A stretch of DNA of 64,000 nucleotides from Strigamia acuminata (lineage: Eukaryota > Arthropoda > Chilopoda > Geophilomorpha > Linotaeniidae). The notes beneath the pieces are model-generated. The model worked only from the letters and a program-made list of their open reading frames with translations. It had not been told where the DNA came from and made no database searches. The DNA is taken from the NCBI GenBank assembly GCA_949358305.1, contig OX442315.1:33816427-33880426 (forward strand), given 5' to 3'. How positions within the stretch are numbered: position 1 is the stretch's first letter; each line of letters opens with the position of its first letter. Position numbers and translations under genes: made by a program. Positions 1 through 64,000 of this stretch are shown in pieces.

Positions 1-1320
1 TTCAAAAACTAAAAATAAAATTCAAATTCAAAAACTAAAAATAAAGTTCAAATTCAAAAACTAAAAATCAAATTCCAAAATTGAAATTAGAATTGAAATT
101 GATGGCCCTGACCCGCCACCAACAAATTGAAAATTGAATTCAGAGATTCATGGCCCTGACCCGCCACCAGGAAATTGAAAATTGAATTCAGAGATTCATG
201 GCCCTGATGCGCCACATTTTTAGGTAGTTGTGTCTGGCTTGTTAATTTCATCCTGTCCAATCTAGCCCATCAACAACAAACTCGTTCCATTAATCAACAT
301 AATCTCGCAGAAATTATTGTGACAAAACACCTATTTCTACCAAGATTTATTGAGGACTCTAACCTGGATAGTGACAGTTTTATCACATCTCTTCAAATAT
401 TTCACAAAAATGAGTGAAAATTTAGAAATTTAGAAAAACGTGAAATTTTCATTGATTTATTACAAGTTTAATGATTTTTATGATTTTTCTTCTCAAATTA
501 TCTCACAAAAAATGAAGAAACACAGAAGTTTCCATTAATTTACTACAATGTTTGTGATTTTATATTTTTTAGTTTAAAACACAAATTTCCAATTCTAAAA
601 ACACAAACTTTCCAATTCTAAAAACACAAAATTTCCAATTCTAAAAACACAAAATTTCCAATTCTAAAAACACAAAATTTCCAATTCTAAAAACACAAAA
701 TTTCCAATAATTAACTGAAATTGTTAGGGTTGCATACCAAATGTCAATTCAAATTTAGTGTTAAAGTTATCATCGTTTTTTTAATATTATAAAGTTATCA
801 CAGATGTTTTTTTAATATTATATTATAAATTGTCCGAGGTATTGCTAGAATTTGAAGCGGTCTGGTAGAAAATTATGGGCACGTCTGACAAAAAAATTTA
901 TTTTATTTATCATACTGGTATAGCATTAAAAAAATTAAATTGTGGTAACTCACCTGACAGATTACTCATAACGCAAAAGCTGTTGCACGTATGAGTTGTT
1001 ACAAAATTTATTATCGACCTGGGTTAGAATAAAACAGAGAGTCTACTTGTTTAGAAATGGACAGGATGGAACTGTCAGACACAACTACCTAAAAATGTGG
1101 CGCATCAGGGCCATGAATCTCTGAATTCAATTTTCAATTTCCTGGTGGCGGGTCAGGGCCATGAATCTCTGAATTCAATTTTCAATTTGTTGGTGGCGGG
1201 TCAGGGCCATCAATTTCAATTCTAATTTCAATTTTGGAATTTGATTTTTAGTTTTTGAATTTGAACTTTATTTTTAGTTTTTGAATTTAAATTTTATTTT
1301 TAGTTTTTGAATTTGAACTT
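1..1320. repeat. Long inverted repeat (arms about 1-276 and 1045-1320)
   Basis: The left arm reappears reverse-complemented on the right, including the segment ending in ACAACTACCTAAAAATGTGG near 1083-1100. Both arms carry repeated units of the form GGTGGCGGGTCAGGGCCA followed by an AATTCAATTTTCAATTT stretch. The left arm runs off the window edge, so the outer boundary and any target duplication cannot be seen. The spacer (about 277-1044) has no coding potential. It is probably a foldback-type or long-TIR transposon; this is inference from structure only. Confidence 0.7.
577..708. repeat. 23-bp tandem repeat
   Basis: About five and a half copies of a 23-bp unit with core TTTCCAATTCTAAAAACAC lie inside the spacer of the inverted repeat. 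The copies differ at only one or two bases. Confidence 0.8.
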
Positions 1321-1545
1321 TATTTTTAGTTTTTGAATTTAAATTTTATTTTTAGTTTTTGAATTTGAACTTTATTTTTAGTTTTTGAATTTAAAATTTA
1401 TTTTTAGTTTTTGAATTTGAATTTTATTTTTAGTTTTTGAATTTGAATTTCATTTTTAGTTTTTAAATTTGAATTTCATTTTTTGTTTTTCAATTTGAAT
1501 TTTATTTTTAGTTTTTCAATTTTAATTTTGAAAATTGAAAATTGA
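1246..1545. repeat. About 26-bp AT-rich minisatellite
   Basis: Roughly eleven imperfect copies of a unit built on TTTTTAGTTTTTGAATTT extend the right arm of the inverted repeat. A further GGTGGCG-CAGGGCCA unit follows up to about 1647. Confidence 0.75.
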
Positions 1546-1647
1546 AACTTCAAATTCAAATTTCATTTTCCTGGTGGCGGCTCAGGGCCACGAATCTAAG
1601 AATTCAATTTTCAATTTGTAGGTGGCGCATCAGGGCCACCATACACA

Positions 1648-1965
1648 AGTGATGTTTTGAAAATCTGGATTTGTAACCAAACTACATGACTAAATATATG
1701 TAATTTTGGGTTATTTTAAAAGAAAAATAATTGTTTTATTCAAATCTGATGGTATAAACTTGTTTTGCTTAACTTTTAAGTCAATTATTTGGTGTTATCC
1801 ACTAACAAGTAAGTGAGTGAATTTTTCACTCACTTTCTAAACTTTTGAAATGTAGTTGTATTATAACAATTTTTTTGTGAGAAATGGGAATAGCTGGAGC
1901 CTCTGGATAGCTGCTAGCGTCAAAGAGAAGAAATCATTTTTATAAATGTTTAGAAAACATCATAG
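1648..1965. other. Non-coding stretch
   Basis: AT-rich sequence between the repeat block and the TACCAAAA repeat. No supported gene or structure seen. Confidence 0.5.
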
Positions 1966-2170
1966 TTGACCCGGGAGTTGGATGCATTGGTACCAAATAC
2001 CGTAAAAAAATACCAAAATACCAAAATATATTTTGGTACTCTTGTTGGTACCAAAATACCGTACCAAAATACCGTACCAAAATACCAAAATATATTTGGT
2101 ACCAATGGTACCAAAATACCATACCAAAAGACCAAAACACCGTACCAAAATACCATACCAAAATATAAAA
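1966..2170. repeat. Degenerate TACCAAAA(T/A) tandem repeat
   Basis: Tandem variants of a motif built on GGTACCAAAATACC and CGTACCAAAATACC. Short open frames on both strands here are repeat translations, not genes. Confidence 0.75.
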
Positions 2171-2171
2171 A

Positions 2172-2506
2172 TACCGTATATACCCGGGTATAAGCCGAAA
2201 AATTTATAGCAAAATTTGGACCGCTAATTGGGGGGGTCGGCTTATACGCGCGTATTCAAAAAAAAATGTAACGTAAGTGCTACGTTTGTTACATTTTGTA
2301 TTGTATATAAGAACAACAATCAGGCAATTTTCCTCAATTTTCGACTAAATTGTAGTGAATTTTATTAATTTTCGACTAAATTCATCAATTTTTGACTAAA
2401 TTTCACAACATTTTGATGTACTCGGTTTATACTCGCAATGTACCATTTATTAGCAAAATGATGCCTCAGAATGGGGGGGTCGGCTTATACCCAAGTATAT
2501 ACGGTA
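2172..2506. mobile_element. MITE with 27-bp TIRs, TA target duplication
   Basis: The left end starts TACCGTATATACCCGGG and the right end is its near-perfect reverse complement (about 24 of 27 matching), with the flanking TA included in the count. Inside are two copies of a GGGGGGGTCGGCTTATAC motif. The 335-bp size, lack of an ORF and TA ends suggest a non-autonomous Tc/mariner-type element; the superfamily is inferred from the ends only. Confidence 0.75.
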
Positions 2507-2993
2507 TCTAACTTAACCTAATGGGCACTCGTGATCTTGTCAGGCAAGAAGATTCGTGCTGACCTAATTATCCCAAAAACTACACGTCGCGCTTGGTATA
2601 TTACCTACGAAAATAACACCATGGTGTTGTATTCGAGTTTTGATAGAAATGGCAATTTTGACAACATTGAACAAAAATTCAAATACAACGCTACTTCGAA
2701 TCCAACACCATGGTGTTATATTCAGATTTTTATAGAAATATTTAAAATGTACAGTATATTGTTGTTTTTGTTAATTTATATATCTTGTTTTTTTAATCAG
2801 CGTAATAAATACAAATAACAATTTTACTTTTTTGACAACCTTACATGATTTTGGCACCATGGTGTTGTATTCGAATACAACACCAGGGTCTTATTTTCGG
2901 GGGAAGACGGTATGGATATGGGGAAAAAATGTACTTTCCACTTGACTACTTGCTTATAAAATGAATCAATAATTTTTTAATTTTTTAATTTCA
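2507..2993. other. Upstream region of the zinc-finger gene
   Basis: There is a 95-codon open frame at 2531-2818 that I cannot relate to any family, and a perfect 26-bp palindrome centred between 2872 and 2873. A pyrimidine tract and CAG at about 2985-2994 look like a splice acceptor leading into the zinc-finger exon, so a 5' exon probably lies upstream. Confidence 0.4.
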
Positions 2994-3092
2994 GAATGTT
3001 TATTTTCGATGTGATTGAGAGATAGTCTATATCTGCCTGTTTACGAAGCAAAAGTTTTTTGCACGGAGCTTGGATTCTCGTTATTATTCAAA

Positions 3093-4625
3093 ATGAAGAG
3101 GAAACAAGAGCGTTACAGTTGCAATCTGTGTGATTATTCGTGTAAAGATTATTATTCTTTGAAGCATCACATGCTTATACATACTGGTGAAAAACCCTTC
3201 AAATGCCAAGTGTGTTCAATTTCTTTTAGGCTTAAACAAAAATTAGTTGTCCATATGCGAACTCACACAGGGGAAAAACCATACAAGTGCCATTTATGTG
3301 ATTATTCTTGTATTCAAAGTGGAAATTTAAAAAACCATTTTGCAAATCATACAGGTGAAAAACCATTCAAGTGTCATCTATGTGATTTTTCCAGTTTTGC
3401 AAGTGGGGATTTAAAACGTCATATTGCAACTCATTCAGGTGAAAAATCATTCAAGTGTCATTTATGTGATTTCTCTTGTAATCAAAATGGAAATTTAAAA
3501 AACCATATTGCTACTCATACGGGTGAAAAACCATTCAAGTGCCATCTTTGTGCTTATTCCTGTATTGAAAGTGGAACTTTAAAACGTCATATTGCAACTC
3601 ATACAGGTGAAAAATCATTCAAGTGTCATCTATGTGATTTTTCCAGTATTACAAGTGGGAATTTAAAAAACCATATTGCAACTCATACGGGTGAAAAATC
3701 ATTCAAGTGTCATCTCTGTGCTTATTCCTGTATTAGACGTGCGGATTTAAGAATACATGTTGCAACTCATACGGGTGAAAAATCATTCAAGTGTCATCTC
3801 TGTGCTTATTCCTGTATTAGACGTGCGGATTTAAGAATACATGTTGCAACTCATACGGGTGAAAAACCACTCAAGTGTCATCTCTGTGCTTATTCCTGTA
3901 TTACAAGTGGACATTTAAGATCTCATATTGCAACTCATACAGGTGAAAAACCATTCAAGTGTTATCTCTGTGCTTATTCCTGTATTACAAGTGGAACTTT
4001 AAAACGTCATATTGCAACTCATACAGGTGAAAAACCATTCAAGTGCCATCTTTGTGCTTATTCCTGTATTGAAAGTGGAACTTTAAAACGTCATATTGCA
4101 ACTCATACAGGTGAAAAACCATTCAAGTGCCATCTTTGTGCTTATTCCTGCATTCACAATGGAAGTTTAAATAGACATATTGCAACTCATACGGGTGAAA
4201 AACCATTCAAGTGTCATTTGTGTGATTTTTCTAGTATTACAAGTGGGAATTTAAAACTTCATATTGCAACTCATACAGGTGAAAAACCATTCAAGTGCAA
4301 TCTTTGTGCTTATTCCTGTATTGCAAGTGGAACTTTAAAACGTCATATTGCAACTCATACAGGTGAAAAACCATTCAAGTGCCATTTGTGTGATTTTTCC
4401 TGTATTCAAAGTGGGGATTTAAAACGTCATACTGCAACTCATACAGGTGAAAAACCATTCAAGTGCCATTTGTGTGATTTTTCCAGTATTAAAAGTGGGG
4501 ATTTAAAACGTCATATTGCAACTCATAGAGGTAAAAAACTACAAGTATTTAAGTGCCATCTTTGTGTTTATTCCTGTAGTAACAGTCGGACTTTAAAAAG
4601 ACACTCAAAAACCCATACAGCATAA
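3093..4625 (+). CDS. C2H2 zinc-finger protein, 18 tandem fingers
   Basis: Likely a sequence-specific nuclear DNA-binding protein. From the first ATG (3093) the frame encodes 510 residues, almost entirely 18 C2H2 fingers of 28 residues joined by HTGEKP-type linkers; the first Cys pair is near residue 11. The frame is open farther upstream to about 3015 without another ATG, and a splice acceptor near 2994 suggests a spliced 5' leader. No KRAB, BTB or ZAD domain is visible. Fingers 8 and 9 are identical at protein level and nearly so in DNA, a recent 84-bp duplication. After the TAA stop the repeat continues as a decayed finger whose second cysteine position is lost, so the array was once longer. 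The target is unknown. Confidence 0.85.
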   Translation: MKRKQERYSCNLCDYSCKDYYSLKHHMLIHTGEKPFKCQVCSISFRLKQKLVVHMRTHTGEKPYKCHLCDYSCIQSGNLKNHFANHTGEKPFKCHLCDFSSFASGDLKRHIATHSGEKSFKCHLCDFSCNQNGNLKNHIATHTGEKPFKCHLCAYSCIESGTLKRHIATHTGEKSFKCHLCDFSSITSGNLKNHIATHTGEKSFKCHLCAYSCIRRADLRIHVATHTGEKSFKCHLCAYSCIRRADLRIHVATHTGEKPLKCHLCAYSCITSGHLRSHIATHTGEKPFKCYLCAYSCITSGTLKRHIATHTGEKPFKCHLCAYSCIESGTLKRHIATHTGEKPFKCHLCAYSCIHNGSLNRHIATHTGEKPFKCHLCDFSSITSGNLKLHIATHTGEKPFKCNLCAYSCIASGTLKRHIATHTGEKPFKCHLCDFSCIQSGDLKRHTATHTGEKPFKCHLCDFSSIKSGDLKRHIATHRGKKLQVFKCHLCVYSCSNSRTLKRHSKTHTA

Positions 4626-4680
4626 AAACCATTCAAGTTCCATTTTTGTGCTTATTCTTGTAAGCTAATTAATACTTGGA
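4626..4680 (+). pseudogene. Decayed 19th zinc finger after the stop
   Basis: Directly after the TAA, the same frame still reads a KPFKFHFCAYSC-like finger start in which the first zinc cysteine is Phe, followed by unrelated sequence. This shows array truncation. Confidence 0.6.
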
Positions 4681-4691
4681 CAAAACGTGCT

Positions 4692-4926
4692 TATACTCTG
4701 GCCAGGTGTAAGTTTGGCCTAACTCCGAGCCTCATAACTCACTCTGTGCTGCCACCAGGAAAAATAGTTCATAGTTTATTGCTTGCTGATTCCAGAAATC
4801 TTAGAACGTTCGCTTACTATTTTCAGTAGATCGGTTGCAATCCTGGTGTTTGGATCTATTTTATTGTATCACTACACCAGAGAAAAGGCTCGGAGTTAGG
4901 CCAAACTTACACATGGCCAGAGTATA
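4692..4926. mobile_element. MITE, about 42-bp TIRs, TA target duplication
   Basis: The left end begins TATACTCTGGCCAGGTGTAA and the right end is its reverse complement with one mismatch over about 42 bases. It is 235 bp, non-coding, and lies just beyond the zinc-finger gene. The TA at each tip may be the target duplication of a Tc/mariner-type element. Confidence 0.85.
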
Positions 4927-5000
4927 GAAACATTTTTTTGTACAGGAAAATTAAGAAAACTGAAATTTATTTTGGCTTAAAATTATTTTTTTCCTACAAA

Positions 5001-5175
5001 CAGTGCTGGACTGGCCCGGCGGGCTACCGGGAGTTTCCCGGTGGCCCGTGGCCGCTGTGGCCTATCGTGGCCCGCTGTGGCCTATCGTGGCCCGCTGTGG
5101 CCTGTCCCGACTTCATTAATTGTGTCCCGGACATCCAGATTTCCCGGCAATAAATTTGTTCCCAGTCCAGCCCTG
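5001..5175. mobile_element. hAT-type MITE, 8-bp target duplication
   Basis: Ends are CAGTGCTGGACTGG and, on the other strand, CAGGGCTGGACTGG, matching the CA(G)NG start of hAT elements. The 8-bp flanks CCTACAAA and CCGACAAA match at 7 of 8. The interior is strikingly GC-rich for this locus and holds three copies of a 20-bp unit around GTGGCCTATCGTGGCCCGC. Confidence 0.75.
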
Positions 5176-5862
5176 CCGACAAAAAAACATTTTCTGGTAT
5201 TTGCAGTGTAATAGACACGGTATTTATTACGCGTTGTCGAATATATAATGAATAGGTTTGTTGTTCATGGACAGGATTTGAAAACTTATTGAACAGGTGC
5301 GAATTATATTTCCAACAGTTCTCGGTCGCCACAGGCCGAGAGAATAGCAGAGCAATGGCCGAAGAATCCACCTCTGAACAACTAACGAACAAACATTTTA
5401 CCGGATCCATATTAAATACCTGAAAATAAAAATTGCAAATTCAAACTGTAGATGAAATCTACATCATCCTGTGCCGCTTAATTTCTAATTCCATTCGTTA
5501 TTCAGCAATATTAAGCCTATTATTAAGCCTAATAATGCTAAAATAATGTTACTAAGCCACAATAAACTCATTAACAAAAGCAATTTATAGCATGCCGATA
5601 TTTTGTTGCTTTATTTCTTTGTCTTTTGAATCTGATATCAAGATTCTTATTTCAAACTAAAACACCGGTACGTGTATATATTTACCATTTCTAAACTCTC
5701 AAAGATTGTTTCTCTATTGCTTCAGGTTTATATATCATAAATAACTGACAACTGGAGTGCAAAGATAAAAATTTTAGTAGCTTTTCATATATCTCTCACT
5801 ACCGGTCTTGCTTTTCAATTTACTTCAAATATTTTAGTAGCCATTGGTAATGCCAAGAGTTA
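5176..5862. other. Intergenic; no supported gene
   Basis: A minus-strand frame of about 70 codons at 5192-5410 has no recognisable domain and no splice context I can support. Nothing else seen. Confidence 0.4.
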
Positions 5863-6044
5863 CAGTCAAAACTCTTTCAACGAATCGCTAGGGCCCGAAA
5901 AATCGATTCGTTATAACGAGAATTCGTTGTCTCGAAATTTTTTAACTTTGTGTTCTATGGCCAGCCAACCAAACCGGCCACTTTTAGGTATTCGTTATAT
6001 TGATAATTCGTTATATCGCGATTCGTTATAAAGAGTTACGACTG
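5863..6044. mobile_element. Pogo/Tigger-like MITE, TA target duplication
   Basis: Starts CAGTCAAAACTCTTTCAACG and ends as the reverse complement of CAGTCGTAACTCTTTATAAC, flanked by TA on both sides (5861-5862 and 6045-6046). Repeats of ATTCGTTAT lie inside. These ends resemble those of pogo/Tigger mariner-group elements. At 182 bp it has no coding capacity. Confidence 0.8.
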
Positions 6045-6046
6045 TA

Positions 6047-6845
6047 TTACACTCCAATATGTACAGATAGTATTTAATGCTTTGAAAAAACATTTGACAA
6101 AACACACAAATTAAAAACTTACATCTTGTTTATGTCTGTCAAAACGTTTGAATTTCTGTATTTATTTGACCATTTCAATTTTGTATTTAAATTTTTATTT
6201 TTCATCATCTCAAATATTCAGAAAACAGAAAATTTTGAAACTTGTTGAAATTGTACATTTTTGTCTCTTCATTTTAATTTTAAAATATTGTTCTCATTTT
6301 TGTCATTTATATTTTGTTGCGATTAATATTTGAGTTTTGCAGACAAAGTAAATTATACTTTGAGCTTGCTAACATTAATTTTTTTTGGTAGTCATTTTTT
6401 AATTAGTTTTTGATAACAATTGTACAGGAATTTTATTTTATGAAGCTGTAAGATTTTGATTTAATAAATAAGAGCCATCCGTTATTGACATTCTGTTTGG
6501 TTACCTATCTACCAATTGATGAATTAAATGGCATTTAAATGACTTACCGTTACCGTGTTGGCCTAGGTATAGGCTCTGGTATGGGCAGCTGGAGAACGCG
6601 CGAGACATCTGGTGGTGATAATAAGCACTACCATAAGGAGCACATGCATGTTGTTTAGCAATCATAATCAATACGAATCAATCCATATGAAACAATCTTT
6701 AATAAAAAACGGGTCAATATATATTCTTGCTTTATGATTTTGCCGGTAAGCACACTAGCATTTTTACGCTTTAAATGGGCGCCCACTGACGTCAGAGCAC
6801 CAATAGCTCCGCCCCTTCGATTTAAGGAAGTTACATCATTTTGGC
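6047..6845. other. Intergenic; no gene seen
   Basis: AT-rich to about 6540, then a GC-richer stretch leading to the left target duplication ATTTTGGC (6838-6845) of the adjacent transposon. No supported features. Confidence 0.4.
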
Positions 6846-6875
6846 CGAGGGGGGCGACAATCAGAATCTGCTTGT

Positions 6876-7110
6876 CAGAGATTCGAATCTTTTTTGGGAT
6901 TCGAAAGATTCGGATGGGATTCGGAAAGATTCGGATGGGATTCGGAAAGATTCGGAAAGATTCGGGGGATTCGGAAAGATCCGGATGGGATTCGGAAAGA
7001 TTCGGAAAGATTCGGGGGATTCGGATGGGATTCGGGGAGATTCGGAAGGGATTCGGCGGGATTCGGTAGGATTCGGTGGGATTCGGATGGGATTCGGATG
7101 GGATTCAGAA
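6876..7110. repeat. GATTCGG subterminal minisatellite (left)
   Basis: Dozens of GATTCGG-type heptamers spaced by GGAA or GGATGG. The same array occurs at the other end of the transposon. Overlapping short frames on both strands are artefacts of the repeat. Possible transposase-binding sites (inference). Confidence 0.85.
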
Positions 7111-7249
7111 AGATTCATATGATTTTTTCGGATTTTTTTCAAATAAATTTAGTAAAGTGGGAGATATTTTTTCATTTTATTTGAGACATTTAATAAAATG
7201 AACATTTATTTAGTTTTATTTGAGACTATTGAAATATTAAAATTTACAA

Positions 7250-10200
7250 TCAAAATTTTCCTTGTACACGTAATTGTCTATCTGATGACAAGAATCCTCT
7301 TTCATGGATAAGTCTAAGAGCTGTTGTTTTTCGAATTAAAACATTTTTTTGTTTGATCATATACGGCACGTACAGACTTTCAATTGGAATATCATCAAAT
7401 GAAAATGGTTCTTCTTGGTCAGCATATACAAAGCATGACAGTCCATTTATTTTCACTTTTTTTAATTTTCTAGTTAAATTATTTCGTGTCATAACTTCTA
7501 AATTTGCCTGTGTTTCCTCATCTTCATCTAATATCGGAGTTACTTTTTCATTTGGTTCAATGTTGGTTTCGGATTCTTCCTCTTCATTTTGACTTAAATG
7601 GTCAGATCTGACAATGACATCCTTAACAAGTAAATTATCATTGAATATGTTGTTTGGATATAAAAAGCCGATCCCCACACTGTGCAATAATAGCACAGCT
7701 TTTCGTTGTGCCTTAGAAATACCGTCTATGATTATTTCATTCTTTGTTGGACAGCTAACATTTTGGAATGTCGAAGGCATTTCACCCATCTTAGATGAAT
7801 ATTTTTTTAATTTTGGCATCTTTAGAATGTTATTCGAATTGGCAGAAGCTCTGACAGCTAATTCGGATTCAATTCGATAAATTTTTTTTATCAACTCACT
7901 GAGACTGAAATTAACAATTGTTGAATTCACAACAGAGTAACTTCTGGCAATACGAAAGAGTTGTTCACATTGTTGCGATCCAAGTAATTGTGGTAAAAAT
8001 GGCAATGAATTTTCTCTGCAAGTTTCAATAACACGTATTAAACTGTGGCCATTTAATTCGATGCACTGATACGCATTGGTAGTTATAAAACTGTCCAGTT
8101 GCTTGCAAGTGGTACAGTTTTTTAACCAGAATCTCCATCCTCGTAAGATGAAAATCGCAGTCCAAATTTTCTCTATTCGTTTGAGAGGAGACAAGTCGTC
8201 TGCTAAAAAACAATCCAACACAAATTTCATCACTTTTAGATACAATAATGTTCCTCTAAATTCTTCTTTTTTTTCAATTAATTCAAGAACATTTTTGGAC
8301 ACCATTCGCTCGACAGCTGCATAGTTCATCTTGTCTCGGCAATCAAGATCAGAAAGTCTTAATGGATGTGAATCCTTTGAATTATTTTCCACTATATGCT
8401 GTAAATGTGAAATGCATATAAAACGGTGTCCAATTGGTAAACGATTTTTCTTAAGCAAACGACAACGTAGCTTTGCCCCAATGTGAATAGTGTCCTGAAT
8501 GAGAGAAAACTTTATGTTTCCATTCATAATAAACCATTTGTTTTCAGTTGAAGAAATCCTGTTTGGATCCTCTTCTTTTTCTTGAAAGACTGTTTTTGGT
8601 TCACAAAACAGACCACTTGATAACTGCATACTCCTTAATAATTTCGGATCACCATCAGCGCTGAAACCTGCGATCACAATATCATTTGCATTGCACTCAT
8701 CAAGTGTTGTTTTCCATCGGTTCAGAACATTAGTAGATGTGAATTTATTATCACTTCCAAATAAACAAAAACAAATGGCTGGAACATTTGGACACATTGG
8801 TTGTGCCATAATAACGTATGCTTGATTAGCAAAATTATAATTTTTGAAGTAAGCTTTGACATCTGGTATGGATGTGAATGGAAACGTATTAATTTCCGGC
8901 AATCCACTTGCTGATATCGGTGAGACAAATCCAACACATGCATTTTTATCGCCATCATAGTTGATTGATTGCACTAGGCGTGTTGCATCCTCACTTAACC
9001 AAACAGTGTTGTTAGTACAGTTGTACCTCTCCATATGTTGCTTCAAATAACCAATTCTTAGTTTTCCCTCTGTAATATCGTTTTGGAATTTTTTTAGGTA
9101 TCTTTCAACCTGGCGACTGCTTGGTATACCGGAATTTAAATTCGCATATAAAATTGTGTATTTCGATGGTCCAAGCCACATAAATAACAACATAGCAAAT
9201 TCTTTTATCGAATCTGAGTCGTATTCATTTCGTTTTCGTTTGGTATTTGAGATAGCTGCATCCCACATTAGCTGCAAAAAATTGCTGGGTTTAACCGTGG
9301 ATTCAACAGTGTGTTCCAGGCTTGAGTGGTCTTCAGTAACTGCCGTACTTTGCTGCTGCAGCAAATGCGTTATAAAGTTGTTTAAATTTTTGTTTTCAAT
9401 TAACAAGTGTCGAATTTCATCAAGAGGGTTGTAAAAATTGGTAATCTTTTGGCACATCGCACTTGATTGTAACAATTCCTTTTTGCTTTTTTCTTTTCTG
9501 TAATAAGCTCTGGAGTACATTTCTGCAATTTTATAAAAATTTGTTATCATTTGTAAAAGGCATAAAACAATTTATTTATTCATTACCTATTGGCGTGGTT
9601 GTTACAATATCTTGATTTGCACCCAACTCAAGATCTAATTGCATTTCATTCGTACATAAGCTTACATTGTCATTATTTTCTGTAACATAATTAAACTGGT
9701 CATTATCATTATCATCGTTGTGGGTTATTTCTTCCCCATTCTTCTCTCCTGTTGCACGGAAATATAATGGCAAACTTTTTTGGGTCATGTTTCCAAATTT
9801 ACACCTTTTAGCGCACTTTTCTAGATGTCTTGTTGCATTGAAAACAGTAAAGTGTTTATCTCTGATGTGCAATCGTATTTTCCCATTACACATCAAACAC
9901 AACACCACAACTTCATAATGTTCAAATATATTGTCACTGCTTGATTCGCTGGAGGATACGGTAAATTTAAAATCTTTTTCGTGTTTTAAACTCTTTAGCG
10001 CTGGATCAGTCTGTTTTGCAAGCCATTTTCTCATTTTTAATTTCACATCAGTGTAAATTATGGATTCATGAGTGTCGGTTTCTGACGTATTGGTGTTTGA
10101 TGTGGTGCTTTTTTCAGTTCCATAGTTGCAAAACTTCTGACCACAAGAATCATTAGCTTTGTCTGACAGTCTCAGCCGCTTATGTGTTTTCACCACGGTT

Positions 10201-10499
10201 TTCTCGTTGTCATCGATTTTCCTTCGACAGATATCTTTAAATCGTGTTATTTCTTCATGTTGTCCAGGTGCAAAACGAAATTTCTCGGGCTTTTTATGGA
10301 ATTTTCCATAAATCGCTTTCAGCTCTTTCTCATCTTCGTATAGATCAGCTGTATCCTGCAGATATTTTTCAATCAATTCATTGCTTTCAATTTTTGAAAT
10401 TCCAGTTAATGTGAAATATCCTGCAGCTTTCAAGCAGGCTTGGATCTGTGGCGAAATATCATTCTCTGTTGCGAATTGCCAAACCGTTCCATCCGACAT
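7250..10499 (-). CDS. P-element-like transposase with CCHC/BED-like finger
   Basis: Two exons, complement of 9587-10499 and 7250-9522, join in phase across a 64-base GT-AG intron to give 1061 residues. The start at 10499 is the first ATG after a plausible acceptor near 10522. A C201-x2-C204 ... H225-x3-C229 zinc-finger-like motif lies in exon 1. Exon 2 has a segment (LGPSKY...GIPSSRQVERYL) resembling the region before the RNase-H fold in P/THAP9 transposases, then candidate acidic residues D483 (SEDATRL), D594 (FSADGDP), D648 in QDTIHIGAKLR and E824 in SQQCEQLF. QD-x2-H and Q-x2-CEQLF resemble P-type motifs. No THAP domain is seen. The role is cut-and-paste transposition of the surrounding element. 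The superfamily call is an inference from motif order; the coding call is strong. Confidence 0.75.
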
Positions 10500-10529
10500 C
10501 CTTCCCACAGAAAAAGAAATCTGAAGCAA

Positions 10530-11890
10530 AACATTATTTATTAGTAAAGCTGCTATTTTTGCGGGCCTAAAACGACGTAATTGTAGCCGGAAAGCGGATC
10601 AAAAAACCGCCCTTTTGCAGACGCATTGCGAAGTTATTGCCGGCTCATTTTTTGGGTGTAAATAACAATTTTTTTTAACCTAAAAATGAATTTTTTTAAC
10701 ATAAAAATGAATTTTTGGTCCAAAAAATAAATTTTTCGTCCAAAAAATAAATTTTTTGTCAAAAAAATGAATTTTTTTTAACCTAAAAATGAATTTTTCG
10801 TTCAAAAAATGAATTTTTCGTCCAAAAAATGAATTTTTGGTCGAAAAAATGAATAATATCCTCGATAATATCTTTGCGAGACACCTCTATCATTGGCCAA
10901 TATAAGTAAAAGTAAGGTAAATTATAAAAAAATTTGTTCATTATTCCATTCGATTCCATTACATTTGTGTATGGAATATAAAAAAAGAATCAGGTAATAT
11001 ATTTTATTTATTTTGTTTTATTTATAATCCATACTCAAATTTAATAAAAAAAAACAAAAAAAAAAGATCTTATTTTGCTAATTACAAATTTTAAAGAGTT
11101 TCATTTTCCTTTAAATTAATAACTTACAAGTTAGTAGTAAATCAAATCAGATTTTTTTTTCATTAGAATAAAAAAAACGAATAATATATTTTCTTGTGGA
11201 ATAAGGAACATTTTTTTTAGTAGGAATTTGGCGATCATTTCAACCAAAATCGGTGAAAATAGCCCGAAATAGCCCATACGTCGCCATACGTATATTTCAA
11301 CCGATATCAATAGAAATAGCTTTTCCGAAATATCAAATTAACGCGCACTTAGTTCATAATCTGTTACCGTACTAATTATTCAATTTCAATTCAATTTCAA
11401 TTCAAGTTTGACTCGAATTTCACCGTAGCGCTAAAAAAATCGTCGACTTTCGTAACAATTTTCGTATGGTCGTATGAATGGAACTTGCCAGAGGAACCTG
11501 TAGTTGGAACGAAAAGCATCATAAAAATAATCAATGAGAAAATAATAATCCGCAAAAGTCTTACCTTTAATAGGATAAAGTAAAATACGAGGTAAAATAG
11601 CACGCAATCCAACTCAATCACAATTGCGAACAATGTTGAATTCCGGGATTAATTTGAAGTTCGCGCTAAATCATAAATGCGCATGCGCAGATACCGCGCA
11701 GCGAGGTGCGCAGGTATAATTTCCTCCGATACGGACAATTTCAACGACAATTTCCGACAATTTCAATGTGGAACATTTATTTCTCGATTTATTTACAGTT
11801 GTCAGTTATTCCCTTGGTTATTCCAGTTTTTTGTAAAAATATTATTACATTTTTTTATCATAAATTTTGACTTTATTTTCCTCGATTTGT
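10530..11890. other. Non-coding interior of the transposon
   Basis: Contains a tandem array (about 10670-10855) of a roughly 20-bp unit around AAAAAATGAATTTTTCGTCC, then AT-rich sequence. A minus-strand frame at 11397-11633 has no recognisable domain and may include a leader exon of the transposase. Confidence 0.5.
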
Positions 11891-11903
11891 ATACAATTTA
11901 AAG

Positions 11904-12000
11904 ATTCGAGATTCGAAGATTCGGTGGGATTCGGAAAGATTCGGGCGGGATTCGGAAAGATTCGGGCGGGATTCGGAAAGATTCGGGCGAGATTCGGAAG
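11904..12000. repeat. GATTCGG subterminal minisatellite (right)
   Basis: Three to four copies of GATTCGGAAAGATTCGGGCGG, the same sequence and orientation as the left array. Just inside the right terminus of the transposon. Confidence 0.85.
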
Positions 12001-12121
12001 CCATTGTCAGAGATTCGGTCAAATGTCGCACCCCTCGATTTTGGCCAAGTGGAAACGACTGTATACAAACGTGTTTTAGTTCCGTATTTTGCCACCACAA
12101 TGCTGACTGTCTGGATGCCCG

Positions 12122-12158
12122 CAGTACGACTCCAGATTTAACATACGGAGTCGTACTG
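12122..12158. other. Perfect 12-bp hairpin in PHPT1 leader region
   Basis: CAGTACGACTCC and GGAGTCGTACTG form a perfect 12-bp stem with a 13-base loop, about 24 bases before the upstream in-frame ATG of PHPT1. Function unknown. Confidence 0.6.
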
Positions 12159-12358
12159 TGGTCATCCGCTTCACGTCTTGAATGATAATCGTTCGCCGGT
12201 TAAAACACTCCTTGTTGTGGAGGCGAATACTTGGTAGACAAATCGGCGCAACGCGTTTAAGTATAAATTTTTCCACATTAATAGCACAGAGATTTGATCG
12301 GCAACGACCGAATTTTCTTACCATCTCGTATACGATCGCCGCAAAGAGACTATCGACG

Positions 12359-13117
12359 ATGTCAGGAGGCAAACTCGAAGATGTTGCTGATGTTGACATT
12401 GATCATGGACGATTTAAATACATTTTGATCAAAATCTACGAAACCACACCATCGGGTGAGGAAAAATCAAAGTACATCGTCCGTGGCTACAGTTGGGCTG
12501 CTTATCATGGTGAGAAATTAAAAATTACACGTGTTTTACTCGGTTTATTCAAATAACAATCCATTAATTTATTTTTTAAAAACAGCCGACATTTACGACA
12601 AAGTTGATCAAAAACTGAAGGAATCGGGAATCGATGCGGAGTGTGTCGGTGGCGGTCGCATATTGCACGATTTAGACAAAAAATGCCTGAGTGTTTATGG
12701 ATATTCGACCGTAAGTGAATAGATAAGTTCTCGCTGTTCTCGCGGGAGTAGGAGATCCCACGAGAGACCTGATATTACAATATTATTACAAATGAACAAA
12801 TAAAACACCGAATAGAATTTGTATGTAGAATTGATTCGTAATTTTTTGCAAGTTATTACCAAAATTAAATAAATCGTGCTCGATTTGTTAACGTTGACTA
12901 TATTTAGTATTTCAAGTGATTCTGCCCAGAATAATTTTAACTTCTTGACAGATGTACTTTGTTTTCAAGGTCATTTTGAGAAATTCCCGCTTAAAATACT
13001 TTTTCAACATTTTTCTTGCAGGGATACGGCAAAGCCGATCACGAAATTACGACAGAAATCCTTAAGAAGAAATACCCGGAGTACGTGAACATTTCATGGA
13101 GCAACGAGGGATATTAA
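12359..13117 (+). CDS. PHPT1: 14-kDa phosphohistidine phosphatase (Janus A/PHP14)
   Basis: Removes phosphate from phosphohistidine on proteins, normally in the cytosol. Three exons, 12359-12509, 12586-12710 and 13022-13117, join in phase to 123 residues, close to the usual length of about 125. Family landmarks are present: the VDIDHGRFKYILI start, RGY.WA.YHADIYDK containing the catalytic His region, the GGGRI loop, VYGYSTGYG and the C-terminal SWSNEGY. ATG 12359 gives the canonical N-terminus. The frame continues upstream to another ATG at 12182 directly after a TGA, adding 59 residues rich in Arg and Ser with one acidic residue, which resembles a mitochondrial presequence. The gene converges on C2/factor B unit A; copies of its exon 3 recur downstream of units B, C and D. 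Confidence 0.93.
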
Positions 13118-13215
13118 ATACTCTAATATCTCAATTATGAATTCTTTGTATTAGATTGAAATTGAAATAAAATTTAAAATAAAAAATTTATTTTTAGGAA
13201 AAAAAGGAAAAGATA

Positions 13216-13343
13216 TTATGGGTCACATCCGTCTTTGCAGTCCGGATCTGTTTCTGTTGGTTCTGTTTTGAATGTCGTCCATTCCTCTAATTCGGCTTTG
13301 CATTCCCATTCCTCTAATTCGGCTTTAGTTTTGCAGTCCGGAT
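13216..13343 (-). pseudogene. Unit A: last-exon remnant of a C2/factor B gene
   Basis: On the minus strand an exon-like frame ends ETDPDCKDGCDP-stop, homologous to the C-termini of units B to D, and begins after a TTTTGTAG acceptor. It carries two KAELEEW repeats, apparently a short version of the tail expanded in B and C. The protease exons that should precede it are missing or scrambled, so this is a gene fragment. Confidence 0.75.
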
Positions 13344-13344
13344 C

Positions 13345-13673
13345 TACAAAATAATTTATTATATATTTATACTTATTTTATTTATTTGTATTCTATTTTT
13401 ATTTATTTATATTTATTAATATTAATATTTACGGAGTATTATTTTATATTTGTATTTCTATTTCTACACGCGTTGTAAATAATTAGTAGAAAACGACTCA
13501 CCCAAGCGTGACCAGATGCACAAATTAGCTCGGCAAAACAAGGATGAGAAACAGGAGGAACAGCAATTAAACAAGACTTGGACTGGTCCAGCATGATCAA
13601 AAGAATCACACCAGAACACCAGAAATTGTACAACTACACAGTTAATGCTTTTTTCATTTTTACTTGAAAGGAA
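13345..13673. other. Rearranged spacer before the Gag-only element
   Basis: AT-rich to about 13480, then unidentified sequence. The last about 45 bases (13629-13673) match, on the plus strand, the intron end before the trypsin exon of units B to D, so an inverted factor B fragment begins here and resumes at 17430. Confidence 0.5.
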
Positions 13674-13678
13674 GAACT

Positions 13679-13944
13679 TGTTGGAGTTTACAGGCGCCAA
13701 TGTTGCGTTTGTTGTTGATTGACAGGCACCAATGTTGCCATTGACCCCTAAGTATTAGGAACAGGACGTTGTGGACAAAGCAAGAAGAAACTTAGGGTCG
13801 TGAACTGTCACTGACCTTCTTGACCAACCAATAGGAGAGAGTTCTTTTGACCCCACAACTGTATTTAACCCTCCCTTTTTGAAATAAAACTCACTTGTCA
13901 TTTTTCACCGTTACAACGTGTGTCGTGTCGTTTAATTTACAACA
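13679..13944 (+). repeat. LTR 1 of the Gag-only element
   Basis: 266 bp, TG...CA ends, a TATTTAA box in its second half and an AATAAA signal. PBS follows at 13947. Confidence 0.9.
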
Positions 13945-14090
13945 AATGGTAGCAGAGAGGACGGTTGGATCAAACGGCAAACAATGACTTTGAATTTTTG
14001 ATGCGTTGATGAATTGTTGAAAAAAGCGATTGTAACTAGAAGAATTTGCCAACCACGCGGAAATTTCGAGACGTAAAAAGAAGTGACGAG

Positions 14091-14990
14091 ATGACGACCA
14101 AAAAATACAATGTGTTCGCGCAGGTGGAGCTACTAGACGACAAAAACTATCTGTTGTGGTCCCGACGGATAAAAACGATTTTGAAGAGCCGGAAATTGTG
14201 GAAGAAGGTCATTTTGGCGGACGAGCCGCCACGTGGGAAAGCGGAAGATGCCAATTGCGCTGAAATGGAGAAGAAGTGGGACGAATGGGACGATGAAAAT
14301 TCGGAGGCGATGGAGATTATCATCAACACGTTATCAGCGGAACAAGTATTACGCCATCAATCGGAAGAAAATGCAAAAGAACTATGGGCAAAAATTGAAA
14401 GCAGCATGGCGGCGAAAACAAAAAACCTCCAGTTAATGTGTAACATCAAATTATCGAGATTCGAGATGACGAAAACGGAGACCGTGGACCAATATCTAAA
14501 CCGCATTGAAGCACTACAAAATGAGAGTTTACAACTTGGGAAGGCGGTGGACGATCACGATGTGCGATTCTTTGCGATGCAGGGGTTGCGAAGGGAATTT
14601 GACCAGAACGTTTTGGCGCTAGAACAGCGAGAAAACCTAACAATGCAACACATTCGAGACACACTGAAATTAGCGGAAGACAGAAGGACGAAACGAGAAG
14701 ACGAGGAGAAACCATCGGATGCTGCGTATAAATCGACAGTTAAACGGTACGAAAAGCGGTCGGACGAAAGAAGATGTTACAATTGTGACATGACCGGTCA
14801 CATGGCCAGCGATTGCAGAAATCCGACGAAATGTTTCAACTGCCAAGGAACGGGGCACAAAGCGACGAACTGCGCCCAACCGAGGCAGGGAAACAACCAA
14901 AGATATAACACACCAAAGGAAAGGACCTTGCGCGCATTTGTGAGTGAAAACAACGACGCGGAGAACGAAAACGACGGATGGCCGTACTAG
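14091..14990 (+). CDS. Copia-type Gag, copy 1
   Basis: 299 residues from the first ATG. This is a UBN2-type copia capsid domain followed by two CCHC zinc knuckles (CYNCDMTGHMASDC near residue 228 and CFNCQGTGHKATNC near 247), the same spacing as in the complete copia at 28.7 kb. It forms the particle and packages RNA. The frame ends at ENDGWPY-stop, exactly where full-length copia Gag-Pol reads into the protease (ENDW.LDSG). The frame also extends upstream without another ATG. Long antisense frames over it are shadows. Confidence 0.9.
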   Translation: MTTKKYNVFAQVELLDDKNYLLWSRRIKTILKSRKLWKKVILADEPPRGKAEDANCAEMEKKWDEWDDENSEAMEIIINTLSAEQVLRHQSEENAKELWAKIESSMAAKTKNLQLMCNIKLSRFEMTKTETVDQYLNRIEALQNESLQLGKAVDDHDVRFFAMQGLRREFDQNVLALEQRENLTMQHIRDTLKLAEDRRTKREDEEKPSDAAYKSTVKRYEKRSDERRCYNCDMTGHMASDCRNPTKCFNCQGTGHKATNCAQPRQGNNQRYNTPKERTLRAFVSENNDAENENDGWPY

Positions 14991-15421
14991 AAAGGTACAC
15001 TCGGCGGTAGATATTATCCAGAGCGACGACGATTGAGACGAGACGATTTGAGACGTAGACGAGACTAGACGAGGCGATTTGAGACGTAGACGAGACGAGG
15101 CGATTTGAGACGTAGACGAGACGAGACAAGACGAGGCGATTCGAGACGAAGACGAAGACGAGAAGAAAAGGAGACGATTGCGAAACAAAGAAAAGACAAG
15201 CGATGGTGCAACAAGACCTACACAAGGCGTGAGTAACCGGGAAATTTAATTCAGGCCGCGGGCAGAAATTGGGCCACAAAAAGAAAATACGATTTAAGAC
15301 ACGAGAAAAACGAACAATTCGAACCAGGAAGAGAGAGGCGATTTGAGAACAGCACAATTGTGAAAAAAAAAAAAAATGAATAAACTTTATTGAGCAACAT
15401 TGCCGACCTGTGGGAGGAATT

Positions 15422-15687
15422 TGTTGGAGTTTACAGGCGCCAATGTTGCGTTTGTTGTTGATTGACAGGCACCAATGTTGCCATTGACCCCTAAGTATTA
15501 GGAACAGGACGTTGTGGACAAAGCAAGAAGAAACTTAGGGTCGTGAACTGTCACTGACCTTCTTGACCAACCAATAGGAGAGAGTTCTTTTGACCCCACA
15601 ACTGTATTTAACCCTCCCTTTTTGAAATAAAACTCACTTGTCATTTTTCACCGTTACAACGTGTGTCGTGTCGTTTAATTTACAACA
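15422..15687 (+). repeat. LTR 2 (shared middle LTR)
   Basis: 266 bp, matching LTRs 1 and 3. It serves as 3' LTR of the first unit and 5' LTR of the second, with no host sequence between units. Confidence 0.9.
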
Positions 15688-15832
15688 AATGGTAGCAGAG
15701 AGGACGGTTGGATCAAACGGCAAACAATGACTTTGAATTTTTATGCGTTGATGAATTGTTGAAAAAAGCGATTGTAACTAGAAGAATTTGCCAACCACGC
15801 GGAAATTTCGAGACGTAAAAAGAAGTGACGAG

Positions 15833-16732
15833 ATGACGACCAAAAAATACAATGTGTTCGCGCAGGTGGAGCTACTAGACGACAAAAACTATCTGTTGTG
15901 GTCCCGACGGATAAAAACGATTTTGAAGAGCCGGAAATTGTGGAAGAAGGTCATTTTGGCGGACGAGCCGCCACGTGGGAAAGCGGAAGATGCCAATTGC
16001 GCTGAAATGGAGAAGAAGTGGGACGAATGGGACGATGAAAATTCGGAGGCGATGGAGATTATCATCAACACGTTATCAGCGGAACAAGTATTACGCCATC
16101 AATCGGAAGAAAATGCAAAAGAACTATGGGCAAAAATTGAAAGCAGCATGGCGGCGAAAACAAAAAACCTCCAGTTAATGTGTAACATCAAATTATCGAG
16201 ATTCGAGATGACGAAAACGGAGACCGTGGACCAATATCTAAACCGCATTGAAGCACTACAAAATGAGAGTTTACAACTTGGGAAGGCGGTGGACGATCAC
16301 GATGTGCGATTCTTTGCGATGCAGGGGTTGCGAAGGGAATTTGACCAGAACGTTTTGGCGCTAGAACAGCGAGAAAACCTAACAATGCAACACATTCGAG
16401 ACACACTGAAATTAGCGGAAGACAGAAGGACGAAACGAGAAGACGAGGAGAAACCATCGGATGCTGCGTATAAATCGACAGTTAAACGGTACGAAAAGCG
16501 GTCGGACGAAAGAAGATGTTACAATTGTGACATGACCGGTCACATGGCCAGCGATTGCAGAAATCCGACGAAATGTTTCAACTGCCAAGGAACGGGGCAC
16601 AAAGCGACGAACTGCGCCCAACCGAGGCAGGGAAACAACCAAAGATATAACACACCAAAGGAAAGGACCTTGCGCGCATTTGTGAGTGAAAACAACGACG
16701 CGGAGAACGAAAACGACGGATGGCCGTACTAG
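15833..16732 (+). CDS. Copia-type Gag, copy 2
   Basis: Encodes the same 299 residues as the 14091 copy, with the same zinc knuckles and the same stop at the would-be protease junction. The identity shows a very recent duplication or gene conversion. Confidence 0.9.
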   Translation: MTTKKYNVFAQVELLDDKNYLLWSRRIKTILKSRKLWKKVILADEPPRGKAEDANCAEMEKKWDEWDDENSEAMEIIINTLSAEQVLRHQSEENAKELWAKIESSMAAKTKNLQLMCNIKLSRFEMTKTETVDQYLNRIEALQNESLQLGKAVDDHDVRFFAMQGLRREFDQNVLALEQRENLTMQHIRDTLKLAEDRRTKREDEEKPSDAAYKSTVKRYEKRSDERRCYNCDMTGHMASDCRNPTKCFNCQGTGHKATNCAQPRQGNNQRYNTPKERTLRAFVSENNDAENENDGWPY

Positions 16733-17163
16733 AAAGGTACACTCGGCGGTAGATATTATCCAGAGCGACGACGATTGAGACGAGACGATTTGAGACGTAG
16801 ACGAGACTAGACGAGGCGATTTGAGACGTAGACGAGACGAGGCGATTTGAGACGTAGACGAGACGAGACAAGACGAGGCGATTCGAGACGAAGACGAAGA
16901 CGAGAAGAAAAGGAGACGATTGCGAAACAAAGAAAAGACAAGCGATGGTGCAACAAGACCTACACAAGGCGTGAGTAACCGGGAAATTTAATTCAGGCCG
17001 CGGGCAGAAATTGGGCCACAAAAAGAAAATACGATTTAAGACACGAGAAAAACGAACAATTCGAACCAGGAAGAGAGAGGCGATTTGAGAACAGCACAAT
17101 TGTGAAAAAAAAAAAAAATGAATAAACTTTATTGAGCAACATTGCCGACCTGTGGGAGGAATT

Positions 17164-17429
17164 TGTTGGAGTTTACAGGCGCCAATGTTGCGTTTGTTGT
17201 TGATTGACAGGCACCAATGTTGCCATTGACCCCTAAGTATTAGGAACAGGACGTTGTGGACAAAGCAAGAAGAAACTTAGGGTCGTGAACTGTCACTGAC
17301 CTTCTTGACCAACCAATAGGAGAGAGTTCTTTTGACCCCACAACTGTATTTAACCCTCCCTTTTTGAAATAAAACTCACTTGTCATTTTTCACCGTTACA
17401 ACGTGTGTCGTGTCGTTTAATTTACAACA
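17164..17429 (+). repeat. LTR 3 of the Gag-only element
   Basis: 266 bp. It ends TTTACAACA and is followed directly by the target duplication GAACT. Confidence 0.9.
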
Positions 17430-17545
17430 GAACTAACACGTCGATATCTAATGCAATGCCGTGTCTCATACGCACTAACATTTCTCATTTATTGTACGAT
17501 CATGCAACATTATGACATTGCTTTGGTGAAAGTACATCGTCAACG
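17430..17545 (+). pseudogene. Unit A: inverted, decayed trypsin-exon fragment
   Basis: On the plus strand the sequence aligns with the trypsin exon of units B to D that encodes [11 protein letters not shown]...YDIALVKL, but it is frameshifted and has a stop before YDIALVK. Joined with 13629-13678 across the retroelement it restores the intron-exon junction, so the element inserted into this exon. Confidence 0.7.
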
Positions 17546-17589
17546 TAAATAAAAGGTAGAGTTACCGTATTGCAGTGACGTTTTGTAAT

Positions 17590-17831
17590 GTTCACCTTCA
17601 AAATTAATCTGAGATCCTGTGGGAAAAGTGTCAGTGATGGTTTGATCATCAATTTCTAAATCCTTTGCATTTCTGGGTGTTCTCGGCACAGTACAAGTGC
17701 ATTCTGTTAACAGAGACGGTAGATTATAAAATGAAATGTTTTACGTATTTTATAAAATATTATTTACCTACTCCCACTTGTTGACAACTAAGAAAAAAAA
17801 TTAAGAGAATTGAGTAGAATGAAAACCTCAT
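17590..17831 (-). pseudogene. Unit A: signal-peptide and first-sushi remnant
   Basis: The minus strand carries a signal exon (17768-17831; MRFSFYSILL start) and part of the first sushi exon, with VPRTPRN and FPTGSQINFE. It then diverges before the next conserved Cys and is not followed by the remaining domains. With the inverted trypsin piece and tail exon, this is the wreck of a factor B gene. Confidence 0.75.
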
Positions 17832-17834
17832 CTT

Positions 17835-18350
17835 GCTCCTGAAGTCTGATATAAAATTTCCAGTCGATTTTCACAAACTACGGAATTAAATTGTTCGTTG
17901 AAATCAACATTTTAAAAAATCTTAATTTGAGCTAACTGATAAAATCATTTAAATAAAAAAAACAAAAGAAATGAATAATAAATTATAATAAATAAAAGAA
18001 TATCTTAACTCGATAACAAAGTCTCTAGTACTAGTACAAGCAATAATACAAATAAATATATTTCATCTATAATTTCAGTTATCACTACCGTCATACCCCA
18101 AAAAATAAGCGGAATTATTATTCAGTACAACATGAACAAAAAATTGTTGTTTTTGCCTTAAAAACAATGTTTTAATTGATAAGTAATTTATACCAAATTG
18201 ACCATGTTAACAACAGATTAAATTAACCTGGCTCCATCTGTTAACATTAATGTCATATCCGTTCTTCTTTCCTCCATTGAAATTTAATAACAATGACAAC
18301 TCTGTAAACACTAAACTTGCCATAATATTAATGTAAACAATGTCCTGGCT
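17835..18350. other. Duplicated 5' flank of unit A
   Basis: Recognisably the same upstream sequence found before units B, C and D (AATAAATATA, ATAAGC and TTTGCCTTAAAAA motifs in the same order), but more diverged. No gene. Confidence 0.55.
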
Positions 18351-18626
18351 AGCAGGGAACAAACCTGGGTTTCAATTCCTCTAATTCTGCTTTCAGTTTC
18401 AGTTCCTTTAATTCGGCTTTGAATTTCAATAACAAATCGGCTTTGAGTTTCAATTCCTCTATTTCGCTTTTGAGTTTCAATCCCTCTAATTCGGCTTTGA
18501 GTTTCAATTTCTCTAATTTGGCTTTGAGTTTCAATTGCAAATCGACTTTGAGTTTCAATTGCAAATCGACTTTGAGTTTCAATTCCTCTATTTCGCTTTT
18601 GGGTTTGAGAGCAGGGAACAAACCTG
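18351..18626 (-). pseudogene. Tail-repeat fragment flanked by 17-bp direct repeats
   Basis: About 242 bp (18368-18609) encode on the minus strand KLKAELEELKLKSE-type repeats like the tails of units B and C, with no protease sequence attached. The fragment is bracketed by AGCAGGGAACAAACCTG at 18351-18367 and 18610-18626, resembling a target-site duplication. A frame of about 93 codons exists but lacks gene context. Confidence 0.65.
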
Positions 18627-19218
18627 ACAACCAAGACCCGAATAAATCAATCTTGACTCTAAACCTACCCGTAACACATCTCCTTTTGCGCTCTAAAGCG
18701 CAAAACCCGTAGAATGTGAACTCTAAATCGCAAGGCTTAACTGCTCACCATTGGACTCATCAGCCATGGAACGTCATACGAGTAGTAGGACTACAAATCA
18801 AAGTTTCAGTACTACAATTAACTACAGTATATTTAGTAGTATTTGTTGTGTCTCGACGACTATAGTATTGTCAGTTTCTTATCATTGTAAACTGTTGTAA
18901 TTTAATTTTATCATTGTAAAAATGACTGTATTGTTTAGGTCGGTCGCCTGGAAATAAATCACACCATGTTTTGATGTTTGATTGATGTTTATTGACATTG
19001 CTTCATAATGGAGCGATCATAACACATAGTCCCATAAAATGGCGTATAAGAAGAAAACCCCGGGTTACCGGTATGTAAACTTTCATGGTGCAACGAGGGA
19101 TATAAAATACTAATACTATATCAGTTATGAATTATTTGTATTTAGATTAAAATAAAATTTAAAATTATAAAAATGTATTTTGAGCAACAAAAAAATGAAG
19201 CAATTGGAATAAATTCAT
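18627..19218. other. Intergenic with decayed PHPT1 exon-3 copy
   Basis: At about 19050-19170 the sequence matches the end of PHPT1 exon 3 and its 3' flank (CATGGTGCAACGAGGGATAT then an AT-rich tail), with substitutions that destroy the coding frame. The part around 18960-19020 is shared with about 23290-23360. Nothing else seen. Confidence 0.6.
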
Positions 19219-22200
19219 TTAGGGGCGCAAAATGTGTGGTTCGCATTCATCTTTACAGCCCAGATCTGTTTCCGTTGGTTCCGCTTTGCATTTCAATTCC
19301 ATAAACTCAGCTTTGAGTTTCAATTCCTCAAAGTCGGCTTTGCATTTCAATTCCCTAAATTCAGCCTTGATTTTCAGTTCCTCTAATTCGGATTTGACAT
19401 TCACTAATTCGGATTGGAGTTCCTCTAATTCGGCTTTGAGTTTCAATTCCTCTAATTCGGCCTTGAGTTTCAATTTCTCTAATTCGGCTCTGAATTTCAA
19501 TTTCTCTATTTCGCTTTTGAGTTTCAATTCCTCTAATTCTGATTTCAGTTTCAATTCCTCAAATTCGGCTTTGAGTTTCAATTCCTCAAATTCGGCTTTG
19601 AGTTTCAATTCCTCAAACTGCTCTTTAGGTTTGTAGCCTTGATCTTTTTCTATTGATTTCCCCTTGAATCTTAATTCCTCAAATTCCTCTTTAGTTTCAT
19701 CGTTGATCCATTGTCGCAATCTAGCCACATGAGTATAATAGCCGTAGAAGCCTTTCTGACCACATCCAACGCCCCAACTGACAACTCCGATCGAAAACCA
19801 CCTGGTCGTGTTTCCGTATGTCCCTTCGCTGTACGCTTCTTGCATTAACGGTCCTCCGTCGTCCCCATTGCAGGCATCAACGTCGCCAAGCCCAGTTCCG
19901 GCGCAAATCATTCTCTCAGTTGGCTAAAAAAGAAAAAAAAATGACAGCAAATTATTATTGTCGAATTAATTCTAACCATACAAATATTTGATGTTGGTGG
20001 CACACGCGGTGTTCGCATTCTACGTAGTTAACTGGTTCGTAACAAATGTGCGGTGGTTGAAGTGGCACGACCGCTTCGTTGAGGTAATCCACTGATTTTC
20101 CCGCTTTCGTTTCATTTACAATTTGGGGTGTTTCGTACCCCCAACCAATAACAGTCGCGAAATCTTTAGGAGCGTATAAGGATTTCTCGTTTAGTATCTC
20201 TAAAAAGCAAAAATTGTGAATATTCAGTAAGTTGGCAATACGAGTTGTCGTCACTGTGATCACCTTCATATATCGGTGGTAAGCAAATTGGTCGAATAAA
20301 ATAATCGTATACTAAAGGATTTGTAAGTTTCACCAAAGCGATGTCGTAATCCACTGTTTCGGGATGGTACAATGGATGAGATATGATAGAGAGTATGGAA
20401 CATGGCATTGCACTAGCTATAGAGACGTTGGTCCTTCCTTTGAAGTAAAAATGAAAAAAGCGTTAACTGCATAGTCCAACAGTTTCCGTAGGGTTAAAAA
20501 AAATTATTTTGACAATTTAATCCTTACCAACAATTAATTGCCAATTTCTTGGATCCGATTTTACGGTCTGATCCTTTCCAGGATTACCATTAAAGCAATG
20601 TGCCGCTGATAAGACCCATTGTCTGTGTATAATGACACCTCCACAGTAAACCTACAAATTAATGTCTCGTGTGTAAAATTATAGCGCCCGTTTATTCTTC
20701 CTTACCCCTTCAGGAGCATCATTGACTTTGTAGAGCGGAAGGGGTTGCAGTTTAAATGCCGCCATCCACGGCCATGATCCAACCACTTTTCGTTTGCCAG
20801 CTACTTTTGCGTACATTGCGGATGATGCTCTTATTAATCTTGTTTTAGCCGGCAAAGCTGAGTCCATATTGTACAGGGGTCGCTCCATTCCGCACGGAGA
20901 AAAATCTAAAAAAATCAATTCAAACACTCGAGATATTTGCAGTTCAACTTTACCAATTTACCAATTTGAGTTCCAATTGCATTCTCAACAATTTCCAACA
21001 GTTTGTTGTGGTTTTCGAACAGATAAACTTCCTTAGAAATTTCAGCCAGTATTTTTTTATCGTTTTTTTTGCCAACAGCGATGGCATAGATTTCACTGCT
21101 GTAACGTCTAGCCAATGTTGTAGCCATTTCTGTCGGGATTCCTCCTTCCGTGATCATTCCATCGCTAAGTAAGAAAATAATCGATTTGGCATTTCTCCTA
21201 TCCCCCCGTCTTCCGGCTACAATTGCGCTAAAAGCTCTTTCATAAGCTTTCCGTATATTTGTTCCTTTTCCTTTAAACAAATCAATAGTTAAAATAAAAT
21301 GTATAGTCAATTATTATGGTCAATCGTCTACCGTCATGCTGAATTGAATCTATGTAGTCAAGAGCAACTGTAACATCCTGGATGTTCGTAGCAAAGATAT
21401 CTTTTGCCTCGGAGCTGAAACTTATTACCGCGGCACGGACACCGTTGGAGTGAGAGGAAATTCCAACCTTACAAAACACATACAGTTAAATAATTGAATA
21501 TTGAAAATGGTGTAGAAATCACTAACGTACGTATCGTATAACCATTTTTATAAATTGTTTAGACTTGTTAAATTGCAGTTCACTAATGCTGCCAGAGGCA
21601 TCCAGAAGAAATACTAAATTTACTCCTCTATTCTCCATGGCTGTTCGAGAAACTATTGTCATTGTTTTATCCAGAGAAGCAGCAACTTCTTCGTAATCGC
21701 TGTATTCATTTCTGCCTATACATTCATAATTCTTTATTAAATGAGCAATTGTTTTTCAATACCGGTACATGATGTTTTTTTTTATATACCATAGCACTGG
21801 ACTTCCTTTCCCGACCAAACTCCACCTTCTAGACACGTTCTTTTAGGATTTCCAAACATTACGCAACCATGTTTGCAGGAATAAATAACAGAATCTCCAA
21901 TATTAAAATCGTCCCCTTGTCTATAACTATTGACAGGAAGTCCAGGATTGGGACAATCAGTACCTGCGAATCAAATTTTGAAAAAATTAAAAATAAAATC
22001 ATTATCATATTCTCAACACCTCCTGCATCGCAGACTGTTGTTACTCCACTCCAACGTCCATTTTCCAAGCATGTTCGAACAGTTGAACCAATTAATTGAA
22101 ATCCAGCCATACAGCTAAAAGATACTTCTTTTCCAACTGTAAATTCGTCTCCGTTTTGATTACCGTGGACGGGATTTCCAGGATCGGCACACGTAATAGC

Positions 22201-22644
22201 CTTAAAGATTTACCGTTAGGCTAAAAATCGATCGTTAGCAAATTACAGCTTACGAATGCAATTTGGTATTTCATGTTCCCAAACATTGCCAACGCACGTA
22301 GTGAAATACAATCCATTCTAATGAAATAAAATACAATTTATAGTGCTACTGCCGTGAATCTTTCTCATGTTTTTAAACATACTAGAATAAAAAATCCTTT
22401 ATCACATTCAAAATTAATCTGAGATCCTATGGGAAAACTGTCAGTTGTTTGATGTTCAATTTCTAAAATTTTTCCATTTCTGGGTATTCTCGGCACCGGA
22501 CAAGGACCATTGCCTGCCGAAAGCACAATAAATGCTATTAACAGAAACGGTTATACAATAATTATAGAATAATCATGTACCTGCTTCAACCTGTTGACAA
22601 TTAAGTATTAAAAGAAAGAGTATTGAGTAGAATAAAAACATCAT
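19219..22644 (-). CDS. C2/Bf: Unit B: C2/factor B-like protein, catalytically dead, with helical tail; possible pseudogene
   Basis: Thirteen exons (5' to 3': 22581-22644, 22383-22513, 22254-22317, 22020-22200, 21790-21963, 21531-21715, 21332-21467, 20962-21270, 20706-20905, 20528-20651, 20264-20437, 19982-20199, 19219-19923) encode a signal peptide, three sushi domains, a VWA domain (MIDAS DASGS, SDG) and a trypsin domain. His (LSAAHC) and Asp (DYDIALVK) are present, but the catalytic Ser motif reads GDDGGP, so proteolysis should be lost. After the domain come about 13 repeats of KLKAELEE type and a conserved end. Factor B normally forms the alternative-pathway C3 convertase. Oddity: the second-sushi acceptor is shifted by one base (AAAG to AAGG), which would add a base and break the frame. 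Confidence 0.8.
19260..19640 (-). repeat. Repeat encoding the tail of unit B
   Basis: Tandem 27-bp units (nine codons, KLKAELEEL) with diverged outer copies, mirrored on the plus strand as TTCAATTCCTCTAATTCGGC. Fewer units than in unit C. Confidence 0.85.
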
Positions 22645-23290
22645 CTTGCTCTCAATTATCAAGCAGCTAATGAAATAAAATGCCCAGTCGATTTTCAAAA
22701 TCTACGCAATTAAATTATTCATGAAAATCAACATTTTGGAAATTCCGTAATTTGAGCAAATTGATAAATACATTAATCTCTATAATGAAGATCATATTAC
22801 AATTTATCAGCAATAATAAATATAAATATACTGTATTTACTTTATAATTCCAGTAATTCGTACCGTAAATACTTCCAAATAATAAGCCGAATGTACAATT
22901 ACGTATGAAAAATGTTATCTTTGCCTTAAAAATAGTTTTAATTGTAAACACTCAATATGACCTAAAAGATAAAGACAAATCTTCTCCTTTAAGCAGAGGG
23001 GTCGTGGTGTTTCATTCGTAATATCTGGAACATTTGGAACGATCAAATTTCTTAAATTTCACAAGTCTGGAGATTGTGATTAAACGAGTATAATGTACAA
23101 ATTTGATATTATTGCCGATACATTGTGACGTAACGACTTGTATGGCTTTTTTTTCTTTAAGGACTTCACAAAATTTGATTTAGAAACATAAACATACCTA
23201 TTATAAAGTTTTCTTTTCTTTCTGCCGCGCTTTTCAGCATAGCTCAAGAAATACCTCAGAAAAGCCCCATGCCGCAGCAATAAACCGACT
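22645..23290. promoter_or_regulatory. Conserved upstream region of unit B
   Basis: About 650 bp before the start codon recur, recognisably, before unit C (split by a copia) and before unit D, and partly before unit A. They therefore belong to the duplicated unit and presumably hold the promoter. No specific site is claimed. Confidence 0.5.
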
Positions 23291-23389
23291 GAAAATAAAT
23301 CACTCTGTTTTCATGTTTTACTGCATGCGTGTTTATTGACATCGCTCCGTAATGGAGCCATCATATCATCCATTATTATTGACCCATCA

Positions 23390-23640
23390 GTATTCCAAGT
23401 GTTTCTGCCCAGAATAATTTTAACTTCTTGACAGATTTATATTTTGAAAATCATTTTGCGAAATTCCCGCTTAAAATACTTTTTCAACGTAGAGGGATTA
23501 CGAAATCAGCAGAAATCCTTGAGAAGACAAACCCGGGTTACCGGTATGTAAACTTTCATGGTGCAACGAGGGGTATTAAATATATCAGTTATGAATTATT
23601 TGTATTTAGATTAAAATAAAATTTAAAATTATACAAACGT
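23390..23640 (+). pseudogene. PHPT1 intron 2/exon 3 fragment
   Basis: Matches PHPT1 from inside intron 2 (CTGCCCAGAATAATTTTAAC) through exon 3 and its 3' flank, with small deletions: the GGATACGGCAAAGCC start is lost. It lies 3' of unit C just as true PHPT1 lies 3' of unit A. Confidence 0.8.
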
Positions 23641-23681
23641 ATTTTGAGCAAAAAAAAATTAAGCAATTGGAATAAATTCAT

Positions 23682-26600
23682 TCAGGGACGCAAAATTTGT
23701 GGTTCGCATTCATATTCATCTTTGCAGCCCAGATCTGTTTCCGTTGGTTCCGCTTTGCATTTCAATTCCATAAACTCAGCTTTTAGTTTCAATTCCTCAA
23801 AGTCGGCTTTGTATTTCAATTCCCTAAATGCAGCCTTGATTTTCAGTTCCTCTAATTCGGATTTGACATTCACTAATTCGGATTGGAGTTCCTCTAATTC
23901 GGCTTTGAGTTTCAATTCCTCTAATTCGGCTTTGAGTTTCAATTTCTCTAATTCGGATTTGACATTCACTAATTCGGATTTGACATTCACTAATTCGGAT
24001 TGGAGTTCCTCTAATTCGGCTTTGAGTTTCAATTCCTCTAATTCGGCTTTGAGTTTCAATTTCTCTAATTCGGATTTGACATTCACTAATTCGGATTGGA
24101 GTTTCTCTAATTCGGCTTTGAGTTTCAATTCCTCTAATTCGGCTTTGAGTTTCACTTTCTCTAATTCGGCTTTGAGTTTCAATTTCTCTAATTCGGATTT
24201 GACATTCACTAATTCGGATTGGAGTTTCTCTAATTCGGCTTTTAGTTTCAATTCCTCTAATTCGGCTTTGAGTTTCAATTCCTCTAATTCGGCTTTGAGT
24301 TTCAATTTCTCTAATTCGGATTTGACATTCACTAATTCGGATTTGACATTCACTAATTCGGATTGGAGTTTCTCTAATTCGGCTTTGAGTTTCAATTCCT
24401 CTAATTCGGCTTTGAGTTTCAATTCCTCTAATTCGGCTTTGAGTTTCAATTTCTCTAATTCGGATTTGACATTCACTAATTCGGATTGGAGTTTCTCTAA
24501 TTCGGCTTTGAGTTTCAATTCCTCTAATTCGGCTTTGAGTTTCACTTTCTCTAATTCGGCTTTGAGTTTCAATTCTTCTAATTCGGCTTTGAGTTTCAAT
24601 TTCTCTAATTCGGCTTTGAGTTTCAATTCCTCTACTTCGGGTCTGAGTTTCAATTCCTCTATTTCGCTCTTGAGTTTCAATTCCACTAATTCTGCTTTCA
24701 GTTTCAATTCCTCTAATTCGGCTTTGAGTTTCAATTCCAAATCGGCTTTGAGTTTCAATTCCAAATCGGCTTTGAGTTTCAATTCCTCTATTTCGCTTTT
24801 GAGTTTCAATTCCTCTAATTCGGCTTTGAGTTTCAATTCCTCAAATTGCTCTTTAGTTTTGTAGCCCTCATCTTTTTCTATTGATTTCCCCTTGAATCTT
24901 AATTCCTCAAATTCCTCTTTAGTTTGATTGTTGATCCATTGTCGCAATCTAGCCACATGAGTATAATAGCCGTAATAACCTTTCTGACCACATCCCACGC
25001 CCCAACTGACAATTCCGATCGAAAACCACCTGGTCGTGTTTCCGAATTTTCCTTCGCTGTACGCTTCTTGCATTAACGGTCCTCCGCCGTCCCCTTTGCA
25101 AGCATCAACGTCGCCAAGTCCAGTTCCGGCGCAAATCATTCTCTGTTGGCTAGAAAAGAAAAAAAAATTAAAACAAATTATTGTCATGTAGTTATTTTTC
25201 TCATCATACAATTCTGTGTTGTAGTTCGCAAACGCGGTGTTCGCATTCTACGTAGTTAACTGGTTCGTAACAAATGTGCGGTGGTTGAAGTGGCACGACC
25301 GCTTCGTTGAGGTAATCCACTGATTTTCCCGCTTTCGTTTCATTCACAGTTTGGCGCGGGTCGTACCCCCAACCAATAATAGTCGCGGGATCTTTAGGAG
25401 CGTATAAGGATTTCTTGTTTAGTATCTCTAAAAAGCAAAAGAATGTGAATACCGGTATTCGCAGTCAGTAAGTTGGCAATACGAGTTGTTGTCACCTTCG
25501 TATATCGGTGGTAAGCAAATTGGTCGAATAAAATAATCGTATATTAAAGGATTAGTAAGTTTCACCAAAGCGATGTCGTAATCCACTGTTCCGGGATGGT
25601 ACAATCGATGATATATGATGCTACGTATACGATATAGCATTGCACTAGCTATAGAGACGTTGGTCCTTCCTTTCAAGTAAAATAGAAAAAAAGCTTTAAC
25701 TGCATAGTCCAACAGTTTATTTTGTCAATTTAATCCTTACCAACAATTAATTGCCAATTTCTTGGATCCGATTTTACGGTCTGATCCAATCCAGGATTAC
25801 CATTAAAGCAATGTGCCGCTGATAAGACCCATTGTCTGTGTATAATGACACCTCCACAGTAAACCTACAAATTAATGTCTCGTGTGTAAAATTATAGCGC
25901 TCGTTTATTCTTCCTTACCCCTTTAGGAGCATCATTGACTTTGTATTGCGGAAGGGGTTGCAGTTTAAATGCCGCCATCCACGGCCACGATCCAACCACT
26001 TTTCGTTTGCCAGCTACTTTTGCGTACATTGCGGATGATGCTCTTGTTAATCTTGCATTAGCCGGCAAAGCTGACTTCACATGGTACAGGGGTCGTTCAA
26101 TTCCGCAGAGAGAATAATCTAGCAAAATATTGTTTAAACACTCGAGCTGCTTGCAGTTCAACTTTACGCGCGTACCAGTTTGTGTTCCAATTGCACTCTC
26201 AACAATTTTTAAAAATTTGTGGTGGTTTTCAAACATAAAAAACTCTATAGAAATCTCGGCCAATACATATTTAGCGTAGTTTTTACCAACAGCAATAGCA
26301 TAAATTTCAGTGTTGTACCCCTCCGCCCATATTTTTGCCAAATCTGTTGGGATTCTTCCTTCCGTAATTATTCCATCGCTAATTAAGAAAATAATCGATT
26401 TGGCATCTTTCCTGTACCCTTGTGTTTCGATTTGAATTAAGTAAGCAGCTCTTAAATAAGCTTTCCATATATTTGTTCCGTTTCCTTTAAACAAAATAAT
26501 AGTTAAAATAATACAAGTATAAATAGTCAATTAATAAATGAGAAAATTGAGGATTCTGTGTGTGCACTCATTTTGGTTGCTCCGTAACAGAGCAACCGGT

Positions 26601-28011
26601 TTCATTCACATTTAATTTTGATACTCAATATTATGGTAAACCCTTTACCACCATGCTTAATTGAATCTATGTAGTCAAAAGCAACCGTAACATTCCTGAC
26701 GTTTAAAGTAAAGATGTCTTTTGCTTCAGAGCTGAAACTTATTACCGCGGCACGGACACCGTTGACGTGAGAGGAAATTCCAACCTATTAAACACACGTA
26801 GAGTGTTAAATTATTGAAAACATGATGTAAAAATTACTGGCTTACCTTTTGGATAACCATCTTTATAAACTGTTTAGTTTTATTAAATTGCAGTTCACTA
26901 ATACTACCGGACACGTCCAAAAGGAATAATACATTTACGCTTCCATTCATTTCAACTTGTAGAGAAAATGGATTGCCCACGTGATAATTTATCGCCGTTT
27001 TCTCCATGGCTGTTCGCGAAATTATTGTCGTTGTCTTATCCAGGAAAGCTGCTACCTCCTCGTAATCGCTGTATTCATTTATTCCTACATGCGTACGTGT
27101 ATATATATTTTTTAATGAATTAGCAATTGCTTTTTAACACTAGATCTTTTTTTTATTTCTACCATAACACTGGATTTCCTTTCCAGACCAAACTCCACTT
27201 TCTAGACATGTTCTCGTAGCATTACCAAACATCACGCAACCAGGTTTGCAAGAATAAATAACATAATCTCCAATATTAAAATCATCCCCTTTTCTGTTAC
27301 TATTGACAGGAATTCCAGGATTAAGGCAATCAGTATCTGTGAAACAAATTTAAAAAAAAATTTAAAAATAAAATAATTTATGTTCACATTACCTCCTGCA
27401 TCGCAAACTGTGGTTTCTCCACTCCATCGTCCATTTTCCAGGCATATTCGAACAGATGAACCGATTAATTGATATCCAGACATGCAGCTAAAAGACACAA
27501 CCTTTCCTACCTCAAATTCATCTCCGTGTCGATTACCGTGGAGAGGTTTTCCAGGATCGGCACATTTAATAGCTTTAAAAATTCGCTCTAAGTCTAAAAC
27601 AAGATGGTTAGCAATTTATGGCTTACGAATGCAATCTGGTATTCCATCCTTCCAGTCATTGCCCGTGCATGTTGTGAAATACCTCCCATTCTAATCAAAG
27701 TAATTAAATAGAGATATTGCACTGAAGTCTTCTCGTGCTACTGGATATACTTCTATAAAGAATCCTTCATCACATTCAAAATTAATCTCAGATCCTATGG
27801 GAAAAGTGTCAGTTGTTTGATGTTCAATTTCTAAAACTTTTCCATTTCTGGGTATTCTCGGCACAGGACAAAGACCATCAGCTGCCGAAAGCACAATAAA
27901 TTCTATTACCAGAAACGGTTATAGAATAATTATACAATAATATGTACCTGCTTCAAGCTGTTGACAATTAAGAATTAAAATAAAGACTATTGAGTAGAAT
28001 AAAAACATCAT
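23682..28011 (-). CDS. C2/Bf: Unit C: C2/factor B-like protein, catalytically dead, about 375-residue helical tail
   Basis: Exons 27948-28011, 27751-27881, 27627-27690, 27393-27572, 27163-27336, 26846-27084, 26649-26784, 26176-26484, 25919-26118, 25741-25864, 25496-25669, 25210-25427 and a last exon ending at 23682. Domains are signal peptide, three sushi, VWA (DVSGS, SDG) and trypsin with His and Asp kept, but the Ser motif reads GDGGGP (Ser to Gly). The last exon has lost 2 bases in a GAGA run at its start. Using the next AG (exon 23682-25142) restores the frame and gives 1157 residues. The tail is a long run of nine-residue KLKAELEEL units interrupted by seven-residue LVNVKSE units. Otherwise intact; expression is unknown. 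Confidence 0.82.
23760..24850 (-). repeat. 27/21-bp coding minisatellite, tail of unit C
   Basis: Around 35 nine-codon units plus about ten seven-codon units with TTGACATTCACTAATTCGGA (plus strand). Homogeneous, implying recent expansion. Frame is kept because both unit lengths are multiples of three. Confidence 0.9.
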
Positions 28012-28285
28012 CTCGCTCTCAATTATCAAGCAGCTAATGAGATAAAATCCCCAGTCGATCTTCAAAATCTACGTAATCAAATTATTCGTGAAAATCAACA
28101 TTTTGGAAATTACGTAATTTGAGCAAATTGATAAATTATTTAAGTAAAAAAATACATTAATCTCTGTAACGAAGATCATATTACAATTTATAAGCAATAA
28201 TAAATATAAATATAGTGTATTTACTTTATAATTCCAGTAATTCGTATACCGTAAATACTTCAAAATAATAAGCCAAATGGACAAT
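28012..28285. promoter_or_regulatory. Proximal upstream of unit C, cut by copia
   Basis: Homologous to the first about 250 bp upstream of unit B. The distal half of the same region continues at 33184 beyond the copia. Confidence 0.55.
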
Positions 28286-28493
28286 TGTTGGGAAGTTTAA
28301 TGTGGAAAATCACCACTTGATGTCATTAATAGTGTAGCTTGTGTAGTTTTTTGCTTGTGTATCCTGTGGTGACACTCATACCATATATGGAGTGCTCACT
28401 TCCTGTGTTCCCCACTCATCTGCTCAATGTGTAACTGTGAGGACACACATTTCATTGTATTAAACTCAACCGTATTTATCTTGAATCATAACA
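28286..28493 (+). repeat. 5' LTR of copia
   Basis: 208 bp. No difference from the 3' LTR was seen by eye. Confidence 0.92.
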
Positions 28494-28730
28494 AATGGTA
28501 GCAGAGAGGAAGGTTGAACACACATTGAAGAAAAACGGTATTGAGACCGAAATTTGAGCAACACCGCGCCATCTTGAAGAGCACGATACGAGACGACAAG
28601 AAACAACTTTAACAAAGACTGTGAGCAACAATTCGATTCGAGGTGAATTAAACAATATTGAGATTGTGCCACAGAACCGAGACGGAGGAAAAAGTTGAAC
28701 AATACGTGCAAATTGAGACAACCAACAAAG

Positions 28731-31700
28731 ATGAGCGACACCGGTAATTGGAGTTTGGCTAACATTGAGCCACTAAATGATGCGAATTATTTCCTATGGG
28801 AATCGAGAGTGGAGGGAATCCTCAGAGCCAAGAAATTGTGGAAAGAAGTAATAGTTGGAGCCGAACCGCAGCGAGGAGTCCAAGGAGAAGCGGATTTTGA
28901 CGCAAAAGAGAAAACTTGGAACGATTGGGACGATAAAAACGCGGCGGCCCACTTCACGATGATCAGTACAATGACTGCACCACAAGTCTTGAAGTACTCA
29001 AACACAAAAGGTGCAAAGGCACTTTGGGACCTGGTAAAAACCAACATGGCGGCAAAAACCCAAGAGTTACAAATGAGGAGTGCCTGCGAGCTAACACAGC
29101 TGAAAATGAACAGCAAAGAGGATGTGGACACCTACATGAACAGGGCCGAAGCAATAATCAACCGCTGTGCAAAACTTGGCAAAAATATAGACGACTACGA
29201 GTGCAAGTTTTACGTGACGAAAGGATTGCGGAGAGAATTTGACGCGAATGTGCGCGCAATTGAAGTGCAGGCGAATTTAGACATGTCAAAAATTCGTGAC
29301 ATATTAAAAATGGAGGAAGGTCGAATTTCAACTAGAAAAGAAGAGAAAAATACGACAACAAACGAGGCTGCACTAAAAACACGAGAGAAGGGACAAAAGC
29401 CAAAGCGCACATGCTTCAACTGTGGCCGTGGAGGGCACATGGCAAGAGAATGCTACAGTGAGGCAAAATGTTACAACTGCCAGGAGTTTGGCCACTTATC
29501 GAAAGATTGTTCGAAACCGAAACGAGAATTTAAAAGTGGCGACTCAAGAGGACGTGGTCGAGGCAGAGGCAATCAGCGAGGTCGCGGCAGAGGAAAAAGC
29601 GAATTATCAATGATGGCGTACGAGGAAAAGCCTGAGTTCACACTCATGACGTACGAGATGGATGAAAACACCAATGATGAAGAGACGAATGAAGAACCAA
29701 ATGAAGAAAACGATTGGGTGTTGGATTCCGGAGCGACAAGCCACATGACGGCGCTGGATGCAAAACATTTCGACACATTTGATGAGGATGAAAAGAATAT
29801 CGGAATGGCGAAGAAAGGCAAAAGTATGAAGTCAATTGGAATGGGCGAGATTGTGCTCGAACACGCTGAAAAAAATTCCAGATTGAAGAAAGTGTTGTGC
29901 GTGCCGCAAATTGGAAGCAATTTGTTGTCAGTATCGAAAATTGTCGATAATGGACTAAAAGTCACATTCTCCAAAACGAGCGCAACAATTGATGATGAAA
30001 ATGGAGAACAAGTTATGATGGTGCCAAGAAAGGGAGACATGTTTGTGTTGAAGGCAAACATAAAAGAAAAAGAGAAGTCTTATAAAGCAGAGGAAAAAGA
30101 CAACAATTGGCACGTGAGATTGGGACATTTAAATTACAACACCCTGAGAGAGATGAAAAATGAAGAACTAGCATATGGCATAGAAATTAGCAGCAAAGGT
30201 GGCGCCGTGTGTGAACCATGCATTGCGGGAAAGATGAAAAAGTCGTCGCACAAATCGGTAACAGACCGACAATCGTCCAGCATTATGGAATTGTGGCACA
30301 TTGATTTAATTGGACCAATTGGACCCGAATCTCGAGGAGGTGCAAACTATATAATGACTGTAGTAGACGATTGGAGTAGGATGTTGATGATAAAAACTTT
30401 AAATGCAAAAAGCGACGCGAGAGAGAAGTTGACAGAACTAATCACCTGCATGGAGAGACAGACCGACAAGAAGCTGAAGAAATTAAGGAGCGACAATGGC
30501 GGCGAGTTCTTGTCCAAAAGTATGAAAGAATGGACGACAAAGAGGGGCATCGAGCATCAGCTGACCACAGCATTTAATCCGGCTAGCAATGGTGTCGCGG
30601 AACGTGCAAACCGGACAATACTTGAGATGTTGAGAGCAATATTAAAAGATTGCAAACTGCCAAAGACGTTTTGGGCGGAGTGCGTATCGACAGTGGCGCA
30701 CATCCGCAACAGGTGCAAATCGTCAGTCCATGGACGCACACCATTTGAGATATGGTTTGGGAGAAAACCAAATTTGAAATACTTGAGAAGATTTGGATGT
30801 GTAGCATATGTGCTAATTAAGGACCACAAGCGAAAGAAATTGGATCCCAAAGCAGAAAAAGCAATATTCATTGGATACTCGAATACAAGGAAGGCGTACC
30901 GAATTTATCACCCGGAAAACGATTCGATTAGTGAAGAAATTGATGTAAAATTTGACGAGAGTAAAACGGGCGCAGATTTGCTGAATGGAGAAATTAAAGA
31001 TGATGAAGAGATTGAGACAGTCAAAATCGATCTGAACTGCGAAGAAAATGAAGACGAATCAGACGATGCCGAGGATGAAGAGCAAAACGAGATAAATGAA
31101 GAAGAAGATGAAACAAATGAACCAGAGGACAACGCGGAAGAAAATGACGCACAAGATGAACGTGACGAACCACCACGGAGGGGGAGACCAGCAGGGGTGA
31201 CCAGGGAAATGAAGTTGGTCGCCGACAAAGTGCAAAGAGAAGAACACGAGAAGAGACTGGTTGACCAGGGAGCGCGAAGATCAGAGAGAATTAAGGCAAA
31301 ACAAATGGCATTACTAGTAGAAGAAATCTTAACGCCGAAAAATTTCCACGAAGCAACAAACTCCCATCACGCGACAGACTGGAAGGCCGCGATGGATGAC
31401 GAGATGAGCTCGATGAAACAACACGGAGTGTGGAAAATTGGAAAATTGCCAAAAGGAAAGAAGGCGGTGAAATCCAAGTGGGTTTATAAAGTGAAGTTAA
31501 ATTCCGAGGGGGAACCGGAAAGATTCCGAGCAAGACTAGTAGCCACTGGATACTCGCAGAAATTCGGGGACGATTACGAGATGACCTTTGCCCCGGTTAT
31601 ACGAATAGAGACTCTCAGAATGCTGATTAATGTAGCAGCAAAAATTAACCGACCATTGAAACAACATGACGTCAAAGCCGCATATCTTCACGACAAGCTG

Positions 31701-32873
31701 AAGGAGATGATATTTATGATACAGCCAGAAGGATATGTTGAAGGAGGAAAAGGACATGTTTGTCAACTAATTAAGAGCATCTATGGATTAAAACAGGCAG
31801 GGAGATGTTGGTTTGAAATGTTGGATAAGACATTGAAGAAAATTGGATTCAAACCATCACCAGAAGACCCATGCCTTTATGTGATTTTTATTGATGGCAA
31901 CTTTATGTTTCTAGGCGTGTACGTGGACGACGACCTGTCCTTGGCATCCACGGATGAATTTGAGACGGAACTAATGTCAAAAATGAAAGAAGAAATAGAA
32001 TTCGTGAGCATAGGCAGACTGGAATACATTTTAGGAATCCAGGTGGAATACAAAAATGGAAGAATCAACATCCACCAAGGCGGATACATAAAAAGATTGG
32101 TGGAGAGCGAGGGATTGGAAGAATGCAATGCGGCAATAACCCCAGTGAACCCCAATCAAAACTTGGACGAATTTGACGAAAGCGAAAAAGTTGATGCAAC
32201 ACAGTACCAGGAACTGCTGGGCAAGATGATGTACCTTGCCACACACACGAGGCCAGACCTGAGTTTCCCGATGAGCCTGTTATCTCAGTATAACAAGGAC
32301 CCACGAAAGATCCATTTTACCGCATTGAAGCGCGTGCTAAGATACTTGAAGGGGACAATCGAATACAAGTTGAATTACGGAAGGGAAGAGAGCCACATCC
32401 ACGGCTACTCAGACGCGAGCTGGGACCGGACGGCGAACGCACGATCGTTTTCGGGATTTATTGCGATGGACGGGAATTCGATCATTAACTGGAAGTGCCA
32501 GAAACAAGCGATAGTCGCGATGTCGAGTACAGAGAGTGAGCTCTTGGCGCTGACCGAAGGAGTGCGAGAATTAATTTGGTTGAATCAACTCGCGATTGGA
32601 CTAAATGGAGAAATCGATGACGGAAATACCACAACAATGCACTGTGACAGTTTGAACGCGGTGAAACTGTTGCGAGGCGGTGCACAAAAGACGAGAACCA
32701 AGCACTTAAATCGCAAAGTGCATTTCATCAAACAAGAGATCGAGGATGGAAACGTTATCGTGGAACATGTCCCAAGCGAGGACATGTTGGCGGACTTTTT
32801 AACGAAGCCTTTAGCCGGACCTGCACTAAACGGAATACTAGAAGCATTAGGACTAAAGACTGTGGGGGAATAA
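28731..32873 (+). CDS. Copia Gag-Pol polyprotein
   Basis: One 1380-residue frame from the first ATG. In order: UBN2-type Gag; two CCHC knuckles near residues 228 and 247; protease motif LDSGATSHM near 330; GAG-pre-integrase HVRLGH...CEPC near 457; integrase with [15 protein letters not shown] and NGVAERANR (D, D, E; about 523, 587, 620); an acidic linker; copia reverse transcriptase with the YVDDD active site near 1064; and RNase H with SDASWD, STESE and DSLNA. The integrase-before-RT order defines Ty1/copia. No stop or frameshift is seen. Its Gag is homologous to, but clearly distinct from, the Gag-only element, and the LTRs differ, so it is a related family rather than the direct parent. 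Confidence 0.95.
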
Positions 32874-32975
32874 TGACTTTATTGTGTGCAGTGTTCATAT
32901 TGATTGTTTTTATATAATTGTGTTTATTAAGAAGTGTTTTAGTAACGAAATCGAATTGTTGATTTTGGGGGAATT

Positions 32976-33183
32976 TGTTGGGAAGTTTAATGTGGAAAAT
33001 CACCACTTGATGTCATTAATAGTGTAGCTTGTGTAGTTTTTTGCTTGTGTATCCTGTGGTGACACTCATACCATATATGGAGTGCTCACTTCCTGTGTTC
33101 CCCACTCATCTGCTCAATGTGTAACTGTGAGGACACACATTTCATTGTATTAAACTCAACCGTATTTATCTTGAATCATAACA
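32976..33183 (+). repeat. 3' LTR of copia
   Basis: 208 bp, ends ATAACA, followed by the target duplication ACAAT. Confidence 0.92.
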
Positions 33184-33600
33184 ACAATTACGTATGAAAA
33201 ATGTTATCTTTGCCTTAAAAATAGTTTTAATTGTAAACACTCAATATGACCTAAAAAGAGAGGTCGTGGTGTTTCATTCGTATTTTTTGTAATATTTGAA
33301 ACGATCAAATTTATTAAATGTCACAAGTCTGGAGATTGTGATTAAACGTGTAGAATGTACAAATTTGATGTTATTGCCGATACGTTGTGACGTAACGACT
33401 TGTATGAATTTTTTTCCTTTAAGAACTTCGCAAAATTTAATTTAGAAACATAAACATACCTATTATAAAGTTTTCTTTTCTTTCCGCTGCGCTTTTCTGC
33501 ATAGCGCAAGAAATACAACAGAAAAGCTCAATGCCGCAGCAAGGGGACCTCCCAGAGTGCCCCCTTATTTCAAATTAAACGAAACCACCAAATAAAATTT
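33184..33600. other. Distal upstream of unit C, displaced by copia
   Basis: Matches 22900-23290 upstream of unit B nearly base for base, so it was contiguous with 28012-28285 before the insertion. No gene. Confidence 0.6.
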
Positions 33601-33710
33601 ATAATAAATATTTTTTCAGGGATCACGGAACATCTCAGTTATGAACGATTTGTATTTAAAATAAATTTTAAAATAAAAAATTTATTTTCAGCAAAACAAA
33701 AAAAGAAAAG
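33601..33710 (+). pseudogene. Short PHPT1 exon-3/3'-flank remnant
   Basis: TTTTTTCAGGGATCACGGAA followed by a CTCAGTTATGAACGATTTGT tail resembles the acceptor and 3' flank of PHPT1 exon 3 with most of the exon deleted. It lies 3' of unit D. Confidence 0.55.
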
Positions 33711-33728
33711 AAATTGGACTAAATACAT

Positions 33729-36700
33729 TCAGGGGCGGTAAATTTGTGGGTCGCATTCTTCTTCGCAACCCGGATCTTCTTCTATTGGATCATCTTTAAA
33801 TCTTAATTCCTCAAATTCCTCTTTAGTTTCGTCGTTGATCCATTGTCGCAATCTAGCCACGTGAGTATAATAGCCGTAGAAGCCTTTCTGACCACATCCC
33901 ACGCCCCAACTGACAACTCCGATCGAAAACCACCTGGTCGTGTTTCCGTATTTCCCTTCGCTGTACGCTTCCTGCATTAACGGTCCTCCGCTGTCCCCTT
34001 GGCAGGCATCTACGCCGCCAAGCCCAGTTCCGGCGCAAATCATTCTCTCTGTTGGCTAGAAAAGAAAAGAAAAAATTAAAACAAATTATTATCATCGAGT
34101 TATTTTTCTCCCCATACAATTTTCTGTTGTTGTTCGCACACGCGGTGTTTGCGATCGCATTCTACGTAGTTAACTGGTTCGTGACAAATTTGCGATGGTT
34201 GAAGCGGAAGATCCGCTTCGTTGAGATAATCGACTGATTTTCCCTTCGTTTCATTCACAGTTTGGAGTATTTCGTACCCCCAACCAATAACAGTTGCTGT
34301 TTCTTTCGGAACATACAGTGGCTTTGTGTTTTGTATTTCTAAAAGCAAAAATTGTGTATTTTGTAAGCTGCAATACAAATTATCGTTGCAGTAATTACCT
34401 TCGTATGTGGGTGGTAAGCAAATAGGACGAATGAAATAATCGTATATTAAAGGATTAGTAAGTTTCACCAAAGCGATGTCGTAATCCACTGTTCCGGGAT
34501 GGTACAATGGATGAGATATGATGCTACGTATGGGACATGGCATTGCACTAGCTATAGAGACGTTGGTCCTTCCTTTCAAGTAAAAATGAAAAAAGCTTTA
34601 ACAGTTTCTGTAGGGTTAAAAAAATTATTTTGACAATTTAATCCTTACCAACAATTAATTGCCAATTTCTTGGATCCGATTTTACGGTCTGATCCTTTCC
34701 AGGATTACCATTAAAGCAATGTGCCGCTGATAAGACCCATTGTCTGTGTATAATGACACCTCCACAGGAAACCTACAAATTAATGAGATCAAATTATTGA
34801 AACCCCCAAATTAATTGAAAAATTACCCAAATCTATTTAATTGCACACTAATTATTTACACACTATTTTTATTTATCGCTTCATCACATTTGTCCCCAGT
34901 TATGGTTACAAACCAGAGACGAGTGTACGTTTGTCGGTAGGTATCGAATCGGTGCCAATTTTGAAGTTTGGTCTGCCTCAAGTATGTGTCAATGTCTGGT
35001 TCACGCACATTGGTTTGGTTCGTGGGCGTAATGAAATAAAATTTCTGATTACCCCTAAGACGAGTCTTGACACACGGCTTCGATGCTTGCCAGTTGTATG
35101 CTTCGGTTATTAACTTCAATGTATGGGTTGGTTGTAGAGCAAATAATTTAGCATTGACGGTGTCTGGTCTTCGCTCTAAGGACCAATCAGCCACCATTCG
35201 CTTCATAACTTCCATGAACCTATTAAGGGGGAGCCGATCTCTCAAAGTGTAATGTGACTTTATGACATTATTGGTTGACTCCAGACCATTGTTTGTGCAA
35301 GGAGAGCCCAGACAATGACCAATACGCTTAAACGTGCTAAAAACGTCGAAAACGTCATAAAAACGTTCATAAAACGGCAAAAACGTCTTGTAAATGTTTC
35401 CAGGGAAAAAAAAGGAATTTGGGGGTTTGGTTCAATGATAGGGGACAAACTCAACATGTGCGCAATTAAATATTTCAGGTGTTTTGGAAAATATAAATAG
35501 GGGGTCGATAAATACAACCCCAAATTAATGTCTCGTGTTTAAAATTATAGCGCCCGTTTATTCTTCCTTACCCCTTCAGGAGGATCATTGACTCTGTAGA
35601 GCGGAAGGGGTTGCAGTTTAAATGCCGCCATCCACGGCCACGATCCAACCACTTTCTTTCCACCAGCAATTTTAGCAACCATTGTGGATGATGCTCTCGT
35701 CAATTTTGTATTAGCCGGCAAAGCTGAGTCCACATTGTACAGGGGTCGCTCCATTCCGCACGGAGAAAAGTCTAAAAAAAATCAATTCAAACACTCGAGA
35801 TATTTGCAGTTCAACTTTACCAATTTACCAATTTGAGTTCCAATTGCATTCTCAACAATTTCCAACAGTATATTGTGGTTTTCGAACATAAAAACGTCCT
35901 TAGAAATTTCAGCCAGTATTTTTTTATCGTTTTTTTTGCCAACAGCGATGGCATAGATTTCACTGCTGTAACGTCTAGCCAATGTTGTAGCCATGTCTGT
36001 CGGGATTCCTCCTTCCGTGATCATTCCATCGCTCATTAAGAAAATAATCGATTTGGCATTTGTCCTATCCCCCTGTGTTCCGGCTACAATTGCGCTACCA
36101 GCTCTTGTATAAGCTTTCTGTATATTTGTTCCTTTTCCTTTAAATAAAACGATGGTTAAATTAATATACAGGGTGTCCCAAAAGTCTTAACCCTCCTAAA
36201 TATTTCGTGAGCAATTACATCTTAGCCAACTTTGATGAAGCGATCGTATAGGAAGTTGGGTGAGAGAAATCCAATAATGTCATCAAATTTGACCTTGAAG
36301 GCTACTTTCAAGGTCATTCACTTGCTAACATCTAAACCAATCAGGTGAGAGCAAAATTTCCAATTACAAGGTTGTAGAGCACCATCTAATTAGTCTAGAA
36401 CTGTTCTTAAAAAAATTATTTCTTTCTGAAAAGTTTTGAGAAAAAAAAGTTTGAAATGTTAGTCTACTCAGCTTTGTAATCTAAAACTATCATGTGGAAT
36501 GTATTTCAAAAATAAACTATTTCCTTTCTTTTGTGTTTCCTCTCTTCTACTTACAAGTATGACCCAATAAAGTGTCCTAATTGAGGATTAGCTTGGTTGA
36601 TTCAATAGTTTTAAGTTACAAAACTGAGTTACAAAGCTGAGTAGACCAATGTTTCAAACCTTTTTTTCTCAAAACTTTTCAGTAAGAAATAATTTTTTTA

Positions 36701-39578
36701 AGAACAGTTCAAGACTAATTAGATGGTTCTCTACAACTTTGTAATTGAAAATTTTTCTCTAATCTGATTGGTTTAAAAGTTAGCAAGTAAATGACCTTGA
36801 AAATGGCCTTCAAGGTCAAATTTGATGACATCATTGGATTGCTCTCACCCAACTTCCTATACGATATCTCGCAATTGTTCACAAAATATTTAGGGGGGCT
36901 AAGACTTTTGGGACACCCTGTATATAGTCAATTATTATGGTTTACCATCATGCTGAATTGAATCTATGTAGTCAAGAGCAACTGTAACATCCTGGATGTT
37001 CGTAGCAAAGATATCTTTTGCCTCGGAGCTGAAACTTATTACCGCGGCACGGACACCGTTCGAGTGAGAGGAAATTCCAACCTTATAAAACACATACAGT
37101 TAAATAATTGAATATTGAAAATGGTGTAGAAGTCACTAACGTACTTTTCGTATAACCATTTTTATAAATTGTTTAGACTTATTAAATTGCAGTTTACTAA
37201 TGCTGCCAGACACATCCAGAAGAAATACTAAATTTACTCCTCCATTCGTTTCCTCTGGTACAGAAAATGAATTGCGCATGAGGAGATTTCTTGCCGGCGT
37301 CCCCAAGGCTGTTCGAGAAACTAATGTCATTGATTCATCCAGAGAAGCAGCTATCTCTTCGTAATAACTGTATTCATTTATGCCTGCATACGTATATTTT
37401 TTAAATGAGCAATTGTACATGATGTTTTTTTTATATACCATAGCACTGGACCTCCTTTCCTGACCAAACTCCACCTTCTAGACACGTTCTGTTAGGCTTT
37501 CCAAACATTACGCAACCATGTTTGCAGGAATAAATAACAGAATCTCCAATATTAAAATCGTCCCCCTGTCTATTACTATTGACAGGAAGTCCAGGATTGG
37601 GACAATCAGTACCTGCGAATCAAATTTTGAAAAAATTAAAAATAAAATCATTATCATATTTATTCTCATCACCTCCGGCATCGCAGACTGTTGTTGCTCC
37701 ACTCCAACGTCCATTTTCCAAGCATGTTCGAACAGTTGAACCAATTAATTGGAATCCAGCCATACAGCTAAAAGATACCTCTTTTCCAACTGTAAATTCG
37801 TCTCCGTTTCGATTACCGTGGACGGGATTTCCAGGATCGGCACATGTAATAGCTTTAAAGATTTACCGTTAGGCTAAAAATCGATCGTTAGCAAATCACC
37901 GCTTACGAATGCAATCTGGTATTTCATGTTCCCAAACATCGCCAATGCACGTAGTAAAATACAATCCATTCTAATGAAATAAAATACAATTTATAATGCT
38001 ACTGCCATGGAGTTTTCTTATGTTTTTAGACATACTGGCATAAAAAATCCTTTATCACATTCAAAATTAATCTGAGATCCCACGGCAAAACTAGTAATGA
38101 TGTTATCATCAATTTCTACGACTTTTCCATTTTTTGGTTTCCTCGGCCTAGTGCAAGGATCAGTAGCTGCCGAAAGTAAAAAGCAATGTGTGTACCTTAT
38201 GTAACAGATTTTAAATTTATCGCTTACGCAAACATTGCGGTAACTTGACATCCCAATCCCCATCGTCCTCGCAGACTAAAGAAAAACTGTCGTCATCGCT
38301 CGTGTAGTATTTTGGGCAACCAAAATCCACTTGATCTCCAGCAAGAAATATATCTGGATGCTGGCGTTCACTCGATTCAATCACTAAATTATTTTCAGGT
38401 GGAGGAGATCTGCACGAAGCGACACCAACAGCTGAAACGTTTTGAAAATTTAACAGTAAAAAAAACCAACACCATGAAGCAATTAAAAATATTTACGTTT
38501 GCATATTGGTTTTGGCGCACTCCAACGAGTATTTCCGAGACATTTGATCCTATTTGCCATCCTTCGGTTCAAAGCTTCGTAACCTTTATCACAAACATAT
38601 TCAATGACTGAACCTTCATAAAACGTCGTCCCATTGTTTAATCTCTGGCTAAAAGCAGCTACACCTGGATCCTGACATTTTGGAATATCTGTACGACGAA
38701 GAAAATTACGATACCGGTAACCATTTTTAGCTTTCAATTTCTTACGAAACTTACGTTCACAGTAAGGCAATGTTCCGTCCCAATCACCATAGTTATCACA
38801 TCTTAAGTTAACTTCACCGATTAAACGGAAATGTTTTGGACAAGAAAAGGTATAAACCTCGTTATTTAAACAGCATTTCTTTTCATATACTAAATGGGCA
38901 ATGTCTGGTTTCTTGCATTGTGGACGTTCTGTAAATTTTCCAAAATAAAATAGAAAAAATTACAATGTACAAATTTAATATTAATTTATTAGTTTCTTAC
39001 CTATACATTTAGGGGGTCTGGTAGGGACATTATACGCGCCTTTACTGTTCAGTTTACATTGAGAAACAGTTGGGCCTCGTAATCTAAAACCAAAATCACA
39101 AGAATATTCAATGGTATCGTTTTTAAGAATAGCATTGCCATTTTTAGGTTTCACCACAGGACACGGCTTTTCTGTAAATAAAAATTAAATATGTACAAAT
39201 GTGAGTTAAATTTTGAACCAATTCTATTTACTCGAACAACGAAAAGGTATTGACAATCTTGACCTATCTTCCAGAAGTACTTTCCACCTGTTATCTAAGC
39301 AAATAACGAAAGAGTCTCCGCCATTGATAGTAGGTTCATAGCCAAAATCGCAATTAAAAATCAGCATTGTATTCTCCGCCAGCATTCGTTTGTTTGCTTG
39401 TCCAGCAGGGTAAGTGATAATCACATTTGGCGAAGGCGATGGTTTTTTGCATTCTATTTACAGAAAATGTTATAAAATAAATAGACCGACTTATTTTATG
39501 GAATAATTATTTACCTGCTTCGACCTGTTGACAATTAAGAAAGAAAGTAAAAAGAATTGCAAGAAATAAAAACCTCAT
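33729..39578 (-). CDS. C2/Bf: Unit D: intact C2/factor B, eight sushi domains, active-site complete
   Basis: Eighteen exons sum to 1101 codons plus stop: 39515-39578, 39232-39453, 39001-39171, 38755-38928, 38497-38688, 38228-38431, 38036-38166, 37907-37970, 37673-37852, 37439-37612, 37145-37383, 36946-37081, 35829-36137, 35572-35771, 34649-34772, 34399-34572, 34118-34338, 33729-34055. Signal peptide ([10 protein letters not shown]), eight sushi domains (about 22-525), VWA with MIDAS DVSGS near 582 and SDG, then a trypsin domain starting KVVGSWPW, with His near 838, DYDIALVK and GDSGGP (Ser near 1015). Asp six residues before Ser predicts trypsin-like cleavage. It ends in a short acidic tail without the repeats of B and C. 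Factor B is the secreted protease subunit of the C3 convertase. Introns host a MULE fragment and a foldback element. Confidence 0.92.
34786..35521 (-). mobile_element. Truncated MULE (Mutator-like) element in an intron of unit D
   Basis: Flanked by a perfect 9-bp duplication AAATTAATG (34777-34785, 35522-35530), typical of Mutator. The ends share an inverted segment around CTATTTAATTGCACAC. Units B and C have the uninterrupted intron. Only the C-terminal part of a transposase remains. Confidence 0.8.
34856..35380 (-). pseudogene. MULE transposase C-terminal fragment
   Basis: An open frame of about 174 codons holds [13 protein letters not shown] and a following [13 protein letters not shown] segment, characteristic of the end of MULE transposases (the E of the DDE triad region). 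The N-terminal catalytic part is absent, so this is not a functional enzyme. Confidence 0.75.
36169..36920. mobile_element. 752-bp foldback element with about 340-bp TIRs, intron of unit D
   Basis: Ends CAGGGTGTCCCAAAAGTCTTA and its complement, with TA (or TATA) on both flanks. The two halves are inverted copies for about 340 bp each, leaving a short spacer near 36540-36590. Absent from the same intron in B and C. No ORF. It is a mariner-like non-autonomous element by its TA target; family not certain. Confidence 0.85.
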
Positions 39579-40170
39579 CTTGCGCTTCAAATCACGAGCA
39601 GTTAATGAGATAAAATGTCCAGTCCAGTCGATTTTCACAAACTACGCAATTAAACTTTTCGTGGAAATCAACATTTCGGAAAATACGTAATTCGAGCTAA
39701 TTGATAAAAACCATATGAAAAAAAAGAAAATTCTCAATTTCGATAACGAAATTTGCATCAGAATTTATAATTAATAATAAAAATAAATGCATTTATTTTA
39801 TAATTCCAGTAATTATAGTAATTAATACTTTAAAAAATAGTCAGAAATGAAAAATTATTAATCATAACGTAGACTTTGTCCAAGCATGGACAAAATATGT
39901 TTTTTTTTGTCTTAAAAATAATAAACTTTAATTTTAAACATTCAATTTGACCTAAAAAACAGATAAAAATACTTCACCTTTGAGCAGAAGAGTCATGGTG
40001 CTTCGTCGTATTAATTGTGACATTTAGAATCACAAAATTTATTAAATTTCATAAGTCTGGGAACTGATTACTCGTTGAATATTCGAATTTGACGTTATTT
40101 ATCGATATATTGTGTCGTAACGTTTTATATATATATATATTTTTTTCAATCTCAAGACTTCGCAGTAAAA
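39579..40170. promoter_or_regulatory. Conserved upstream region of unit D
   Basis: Diverged copy of the flank found before units B and C, including the AAATTTCATAAGTCTGGGA and TTGTGTCGTAACG blocks. Likely promoter-containing; no specific motif is claimed. Confidence 0.5.
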
Positions 40171-40179
40171 CAACTCAAT

Positions 40180-40311
40180 TTTTATTTCAAAGGAATAAAT
40201 GACAAATTAAATATGCGATTTTACCAAAGGCCTTTCGACCATTTCAGTGGTTGCAGTGGGTCTTTGGTAAAATCGCGTATTTATTTTGTCATTTAATCCT
40301 TTAAAATAAAA
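40180..40311. repeat. 132-bp near-perfect hairpin
   Basis: Two arms of about 54 bp, mismatched at roughly five positions, both containing GCGATTTTACCAAAG, enclose a 26-base loop. Possibly a small MITE. A structured RNA cannot be excluded. Confidence 0.75.
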
Positions 40312-42270
40312 ACATCAAAGTGATATTCATATGAAATAGAAGTATATTATAAAGAAATAAATCAATTCTCAATTAGACGAAGCAAATCGTATAAATACAG
40401 AAGAAAAGTTTATTGACAATTATGTCAAATTGGTCAAATATTACATAAGAAATAACACTATCACAGAAAGAAAAACTAAGCAATGGTTAGTTTAAAACTT
40501 GTTTCCAAGTAAACTATAAAAAAAATGACATGAAAAATGAGATCAGAAAACTTATTTTTGGCATACAGAGAAAAAGGACAGAAAATTTAAAGAAATAAAA
40601 TTAAATAAAAAACCAAAAAAAGAGTTAGATTTAAAAATTTATAATAATAATAATAATAAATCCCAAAATAATTATTTATTAATATTATTAGAAAATAAAA
40701 TGCAATTCATTACCTGAGGCTCATTGTTTTTAGTAGTAATAATAATAATTACTCATTCCAAACAAAACACTGATTTACAATGAAAACAAACAAGCATCCC
40801 AGTAGAATTTAAATTAAATTGAAAACTTCGGGCAGCCTCCATTAAAAATGATGGATTTAAATCATTTGATAATTAAATTAAAAATTAAATTAAACTTGTA
40901 CAAGGGTTGGCAGTGCTTTTTTTCCTAACTAAACTAAATGTCGGAAAAATCTCGTGGTTTCGGAGCAGCAGTATTAAATTAAATTAAATTAAATTAAGAA
41001 AAAACATCAAAAACATAATACTGATTGTGGCAGCTAACTTATTGCATGCGGGGGTAATATTTCTATAAAACAATACACCATATATGATAAAATTCCAATT
41101 TTTGTTTTTGTATTAATCAGTAATTAAATAATCGTCCCGACTGCTCCGCACAAGTTTTCATTCCCGCAAAACATCCCGATTCAGCTGCAAATGAATACAA
41201 TAAATAACTTAAAAGTTACTCAATTTCAATGCTTCACTTTCACAAATATTTTCTATGAAAAGAAATTAAAGCAACTTCACTTGATTTTTCTTAAAAAATA
41301 CTTTTTAAAAAAAAAAAAAAAAACATGTGGACACAAAAACATTTTTGTTTTTGTCTAATATATATATTAAAAAAGGAGAAACTATTAAGCAAATTAATAA
41401 CAAATGTTAAATAAGGAACGAGACCTTACTTTCTCCTTTTTATACTTTTACAAATGAATCCTTAACTTAATCATAATTACGACATTTCACAACTGGATTA
41501 AAAATATCCTATTCGACTGCTTATGAAATTAAAATATCTACTTTTATAAATCAAATATTTTCAAAAATAAATTTACTATACGTTAAACCAAAATAATTAA
41601 TCTTAGAATTAATTTTTTTTAAATGTTAAAATTAGAAAAATTCGTGTTTTTTGTGCAAATAAAAATTAAAACATCAATTGAATATTAAAAATATCATCTA
41701 AAATTAAAATTTAATGCACTTCAAGCATCAAAATAAATCATTTAAATTTAAATCCAATCGAAGAAACGTGCTAGAAAAAGCAAAATAAACTCCAAAAAGC
41801 CATCAACCAGCTAAAATAAGTTCTTTTTAATCCCAATCGCAAAACACTTCATTTACCGCTATATTATGTTATGATTATGTCATGATTCTCTCAAAATTCA
41901 TTGTCAATTTAAAAAAAAAAATATGAATGTTATGAACTTATGTACATTAAAATTTCTTTCACAATCTTCAATTCCATGCACGCGAAACATTAAATAAACT
42001 GTACAACAAATCGAAACTAAATAGATAATAAAAAGAATTTAACGATAGAAGAAAGCAATAATTACAAAGATGATACCAAATATGAAAACCTGTCAATAAA
42101 TTATGTTACATCTCAAGATTTGTCTAATAAAAAAATTTATCGCATATTTCGTTTCTCCGGAGATGTTTCTTGAAAAAGAACACAGAAAAAAAAATGTCGG
42201 AAAAAATCTAAATTTCAACTATTTTTGTTTTCTGCATTAATAAAAAATGTGGACTAGCTTTCATGGTGCA
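40312..42270. other. Intergenic, AT-rich; no gene seen
   Basis: Contains TAA and AAATT microsatellites (about 40640-40660, 40973-41000), a poly-A run near 41310 and the probable 3' UTR of ZMYND19. No RNA gene recognised. Confidence 0.5.
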
Positions 42271-45950
<3,680 letters not shown>

Positions 45951-47151
45951 GGGAGGACTGTTATCTCCTAATTCCAACAATATTTTCATGAAAAAAACCT
46001 TTCTTTTTCAAGGAAGTACACACGACACTAGTAAAGTTGCCGCCGACTACCGGATAAATGATAATGGCGCTCCTTCGTACCTCTTTAGACACGTGCAAGT
46101 TGCTCTCAGTTGTCGACCAATCAGGACCGAGTTACACAACACCCGCCCAAAAATATTACCATATTTTGTTAAAATTAAACTGATATTTTCGTTTTTCTCG
46201 TTGAGAATTGTATTAATAAAGCATTCAAAAGTGTTTTTAAGTAATTATTGGATTTAATTTTGGATCCAAAATGGCGTCCGGAGTAATGTAATTTGAATGT
46301 TTAATTTAATTATAAATAACGATCGGAAGTGACTCATAGATATTTAAACTAATCAACCGCTAAATAAAATAAAATAAAATAAAATTTAAACTACATTTTT
46401 ATATTTTTTTGTTACTGGAATGTGGATCAATACTGGATAATATATAACCACATTTTGGTTCCTTTTTTAATCACAAGACGGCACATCACATCACCATGAA
46501 ACATCACTATTTTAATAAAAATCCGACTACAAACAAAATGCACATGACAAAAAATTCTTCTAGTGAAATAACAATAAACAGTGAATAAATTGCTTCATAT
46601 AATTCAAACTTTCTTTGCATATAAACCATTATGATTATACAATTTGCCAAATAAACGTTATATATAATAATAATAATATATTTAACTTTCTTATTCTGCT
46701 TCCTATTCAAATGTAAAATAAAAACACAAATAAAAAAAATAAAAAAAATAAAATCCTCACATCTTGAGTTCCCGGACGATACAAATACAAATCTAAGAAC
46801 GTAACTTGAAATCACGATTAAACATTAATCCAGAACTGAACAGAACGGAACGAAACACGATTAAAACATTCAATTGTACTATAATTAAAGTGTATTCTTA
46901 TCAAATATAATTCATTACCCGACTCGACTCTTATAAATAATCTACGCTTCATCGCTATTACAATTTCCGCAATGTCTTACCATTAAAAAAGTGTTTCACC
47001 TCAAAATATAGATATATTTATACATTTTAAACAAATAATAATATATATGTAATATATAATAATGAAATTAATAGTTCTAGGAGATAAAAAAAATGATTTT
47101 ATAAAATGTTTTATGTGCTAGATTCTAGAATTTGGACAATTTACAACAAAC
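45951..47151. promoter_or_regulatory. ZMYND19 upstream / FBXL6 3' region
   Basis: The GC-richer part (about 45951-46290) includes an AAAATGGCGTCC motif like a YY1/initiator element near 46270 and presumably holds the ZMYND19 promoter. The rest is AT-rich with TAA and TAAAA microsatellites and the probable FBXL6 3' UTR. Confidence 0.45.
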
Positions 47152-49643
47152 TCAAGTGATTTCATCATATTGAACAAATTTTGCTGATTCAATGTCTTCT
47201 CTTAGCCGATCTAGTTGTTCCTCCGCGTAAGCCCGTTTCATGCCTCTCGGGAGACCCCTGCACGAAGTCAAATTGAGCGTTCGTAAAACCAGACATTTGC
47301 TCAGCACTTTTCTGCAAGGATAAATTAAGGAAAATAAAAAAATTTTCAAATTTCAATAATTAATCCCAAGTTTTAATACGTACTTTACGGACTCAAACGT
47401 AACAGAAGACCCGCAGAGATCCATGAATCGCAATTTTGATGTTTCAGGATCAACGGTTAAGGCAGTAATTGCTAAATCTATAGCATGGTTGATATGGTTA
47501 TTCCACGAAAGGTCTACTTCGATCAGGCTGTGCTTCCACTGCGAAAACACATTAATTTCAATTAGATAAATTGTCTTTACACGCTAAATTCTGACAAATA
47601 CATCGTATTTTCAGCATTTGCAATGTCACTTGCATCATGTTTACATCATTTACACAGAAATTTGGCAAATTGCATCGTATTTAGATTATTTACAGTTATT
47701 ACGGCAAATTGCATCGTCTTTAGATCGTTTACAACACAATTACGGTACATTAGGTCCAAATTGCACGATTTACAACACAATTATGGCAAATTGCATCGTA
47801 TTTAGATCATTTACAATGCAATTACGGCACATTACATCCGAATTACATAATTTACAATGCAAATACGGTAACTACTTGTAGCCTCATCATTTATTTCTCC
47901 AATAGGAGTTACAATAATTAAAAATAAAACCTTTTGCATAACCAATTCCAATTGTGCATCCATAGCGGCTGGACACTGAGACAAGAAAAGCGATTGCAGA
48001 TTCCAAGCCGGAATACGAATCAGCGCCGAAGTTGTAATTCGCTTGCAACCGCGGACATCGAGTAACTGCAATTCTCCCGATGACTTCAAAATCCTGCAAG
48101 TAACAAATTAAAAATTATTTCATACATTTTCCACACGGTAAATTTCAAAAAGAAAATCCCTTCACCTGTCCAAACCGCAATCCTCAATGGTCGATATAAA
48201 CCCTTCTCCTTTACCAGCGATACTCAACTCTCTCAACTTAGGAAAACCTCGAGCAGAAACCTAAAATAAATAAAATAAAATAAAATAAATAAATAAAATA
48301 CCAAAATCAAAGTCGCAAAACGTATTTCCGCACTTGTAAATGTAAAGGCACATTAGCGAGCCGAATTGAAGTGTTCGCGAGACGAAGTATTTCCAAATTC
48401 GGGCAACCCTCTTGCAATTTCTCGATATTAAGATTTATTACATCCCGATTGGGAGTCAGAACGTTCGAAAAATCCAACGTTTGCAGCCGAGGACATTGTT
48501 CCTATCGAATCAAACATTCTAGACGCCATTTTACACCAAAAAAACCAAGCCGTACTCACGGAAAAGCAATTAAAAATCATCGAAACACAATTGACACAAT
48601 TGTTAGCCATGGAAAAATAAACCATATTTTTACCCAATTTACTCATTAAATATCTCAACGAGACATGAGACACTGGATTTACTGCCCTGGAATTGTCCTA
48701 AATGCAGAAAAAGGAATTTATTTTACTTCCTAAACAAACATTGCGTCGCTTTTATCTCACCACGATGTGCGATAAGTCTATTTTGGACAAATGAACGCAG
48801 TTATCAGCCAATAACTTCACATCGGCGGCAGATAACTTTTTGCATCCTGACAGATTGATGCTACTTAAATGTGGACAATTTTCAATCACGGCCTACAATG
48901 TACAAACAAAAAAAAATAAATTAAATTAAATTAAATTAAATTCGTTACTTTAATTCCTAGAGGTGTGACTGGCACACCCCATTTGCTTAAATTCAACTCC
49001 TTCAGGTGGCGTAATCGATTTTTGCAAAGCCATATGAATTTCTCTTCGTTTTTAACTCTCGATAACGACATGTCTACAGTTTCCCATAAACTCGAGTCAT
49101 ATGTAGCACGTTCCCACAAACTACAAACTTTAGCTGCCCTGTTTAAATAAATAAAAAAAATTTTTTAAAAAAATTAAAATTTTGTTAATTAAAAAATAAA
49201 TGGACGAAACCTTTGCAGAAATAGAACTCCGTCGGTACGAACAACATGTTTAAATATTTTTATAAGAATCTCAGGAGGACTGGCAGTTCCCCAATGGCCG
49301 GGGGTTTTGGGAATCTCATTTGCGGAACTGTGATTTGTACATAACGTTGTTTTTTGTTTTTTTCTCATTTTCTCGTCCTTCGGCTTCTTCTTCTTCCTCT
49401 TCTTCTCGTCAACTCTAAGGAAATTGATCGTATACATATCAAATGAGCATTTTGGGCAATTTTTTGCTACTTTGTGATCATTTCCTGAGTCGGCAGTGGA
49501 ACTACAGCATCTTCTGGCGATGTTTGTAAACCAGGAATGTACGTTGCATCCTCCGAATCATCTGAAGGCCAATTTTCTCCATTTACAAAAAATAGGACTT
49601 TCTTTTTTGGATCGGTTTTTAATCCTAAAATACCTTTTTCCAT
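47152..49643 (-). CDS. FBXL6: F-box/leucine-rich repeat protein 6
   Basis: Ten exons (49471-49643, 49211-49414, 48949-49138, 48761-48892, 48560-48697, 48334-48501, 48166-48260, 47931-48093, 47384-47538, 47152-47311) sum to 525 residues plus stop (human 539). After an acidic and Lys-rich N-terminus comes an F-box (ASPPEILIKIFKHVV...VCSLWERA) that should bind Skp1, then leucine-rich repeats for substrate binding. The C-terminus LTSCRGLPRGMKRAY is a close match to the vertebrate FBXL6 end, which identifies the orthologue. It is a substrate-recognition subunit of an SCF ubiquitin ligase. It shares a short divergent promoter with PRPF4. Confidence 0.92.
47590..47880. repeat. Minisatellite in FBXL6 intron 8
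   Basis: Imperfect repeats of about 40-45 bp built on AATTGCATCGTATTTAGATC and TTTACAACACAATTACGG fill most of a 392-bp intron, the longest in this gene. Confidence 0.75.
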
Positions 49644-50256
49644 GCTAAACCTAAAAAAGAAAAAATTAAAAAAAAAAATTAATAATTAATAAATATTAAT
49701 AAAGAATTTAATAATTAACGAAAAAATCGATGCTATTTTACCGAAAATGATTGTGTGGGTATAAAGCACTGTAATTTCGTCAAAATTCGCAATAAAAATA
49801 ATCAAAAATCAAATTTGGACGAATCTCTCAAATGAAGCGCAAATACGATTACGACTTCATGTCTATTAACGCGCTTCCTTGCAGATGCCGTTATGTCAAT
49901 ACATTAGAAAACATCCACTAGCTAAAGTGAAAATCGTCAGGTTCACTTCGAATGTTGCATAATTATCGATCCAATCCGTAAAATCATCTTAAGTTCGACG
50001 CAAGCTTTTCCAATCTCCAGATGCTAAAATGTAAAAATCGGCTGGGGATTCTACAGCGGGGAAATCTCGCGGCTTCTCGCTTAATCTCGCCGCAAATTGA
50101 GCCGAGCGCGATCTAACACGTGATCAAAACGTACCAATCACGGACGCACTATCAAAATCCAGGATCCAAATTGCACGATCCCGCATTGACAAGGTGTGAT
50201 TGTGTTCAAACTTTTATTATACCGGTATAGAAAAAAGGCCAAAGAGAATAAGCACG
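49644..50256. promoter_or_regulatory. Divergent promoter of FBXL6 and PRPF4
   Basis: The 613 bp between the two start codons are GC-richer toward PRPF4 and contain a CACGTG E-box (50117-50122) and a CCAAT box (50134-50138). These are typical housekeeping promoter elements; their use is inferred. Confidence 0.6.
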
Positions 50257-53167
50257 ATGTCGGACGAAGAAGAAACTCCTTTGACGAAGAAGCAAAAAGT
50301 CGTGCATTTTGGAATGGACGAAGATGAACCCATTCGGATATCTGGGAAGCCGACAGCCGCTGAAATGAGTGAAGCGCTCAAGATCGGAATCGAGGCTGGG
50401 AACATCAACTTTTCTGATGGTAAAATCCAAAAATAAAATGAAAACCGATTGATTTCTATTTAGCAAGTTGAGCAACAATGTTTTATTTGTTTCAGAATAC
50501 ATGGAAATGGAAGAAGACGTGGGTAAAGAAAAACAACAAATGCTCGAAGAATTCGAAAGAAGAAAGCGGGTAAAGCAAATAAAACGTTTGAAAAACGTTT
50601 AGAAAACATCAAATTAAACGAAATTAAATTGTTCTAGGCAAGGCAAATAAATGTGTCCACAGATGACGCCGAAGTGAAAGCAAATTTGCGCCAGCTGGGG
50701 GAACCAATATGTAAATTACAACGTTTAAAAATCACCTTTTTCGTCGTTAAAATATTTTTTTTTTTAGGTTTATTTGGTGAAGGACCAGCAGATAGACGAG
50801 AACGGTTGAGACAGATTTTAGCGCGATTAGGCGAGGATGCTATTAAAAAAAGAAAAGACGAAGAGGAAGACCGAAGACAGCAAGAAAAAGAAGTAACACT
50901 TAAAGTCAAATCAAATTACGATCACATAAATTTAATTTTAATTAATTACAGCACGAGTCGACGTGGTACCACGAAGGAACTGCAAATTTGGCAAATGCAC
51001 GTTATTGGTTAGCCGAATATTCAATCCGAAAGTATGGCATTTATTCTAAATTTAATTTATTGGAAATTAAACAAAATAAAATAAAATTTACAGAGCGCGA
51101 GAACGGCTGAGAAAAGCGCGAGAATTTCAACTCATCCCAGAATCGCAACGAAATGCGAAACAACAAGAGTTACACAAACGTCTTCGCGTACGAAATTTGC
51201 GTTTTAAACAAATTTCCCAACCACTAAATTAAAAATTAATTATTCCAGGGGTTGAACATATTTGCCAGTCAAATCGGCGACACGCGTCCGGTGTCGTTCT
51301 GCCAATTTAGTCCAAACGGTAAAATGTTAGCCACGACGTCTTGGACCGGTCTGTGCAAACTTTGGTCCATTCCCGACTGCCAGCTGATTAAAACGTTACG
51401 AGGACACAACCAACACGTTGGCGCGATGGTTTTCCACCCGCAATCGACGATCTCCCTCTCCCCGAGTGTTTGCAACATGGCGTCGTGCTGCGCGGACGGA
51501 AGCGTCAAACTGTGGAACTTGGAAAGGTAAACAGTGGGCGCGAATTTCGACAAAGAAATCCTGCTATTTGTTATTTATAGCCTGACATCTTCCGTAGTGA
51601 GAAACCAGTGGCCAACATCGAAGGTCACGCGCCGCATCGCGTGTCCCGAATAGCCTATCATCCATCCGGGAGGTTTTTGGCCACTTGTGTGTAAGTTAGA
51701 TTCAAAATAAGTGAAATGAAAATTAAGATTAAAATGTTGGGTTGGTTTTTCAGACATGATAATTCGTGGCGTTTATGGGATCTCGAAGTGAATGAAGAAA
51801 TACTGCATCAGGAAGGGCACAGCAAAGCGGTTTATGATATTGATTTTCAGTGTGACGGTTCGTTAGCTGTTACGGGGTGAGGAATTTTATATTAATTAAT
51901 TATTATTGTTATTAAGTTGGTTTTTTTTTTTTTTTAGTGGACTTGATGGGTTTGGTCGAGTGTGGGACTTGCGCAGTGGTAGATGTATAATGTTTATGGA
52001 GGGACACTTGAAGTCTATTTATGGAGTGTCGTTTTCACCAAATGGGTAATGATGTTAGAAATAGTAGCGTAATAATTTAAAGTATTTAGTGTGTCTTGAA
52101 GTTGTTTTAATGGATCAAATATGTAAATTTGAGAAGTTTTGATCGATAATTTCAATGAATTTTGCCAAAATTTTAATGAATTTTGATGAATTTTGCCAAA
52201 ATTTTAATGAATTTTGCCAAAATTTTAATGAATTTTAATGAATTTTGCCCGATTTTAATGAATTTCAATGAATTTTGATAAATTTTGCCAAAATTGTAAT
52301 GAATTTTGATGAATTTTGCCAAAATTGTAATGAATTTTGATGAATTTTGCCAAAATTGTAATGAATTTTGATGAATTTTTCCAAAATTTTAATGAATTTC
52401 AATGAATTTTTCCAAAATTTTAATGAATTTCAATGAATTTTGCCAAAATTTTAATGAATTTCAATGAATTTTTCCAAAATTTTAATGAATTTCAATGAAT
52501 TTTGCCAAAATTTTAATGAATTTCAATGAATTTTAATGAATTTCAATGAATTTTGCCCGATTTTAATGAATTTCAATAAATTTTGCCAAAATTTTAATAA
52601 ATTTCAATGAATTTTGCCCGAATTTTAATGAATTTCAACAAATTTTATCAGTGGGATGGTTAATACGCCACTCAGCAGTTACGAAATAAAAAAATTTACT
52701 TACCGGTGTGCTCTTTTTCCAACGTTTAGATACCATCTTGCAACTGGTAGCGAAGACAACACCTGTAAAATTTGGGATTTACGACGCCGCTACTGCGTTT
52801 ACACAATTCCAGCACACACAAATTTAATTTCAAGAGTTAGATTCGAAGGTATTTTCATTTATTAACCTAAACAATTCATAAAATCAATTAAAAATTTTGT
52901 TTTTTCAGGCACAACTGGACATTATCTTGTGACCAGTTCATATGATAACACGGTGAAGGTTAGTAAACATTTTAAAAAAAAAATTTAAAAAATTGAATTC
53001 TAAACAAATACACAATTAAATAGGTTTGGGCTCATCCTGGTTGGTCGCCGTTGAAAACACTTTCGGGTCACGACGGCAAAGTTATGGGTGTTGACATCTC
53101 GCCCGACGGTCAGCTCATTGCCACTGCATCTTTTGACCGCACGTTTAAGTTGTGGACACCAGAATAA
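50257..53167 (+). CDS. PRPF4: U4/U6 snRNP protein Prp4
   Basis: Thirteen exons (50257-50419, 50496-50569, 50638-50710, 50768-50892, 50952-51031, 51094-51187, 51249-51526, 51598-51690, 51754-51876, 51938-52045, 52730-52848, 52909-52958, 53024-53167) give 507 residues (human 522). The N-terminal SFM/PRP4 domain ([18 protein letters not shown]) is followed by seven WD40 repeats, with family hallmarks [39 protein letters not shown] and SFDRTFKLW at the end. It stabilises the U4/U6 particle in the tri-snRNP of the spliceosome. The start MSDEEETP follows a short leader and matches the expected acidic N-terminus. Confidence 0.96.
52140..52655. repeat. Minisatellite in PRPF4 intron 10
   Basis: About 500 bp of interleaved AATTTTGCCAAAATTTTAATG and AATTTCAATG units. 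It accounts for the unusual intron length of 684 bp. Confidence 0.9.
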
Positions 53168-53359
53168 ATTCAATTTAAAAATGATATTCTATTTTACTAC
53201 TGTCATGGTTGAACAAACGAATCATGATTTTCTTTTTCCAATTTCGACAAAGGGATACAAATAAAACATTTTTTGTTTTTTTAAAAAAGGAAATTATCTA
53301 CTCATTCGATGTTAATAGAGAGAAAGAAAGAATTCCACGTTAAGTAGCGCGAAATCGGG

Positions 53360-56300
53360 TTACGTTACAGTAACATCCGTTCTTATTTCGATAGCTGTTG
53401 TCGCTGTATCTGAAACTGTACTGCTTGGGCTCGAGCACGAATTGGACGAATTACTATCAGCTCCATCCATAAACGATTTTCTCGTTTTGTTTTCCATTAG
53501 AAAAATATTCTCGACTGTTTTCTGATTGTGTTCGTCGATTCTGTTGTAAAGTAGAAACAAAAATGGTTAAAAATGTGTTAAAAATCACATAAATAAACGA
53601 CAAATTTCCACATTTATTCCAAACAAAAATCAAAATTTAAGAGCGAGCCTGGTCATTTCCGTTTCCCATCTGTACAGTTGTGACATCCCACCAAAATTTA
53701 AATTTTAACGGCTAAAAACGTGCGCATTCATTAAAAAATTGATTTAAATTTGTAAACCAATCGAGTTGCTATTGTTACTAGTGAAAAAAAGCATTAACCT
53801 ATCGAAAATTATGCCGTCTAATCCCAACGTTCGTAATAAAGTCATCACTTCTGGGTCATTATTGTCATCGCCCCAGCAAAACATGACTAGATCGCAATCC
53901 TTCACCATGCAAACCAGTCCGTGGTCTTTAAGAATTTCTTCCGTATGTACATCAATCCCCTGAAATAAAATATAAATAACCAAACTCATCGATTAAGTAT
54001 CTTATAATCCAGATTACATACCAAAATGCCTGCACTTCGTGCGAAATACGTGGCCATCGGGATGGAAATTGTGCGCGTATCTAAATATGGCGGCCATTTA
54101 TCGGTCCGGCCTTGACTCAAGAAAAGAATCGGGTATCTATTTTGTTTGAGCCGAACCCTACATCATTTATCATTAGTTTTTTATTGAATATTAATGATTT
54201 TGATAGAAAAAAATCACATGTTGCAGATGTCTGGGTGAAAGCAGGAGATTATAACTCGACGTGAACCGGCGTGTTCCATGAGGACTTTGAGAACTGTATC
54301 CAAGTAGAGATTCATTTCCGTTGGGTTATCCAGTTCAAACGTGCCGTCCTAATTTCGTAGAGTAATTGCGATTATTTATGTCGGATCGATTGTTGTTGCT
54401 ATTACTTTTCTCTGCATCGTCCATTTTATTTCGATGTTGAATCCAACGTGGATTGGTATTTCAGTAAGTGTTCTTTCTAATGTTGGGAACGAAGCGACGT
54501 CATCAGGTTCGTCTTCGTCTTCCTGGTGTTCTTTCACACCTAAAAAAACAAAGAAAAATTCAATTTCGTCTAAAAAATTCAACTAAATGTCTAAAAAATT
54601 CAATTTAATGTCTAAAACATCCAATTTAATGTCTGAGTAACTCAATTTCGTCTAAAAACATTAAATTCAATCAATGTTTCACTTGATAGAATTGAATTTG
54701 TTTTTAATTTAAAGCTCAATTACCATTTAGACTGCTGCTCAGATGATTTTTTTCAGACACGTGAAATACCTACAAAATACAGCAATTTTTTAAACGCCAA
54801 AATCCAACAAAACAAAATGCAAAAAAATAACGAACCTTCAGCATCTGCAGTTGATTCAGAGTCAAATCCTTAAGCGGTATCTCCAACAAGTCATGATCTT
54901 TTGGATTCCGTTTCTACAATTATACAAAATACCCAAATCAAAACCATTAAAAATTTTCATTTTCAATCCAAACAAACCTTTTTCATTGAAATGCAGACGT
55001 GGAAATCGTGATACAAAACAGGTACAAAATCTTTCGACAACTGGACATCAAACTCGACATAATCAGCTCCCTATATAAAAAATTATATAACAAAACTAAC
55101 ATTTTAAAAATATTTCTAAGCAACTAACGTGTTCAGCGGCAAGCTTCAACGACGCAATCGTATTTTCTCTCACCGTAGCGCAACTAAAAAACAAAAATCA
55201 GTGAAATAAAATCCAAAAACGTCAAAAATTCGTCACGTACTGTTTCGGTGCAGTCGTGTAAGAATTCCCCGCACCTCTATGCCCAACTTCCAACGGCCGT
55301 CTACCCCTATTCCAGTATTTTGAATACGAAATGTGCATGTCGCAGTCGTAGCGCATCGGGCGAATCACCAAATATTCAACTAAAAAAACAAAAATCTTAA
55401 TTATTTCCAAATACATTATTGAAAAAAAATCAATTTCCACCTGTGAGTTGGCCAATTGGCTGCTGTTTTCGCCCCGTAATCGGCACAAAACTAGTGCCGA
55501 AAGTATTCCGCAAAACGCTCGGAAGAATGTAGCAAAAACCCACGTGTTTCGGCGGCGGTCCGTGAGGCACGTCCGACGGATCGTAGAGGTAGAAGTCGAC
55601 CATGAAAGCCTTAAAAAAAAATAACAACAAAATAACAAAACGTCCAAACGAATAAAAACAAAATAAAATACATTTAAATAAACAAAAAAAAATAAAACAA
55701 TAATAAAAACAAAAATAATCTCAAATCTTAAAATAATTTGCGTGTCTTTTAAAAATCTAATTTGCATATGGTCTTGTGTTCCTGCCAACCACGTGAGAGG
55801 AACACAAGATAAACACGTGTGGGCTTATTAACAATTTCTGCTGTCCTCAGATGGTTGACATCTCAAATGAGGCTTAAAAAATAAACTTAATCTTTCAATT
55901 GACAATTATTCTCAGAAAAATAAAAGAAAACTCGCAGATTCTCTGGCAACGGTCCACTTTGGTCTTGTATTTTGGTACCGTCCAAAAGTGATGAGGCTGT
56001 AAGCTAGCAATTGCAGTAATCAGCCACAAAAGGAGCAGTCAGTTCAACGATGCGTCTTCTATGTAAAGATGGAGGAAGTTTACCAAAATCATACAATCTG
56101 AAATTGTAAAGAAAAAGCTCGAAATTAATACCAATCAAAAGTTGCAAGATGAGATTCCTTCGATGAAATATAAAACAAAAAATAGAAAATAATAATTTCG
56201 TTACATAAAATGTTTTTTTTTCTATAAATTTTACAATGTATGGTATATATTATCGTAATCAAATGAACCCTGATACTAAGTTTTTGCACGTTTGTTCGTT

Positions 56301-58435
56301 TTGAAACGAAAACAAATTAGATTTTGATTAGTAGTTCTGTAATAAAATTGGCATTGTATAAAAGTTTTCTTCATATTTATCAACTTTCTCACAATATTTA
56401 CGCTTACTATTGTTTCAGGTCGTAACATTTGCGCCTTGTAAACTATAAAATCGTCGGGTAAATACACGTGGCCAACCTGTGTTTGAATTCGGAATTCGCA
56501 CTCGTGTTCGTTCATCACCTGTTAATTAATATTGAATATAAATAAAATTTAAATTTAAATTAAATTAAAATATAAAATATGTTTAAATATAAATACAGCA
56601 GAAATCTTTGCAGAAAAGAATTTTTTTTTCATTTTTTTAATTTTCGAAGGAAACTAATGATGTCTTGTGACTTTCGATTTAGCCAAATGGCTAATTAAAG
56701 AACGACAAGACTTATATAATTTAAACTTATGTAAAAGGGTCAGGGACCTCACCAGATGTTTAGGACGTCACTAATCAAAATTAGCAATTGTTTCAAAATT
56801 AGACTTTTTCTTCTTAAAGTATTCAACTTTTACCGTTAAAAAATCCAATTTCATACATAAAAGTTACATTTTTATTTAAAAAATTATCATTTTTACCAAA
56901 TAAATGCAATTTTTATCTACAAAACATTAATTTTCCCAAAAAATTCAATATTTTTACAAAAAAAATTTTTTTTCTCTAAAAAATGCACTTTTAGTCCTAA
57001 AATGTCAGATTTTTGTTGATAAATCAATTTTTTCCTATTAAATTTAAACATTTGTGCTCTCAGAGCCACTCAAACATGAAAAAAATCATGCATCGCGGGA
57101 CAATTCCGTAAACGTATAGTAATTTTAATTCCCACGTAGTAATTTTAATTCCCACGTAGTAATTTTAATTCCCACGTAGTAATTTTAATAACCCTAACTT
57201 ACCGCGATTTCTATCAGAGGCCACGTAGTCGTGGTCGGCGCATTTTCATTCGGGGTGTCGTCATCTTCGTCTTTTTTCTCCAAATCAACCGGTGTGACTT
57301 TAATATAAAACAACTTGCTGGCGTATTGTGGTTTCCATATTTGAATGGGATTATTATAAAACTTCAGCTGAATCACACTTTCAACAGTCAACCACCCCGA
57401 CTCAACCTTCCACGTATTATCTTTTAAAAATAAACCAAAAAAAATTCCAACCACTTTAAATTTAAAAAAAATATAATTTATTCGTTACCATTCAATCCGA
57501 ATTGCTCCACCGCACTCTTATTCTGACCTACAAAAATGAATAAAACATGTTAATAAATTTACTTCCCACACGACCCAACAATTACCGACCTTTAACTCCT
57601 AATATTCGAGGCCTAAAATGCGTTTCCCAACGGCGCACTATCAATTCCGGATGACAACGTTCGGATTGCGATTCGAGCATAACGCAAACGAAATATCGAT
57701 ACTTAATCAGCTCGGTCGTAGTAACCACAGAGTTACTCCACACTTCACTATAAAAAAAAAATGTTTATTCATCCAAAATAATAATATTTCCGCCACACAC
57801 AAATTTTTAATATTATTCTACAAGCCCTCATTATATTCGCTATCATGCTGTAGTTACATTATGCGGCATAAACAGCCTTTTAAATGATATTTTTGCCATT
57901 TTAAACATTTTAAACTGCTCGGTTCATTTAGAATGTGTTCATTCAGTCGCAGTTGGCGCACACAAGGACATTTAAACGACAAAACATGTTTAACTGCAAT
58001 TTAATCAATGCAGTAGGTTTTTCTAGAACGGAATTACAGCAGGGGTCGTTTGTACCAAACAACCGCATAAATTAAACTCGCACGCAATGTTAAGAATTTA
58101 CATCCGATTTTGAAATTCATTTGGATATCTTGTATCATTACATTTTTATCTAATCATCATTTATCAAAATAAATAAAAGATTAAATGAAATCAATGTTAT
58201 AAAAATATCAACAAATAATGAGATAACACTTTTTTTTTTTTTTTTTTTTAAATATGTAGTACGTATCTATTTATTTTTGCAAAACTTACCCATCCATTCC
58301 TTCGGAAATTTTCTTGAGGCATAGGGCATTTTTCGGATACCAATTTCCTAATTCTGGGCAATTACCGACGACACAGACAGTCTCTCCATCTGCTGTATCC
58401 AATTTCACCGTGAAAGTGAATTCCAGCGACTCCAT
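53360..58435 (-). CDS. GPCPD1: Glycerophosphocholine phosphodiesterase 1 (GDE5)
   Basis: Sixteen exons (58290-58435, 57590-57747, 57489-57527, 57203-57420, 56408-56518, 55441-55609, 55241-55379, 55129-55183, 54978-55070, 54836-54913, 54724-54769, 54406-54539, 54218-54351, 54022-54157, 53799-53959, 53360-53540) sum to 665 residues (human 672). It hydrolyses glycerophosphocholine to choline and glycerol-3-phosphate. The N-terminus is a CBM20 starch-binding-type domain ([23 protein letters not shown]). The catalytic GDPD domain shows [31 protein letters not shown] and NIEIKW, the acid/base and metal ligands of the family. It ends in a Ser/Thr-rich tail. It is convergent with PRPF4, with only 192 bp between the stops. 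Confidence 0.96.
55610..56407 (-). other. GPCPD1 intron 5
   Basis: 798 bp, the largest intron of the gene, with an 11-bp perfect stem TCTTGTGTTCC/GGAACACAAGA near 55770-55815. No nested gene seen. Confidence 0.5.
56519..57202 (-). other. GPCPD1 intron 4 with 20-bp repeats
   Basis: Contains about three tandem copies of AGTAATTTTAATTCCCACGT around 57117-57190. Otherwise AT-rich. Confidence 0.65.
57748..58289 (-). other. GPCPD1 intron 1
   Basis: 542 bp with a poly-T run near 58230. No other feature seen. Confidence 0.5.
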
Positions 58436-59076
58436 GAGGGCAAAAACCACCTCAGAACTCGATTAAGACGAAACCTGTTCGGGAAAAAAGAAAAGAGAGA
58501 GAAATTTCAATCTTTTCGTGGCACAAATTGACTCGTTAAAAATAACTCACCAGAATTCAGTCTGACGCAATACGATTTGCGAATGGTGCTCAAAAGCTAG
58601 AATTCAAGCAGAATTAAATGACGAAGCGCAATGTTGTTTATCGCCGCTGATTCTAGCAAGTTGCGCGAGTAATTAGGTACGGTTTGTGGTGAATTTGGAT
58701 TCACAGCTGAACTGCACGATGCTGACTAGCAAGTAAACAAACAGCGGAAACGGAGAATTTTATTTATACTTAAATCGTTTAACCAATCGAATTTCTGGAA
58801 TACAAACACGCCCGTTAAATCGCATCGTTTATTGGTTCGTTTAACGTCACGTGAGATGATCGTCGCTACGTCATTAAAATCCAGCATAGCGCAGAGCGGC
58901 ATTGCTGGTTCTACAGAATCTCAAGAGAGGACGCAACGATCGCAAATAAGTTCTGTATCACAAAAAAATCAATTTTTATGCTGAAAATTTCTTTTTTATT
59001 TCATTTATATTGCTGATGTGAAAAGTTTTATTTTTTTTATCGCTATTTATGTAATTTATTTATTTTTGCGTTCGAT
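58436..59076. promoter_or_regulatory. GPCPD1 upstream region
   Basis: GC-richer flank with a CACGTG E-box (58848-58853) and two CCAAT/ATTGG boxes near 58780 and 58830. Likely promoter of GPCPD1. The distal part is the 3' end of the next gene. Confidence 0.5.
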
Positions 59077-59826
59077 TCAGTCGCAGCGGTAAAGATCGTA
59101 ACCACAAGGTTGCATCCAGCCGTCGTCGACTTCCGTAGTGTTGTTGTCCATATTGGTTTCAGCGGTGGTTGTGTATACACTTACCTCCTGGTTGAACCAC
59201 GGTACACACTCCCACCGAATCAGAAAGGCTGTAATGTTGGTCTGCAGGGCGCTGTCGCTGCTGCAGGGTAGCGATAGCTTCGTTTGGGTTTCAACAAAAG
59301 CAGGAAGGACGGGCCTGGCGTATTCTAAAGGCATTGCTACTCCGGTCTTGTTTTTTAGTTCCGAACTGACTGATTCTTGCTTTTCCGTACTTGCCTGCTG
59401 ATTATTGACATCATCAATTGTTTTTCTCTTTTTATTAACAATCATTTCGAAATTATTATTCTGTCTTTTTTTCGGTTTCTCGGTAGGATCTGTGTCAGTT
59501 CTAACCAACTGCGCGGGCTTTTTAATAATTCTTTGCTTCATAATTATATTAAGCTTCGCAGAATTTAACACCGATTTATCCAAAGCCAACGCAGTTTGAG
59601 CCGAATCTTTATGAGTAAATTCGATAAATGCTTCGCCGGTACAAGGAAGAGCTGTATTAGTTGGTAAGGCCACTTGATTTATAGCTCCACAACCTTGAAA
59701 ATGATGTTTTAATTGTTCAACCTCCGTGCGAGGATCCAAGCATGTTACGTGGATTGTTCGGGAGTCTCGTTCATCAGAACGACGCGCATGCGCAATTCGA
59801 GATTGGCCAGTTACAAGACTTTCCAT
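59077..59826 (-). CDS. Single-RRM protein, PABPN1-like
   Basis: An intronless 249-residue frame. One RNA recognition motif spans about residues 23-100, with RNP2-like IHVTCL (25-30) and RNP1-like GEAFIEF (64-70). The phrases HHFQGCGAINQV and ALALDKSVLN closely resemble nuclear poly(A)-binding protein PABPN1. The family's N-terminal acidic and coiled-coil part is missing, and the C-terminal half is unlike PABPN1. RNP2 lacks the aromatic residue that usually stacks on RNA. The intronless form beside multi-exon neighbours suggests a retrocopy that has diverged; RNA binding is inferred. Confidence 0.75.
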   Translation of the reverse strand: MESLVTGQSRIAHARRSDERDSRTIHVTCLDPRTEVEQLKHHFQGCGAINQVALPTNTALPCTGEAFIEFTHKDSAQTALALDKSVLNSAKLNIIMKQRIIKKPAQLVRTDTDPTEKPKKRQNNNFEMIVNKKRKTIDDVNNQQASTEKQESVSSELKNKTGVAMPLEYARPVLPAFVETQTKLSLPCSSDSALQTNITAFLIRWECVPWFNQEVSVYTTTAETNMDNNTTEVDDGWMQPCGYDLYRCD

Positions 59827-60381
59827 AATGGTATATTTGGACTAATTAATGAACGAACAAGACAGATGTGCTAACTTGCATGAGATCTTGCTCAATAAAA
59901 CAAAGTTGCGTTTGGCAGACTTGATATAGCTTTAGATCGGTCACGATGACGCAACGTGCCACGAGTTACATTGAAAACGTTTCTTTGATGCGCCGATAAC
60001 GTTTCGTGTTTGTGGGTTTGTGTTATTACATTTCGGGCGTAAAGATGGGCACGTTAAATTAGTTATTTAAAAATGTTGTGAATAAAAAATTCTACTAGAA
60101 TAAAAATTAGAGAAAAAAAAATTCTTTTTGAGAAAATAGTTTGTTTTTGTTTCTAGGCTCCTTTCTGGACTGCAAAGAAATGTTGTCCTAAATTGGCAAT
60201 TTCTAAGATATTTTCTCCCAAATTGGCAATTTCTAAGATATTTTCTCCCAAATTGGCAATTTCTAAGATATTTTCTCCCAAATCGCCGATTTTGTAAGAA
60301 GTAACAATAAACAATACAAGATATAAATTTTTATTTTACTGTATTTTATTAAATGTGGAAATGTAATGTAATGAATGCACT
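59827..60381. other. Spacer with 30-bp tandem repeat
   Basis: Promoter side of the PABPN1-like gene, then three exact 30-bp copies (60191-60280) beginning AATTGGCAATTTCTAAGATA. The AATAAA near 60305 may serve the RING gene. Confidence 0.6.
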
Positions 60382-61191
60382 TTAGGCAAATAATTGATGA
60401 AGGTGTTTGCACTTCTTGATTACTTCACCACACACATGGCATTTTAGCTGTACGTTCACTTCGACTGCCCTCTTTGCACACGCCGCACAAACCATGTGCC
60501 CACACTTGTAAGATATATTGCACCGATTTGTGCTACAAAGCTGGCACGTGAAGTCGTTGTGTTCGCGCTTAGGGATAGGGACCGGGTTTTTTACCGCTGC
60601 AGTCAAGAAGTCCACCAACTCTTTGGCCAATACATGCACTTCTGGAGCTAAGTGTCTGATACTACGTAATCGCCGTTGCTCCCGTAACTCATCCGGTGTG
60701 ACACCTATCTTCAAATCTGGTTGCGGCAATTGTGCAGGCGGTTGCGGCAATTGAGCAGCTAAGCCACGCTGTGTGCCGCCTTGTGGCATTGGCAGCTCTG
60801 TGATGTCCGTGGCAACACTCGGCGACCTTCTCCGCTTTTCACTACGCCTTGGTTCGGGCTGGGGGGAAATTCGTTCACGAGGTTGCGGAGGTCGGCTGTA
60901 GGAATTATAATTTCGGCCACGACCAAACTTATTTGCACTGCGCCATTGTCCTCCAAGACCATAATTACATCCAGTGCGCATTTGTTTTCCACGACCGCCT
61001 CCTCTTCGTCCACGTTCCGCGTTTTGTAAACGATTATAGGCTTTAAAGCCCATAGCTAAAAATCCGGCTAAACCTTCTTCTTCTCGTTCTTCTTTTTTTC
61101 GGTTTTCTTCTTTTCGCTTCCTATCTTTTTTTTCTTTTCGGTCGCGGTCGTTTCGGTCGCGTTCGTCTCGGTTCTTGTCGTTTCGGTGCAT
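60382..61191 (-). CDS. RING-finger protein with charged and RG-rich N-terminus
   Basis: An intronless 269-residue frame. Residues 1-40 are a run of Arg, Lys, Asp and Glu like an RD/RS-type spacer. About 60-110 is Gly/Arg-rich with RGG-like motifs, followed by Pro-rich sequence. A C3HC4-type RING lies at 214-255 (CQLC, CGH, CAAC, CHVC spacing), ending close to the C-terminus as in IAP- or MEX3-type ligases. A ubiquitin E3 role with RNA contact is plausible but inferred. I do not recognise an orthologue. Confidence 0.75.
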   Translation of the reverse strand: MHRNDKNRDERDRNDRDRKEKKDRKRKEENRKKEEREEEGLAGFLAMGFKAYNRLQNAERGRRGGGRGKQMRTGCNYGLGGQWRSANKFGRGRNYNSYSRPPQPRERISPQPEPRRSEKRRRSPSVATDITELPMPQGGTQRGLAAQLPQPPAQLPQPDLKIGVTPDELREQRRLRSIRHLAPEVHVLAKELVDFLTAAVKNPVPIPKREHNDFTCQLCSTNRCNISYKCGHMVCAACAKRAVEVNVQLKCHVCGEVIKKCKHLHQLFA

Positions 61192-62707
61192 GATAATTCA
61201 ATTCAGTACAATAAATGAATTGTTTGCGTTGAATTGCCGCGCATAAAGAGAGACAAATTAAAAATCATAAAATTAAAAAAAATATTCTCCTTTCCCTGAT
61301 TTCACGTCTTAAAAACAAACCTACTTTGCAATACTGTAATCACTGCATCATCACCACTGAATTCACAAAATTAGATACAGTAATTATGTAATATAAATAC
61401 CCGGATGTTGGGTGTCACTTACAGCTATGAATAAACCGGAAAAATACAAGTATATAAAATGATCAACAAATTTATTTTTATTTACTCCAGGGTTTATAAT
61501 AAATTTTTGATAAAACAATTCCTAAACAATTCAAATCTATTTTGAGCTTATCACAGGTCAGGTAAAAAATATGTTGGGAAGATTCTGCATTTACAGGCGA
61601 AAAAATGCATTTTTATAAGAAATAAATTAATTTTGAGCAGGATAATGCATTTTTGTGAGAAATAAATTAATTTGCAGCTGGAAAATTGCATTTGCAAGCA
61701 AAAGGATGCATTTTTATCTTTAAAAAAAAAGGATTTTATAAAAACAGCAATTGAACCCTCTTCCCTGAATACAGCCCTGGAAAAGTAAAAATAACTTTTG
61801 GCCTAAACTTAAATGTTGGGTTCATCATCCTTTTCATCTGCGAGATTATTCATTTTGAATGCCTGTTTAAGTAAAAAATTGTCAATATTCAGTATTTGTG
61901 GGTTTTCGGAACCTAAACTATACTCGATGTGATATAGATTTATATCTAATATTATATTTTCATTATATTTCGATATATATTTGGCTTTAATATTCGTTTA
62001 CAATTTAATTGTTATTTTCGATGTAACTCATATTTTGATATTATCTAGCATGAAGTACCATGCTTTGCCTAATGTTGCGATATTTTTCAATGTATTTTCA
62101 CTTGTGTTATCAATTTCTGGCACCAGAGTGTCTATTCGTAGTATGTATTCTTGCTTATCCAAGATGGCGACCGCCATGGGTTTATGCTGTCTTGATTCTG
62201 TTTCCATTCTTCTTGGACAAAATATGTCAGGTATTATTTATTAAACCATTTTATTCTTTTTATTATCGTGTTTTGTTGTCTTAGTACGGCATATAAGTGC
62301 ATAAGCACGCCGTTTTGGAGCCGAACCGACTTGCGTTATCGCCAAATCGTTCGCACGTGAAGTGCGACGCCGTATTGAGGTATTTCACACGCTTCCACTC
62401 GGTTTTATACCGATTTGCGCCCTCTCCTCTGCTACAGTATTTATCTGCATACATGCGTGCAAATCACTTTTTTTGTTAGATTATTTATCTCATAAATTTC
62501 AAATTAATTTGCTTCTAAAATGCTATTGATTTAAAGGCACGAGAGAAATATGTCGCAATGAATTAATCGGGAGGGTTATAACTAAGTTACCACCTGAAAA
62601 AGTTTGAATGTTGTGCATAACTATTCAATAAAATAAAATTTAAATATTAATACATTCTATCTCTCTGTAATCAAAATAATGGAACTTCTTTCCTTATGCA
62701 AAACAGA
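61192..62707. other. Intergenic; no gene supported
   Basis: AT-rich, with imperfect repeats around AAATGCATTTTTAT(A/G)AGAAATAAATTAAT near 61600-61720 and a CAAGATGGCGACCGCCATGG motif (62159-62178) resembling a YY1/initiator element. Short plus-strand frames nearby lack domain or splice support. Confidence 0.4.
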
Positions 62708-63141
62708 TACCGTATTACCCCGCTTATTGCCACATGCCGGTGTAGTGCGAGTATTACCGGCATGCCGATAAACCCCCTTTTTAACGGCATGCCGGTGTAA
62801 GTGAGTACGAATTTTTTTTTAATTTTGAGCCCAAAACATGCTTAAAACGCATATTTAGATGTCCAAAATGTAGGAAATTGGCCAAAATTTCTATAAAGGT
62901 TCTACAAAATTTAGTAGTAATCTTCAGAATATCAAGAAAACTTAAATTTCAGGTCTAAATTTTAACATAATTTATCATCTGGGCTCTTTTAAACAAAAAA
63001 AAACAAAAAACCAATTTTTTCACTTAAACCGGCATGTTTCGCTCTATACCGGCATGCCGGTATAGATTTTTTACGTGCGATTTCAAAACTGTGATGAACC
63101 CATGCCCAACGGCATGCAGCTATAGGCGGGGTAATACGGTA
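62708..63141. mobile_element. MITE with TACCGTATTACCCCGC ends
   Basis: Starts TACCGTATTACCCCGC and ends as its exact complement. Inside are at least five GGCATGCC-type palindromes. 434 bp, non-coding, with TA at both tips. The outer bases TACCGTAT are shared with the MITE at 2172. Confidence 0.85.
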
Positions 63142-63430
63142 AAAAATTAAAATTTTCAATAATTACATATGCTCACACTTAAATAAACTGTTAATGAATT
63201 TTTTTTATTCTATTGAGACTATTGCTCTTTTATGCATAAAGATAATTACTAGTGTTGTATCTCGTTCACTAAATTGTGAACGCGTTCAAGTTCGCATTCA
63301 TGTTGTAAAAAAGTGATTAGAAATGAATGTTTTGATGATGAAAATGTCATCTAAACATTTAAACTAACATTTTTGCAATGTTTTCATCATCAAACATGGT
63401 GAACGTAAACTTTGTTCAAGTTCACTCCTA
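63142..63430. other. Spacer with short inverted repeat
   Basis: GTTTTGATGATGAAAA and TTTTCATCATCAAAC pair across about 55 bases, with GTTCA/TGAAC motifs outside. Possibly a small decayed element; no gene. Confidence 0.45.
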
Positions 63431-63998
63431 AAGCTAAGTACACATGAGACTTTCAGACTCTGAATATTCAGAGTCTGAAATTTCAGGTTGTCACGCCGCA
63501 AACGAAATGATTCCGCCTGTGTGTTTGGCTGTGTCATTCCGTGCGCGGAAATTGTTTGGTACACACAATCCGTGCCTGTGTTGTAAATACAAATGGCGAC
63601 CACTTTTAAAAAATGTTGGGAGTTTGATTGTGCAAAATAAATGGATTGCTGTATTTTTAAATTAATAATTAATAATAAATAATAAAATAAATTAATCAAA
63701 CATTTTTAGTATTATCTGTCTTTGTATTCAGTATCCACCTCTACCTTTTGTACGACCGGTCACGATCGGTCGCATTACCACAATGCATTCTGGGTACTCA
63801 GAATCTGTTCGTGCACGGAAACAATTCAAGCTATTCCGTGCACCATCACTGCCGGAAAGAATAAAATTCGGTTGCCAGAAAGTTTCCGTGTGTGGTAAAC
63901 GAAACCATATGTACCACACTGACCCAAACTTTCGGCCATACACGGAAAGTGATCATTCCGTGCACAGAATCAGGTCATGTGTACTTACAAGTTAGCTT
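63431..63998. mobile_element. Probable non-autonomous DNA element at window end
   Basis: Left AAGCTAAGTACACATGA matches the right end on the other strand (AAGCTAACTTGTAAGTACACATGA) apart from a small insertion. It contains a perfect 30-bp palindrome at 63451-63480 and about seven TTCCGTG/CACGGAA motifs. No ORF of note. The right boundary abuts the window edge, so the target duplication cannot be checked. Confidence 0.6.
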
Positions 63999-64000
63999 AA

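Follow-up and report, generated by a model that had tools for sequence, protein, structure and literature searches.

Units B and C of the locus analysed here are factor B-type paralogues that, in the reading we favour and hold with moderate confidence, represent a pseudoenzyme class that was probably once translated and is now decaying, with unit D alone supplying factor B activity. The sequences, lesions, mosaicism and rate estimates are observed here, and the past translation and present loss of function are inferred. B and C appear to belong to a tandem family of complement factor B genes in a geophilomorph-like centipede. Genome searches, in which the best candidates were scored and small degenerate pieces may escape, gave seven units in two clusters: A to D lie in the window (the whole 64,000-nt stretch of DNA that was analysed), and E to G about 0.3 Mb away.

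Units B (19219..22644), C (23682..28011) and D (33729..39578) all lie on the minus strand. The 13-exon models, built by homology and the GT-AG rule without RNA, encode a signal peptide (called by eye only), three sushi domains, a VWA domain and a trypsin domain; Pfam detects Sushi (three times), VWA and Trypsin in B, in the order of factor B/C2, and C and D are assigned by alignment. The B model has 887 codons, assuming that exon 4 is spliced at the GG acceptor described below. At the catalytic serine, B reads GDDGGP (19849-19866, minus strand), with a GAC codon (Asp; 19858..19860) at the Ser195 position, and C reads GDGGGP (25077-25094, minus strand), with GGC (Gly; 25086..25088); in D, the motif is GDSGGP (33981-33998, minus strand) and the codon AGC (Ser; 33990..33992). 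The His-Asp-Ser triad is, accordingly, complete in D and incomplete in B and C. His57, Asp102, Asp189, Gly193, Asp194 and Ser214 are present in all three, as is the MIDAS Mg2+ site of the VWA domain (DxSxS, Thr and Asp; five residues). At the sequence level, B and C match a pseudoprotease, namely, an S1 domain in which the catalytic serine is replaced and the other site residues are kept. The first-pass annotation had described factor B-type paralogues with loss of the serine and gain of a tail, and had reported these motifs together with an intact VWA metal site and retained His and Asp residues; the motifs and residues are indeed there, and the domain order, codons and 27-nt arrays agree with that description.

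Both B and C end in charged tails encoded by arrays with a period of 27 nt: that of B is of the KLKAELEE type and covers 339 nt, or about 113 aa (19279..19617, minus strand), and that of C covers 1,098 nt, or about 366 aa (23748..24847, minus strand). G has a 306-nt repeat region of the same period. Searching the whole genome with the B tail yielded 40 matches, of which those on the genome sequence labelled C3 correspond to B, C, G and unit A, and those on the sequences labelled C1 and C6 are repeats 28-37% identical. Unit A (17426..18612) is the fragmented remainder of a tailed copy, with exon-1, exon-2 and tail pieces on the minus strand and an exon-11 piece on the plus strand. Loss of Ser195 and possession of a tail coincide in all three tailed copies that retain the protease exon (B, C and G), and the remaining three (D, E and F) keep the serine and are tail-less, which bears out the earlier statement that only the dead copies carry tails. 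B has GAC as its catalytic codon, C and G have GGC, and D, E and F have AGC; most simply, the sequences point to one event, AGC to GGC, followed by a change to GAC in B. Separate losses of the serine in B and C were considered and set aside, as these codons fit AGC to GGC plus one further step, and a tail common to all copies was discarded in view of its absence from D, E and F.

A further lesion is found in every tailed copy that retains the protease exon. In B, the exon-4 splice acceptor (22200..22201, minus strand) is GG, not AG. Skipping of exon 4 is a possible in-frame escape, giving 827 aa; alternative in-frame acceptors within the exon, the first at offset 51, were rejected, as using them would remove part of the second sushi domain. 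In C, the start of exon 13, CCAACAGAGAATG (25137..25149, minus strand), has 2 nt (AG) fewer than in D: with the conserved acceptor, the frame shifts and a stop follows after 685 aa, whereas a CAG acceptor 7 nt downstream gives an in-frame product of 1,157 aa. No in-frame stops were found in the exons of B, or in those of C when read from the downstream acceptor. In G, an LTR element lies within exon 2, and one MIDAS serine is lost. B and C each have a disabling lesion of the kind expected of a pseudogene or decaying duplicate, with a possible splice escape. The serine-keeping E and F are also damaged (an exon-5 frameshift and MIDAS Ser>Arg), and decay is, therefore, not peculiar to the serine-less class. 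Additionally, exon 6 of B (21531..21715, minus strand) lacks, through an in-frame deletion, 54 nt that C and D have. The deletion lies in the linker before the VWA domain, the region in which human factor B is cleaved by factor D; D has no Arg-Lys at the aligned place, and B is without the 54 nt there. The first-pass annotation had overlooked the GG acceptor and exon-6 deletion of B, the exon-13 deletion of C and the five extra exons of D.

Selection was estimated by codon maximum likelihood on six copies with our own script, not PAML, over trees that were set by hand from exon identities and are blurred by gene conversion. For the B and C tips, ω is 0.76 (exons 3-8) and 0.99 (protease), which does not differ significantly from 1 (2ΔlnL 0.76); nor is there a clear difference from the other branches, the comparison with one ratio giving 2ΔlnL 5.42 (2 df, p=0.067). 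When G and the BG branch are added, the estimates become 1.16 and 0.81, with 18.8 against one ratio and 1.09 against ω=1, although the former value is largely due to G (18.5 for G alone in exons 3-8). C alone gives 0.65 and 0.79, which neutrality and background fit about equally. The D tip, at 0.40 (exons 3-8) and 0.32 (protease), differs from ω=1 (8.49, p=0.014). Had the B and C tip branches been neutral throughout, 1.8 and 4.1 stops would be expected, the probabilities of none being 0.17 and 0.02; the lack of stops in B and C speaks against decay, as do the undecided rates of C and the possible splice escapes. Because the tailed copies carry splice, frame and insertion lesions and lack clear constraint in this assembly, they are most likely decaying. 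The first-pass annotation had named relaxed dN/dS together with further lesions in other individuals or species as grounds for abandoning its proposal of a decoy, scaffold or convertase inhibitor. In this one assembly, those grounds exist in part: the lesions are present and ω for B plus C is 0.76-0.99, but it is not clearly different from the background. With lesions in all three tailed protease copies and a ratio for B plus C indistinguishable from 1, while that of D is below 1, a standing decoy or convertase inhibitor is left unsupported.

There is a minor but real chance that B and/or C are working pseudoenzymes, whose sushi and VWA domains bind C3b with Mg2+ without cleaving C3 and whose tail anchors or assembles the protein, such that the convertase is damped or scaffolded; the in-frame mRNA would arise through exon-4 skipping in B or the downstream CAG acceptor in C. 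The retention of MIDAS, His57, Asp102, Asp189 and Ser214 is consistent with this, as are the stop-free tail frame and the stop-free exons of both units. Moreover, the genome contains two tandem C3-like genes with thioester-domain and ANATO matches (on the sequence labelled C4, 8.29-8.31 Mb), adjoining which no NTR-domain matches were found. For the last exon of B, AlphaFold2 run on the single sequence predicts one helix over residues 100-214 (block pLDDT 88-96 over 111-200), and the serine-less serine protease homologues (SPHs) of arthropods, in the part of PMC4372372 drawn on here, offer a precedent as cofactors. Against it stand the splice lesion of B and the frameshift of C when the conserved splice sites are used, the absence of clear constraint in B plus C and the degenerate state of G. 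Furthermore, protein searches, which scored about 8,000 candidates sharing most words (6,953 for the C query, which was cut at 820 aa), gave no tailed serine-less homologue among the candidates scored, the single close homologue being the tail-less T1J787. Rather unlikely, in our estimation, is a version in which geophilomorphs maintain the frame of a whole pseudoenzyme class: short sushi-VWA C3b binders with a charged helix of 100-370 residues, expressed via alternative splicing and acting as a convertase brake or scaffold, the helix having two opposite hydrophobic faces that derive from a 9-residue minisatellite. The two-face term of the C tail at 100 degrees is 0.31. A heptad coiled coil was rejected for this 9-residue repeat, the amplitude for the C tail being 0.10 at 102.9 degrees vs 0.19 at 100 degrees.

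The lesions of B and C could also be private to one haplotype or errors of assembly, the copies being intact in the population. They affect single sites, involving one base in B and two bases in C, and are of a size expected of polymorphism or consensus error, but we find this quite unlikely, as G has independent lesions and single-site errors would not cause a domain-wide absence of clear constraint in B plus C.

Returning to the once-translated, decaying class that we favour, its past translation is suggested by the tail frame, which has no stops in B, C, G or A, against 7, 4, 4 and 0, respectively, in another low-stop frame. The sequence over C is also open on the plus strand (414 aa) and in a second minus-strand frame (338 aa), so openness alone was rejected as proof of coding, and stop variants were counted instead. 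Among codons with at most one difference, none of the eight stop types occurs among 43 types seen (P=0.011, binomial; 0.0015, hypergeometric); when the count is restricted to codons with a single change, 49 well-matching units (30 distinct) show 28 of 81 variant types and none of the eight (P=0.028; transversions only, 0.029). Counted base by base, two of the eight stop-type bases occur (four occurrences), in non-stop codons with a second change. P thus ranges from 0.0015 to 0.03 with the counting rule, variant types being treated as independent, and we place most trust in 0.03. Non-synonymous tail variants do not separate from synonymous ones (Fisher p=0.25). Because the tail frame shows this modest stop avoidance, the tailed class probably underwent translation at some point. 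Very unlikely is a complete lack of function in the tailed copies throughout their history, with the tail no more than a minisatellite expansion in a dead duplicate that stays open since its unit is a multiple of three: the other open frames over C indicate that openness comes partly from the repeat, and the unseparated variants and the two stop-type bases also fit, but no tail has an actual stop, the single-change count argues otherwise, and the array in B and C closes in frame at the ancestral C-terminus.

The decaying class could have arisen as follows. One ancestral copy would have lost five N-terminal exons, exchanged its catalytic serine for glycine and gained the tail, in one order or another; the tail may have grown, by in-frame expansion into a charged helix, from a 27-nt unit that lies close to the C-terminus and is single in D. 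Duplication of the tailed copy would then have produced B, C and G, and also the copy of which A is the remnant. Per-exon identities show B to be a mosaic, with D-like exons 3-8, and exons 10-12 common to G and B; gene conversion or unequal exchange may have reshuffled the copies, bringing in exons 3-8 of B from a D-like copy and the exons held in common with G. The tailed copy was probably translated for a time as a factor B pseudoenzyme before its descendants acquired splice, frame or insertion lesions, leaving D as the presumed sole source of factor B activity.

If the class does work, it would amount to a dominant-negative form of factor B built into the system, a type of regulator of the alternative pathway not found in our literature searches, and a natural example of a minisatellite converting a protease to a scaffold. 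Should it be decaying, as we favour, the locus would illustrate how gene conversion, the loss of exons and the growth of a tail can turn over factor B genes, and would counsel caution before new function is inferred from active-site loss unless splice sites have been checked.

Among the candidates scored in the protein searches, the closest is the 'C3/C5 convertase' (factor B) T1J787 of Strigamia maritima, which is 75% identical over 97% of a 780-aa D model and 66% identical over 90% of the C query, with the same domain order and GDSGGP. Unit D is an intact, tail-less, long-form gene of 18 exons and 1,101 aa, whose exons N1-N5 (38228..39453, minus strand), Cys-rich and sushi-like, align to the N-terminal part of T1J787 and are missing from B and C; T1J787 is likewise of the long form, with equivalents of these five exons, and, unlike B and C, keeps the serine and has no tail. 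Vertebrate factor B and C2 are the best PDB matches spanning sushi, VWA and protease (2xwb, E 2.6e-52), although complement receptor 1 outscores them through its sushi repeats only; unlike B and C, they have Ser195 (GDSGGP in the alignment), and they are not known to carry a tail. In arthropod SPHs such as PmMasSPH, as the part of PMC4372372 consulted describes them, the active-site serine is replaced by glycine, as in C, and the proteins serve as cofactors, but these carry clip domains and function in the activation of proPO, whereas B and C are sushi-VWA proteins. Nearer in kind, the part of PMC4714745 consulted describes loss of the catalytic triad, with two sushi domains, in Lox-FB (Loxosceles laeta), FB-3 of Hasarius adansoni and FB of Ruditapes decussatus; Lox-FB conserves MIDAS and has lost all three triad residues, whereas B and C have lost only the serine. 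That part makes no mention of a repeat tail, present in B and C, for any of the three, and a tailed serine-less factor B was not found described in the literature by title or abstract. The first-pass annotation knew of no description of the pairing of serine loss with a tail; on these sources, serine-less factor B is already known from spiders and a bivalve, and the tail is the new part.

Units B, C and D, three complement factor B copies, lie on the minus strand of the window (G000:C3:33816427-33880426), and tblastn and motif scans place their catalytic-serine motifs as the first-pass annotation described them: GDDGGP in B, GDGGGP in C and GDSGGP in D. His57, Asp102 and the five MIDAS residues (the VWA metal site) are, as also described, retained in all three, and so are Asp189, Gly193, Asp194 and Ser214. 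The spliced models of B and C comprise 13 exons, encoding a signal, three sushi domains, VWA and protease, with the signal exon joined to exon 2 over introns of 67 and 66 nt, respectively. GT donors are present at 12 of 12 sites in both; AG acceptors at 12 of 12 in C and 11 of 12 in B. Pfam finds three Sushi domains, VWA and Trypsin in the B model. Of the PDB matches to the D model, the best that span sushi, VWA and protease together are complement factor B entries (2xwb: E 2.6e-52, query 84-724); complement receptor 1 outscores them through its many sushi repeats.

The first intron of D in the simple model contains five further exons that splice in frame, giving 18 exons, 1,101 aa and a single terminal stop. 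This longer product matches the 'C3/C5 convertase' of Strigamia maritima, T1J787 (1,074 aa). Among the candidates scored, T1J787 is the family's sole close relative in the database, with 75% identity across 97% of the query from the simple D model. The gene model of D is lesion-free, and D reads as the intact long form. Within D, the intron that separates exons 7 and 8 (numbered as in the 13-exon model) contains an apparent non-autonomous element at 36165-36922 (ends approximate), whose terminal inverted repeats start with TACAGGGTGTCCCAAAAG.

The remaining copies are damaged. In B, the exon-4 acceptor is AAGG versus AAAG in D (22200-22201), and the natural AG is therefore lost; use of the AG one base upstream leads to a stop after 99 aa, skipping of exon 4 leaves an 827-aa frame, and 54 nt are missing from exon 6, ahead of the VWA domain. 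Exon 13 of C starts CCAACAGAGAATG, versus CCAACAGAGAGAATG in D: the conserved acceptor gives a stop after 685 aa, ahead of the active-site motif, and a CAG 7 nt downstream would give 1,157 aa in frame.

The genome (237.5 Mb, 157 contigs) was searched with a C exon and T1J787; among the best-scoring candidates, the family occurs at two places on contig C3, and 70 kb around the second was examined. There, E and F are near-identical tandem copies on the plus strand, with the serine and without a tail; G, also on the plus strand, reads GDGGGP and is tailed. Exon 2 of G is split by an LTR element and its MIDAS is incomplete. Exon 5 of both E and F has 173 nt versus the expected 174, one MIDAS Ser is replaced by Arg, and there are stops in exons upstream of F. 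The pair (spacing ~7.7 kb, G000:C3:33478800-33490900; 93-100% identical by exon over 12 exons compared) is a recent duplication that postdates the shared exon 5 damage.

A whole-genome search with the tail gave 40 matches; those on contig C3 are B, C, G and A, the broken remnant of a tailed copy, and those on contigs C1 and C6 are repeats 28-37% identical. The serine is missing in 3/3 tailed copies that retain the protease exon and present in 3/3 tail-less copies. D, E and F encode it with AGC; at this position C and G have GGC, and B has GAC. By these codons, serine loss reads as one step common to the dead copies and one more in B; its association with the tail is most simply a single historical event, not three. 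Exon-by-exon identities reveal mosaicism: exons 1-2 of B are C-like (93.8% and 90.1% to C versus 78.1% and 76.3% to D), exons 3-8 D-like (90.3-98.5% to D versus 76.6-87.4% to C), exon 9 mixed (92.0% to C, 88.5% to D) and exons 10-12 identical to those of G. Gene conversion or unequal exchange, as the identities indicate, has reshuffled the cluster.

The tail unit is ELEELKLKA. D ends in EEFEELRFK...(13 further residues) and T1J787 in VEFENLTFK...SCVDKCDPQILRP; the array of B and C sits between the two C-terminal motifs found in these proteins, and it has therefore probably grown from an EEFEELRFK seed. In G, the array is similarly placed, but the last residues diverge. The repeat region is longest in C, at 1,098 nt, and spans 339 nt in B, 306 nt in G and roughly 244 nt in remnant A. 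The coding frame has no stops in any of the four; the other low-stop frame has 7 (B), 4 (C), 4 (G) and 0 (A). In C, openness is partly due to the repeat itself. The case for selective stop avoidance varies with the counting rule. A broad count sees 43/81 variant types and 0/8 stop types (P=0.011 or 0.0015), a strict count of single-change codons in 49 units 28/81 and 0/8 (P=0.028), and a per-base count 2/8 stop-type bases, but within codons carrying a second change; the control frame under the strict count has 1/5 stop types (9 occurrences). Non-synonymous and synonymous tail variants are not separated (Fisher p=0.25), so there is no indication of constraint on the tail amino acids themselves. 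Together, these counts are modest evidence that the tail was once coding. AlphaFold2 predicts one helix (residues 100-214) for the last exon of B alone, with mean pLDDT 66 overall and 88-96 in blocks 111 to 200; a helix is readily predicted for E/K/L-rich sequence. A nine-residue repeat turns 180 degrees per unit and hence presents hydrophobic side chains on two opposite faces rather than along a heptad stripe.

Substitution rates were estimated by maximum likelihood under a codon model for six copies, over exons 3-8 (367 codons) and exons 9-13 minus the tail (327 codons); exons 1-2 were omitted because G is interrupted in exon 2. For the B and C tips, ω is 0.76 (exons 3-8) and 0.99 (protease part), with summed 2ΔlnL of 5.42 versus one ratio (p=0.067) and 0.76 versus ω=1. 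C alone (0.65 and 0.79) cannot be separated from either; B alone gives 1.06 in exons 3-8 and the upper bound in the protease part, where it has no synonymous change (2ΔlnL 7.42 versus one ratio, p=0.024; 2.72 versus ω=1). B, C and G (with BG in the protease tree) give 1.16 and 0.81 against a background of 0.42 and 0.38 (2ΔlnL 18.8 versus one ratio, 1.09 versus ω=1); the 18.8 is mostly due to G, which alone reaches 7.4 in exons 3-8 (2ΔlnL 18.5). D lies below 1 (0.40 and 0.32; 2ΔlnL 8.49, p=0.014), and E, F and their stem give 1.26 and 0.55. The dead copies are therefore compatible with neutrality, with low power for C. Decay through their entire history is counted against by the compared codons of B, C and G, which contain no stops where neutrality predicts 1.8, 4.1 and 3.0 (P of none 0.17, 0.02 and 0.05). 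The first-pass annotation, right about serine loss and tails, suggested that B and C could act as decoy, scaffold or convertase inhibitor; the decoy reading is possible, but not favoured. They read as a factor B pseudoenzyme class, probably translated once and by now most likely in decay next to a single intact gene.

Elsewhere in the window, a tandem array at 3252-4662 (period 84 nt, 16.7 copies) has a unit that, with the frame read by eye, is a C2H2 zinc finger with an HTGEKPF linker. Between C and D, 28662-32873 holds an element of Copia type, from the reading of its one open 1,403-aa frame; the LTR-end sequence in exon 2 of G, on the same chromosome, is similar to its own. Adjoining remnant A, a pair of stretches with the same sequence, 1,742 nt apart (14670-17276) and with identical 191-aa and 232-aa frames, flank a short gag-like frame and are probably a young, shortened LTR element. 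On contig C1, Trypsin matches at 35346208 (+) and 38372648 (-) and NTR matches at 35501894 (+) and 38226387 (-) show near mirror symmetry over 35.35-38.37 Mb, which suggests that a large segment has been duplicated in inverted orientation or that the assembly has produced a palindrome.

Contig C4 carries, at 8.29-8.31 Mb (G000:C4:8292587-8305557), two tandem genes, each with an ANATO match and then thioester-domain matches; C3-like partners are therefore probably present in the genome. A spider factor B, Lox-FB, misses all three triad residues and retains the MIDAS, resembling Hasarius FB-3 and Ruditapes FB, where the triad is also missing; a Scolopendra FB-2 has two sushi domains (PMC4714745). 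Serine protease homologs (SPHs) with Ser-to-Gly are established cofactors in arthropods (PMC4372372). Factor B lacking the serine and poor in sushi domains is therefore a known kind of protein, and the new element is the repeat tail.
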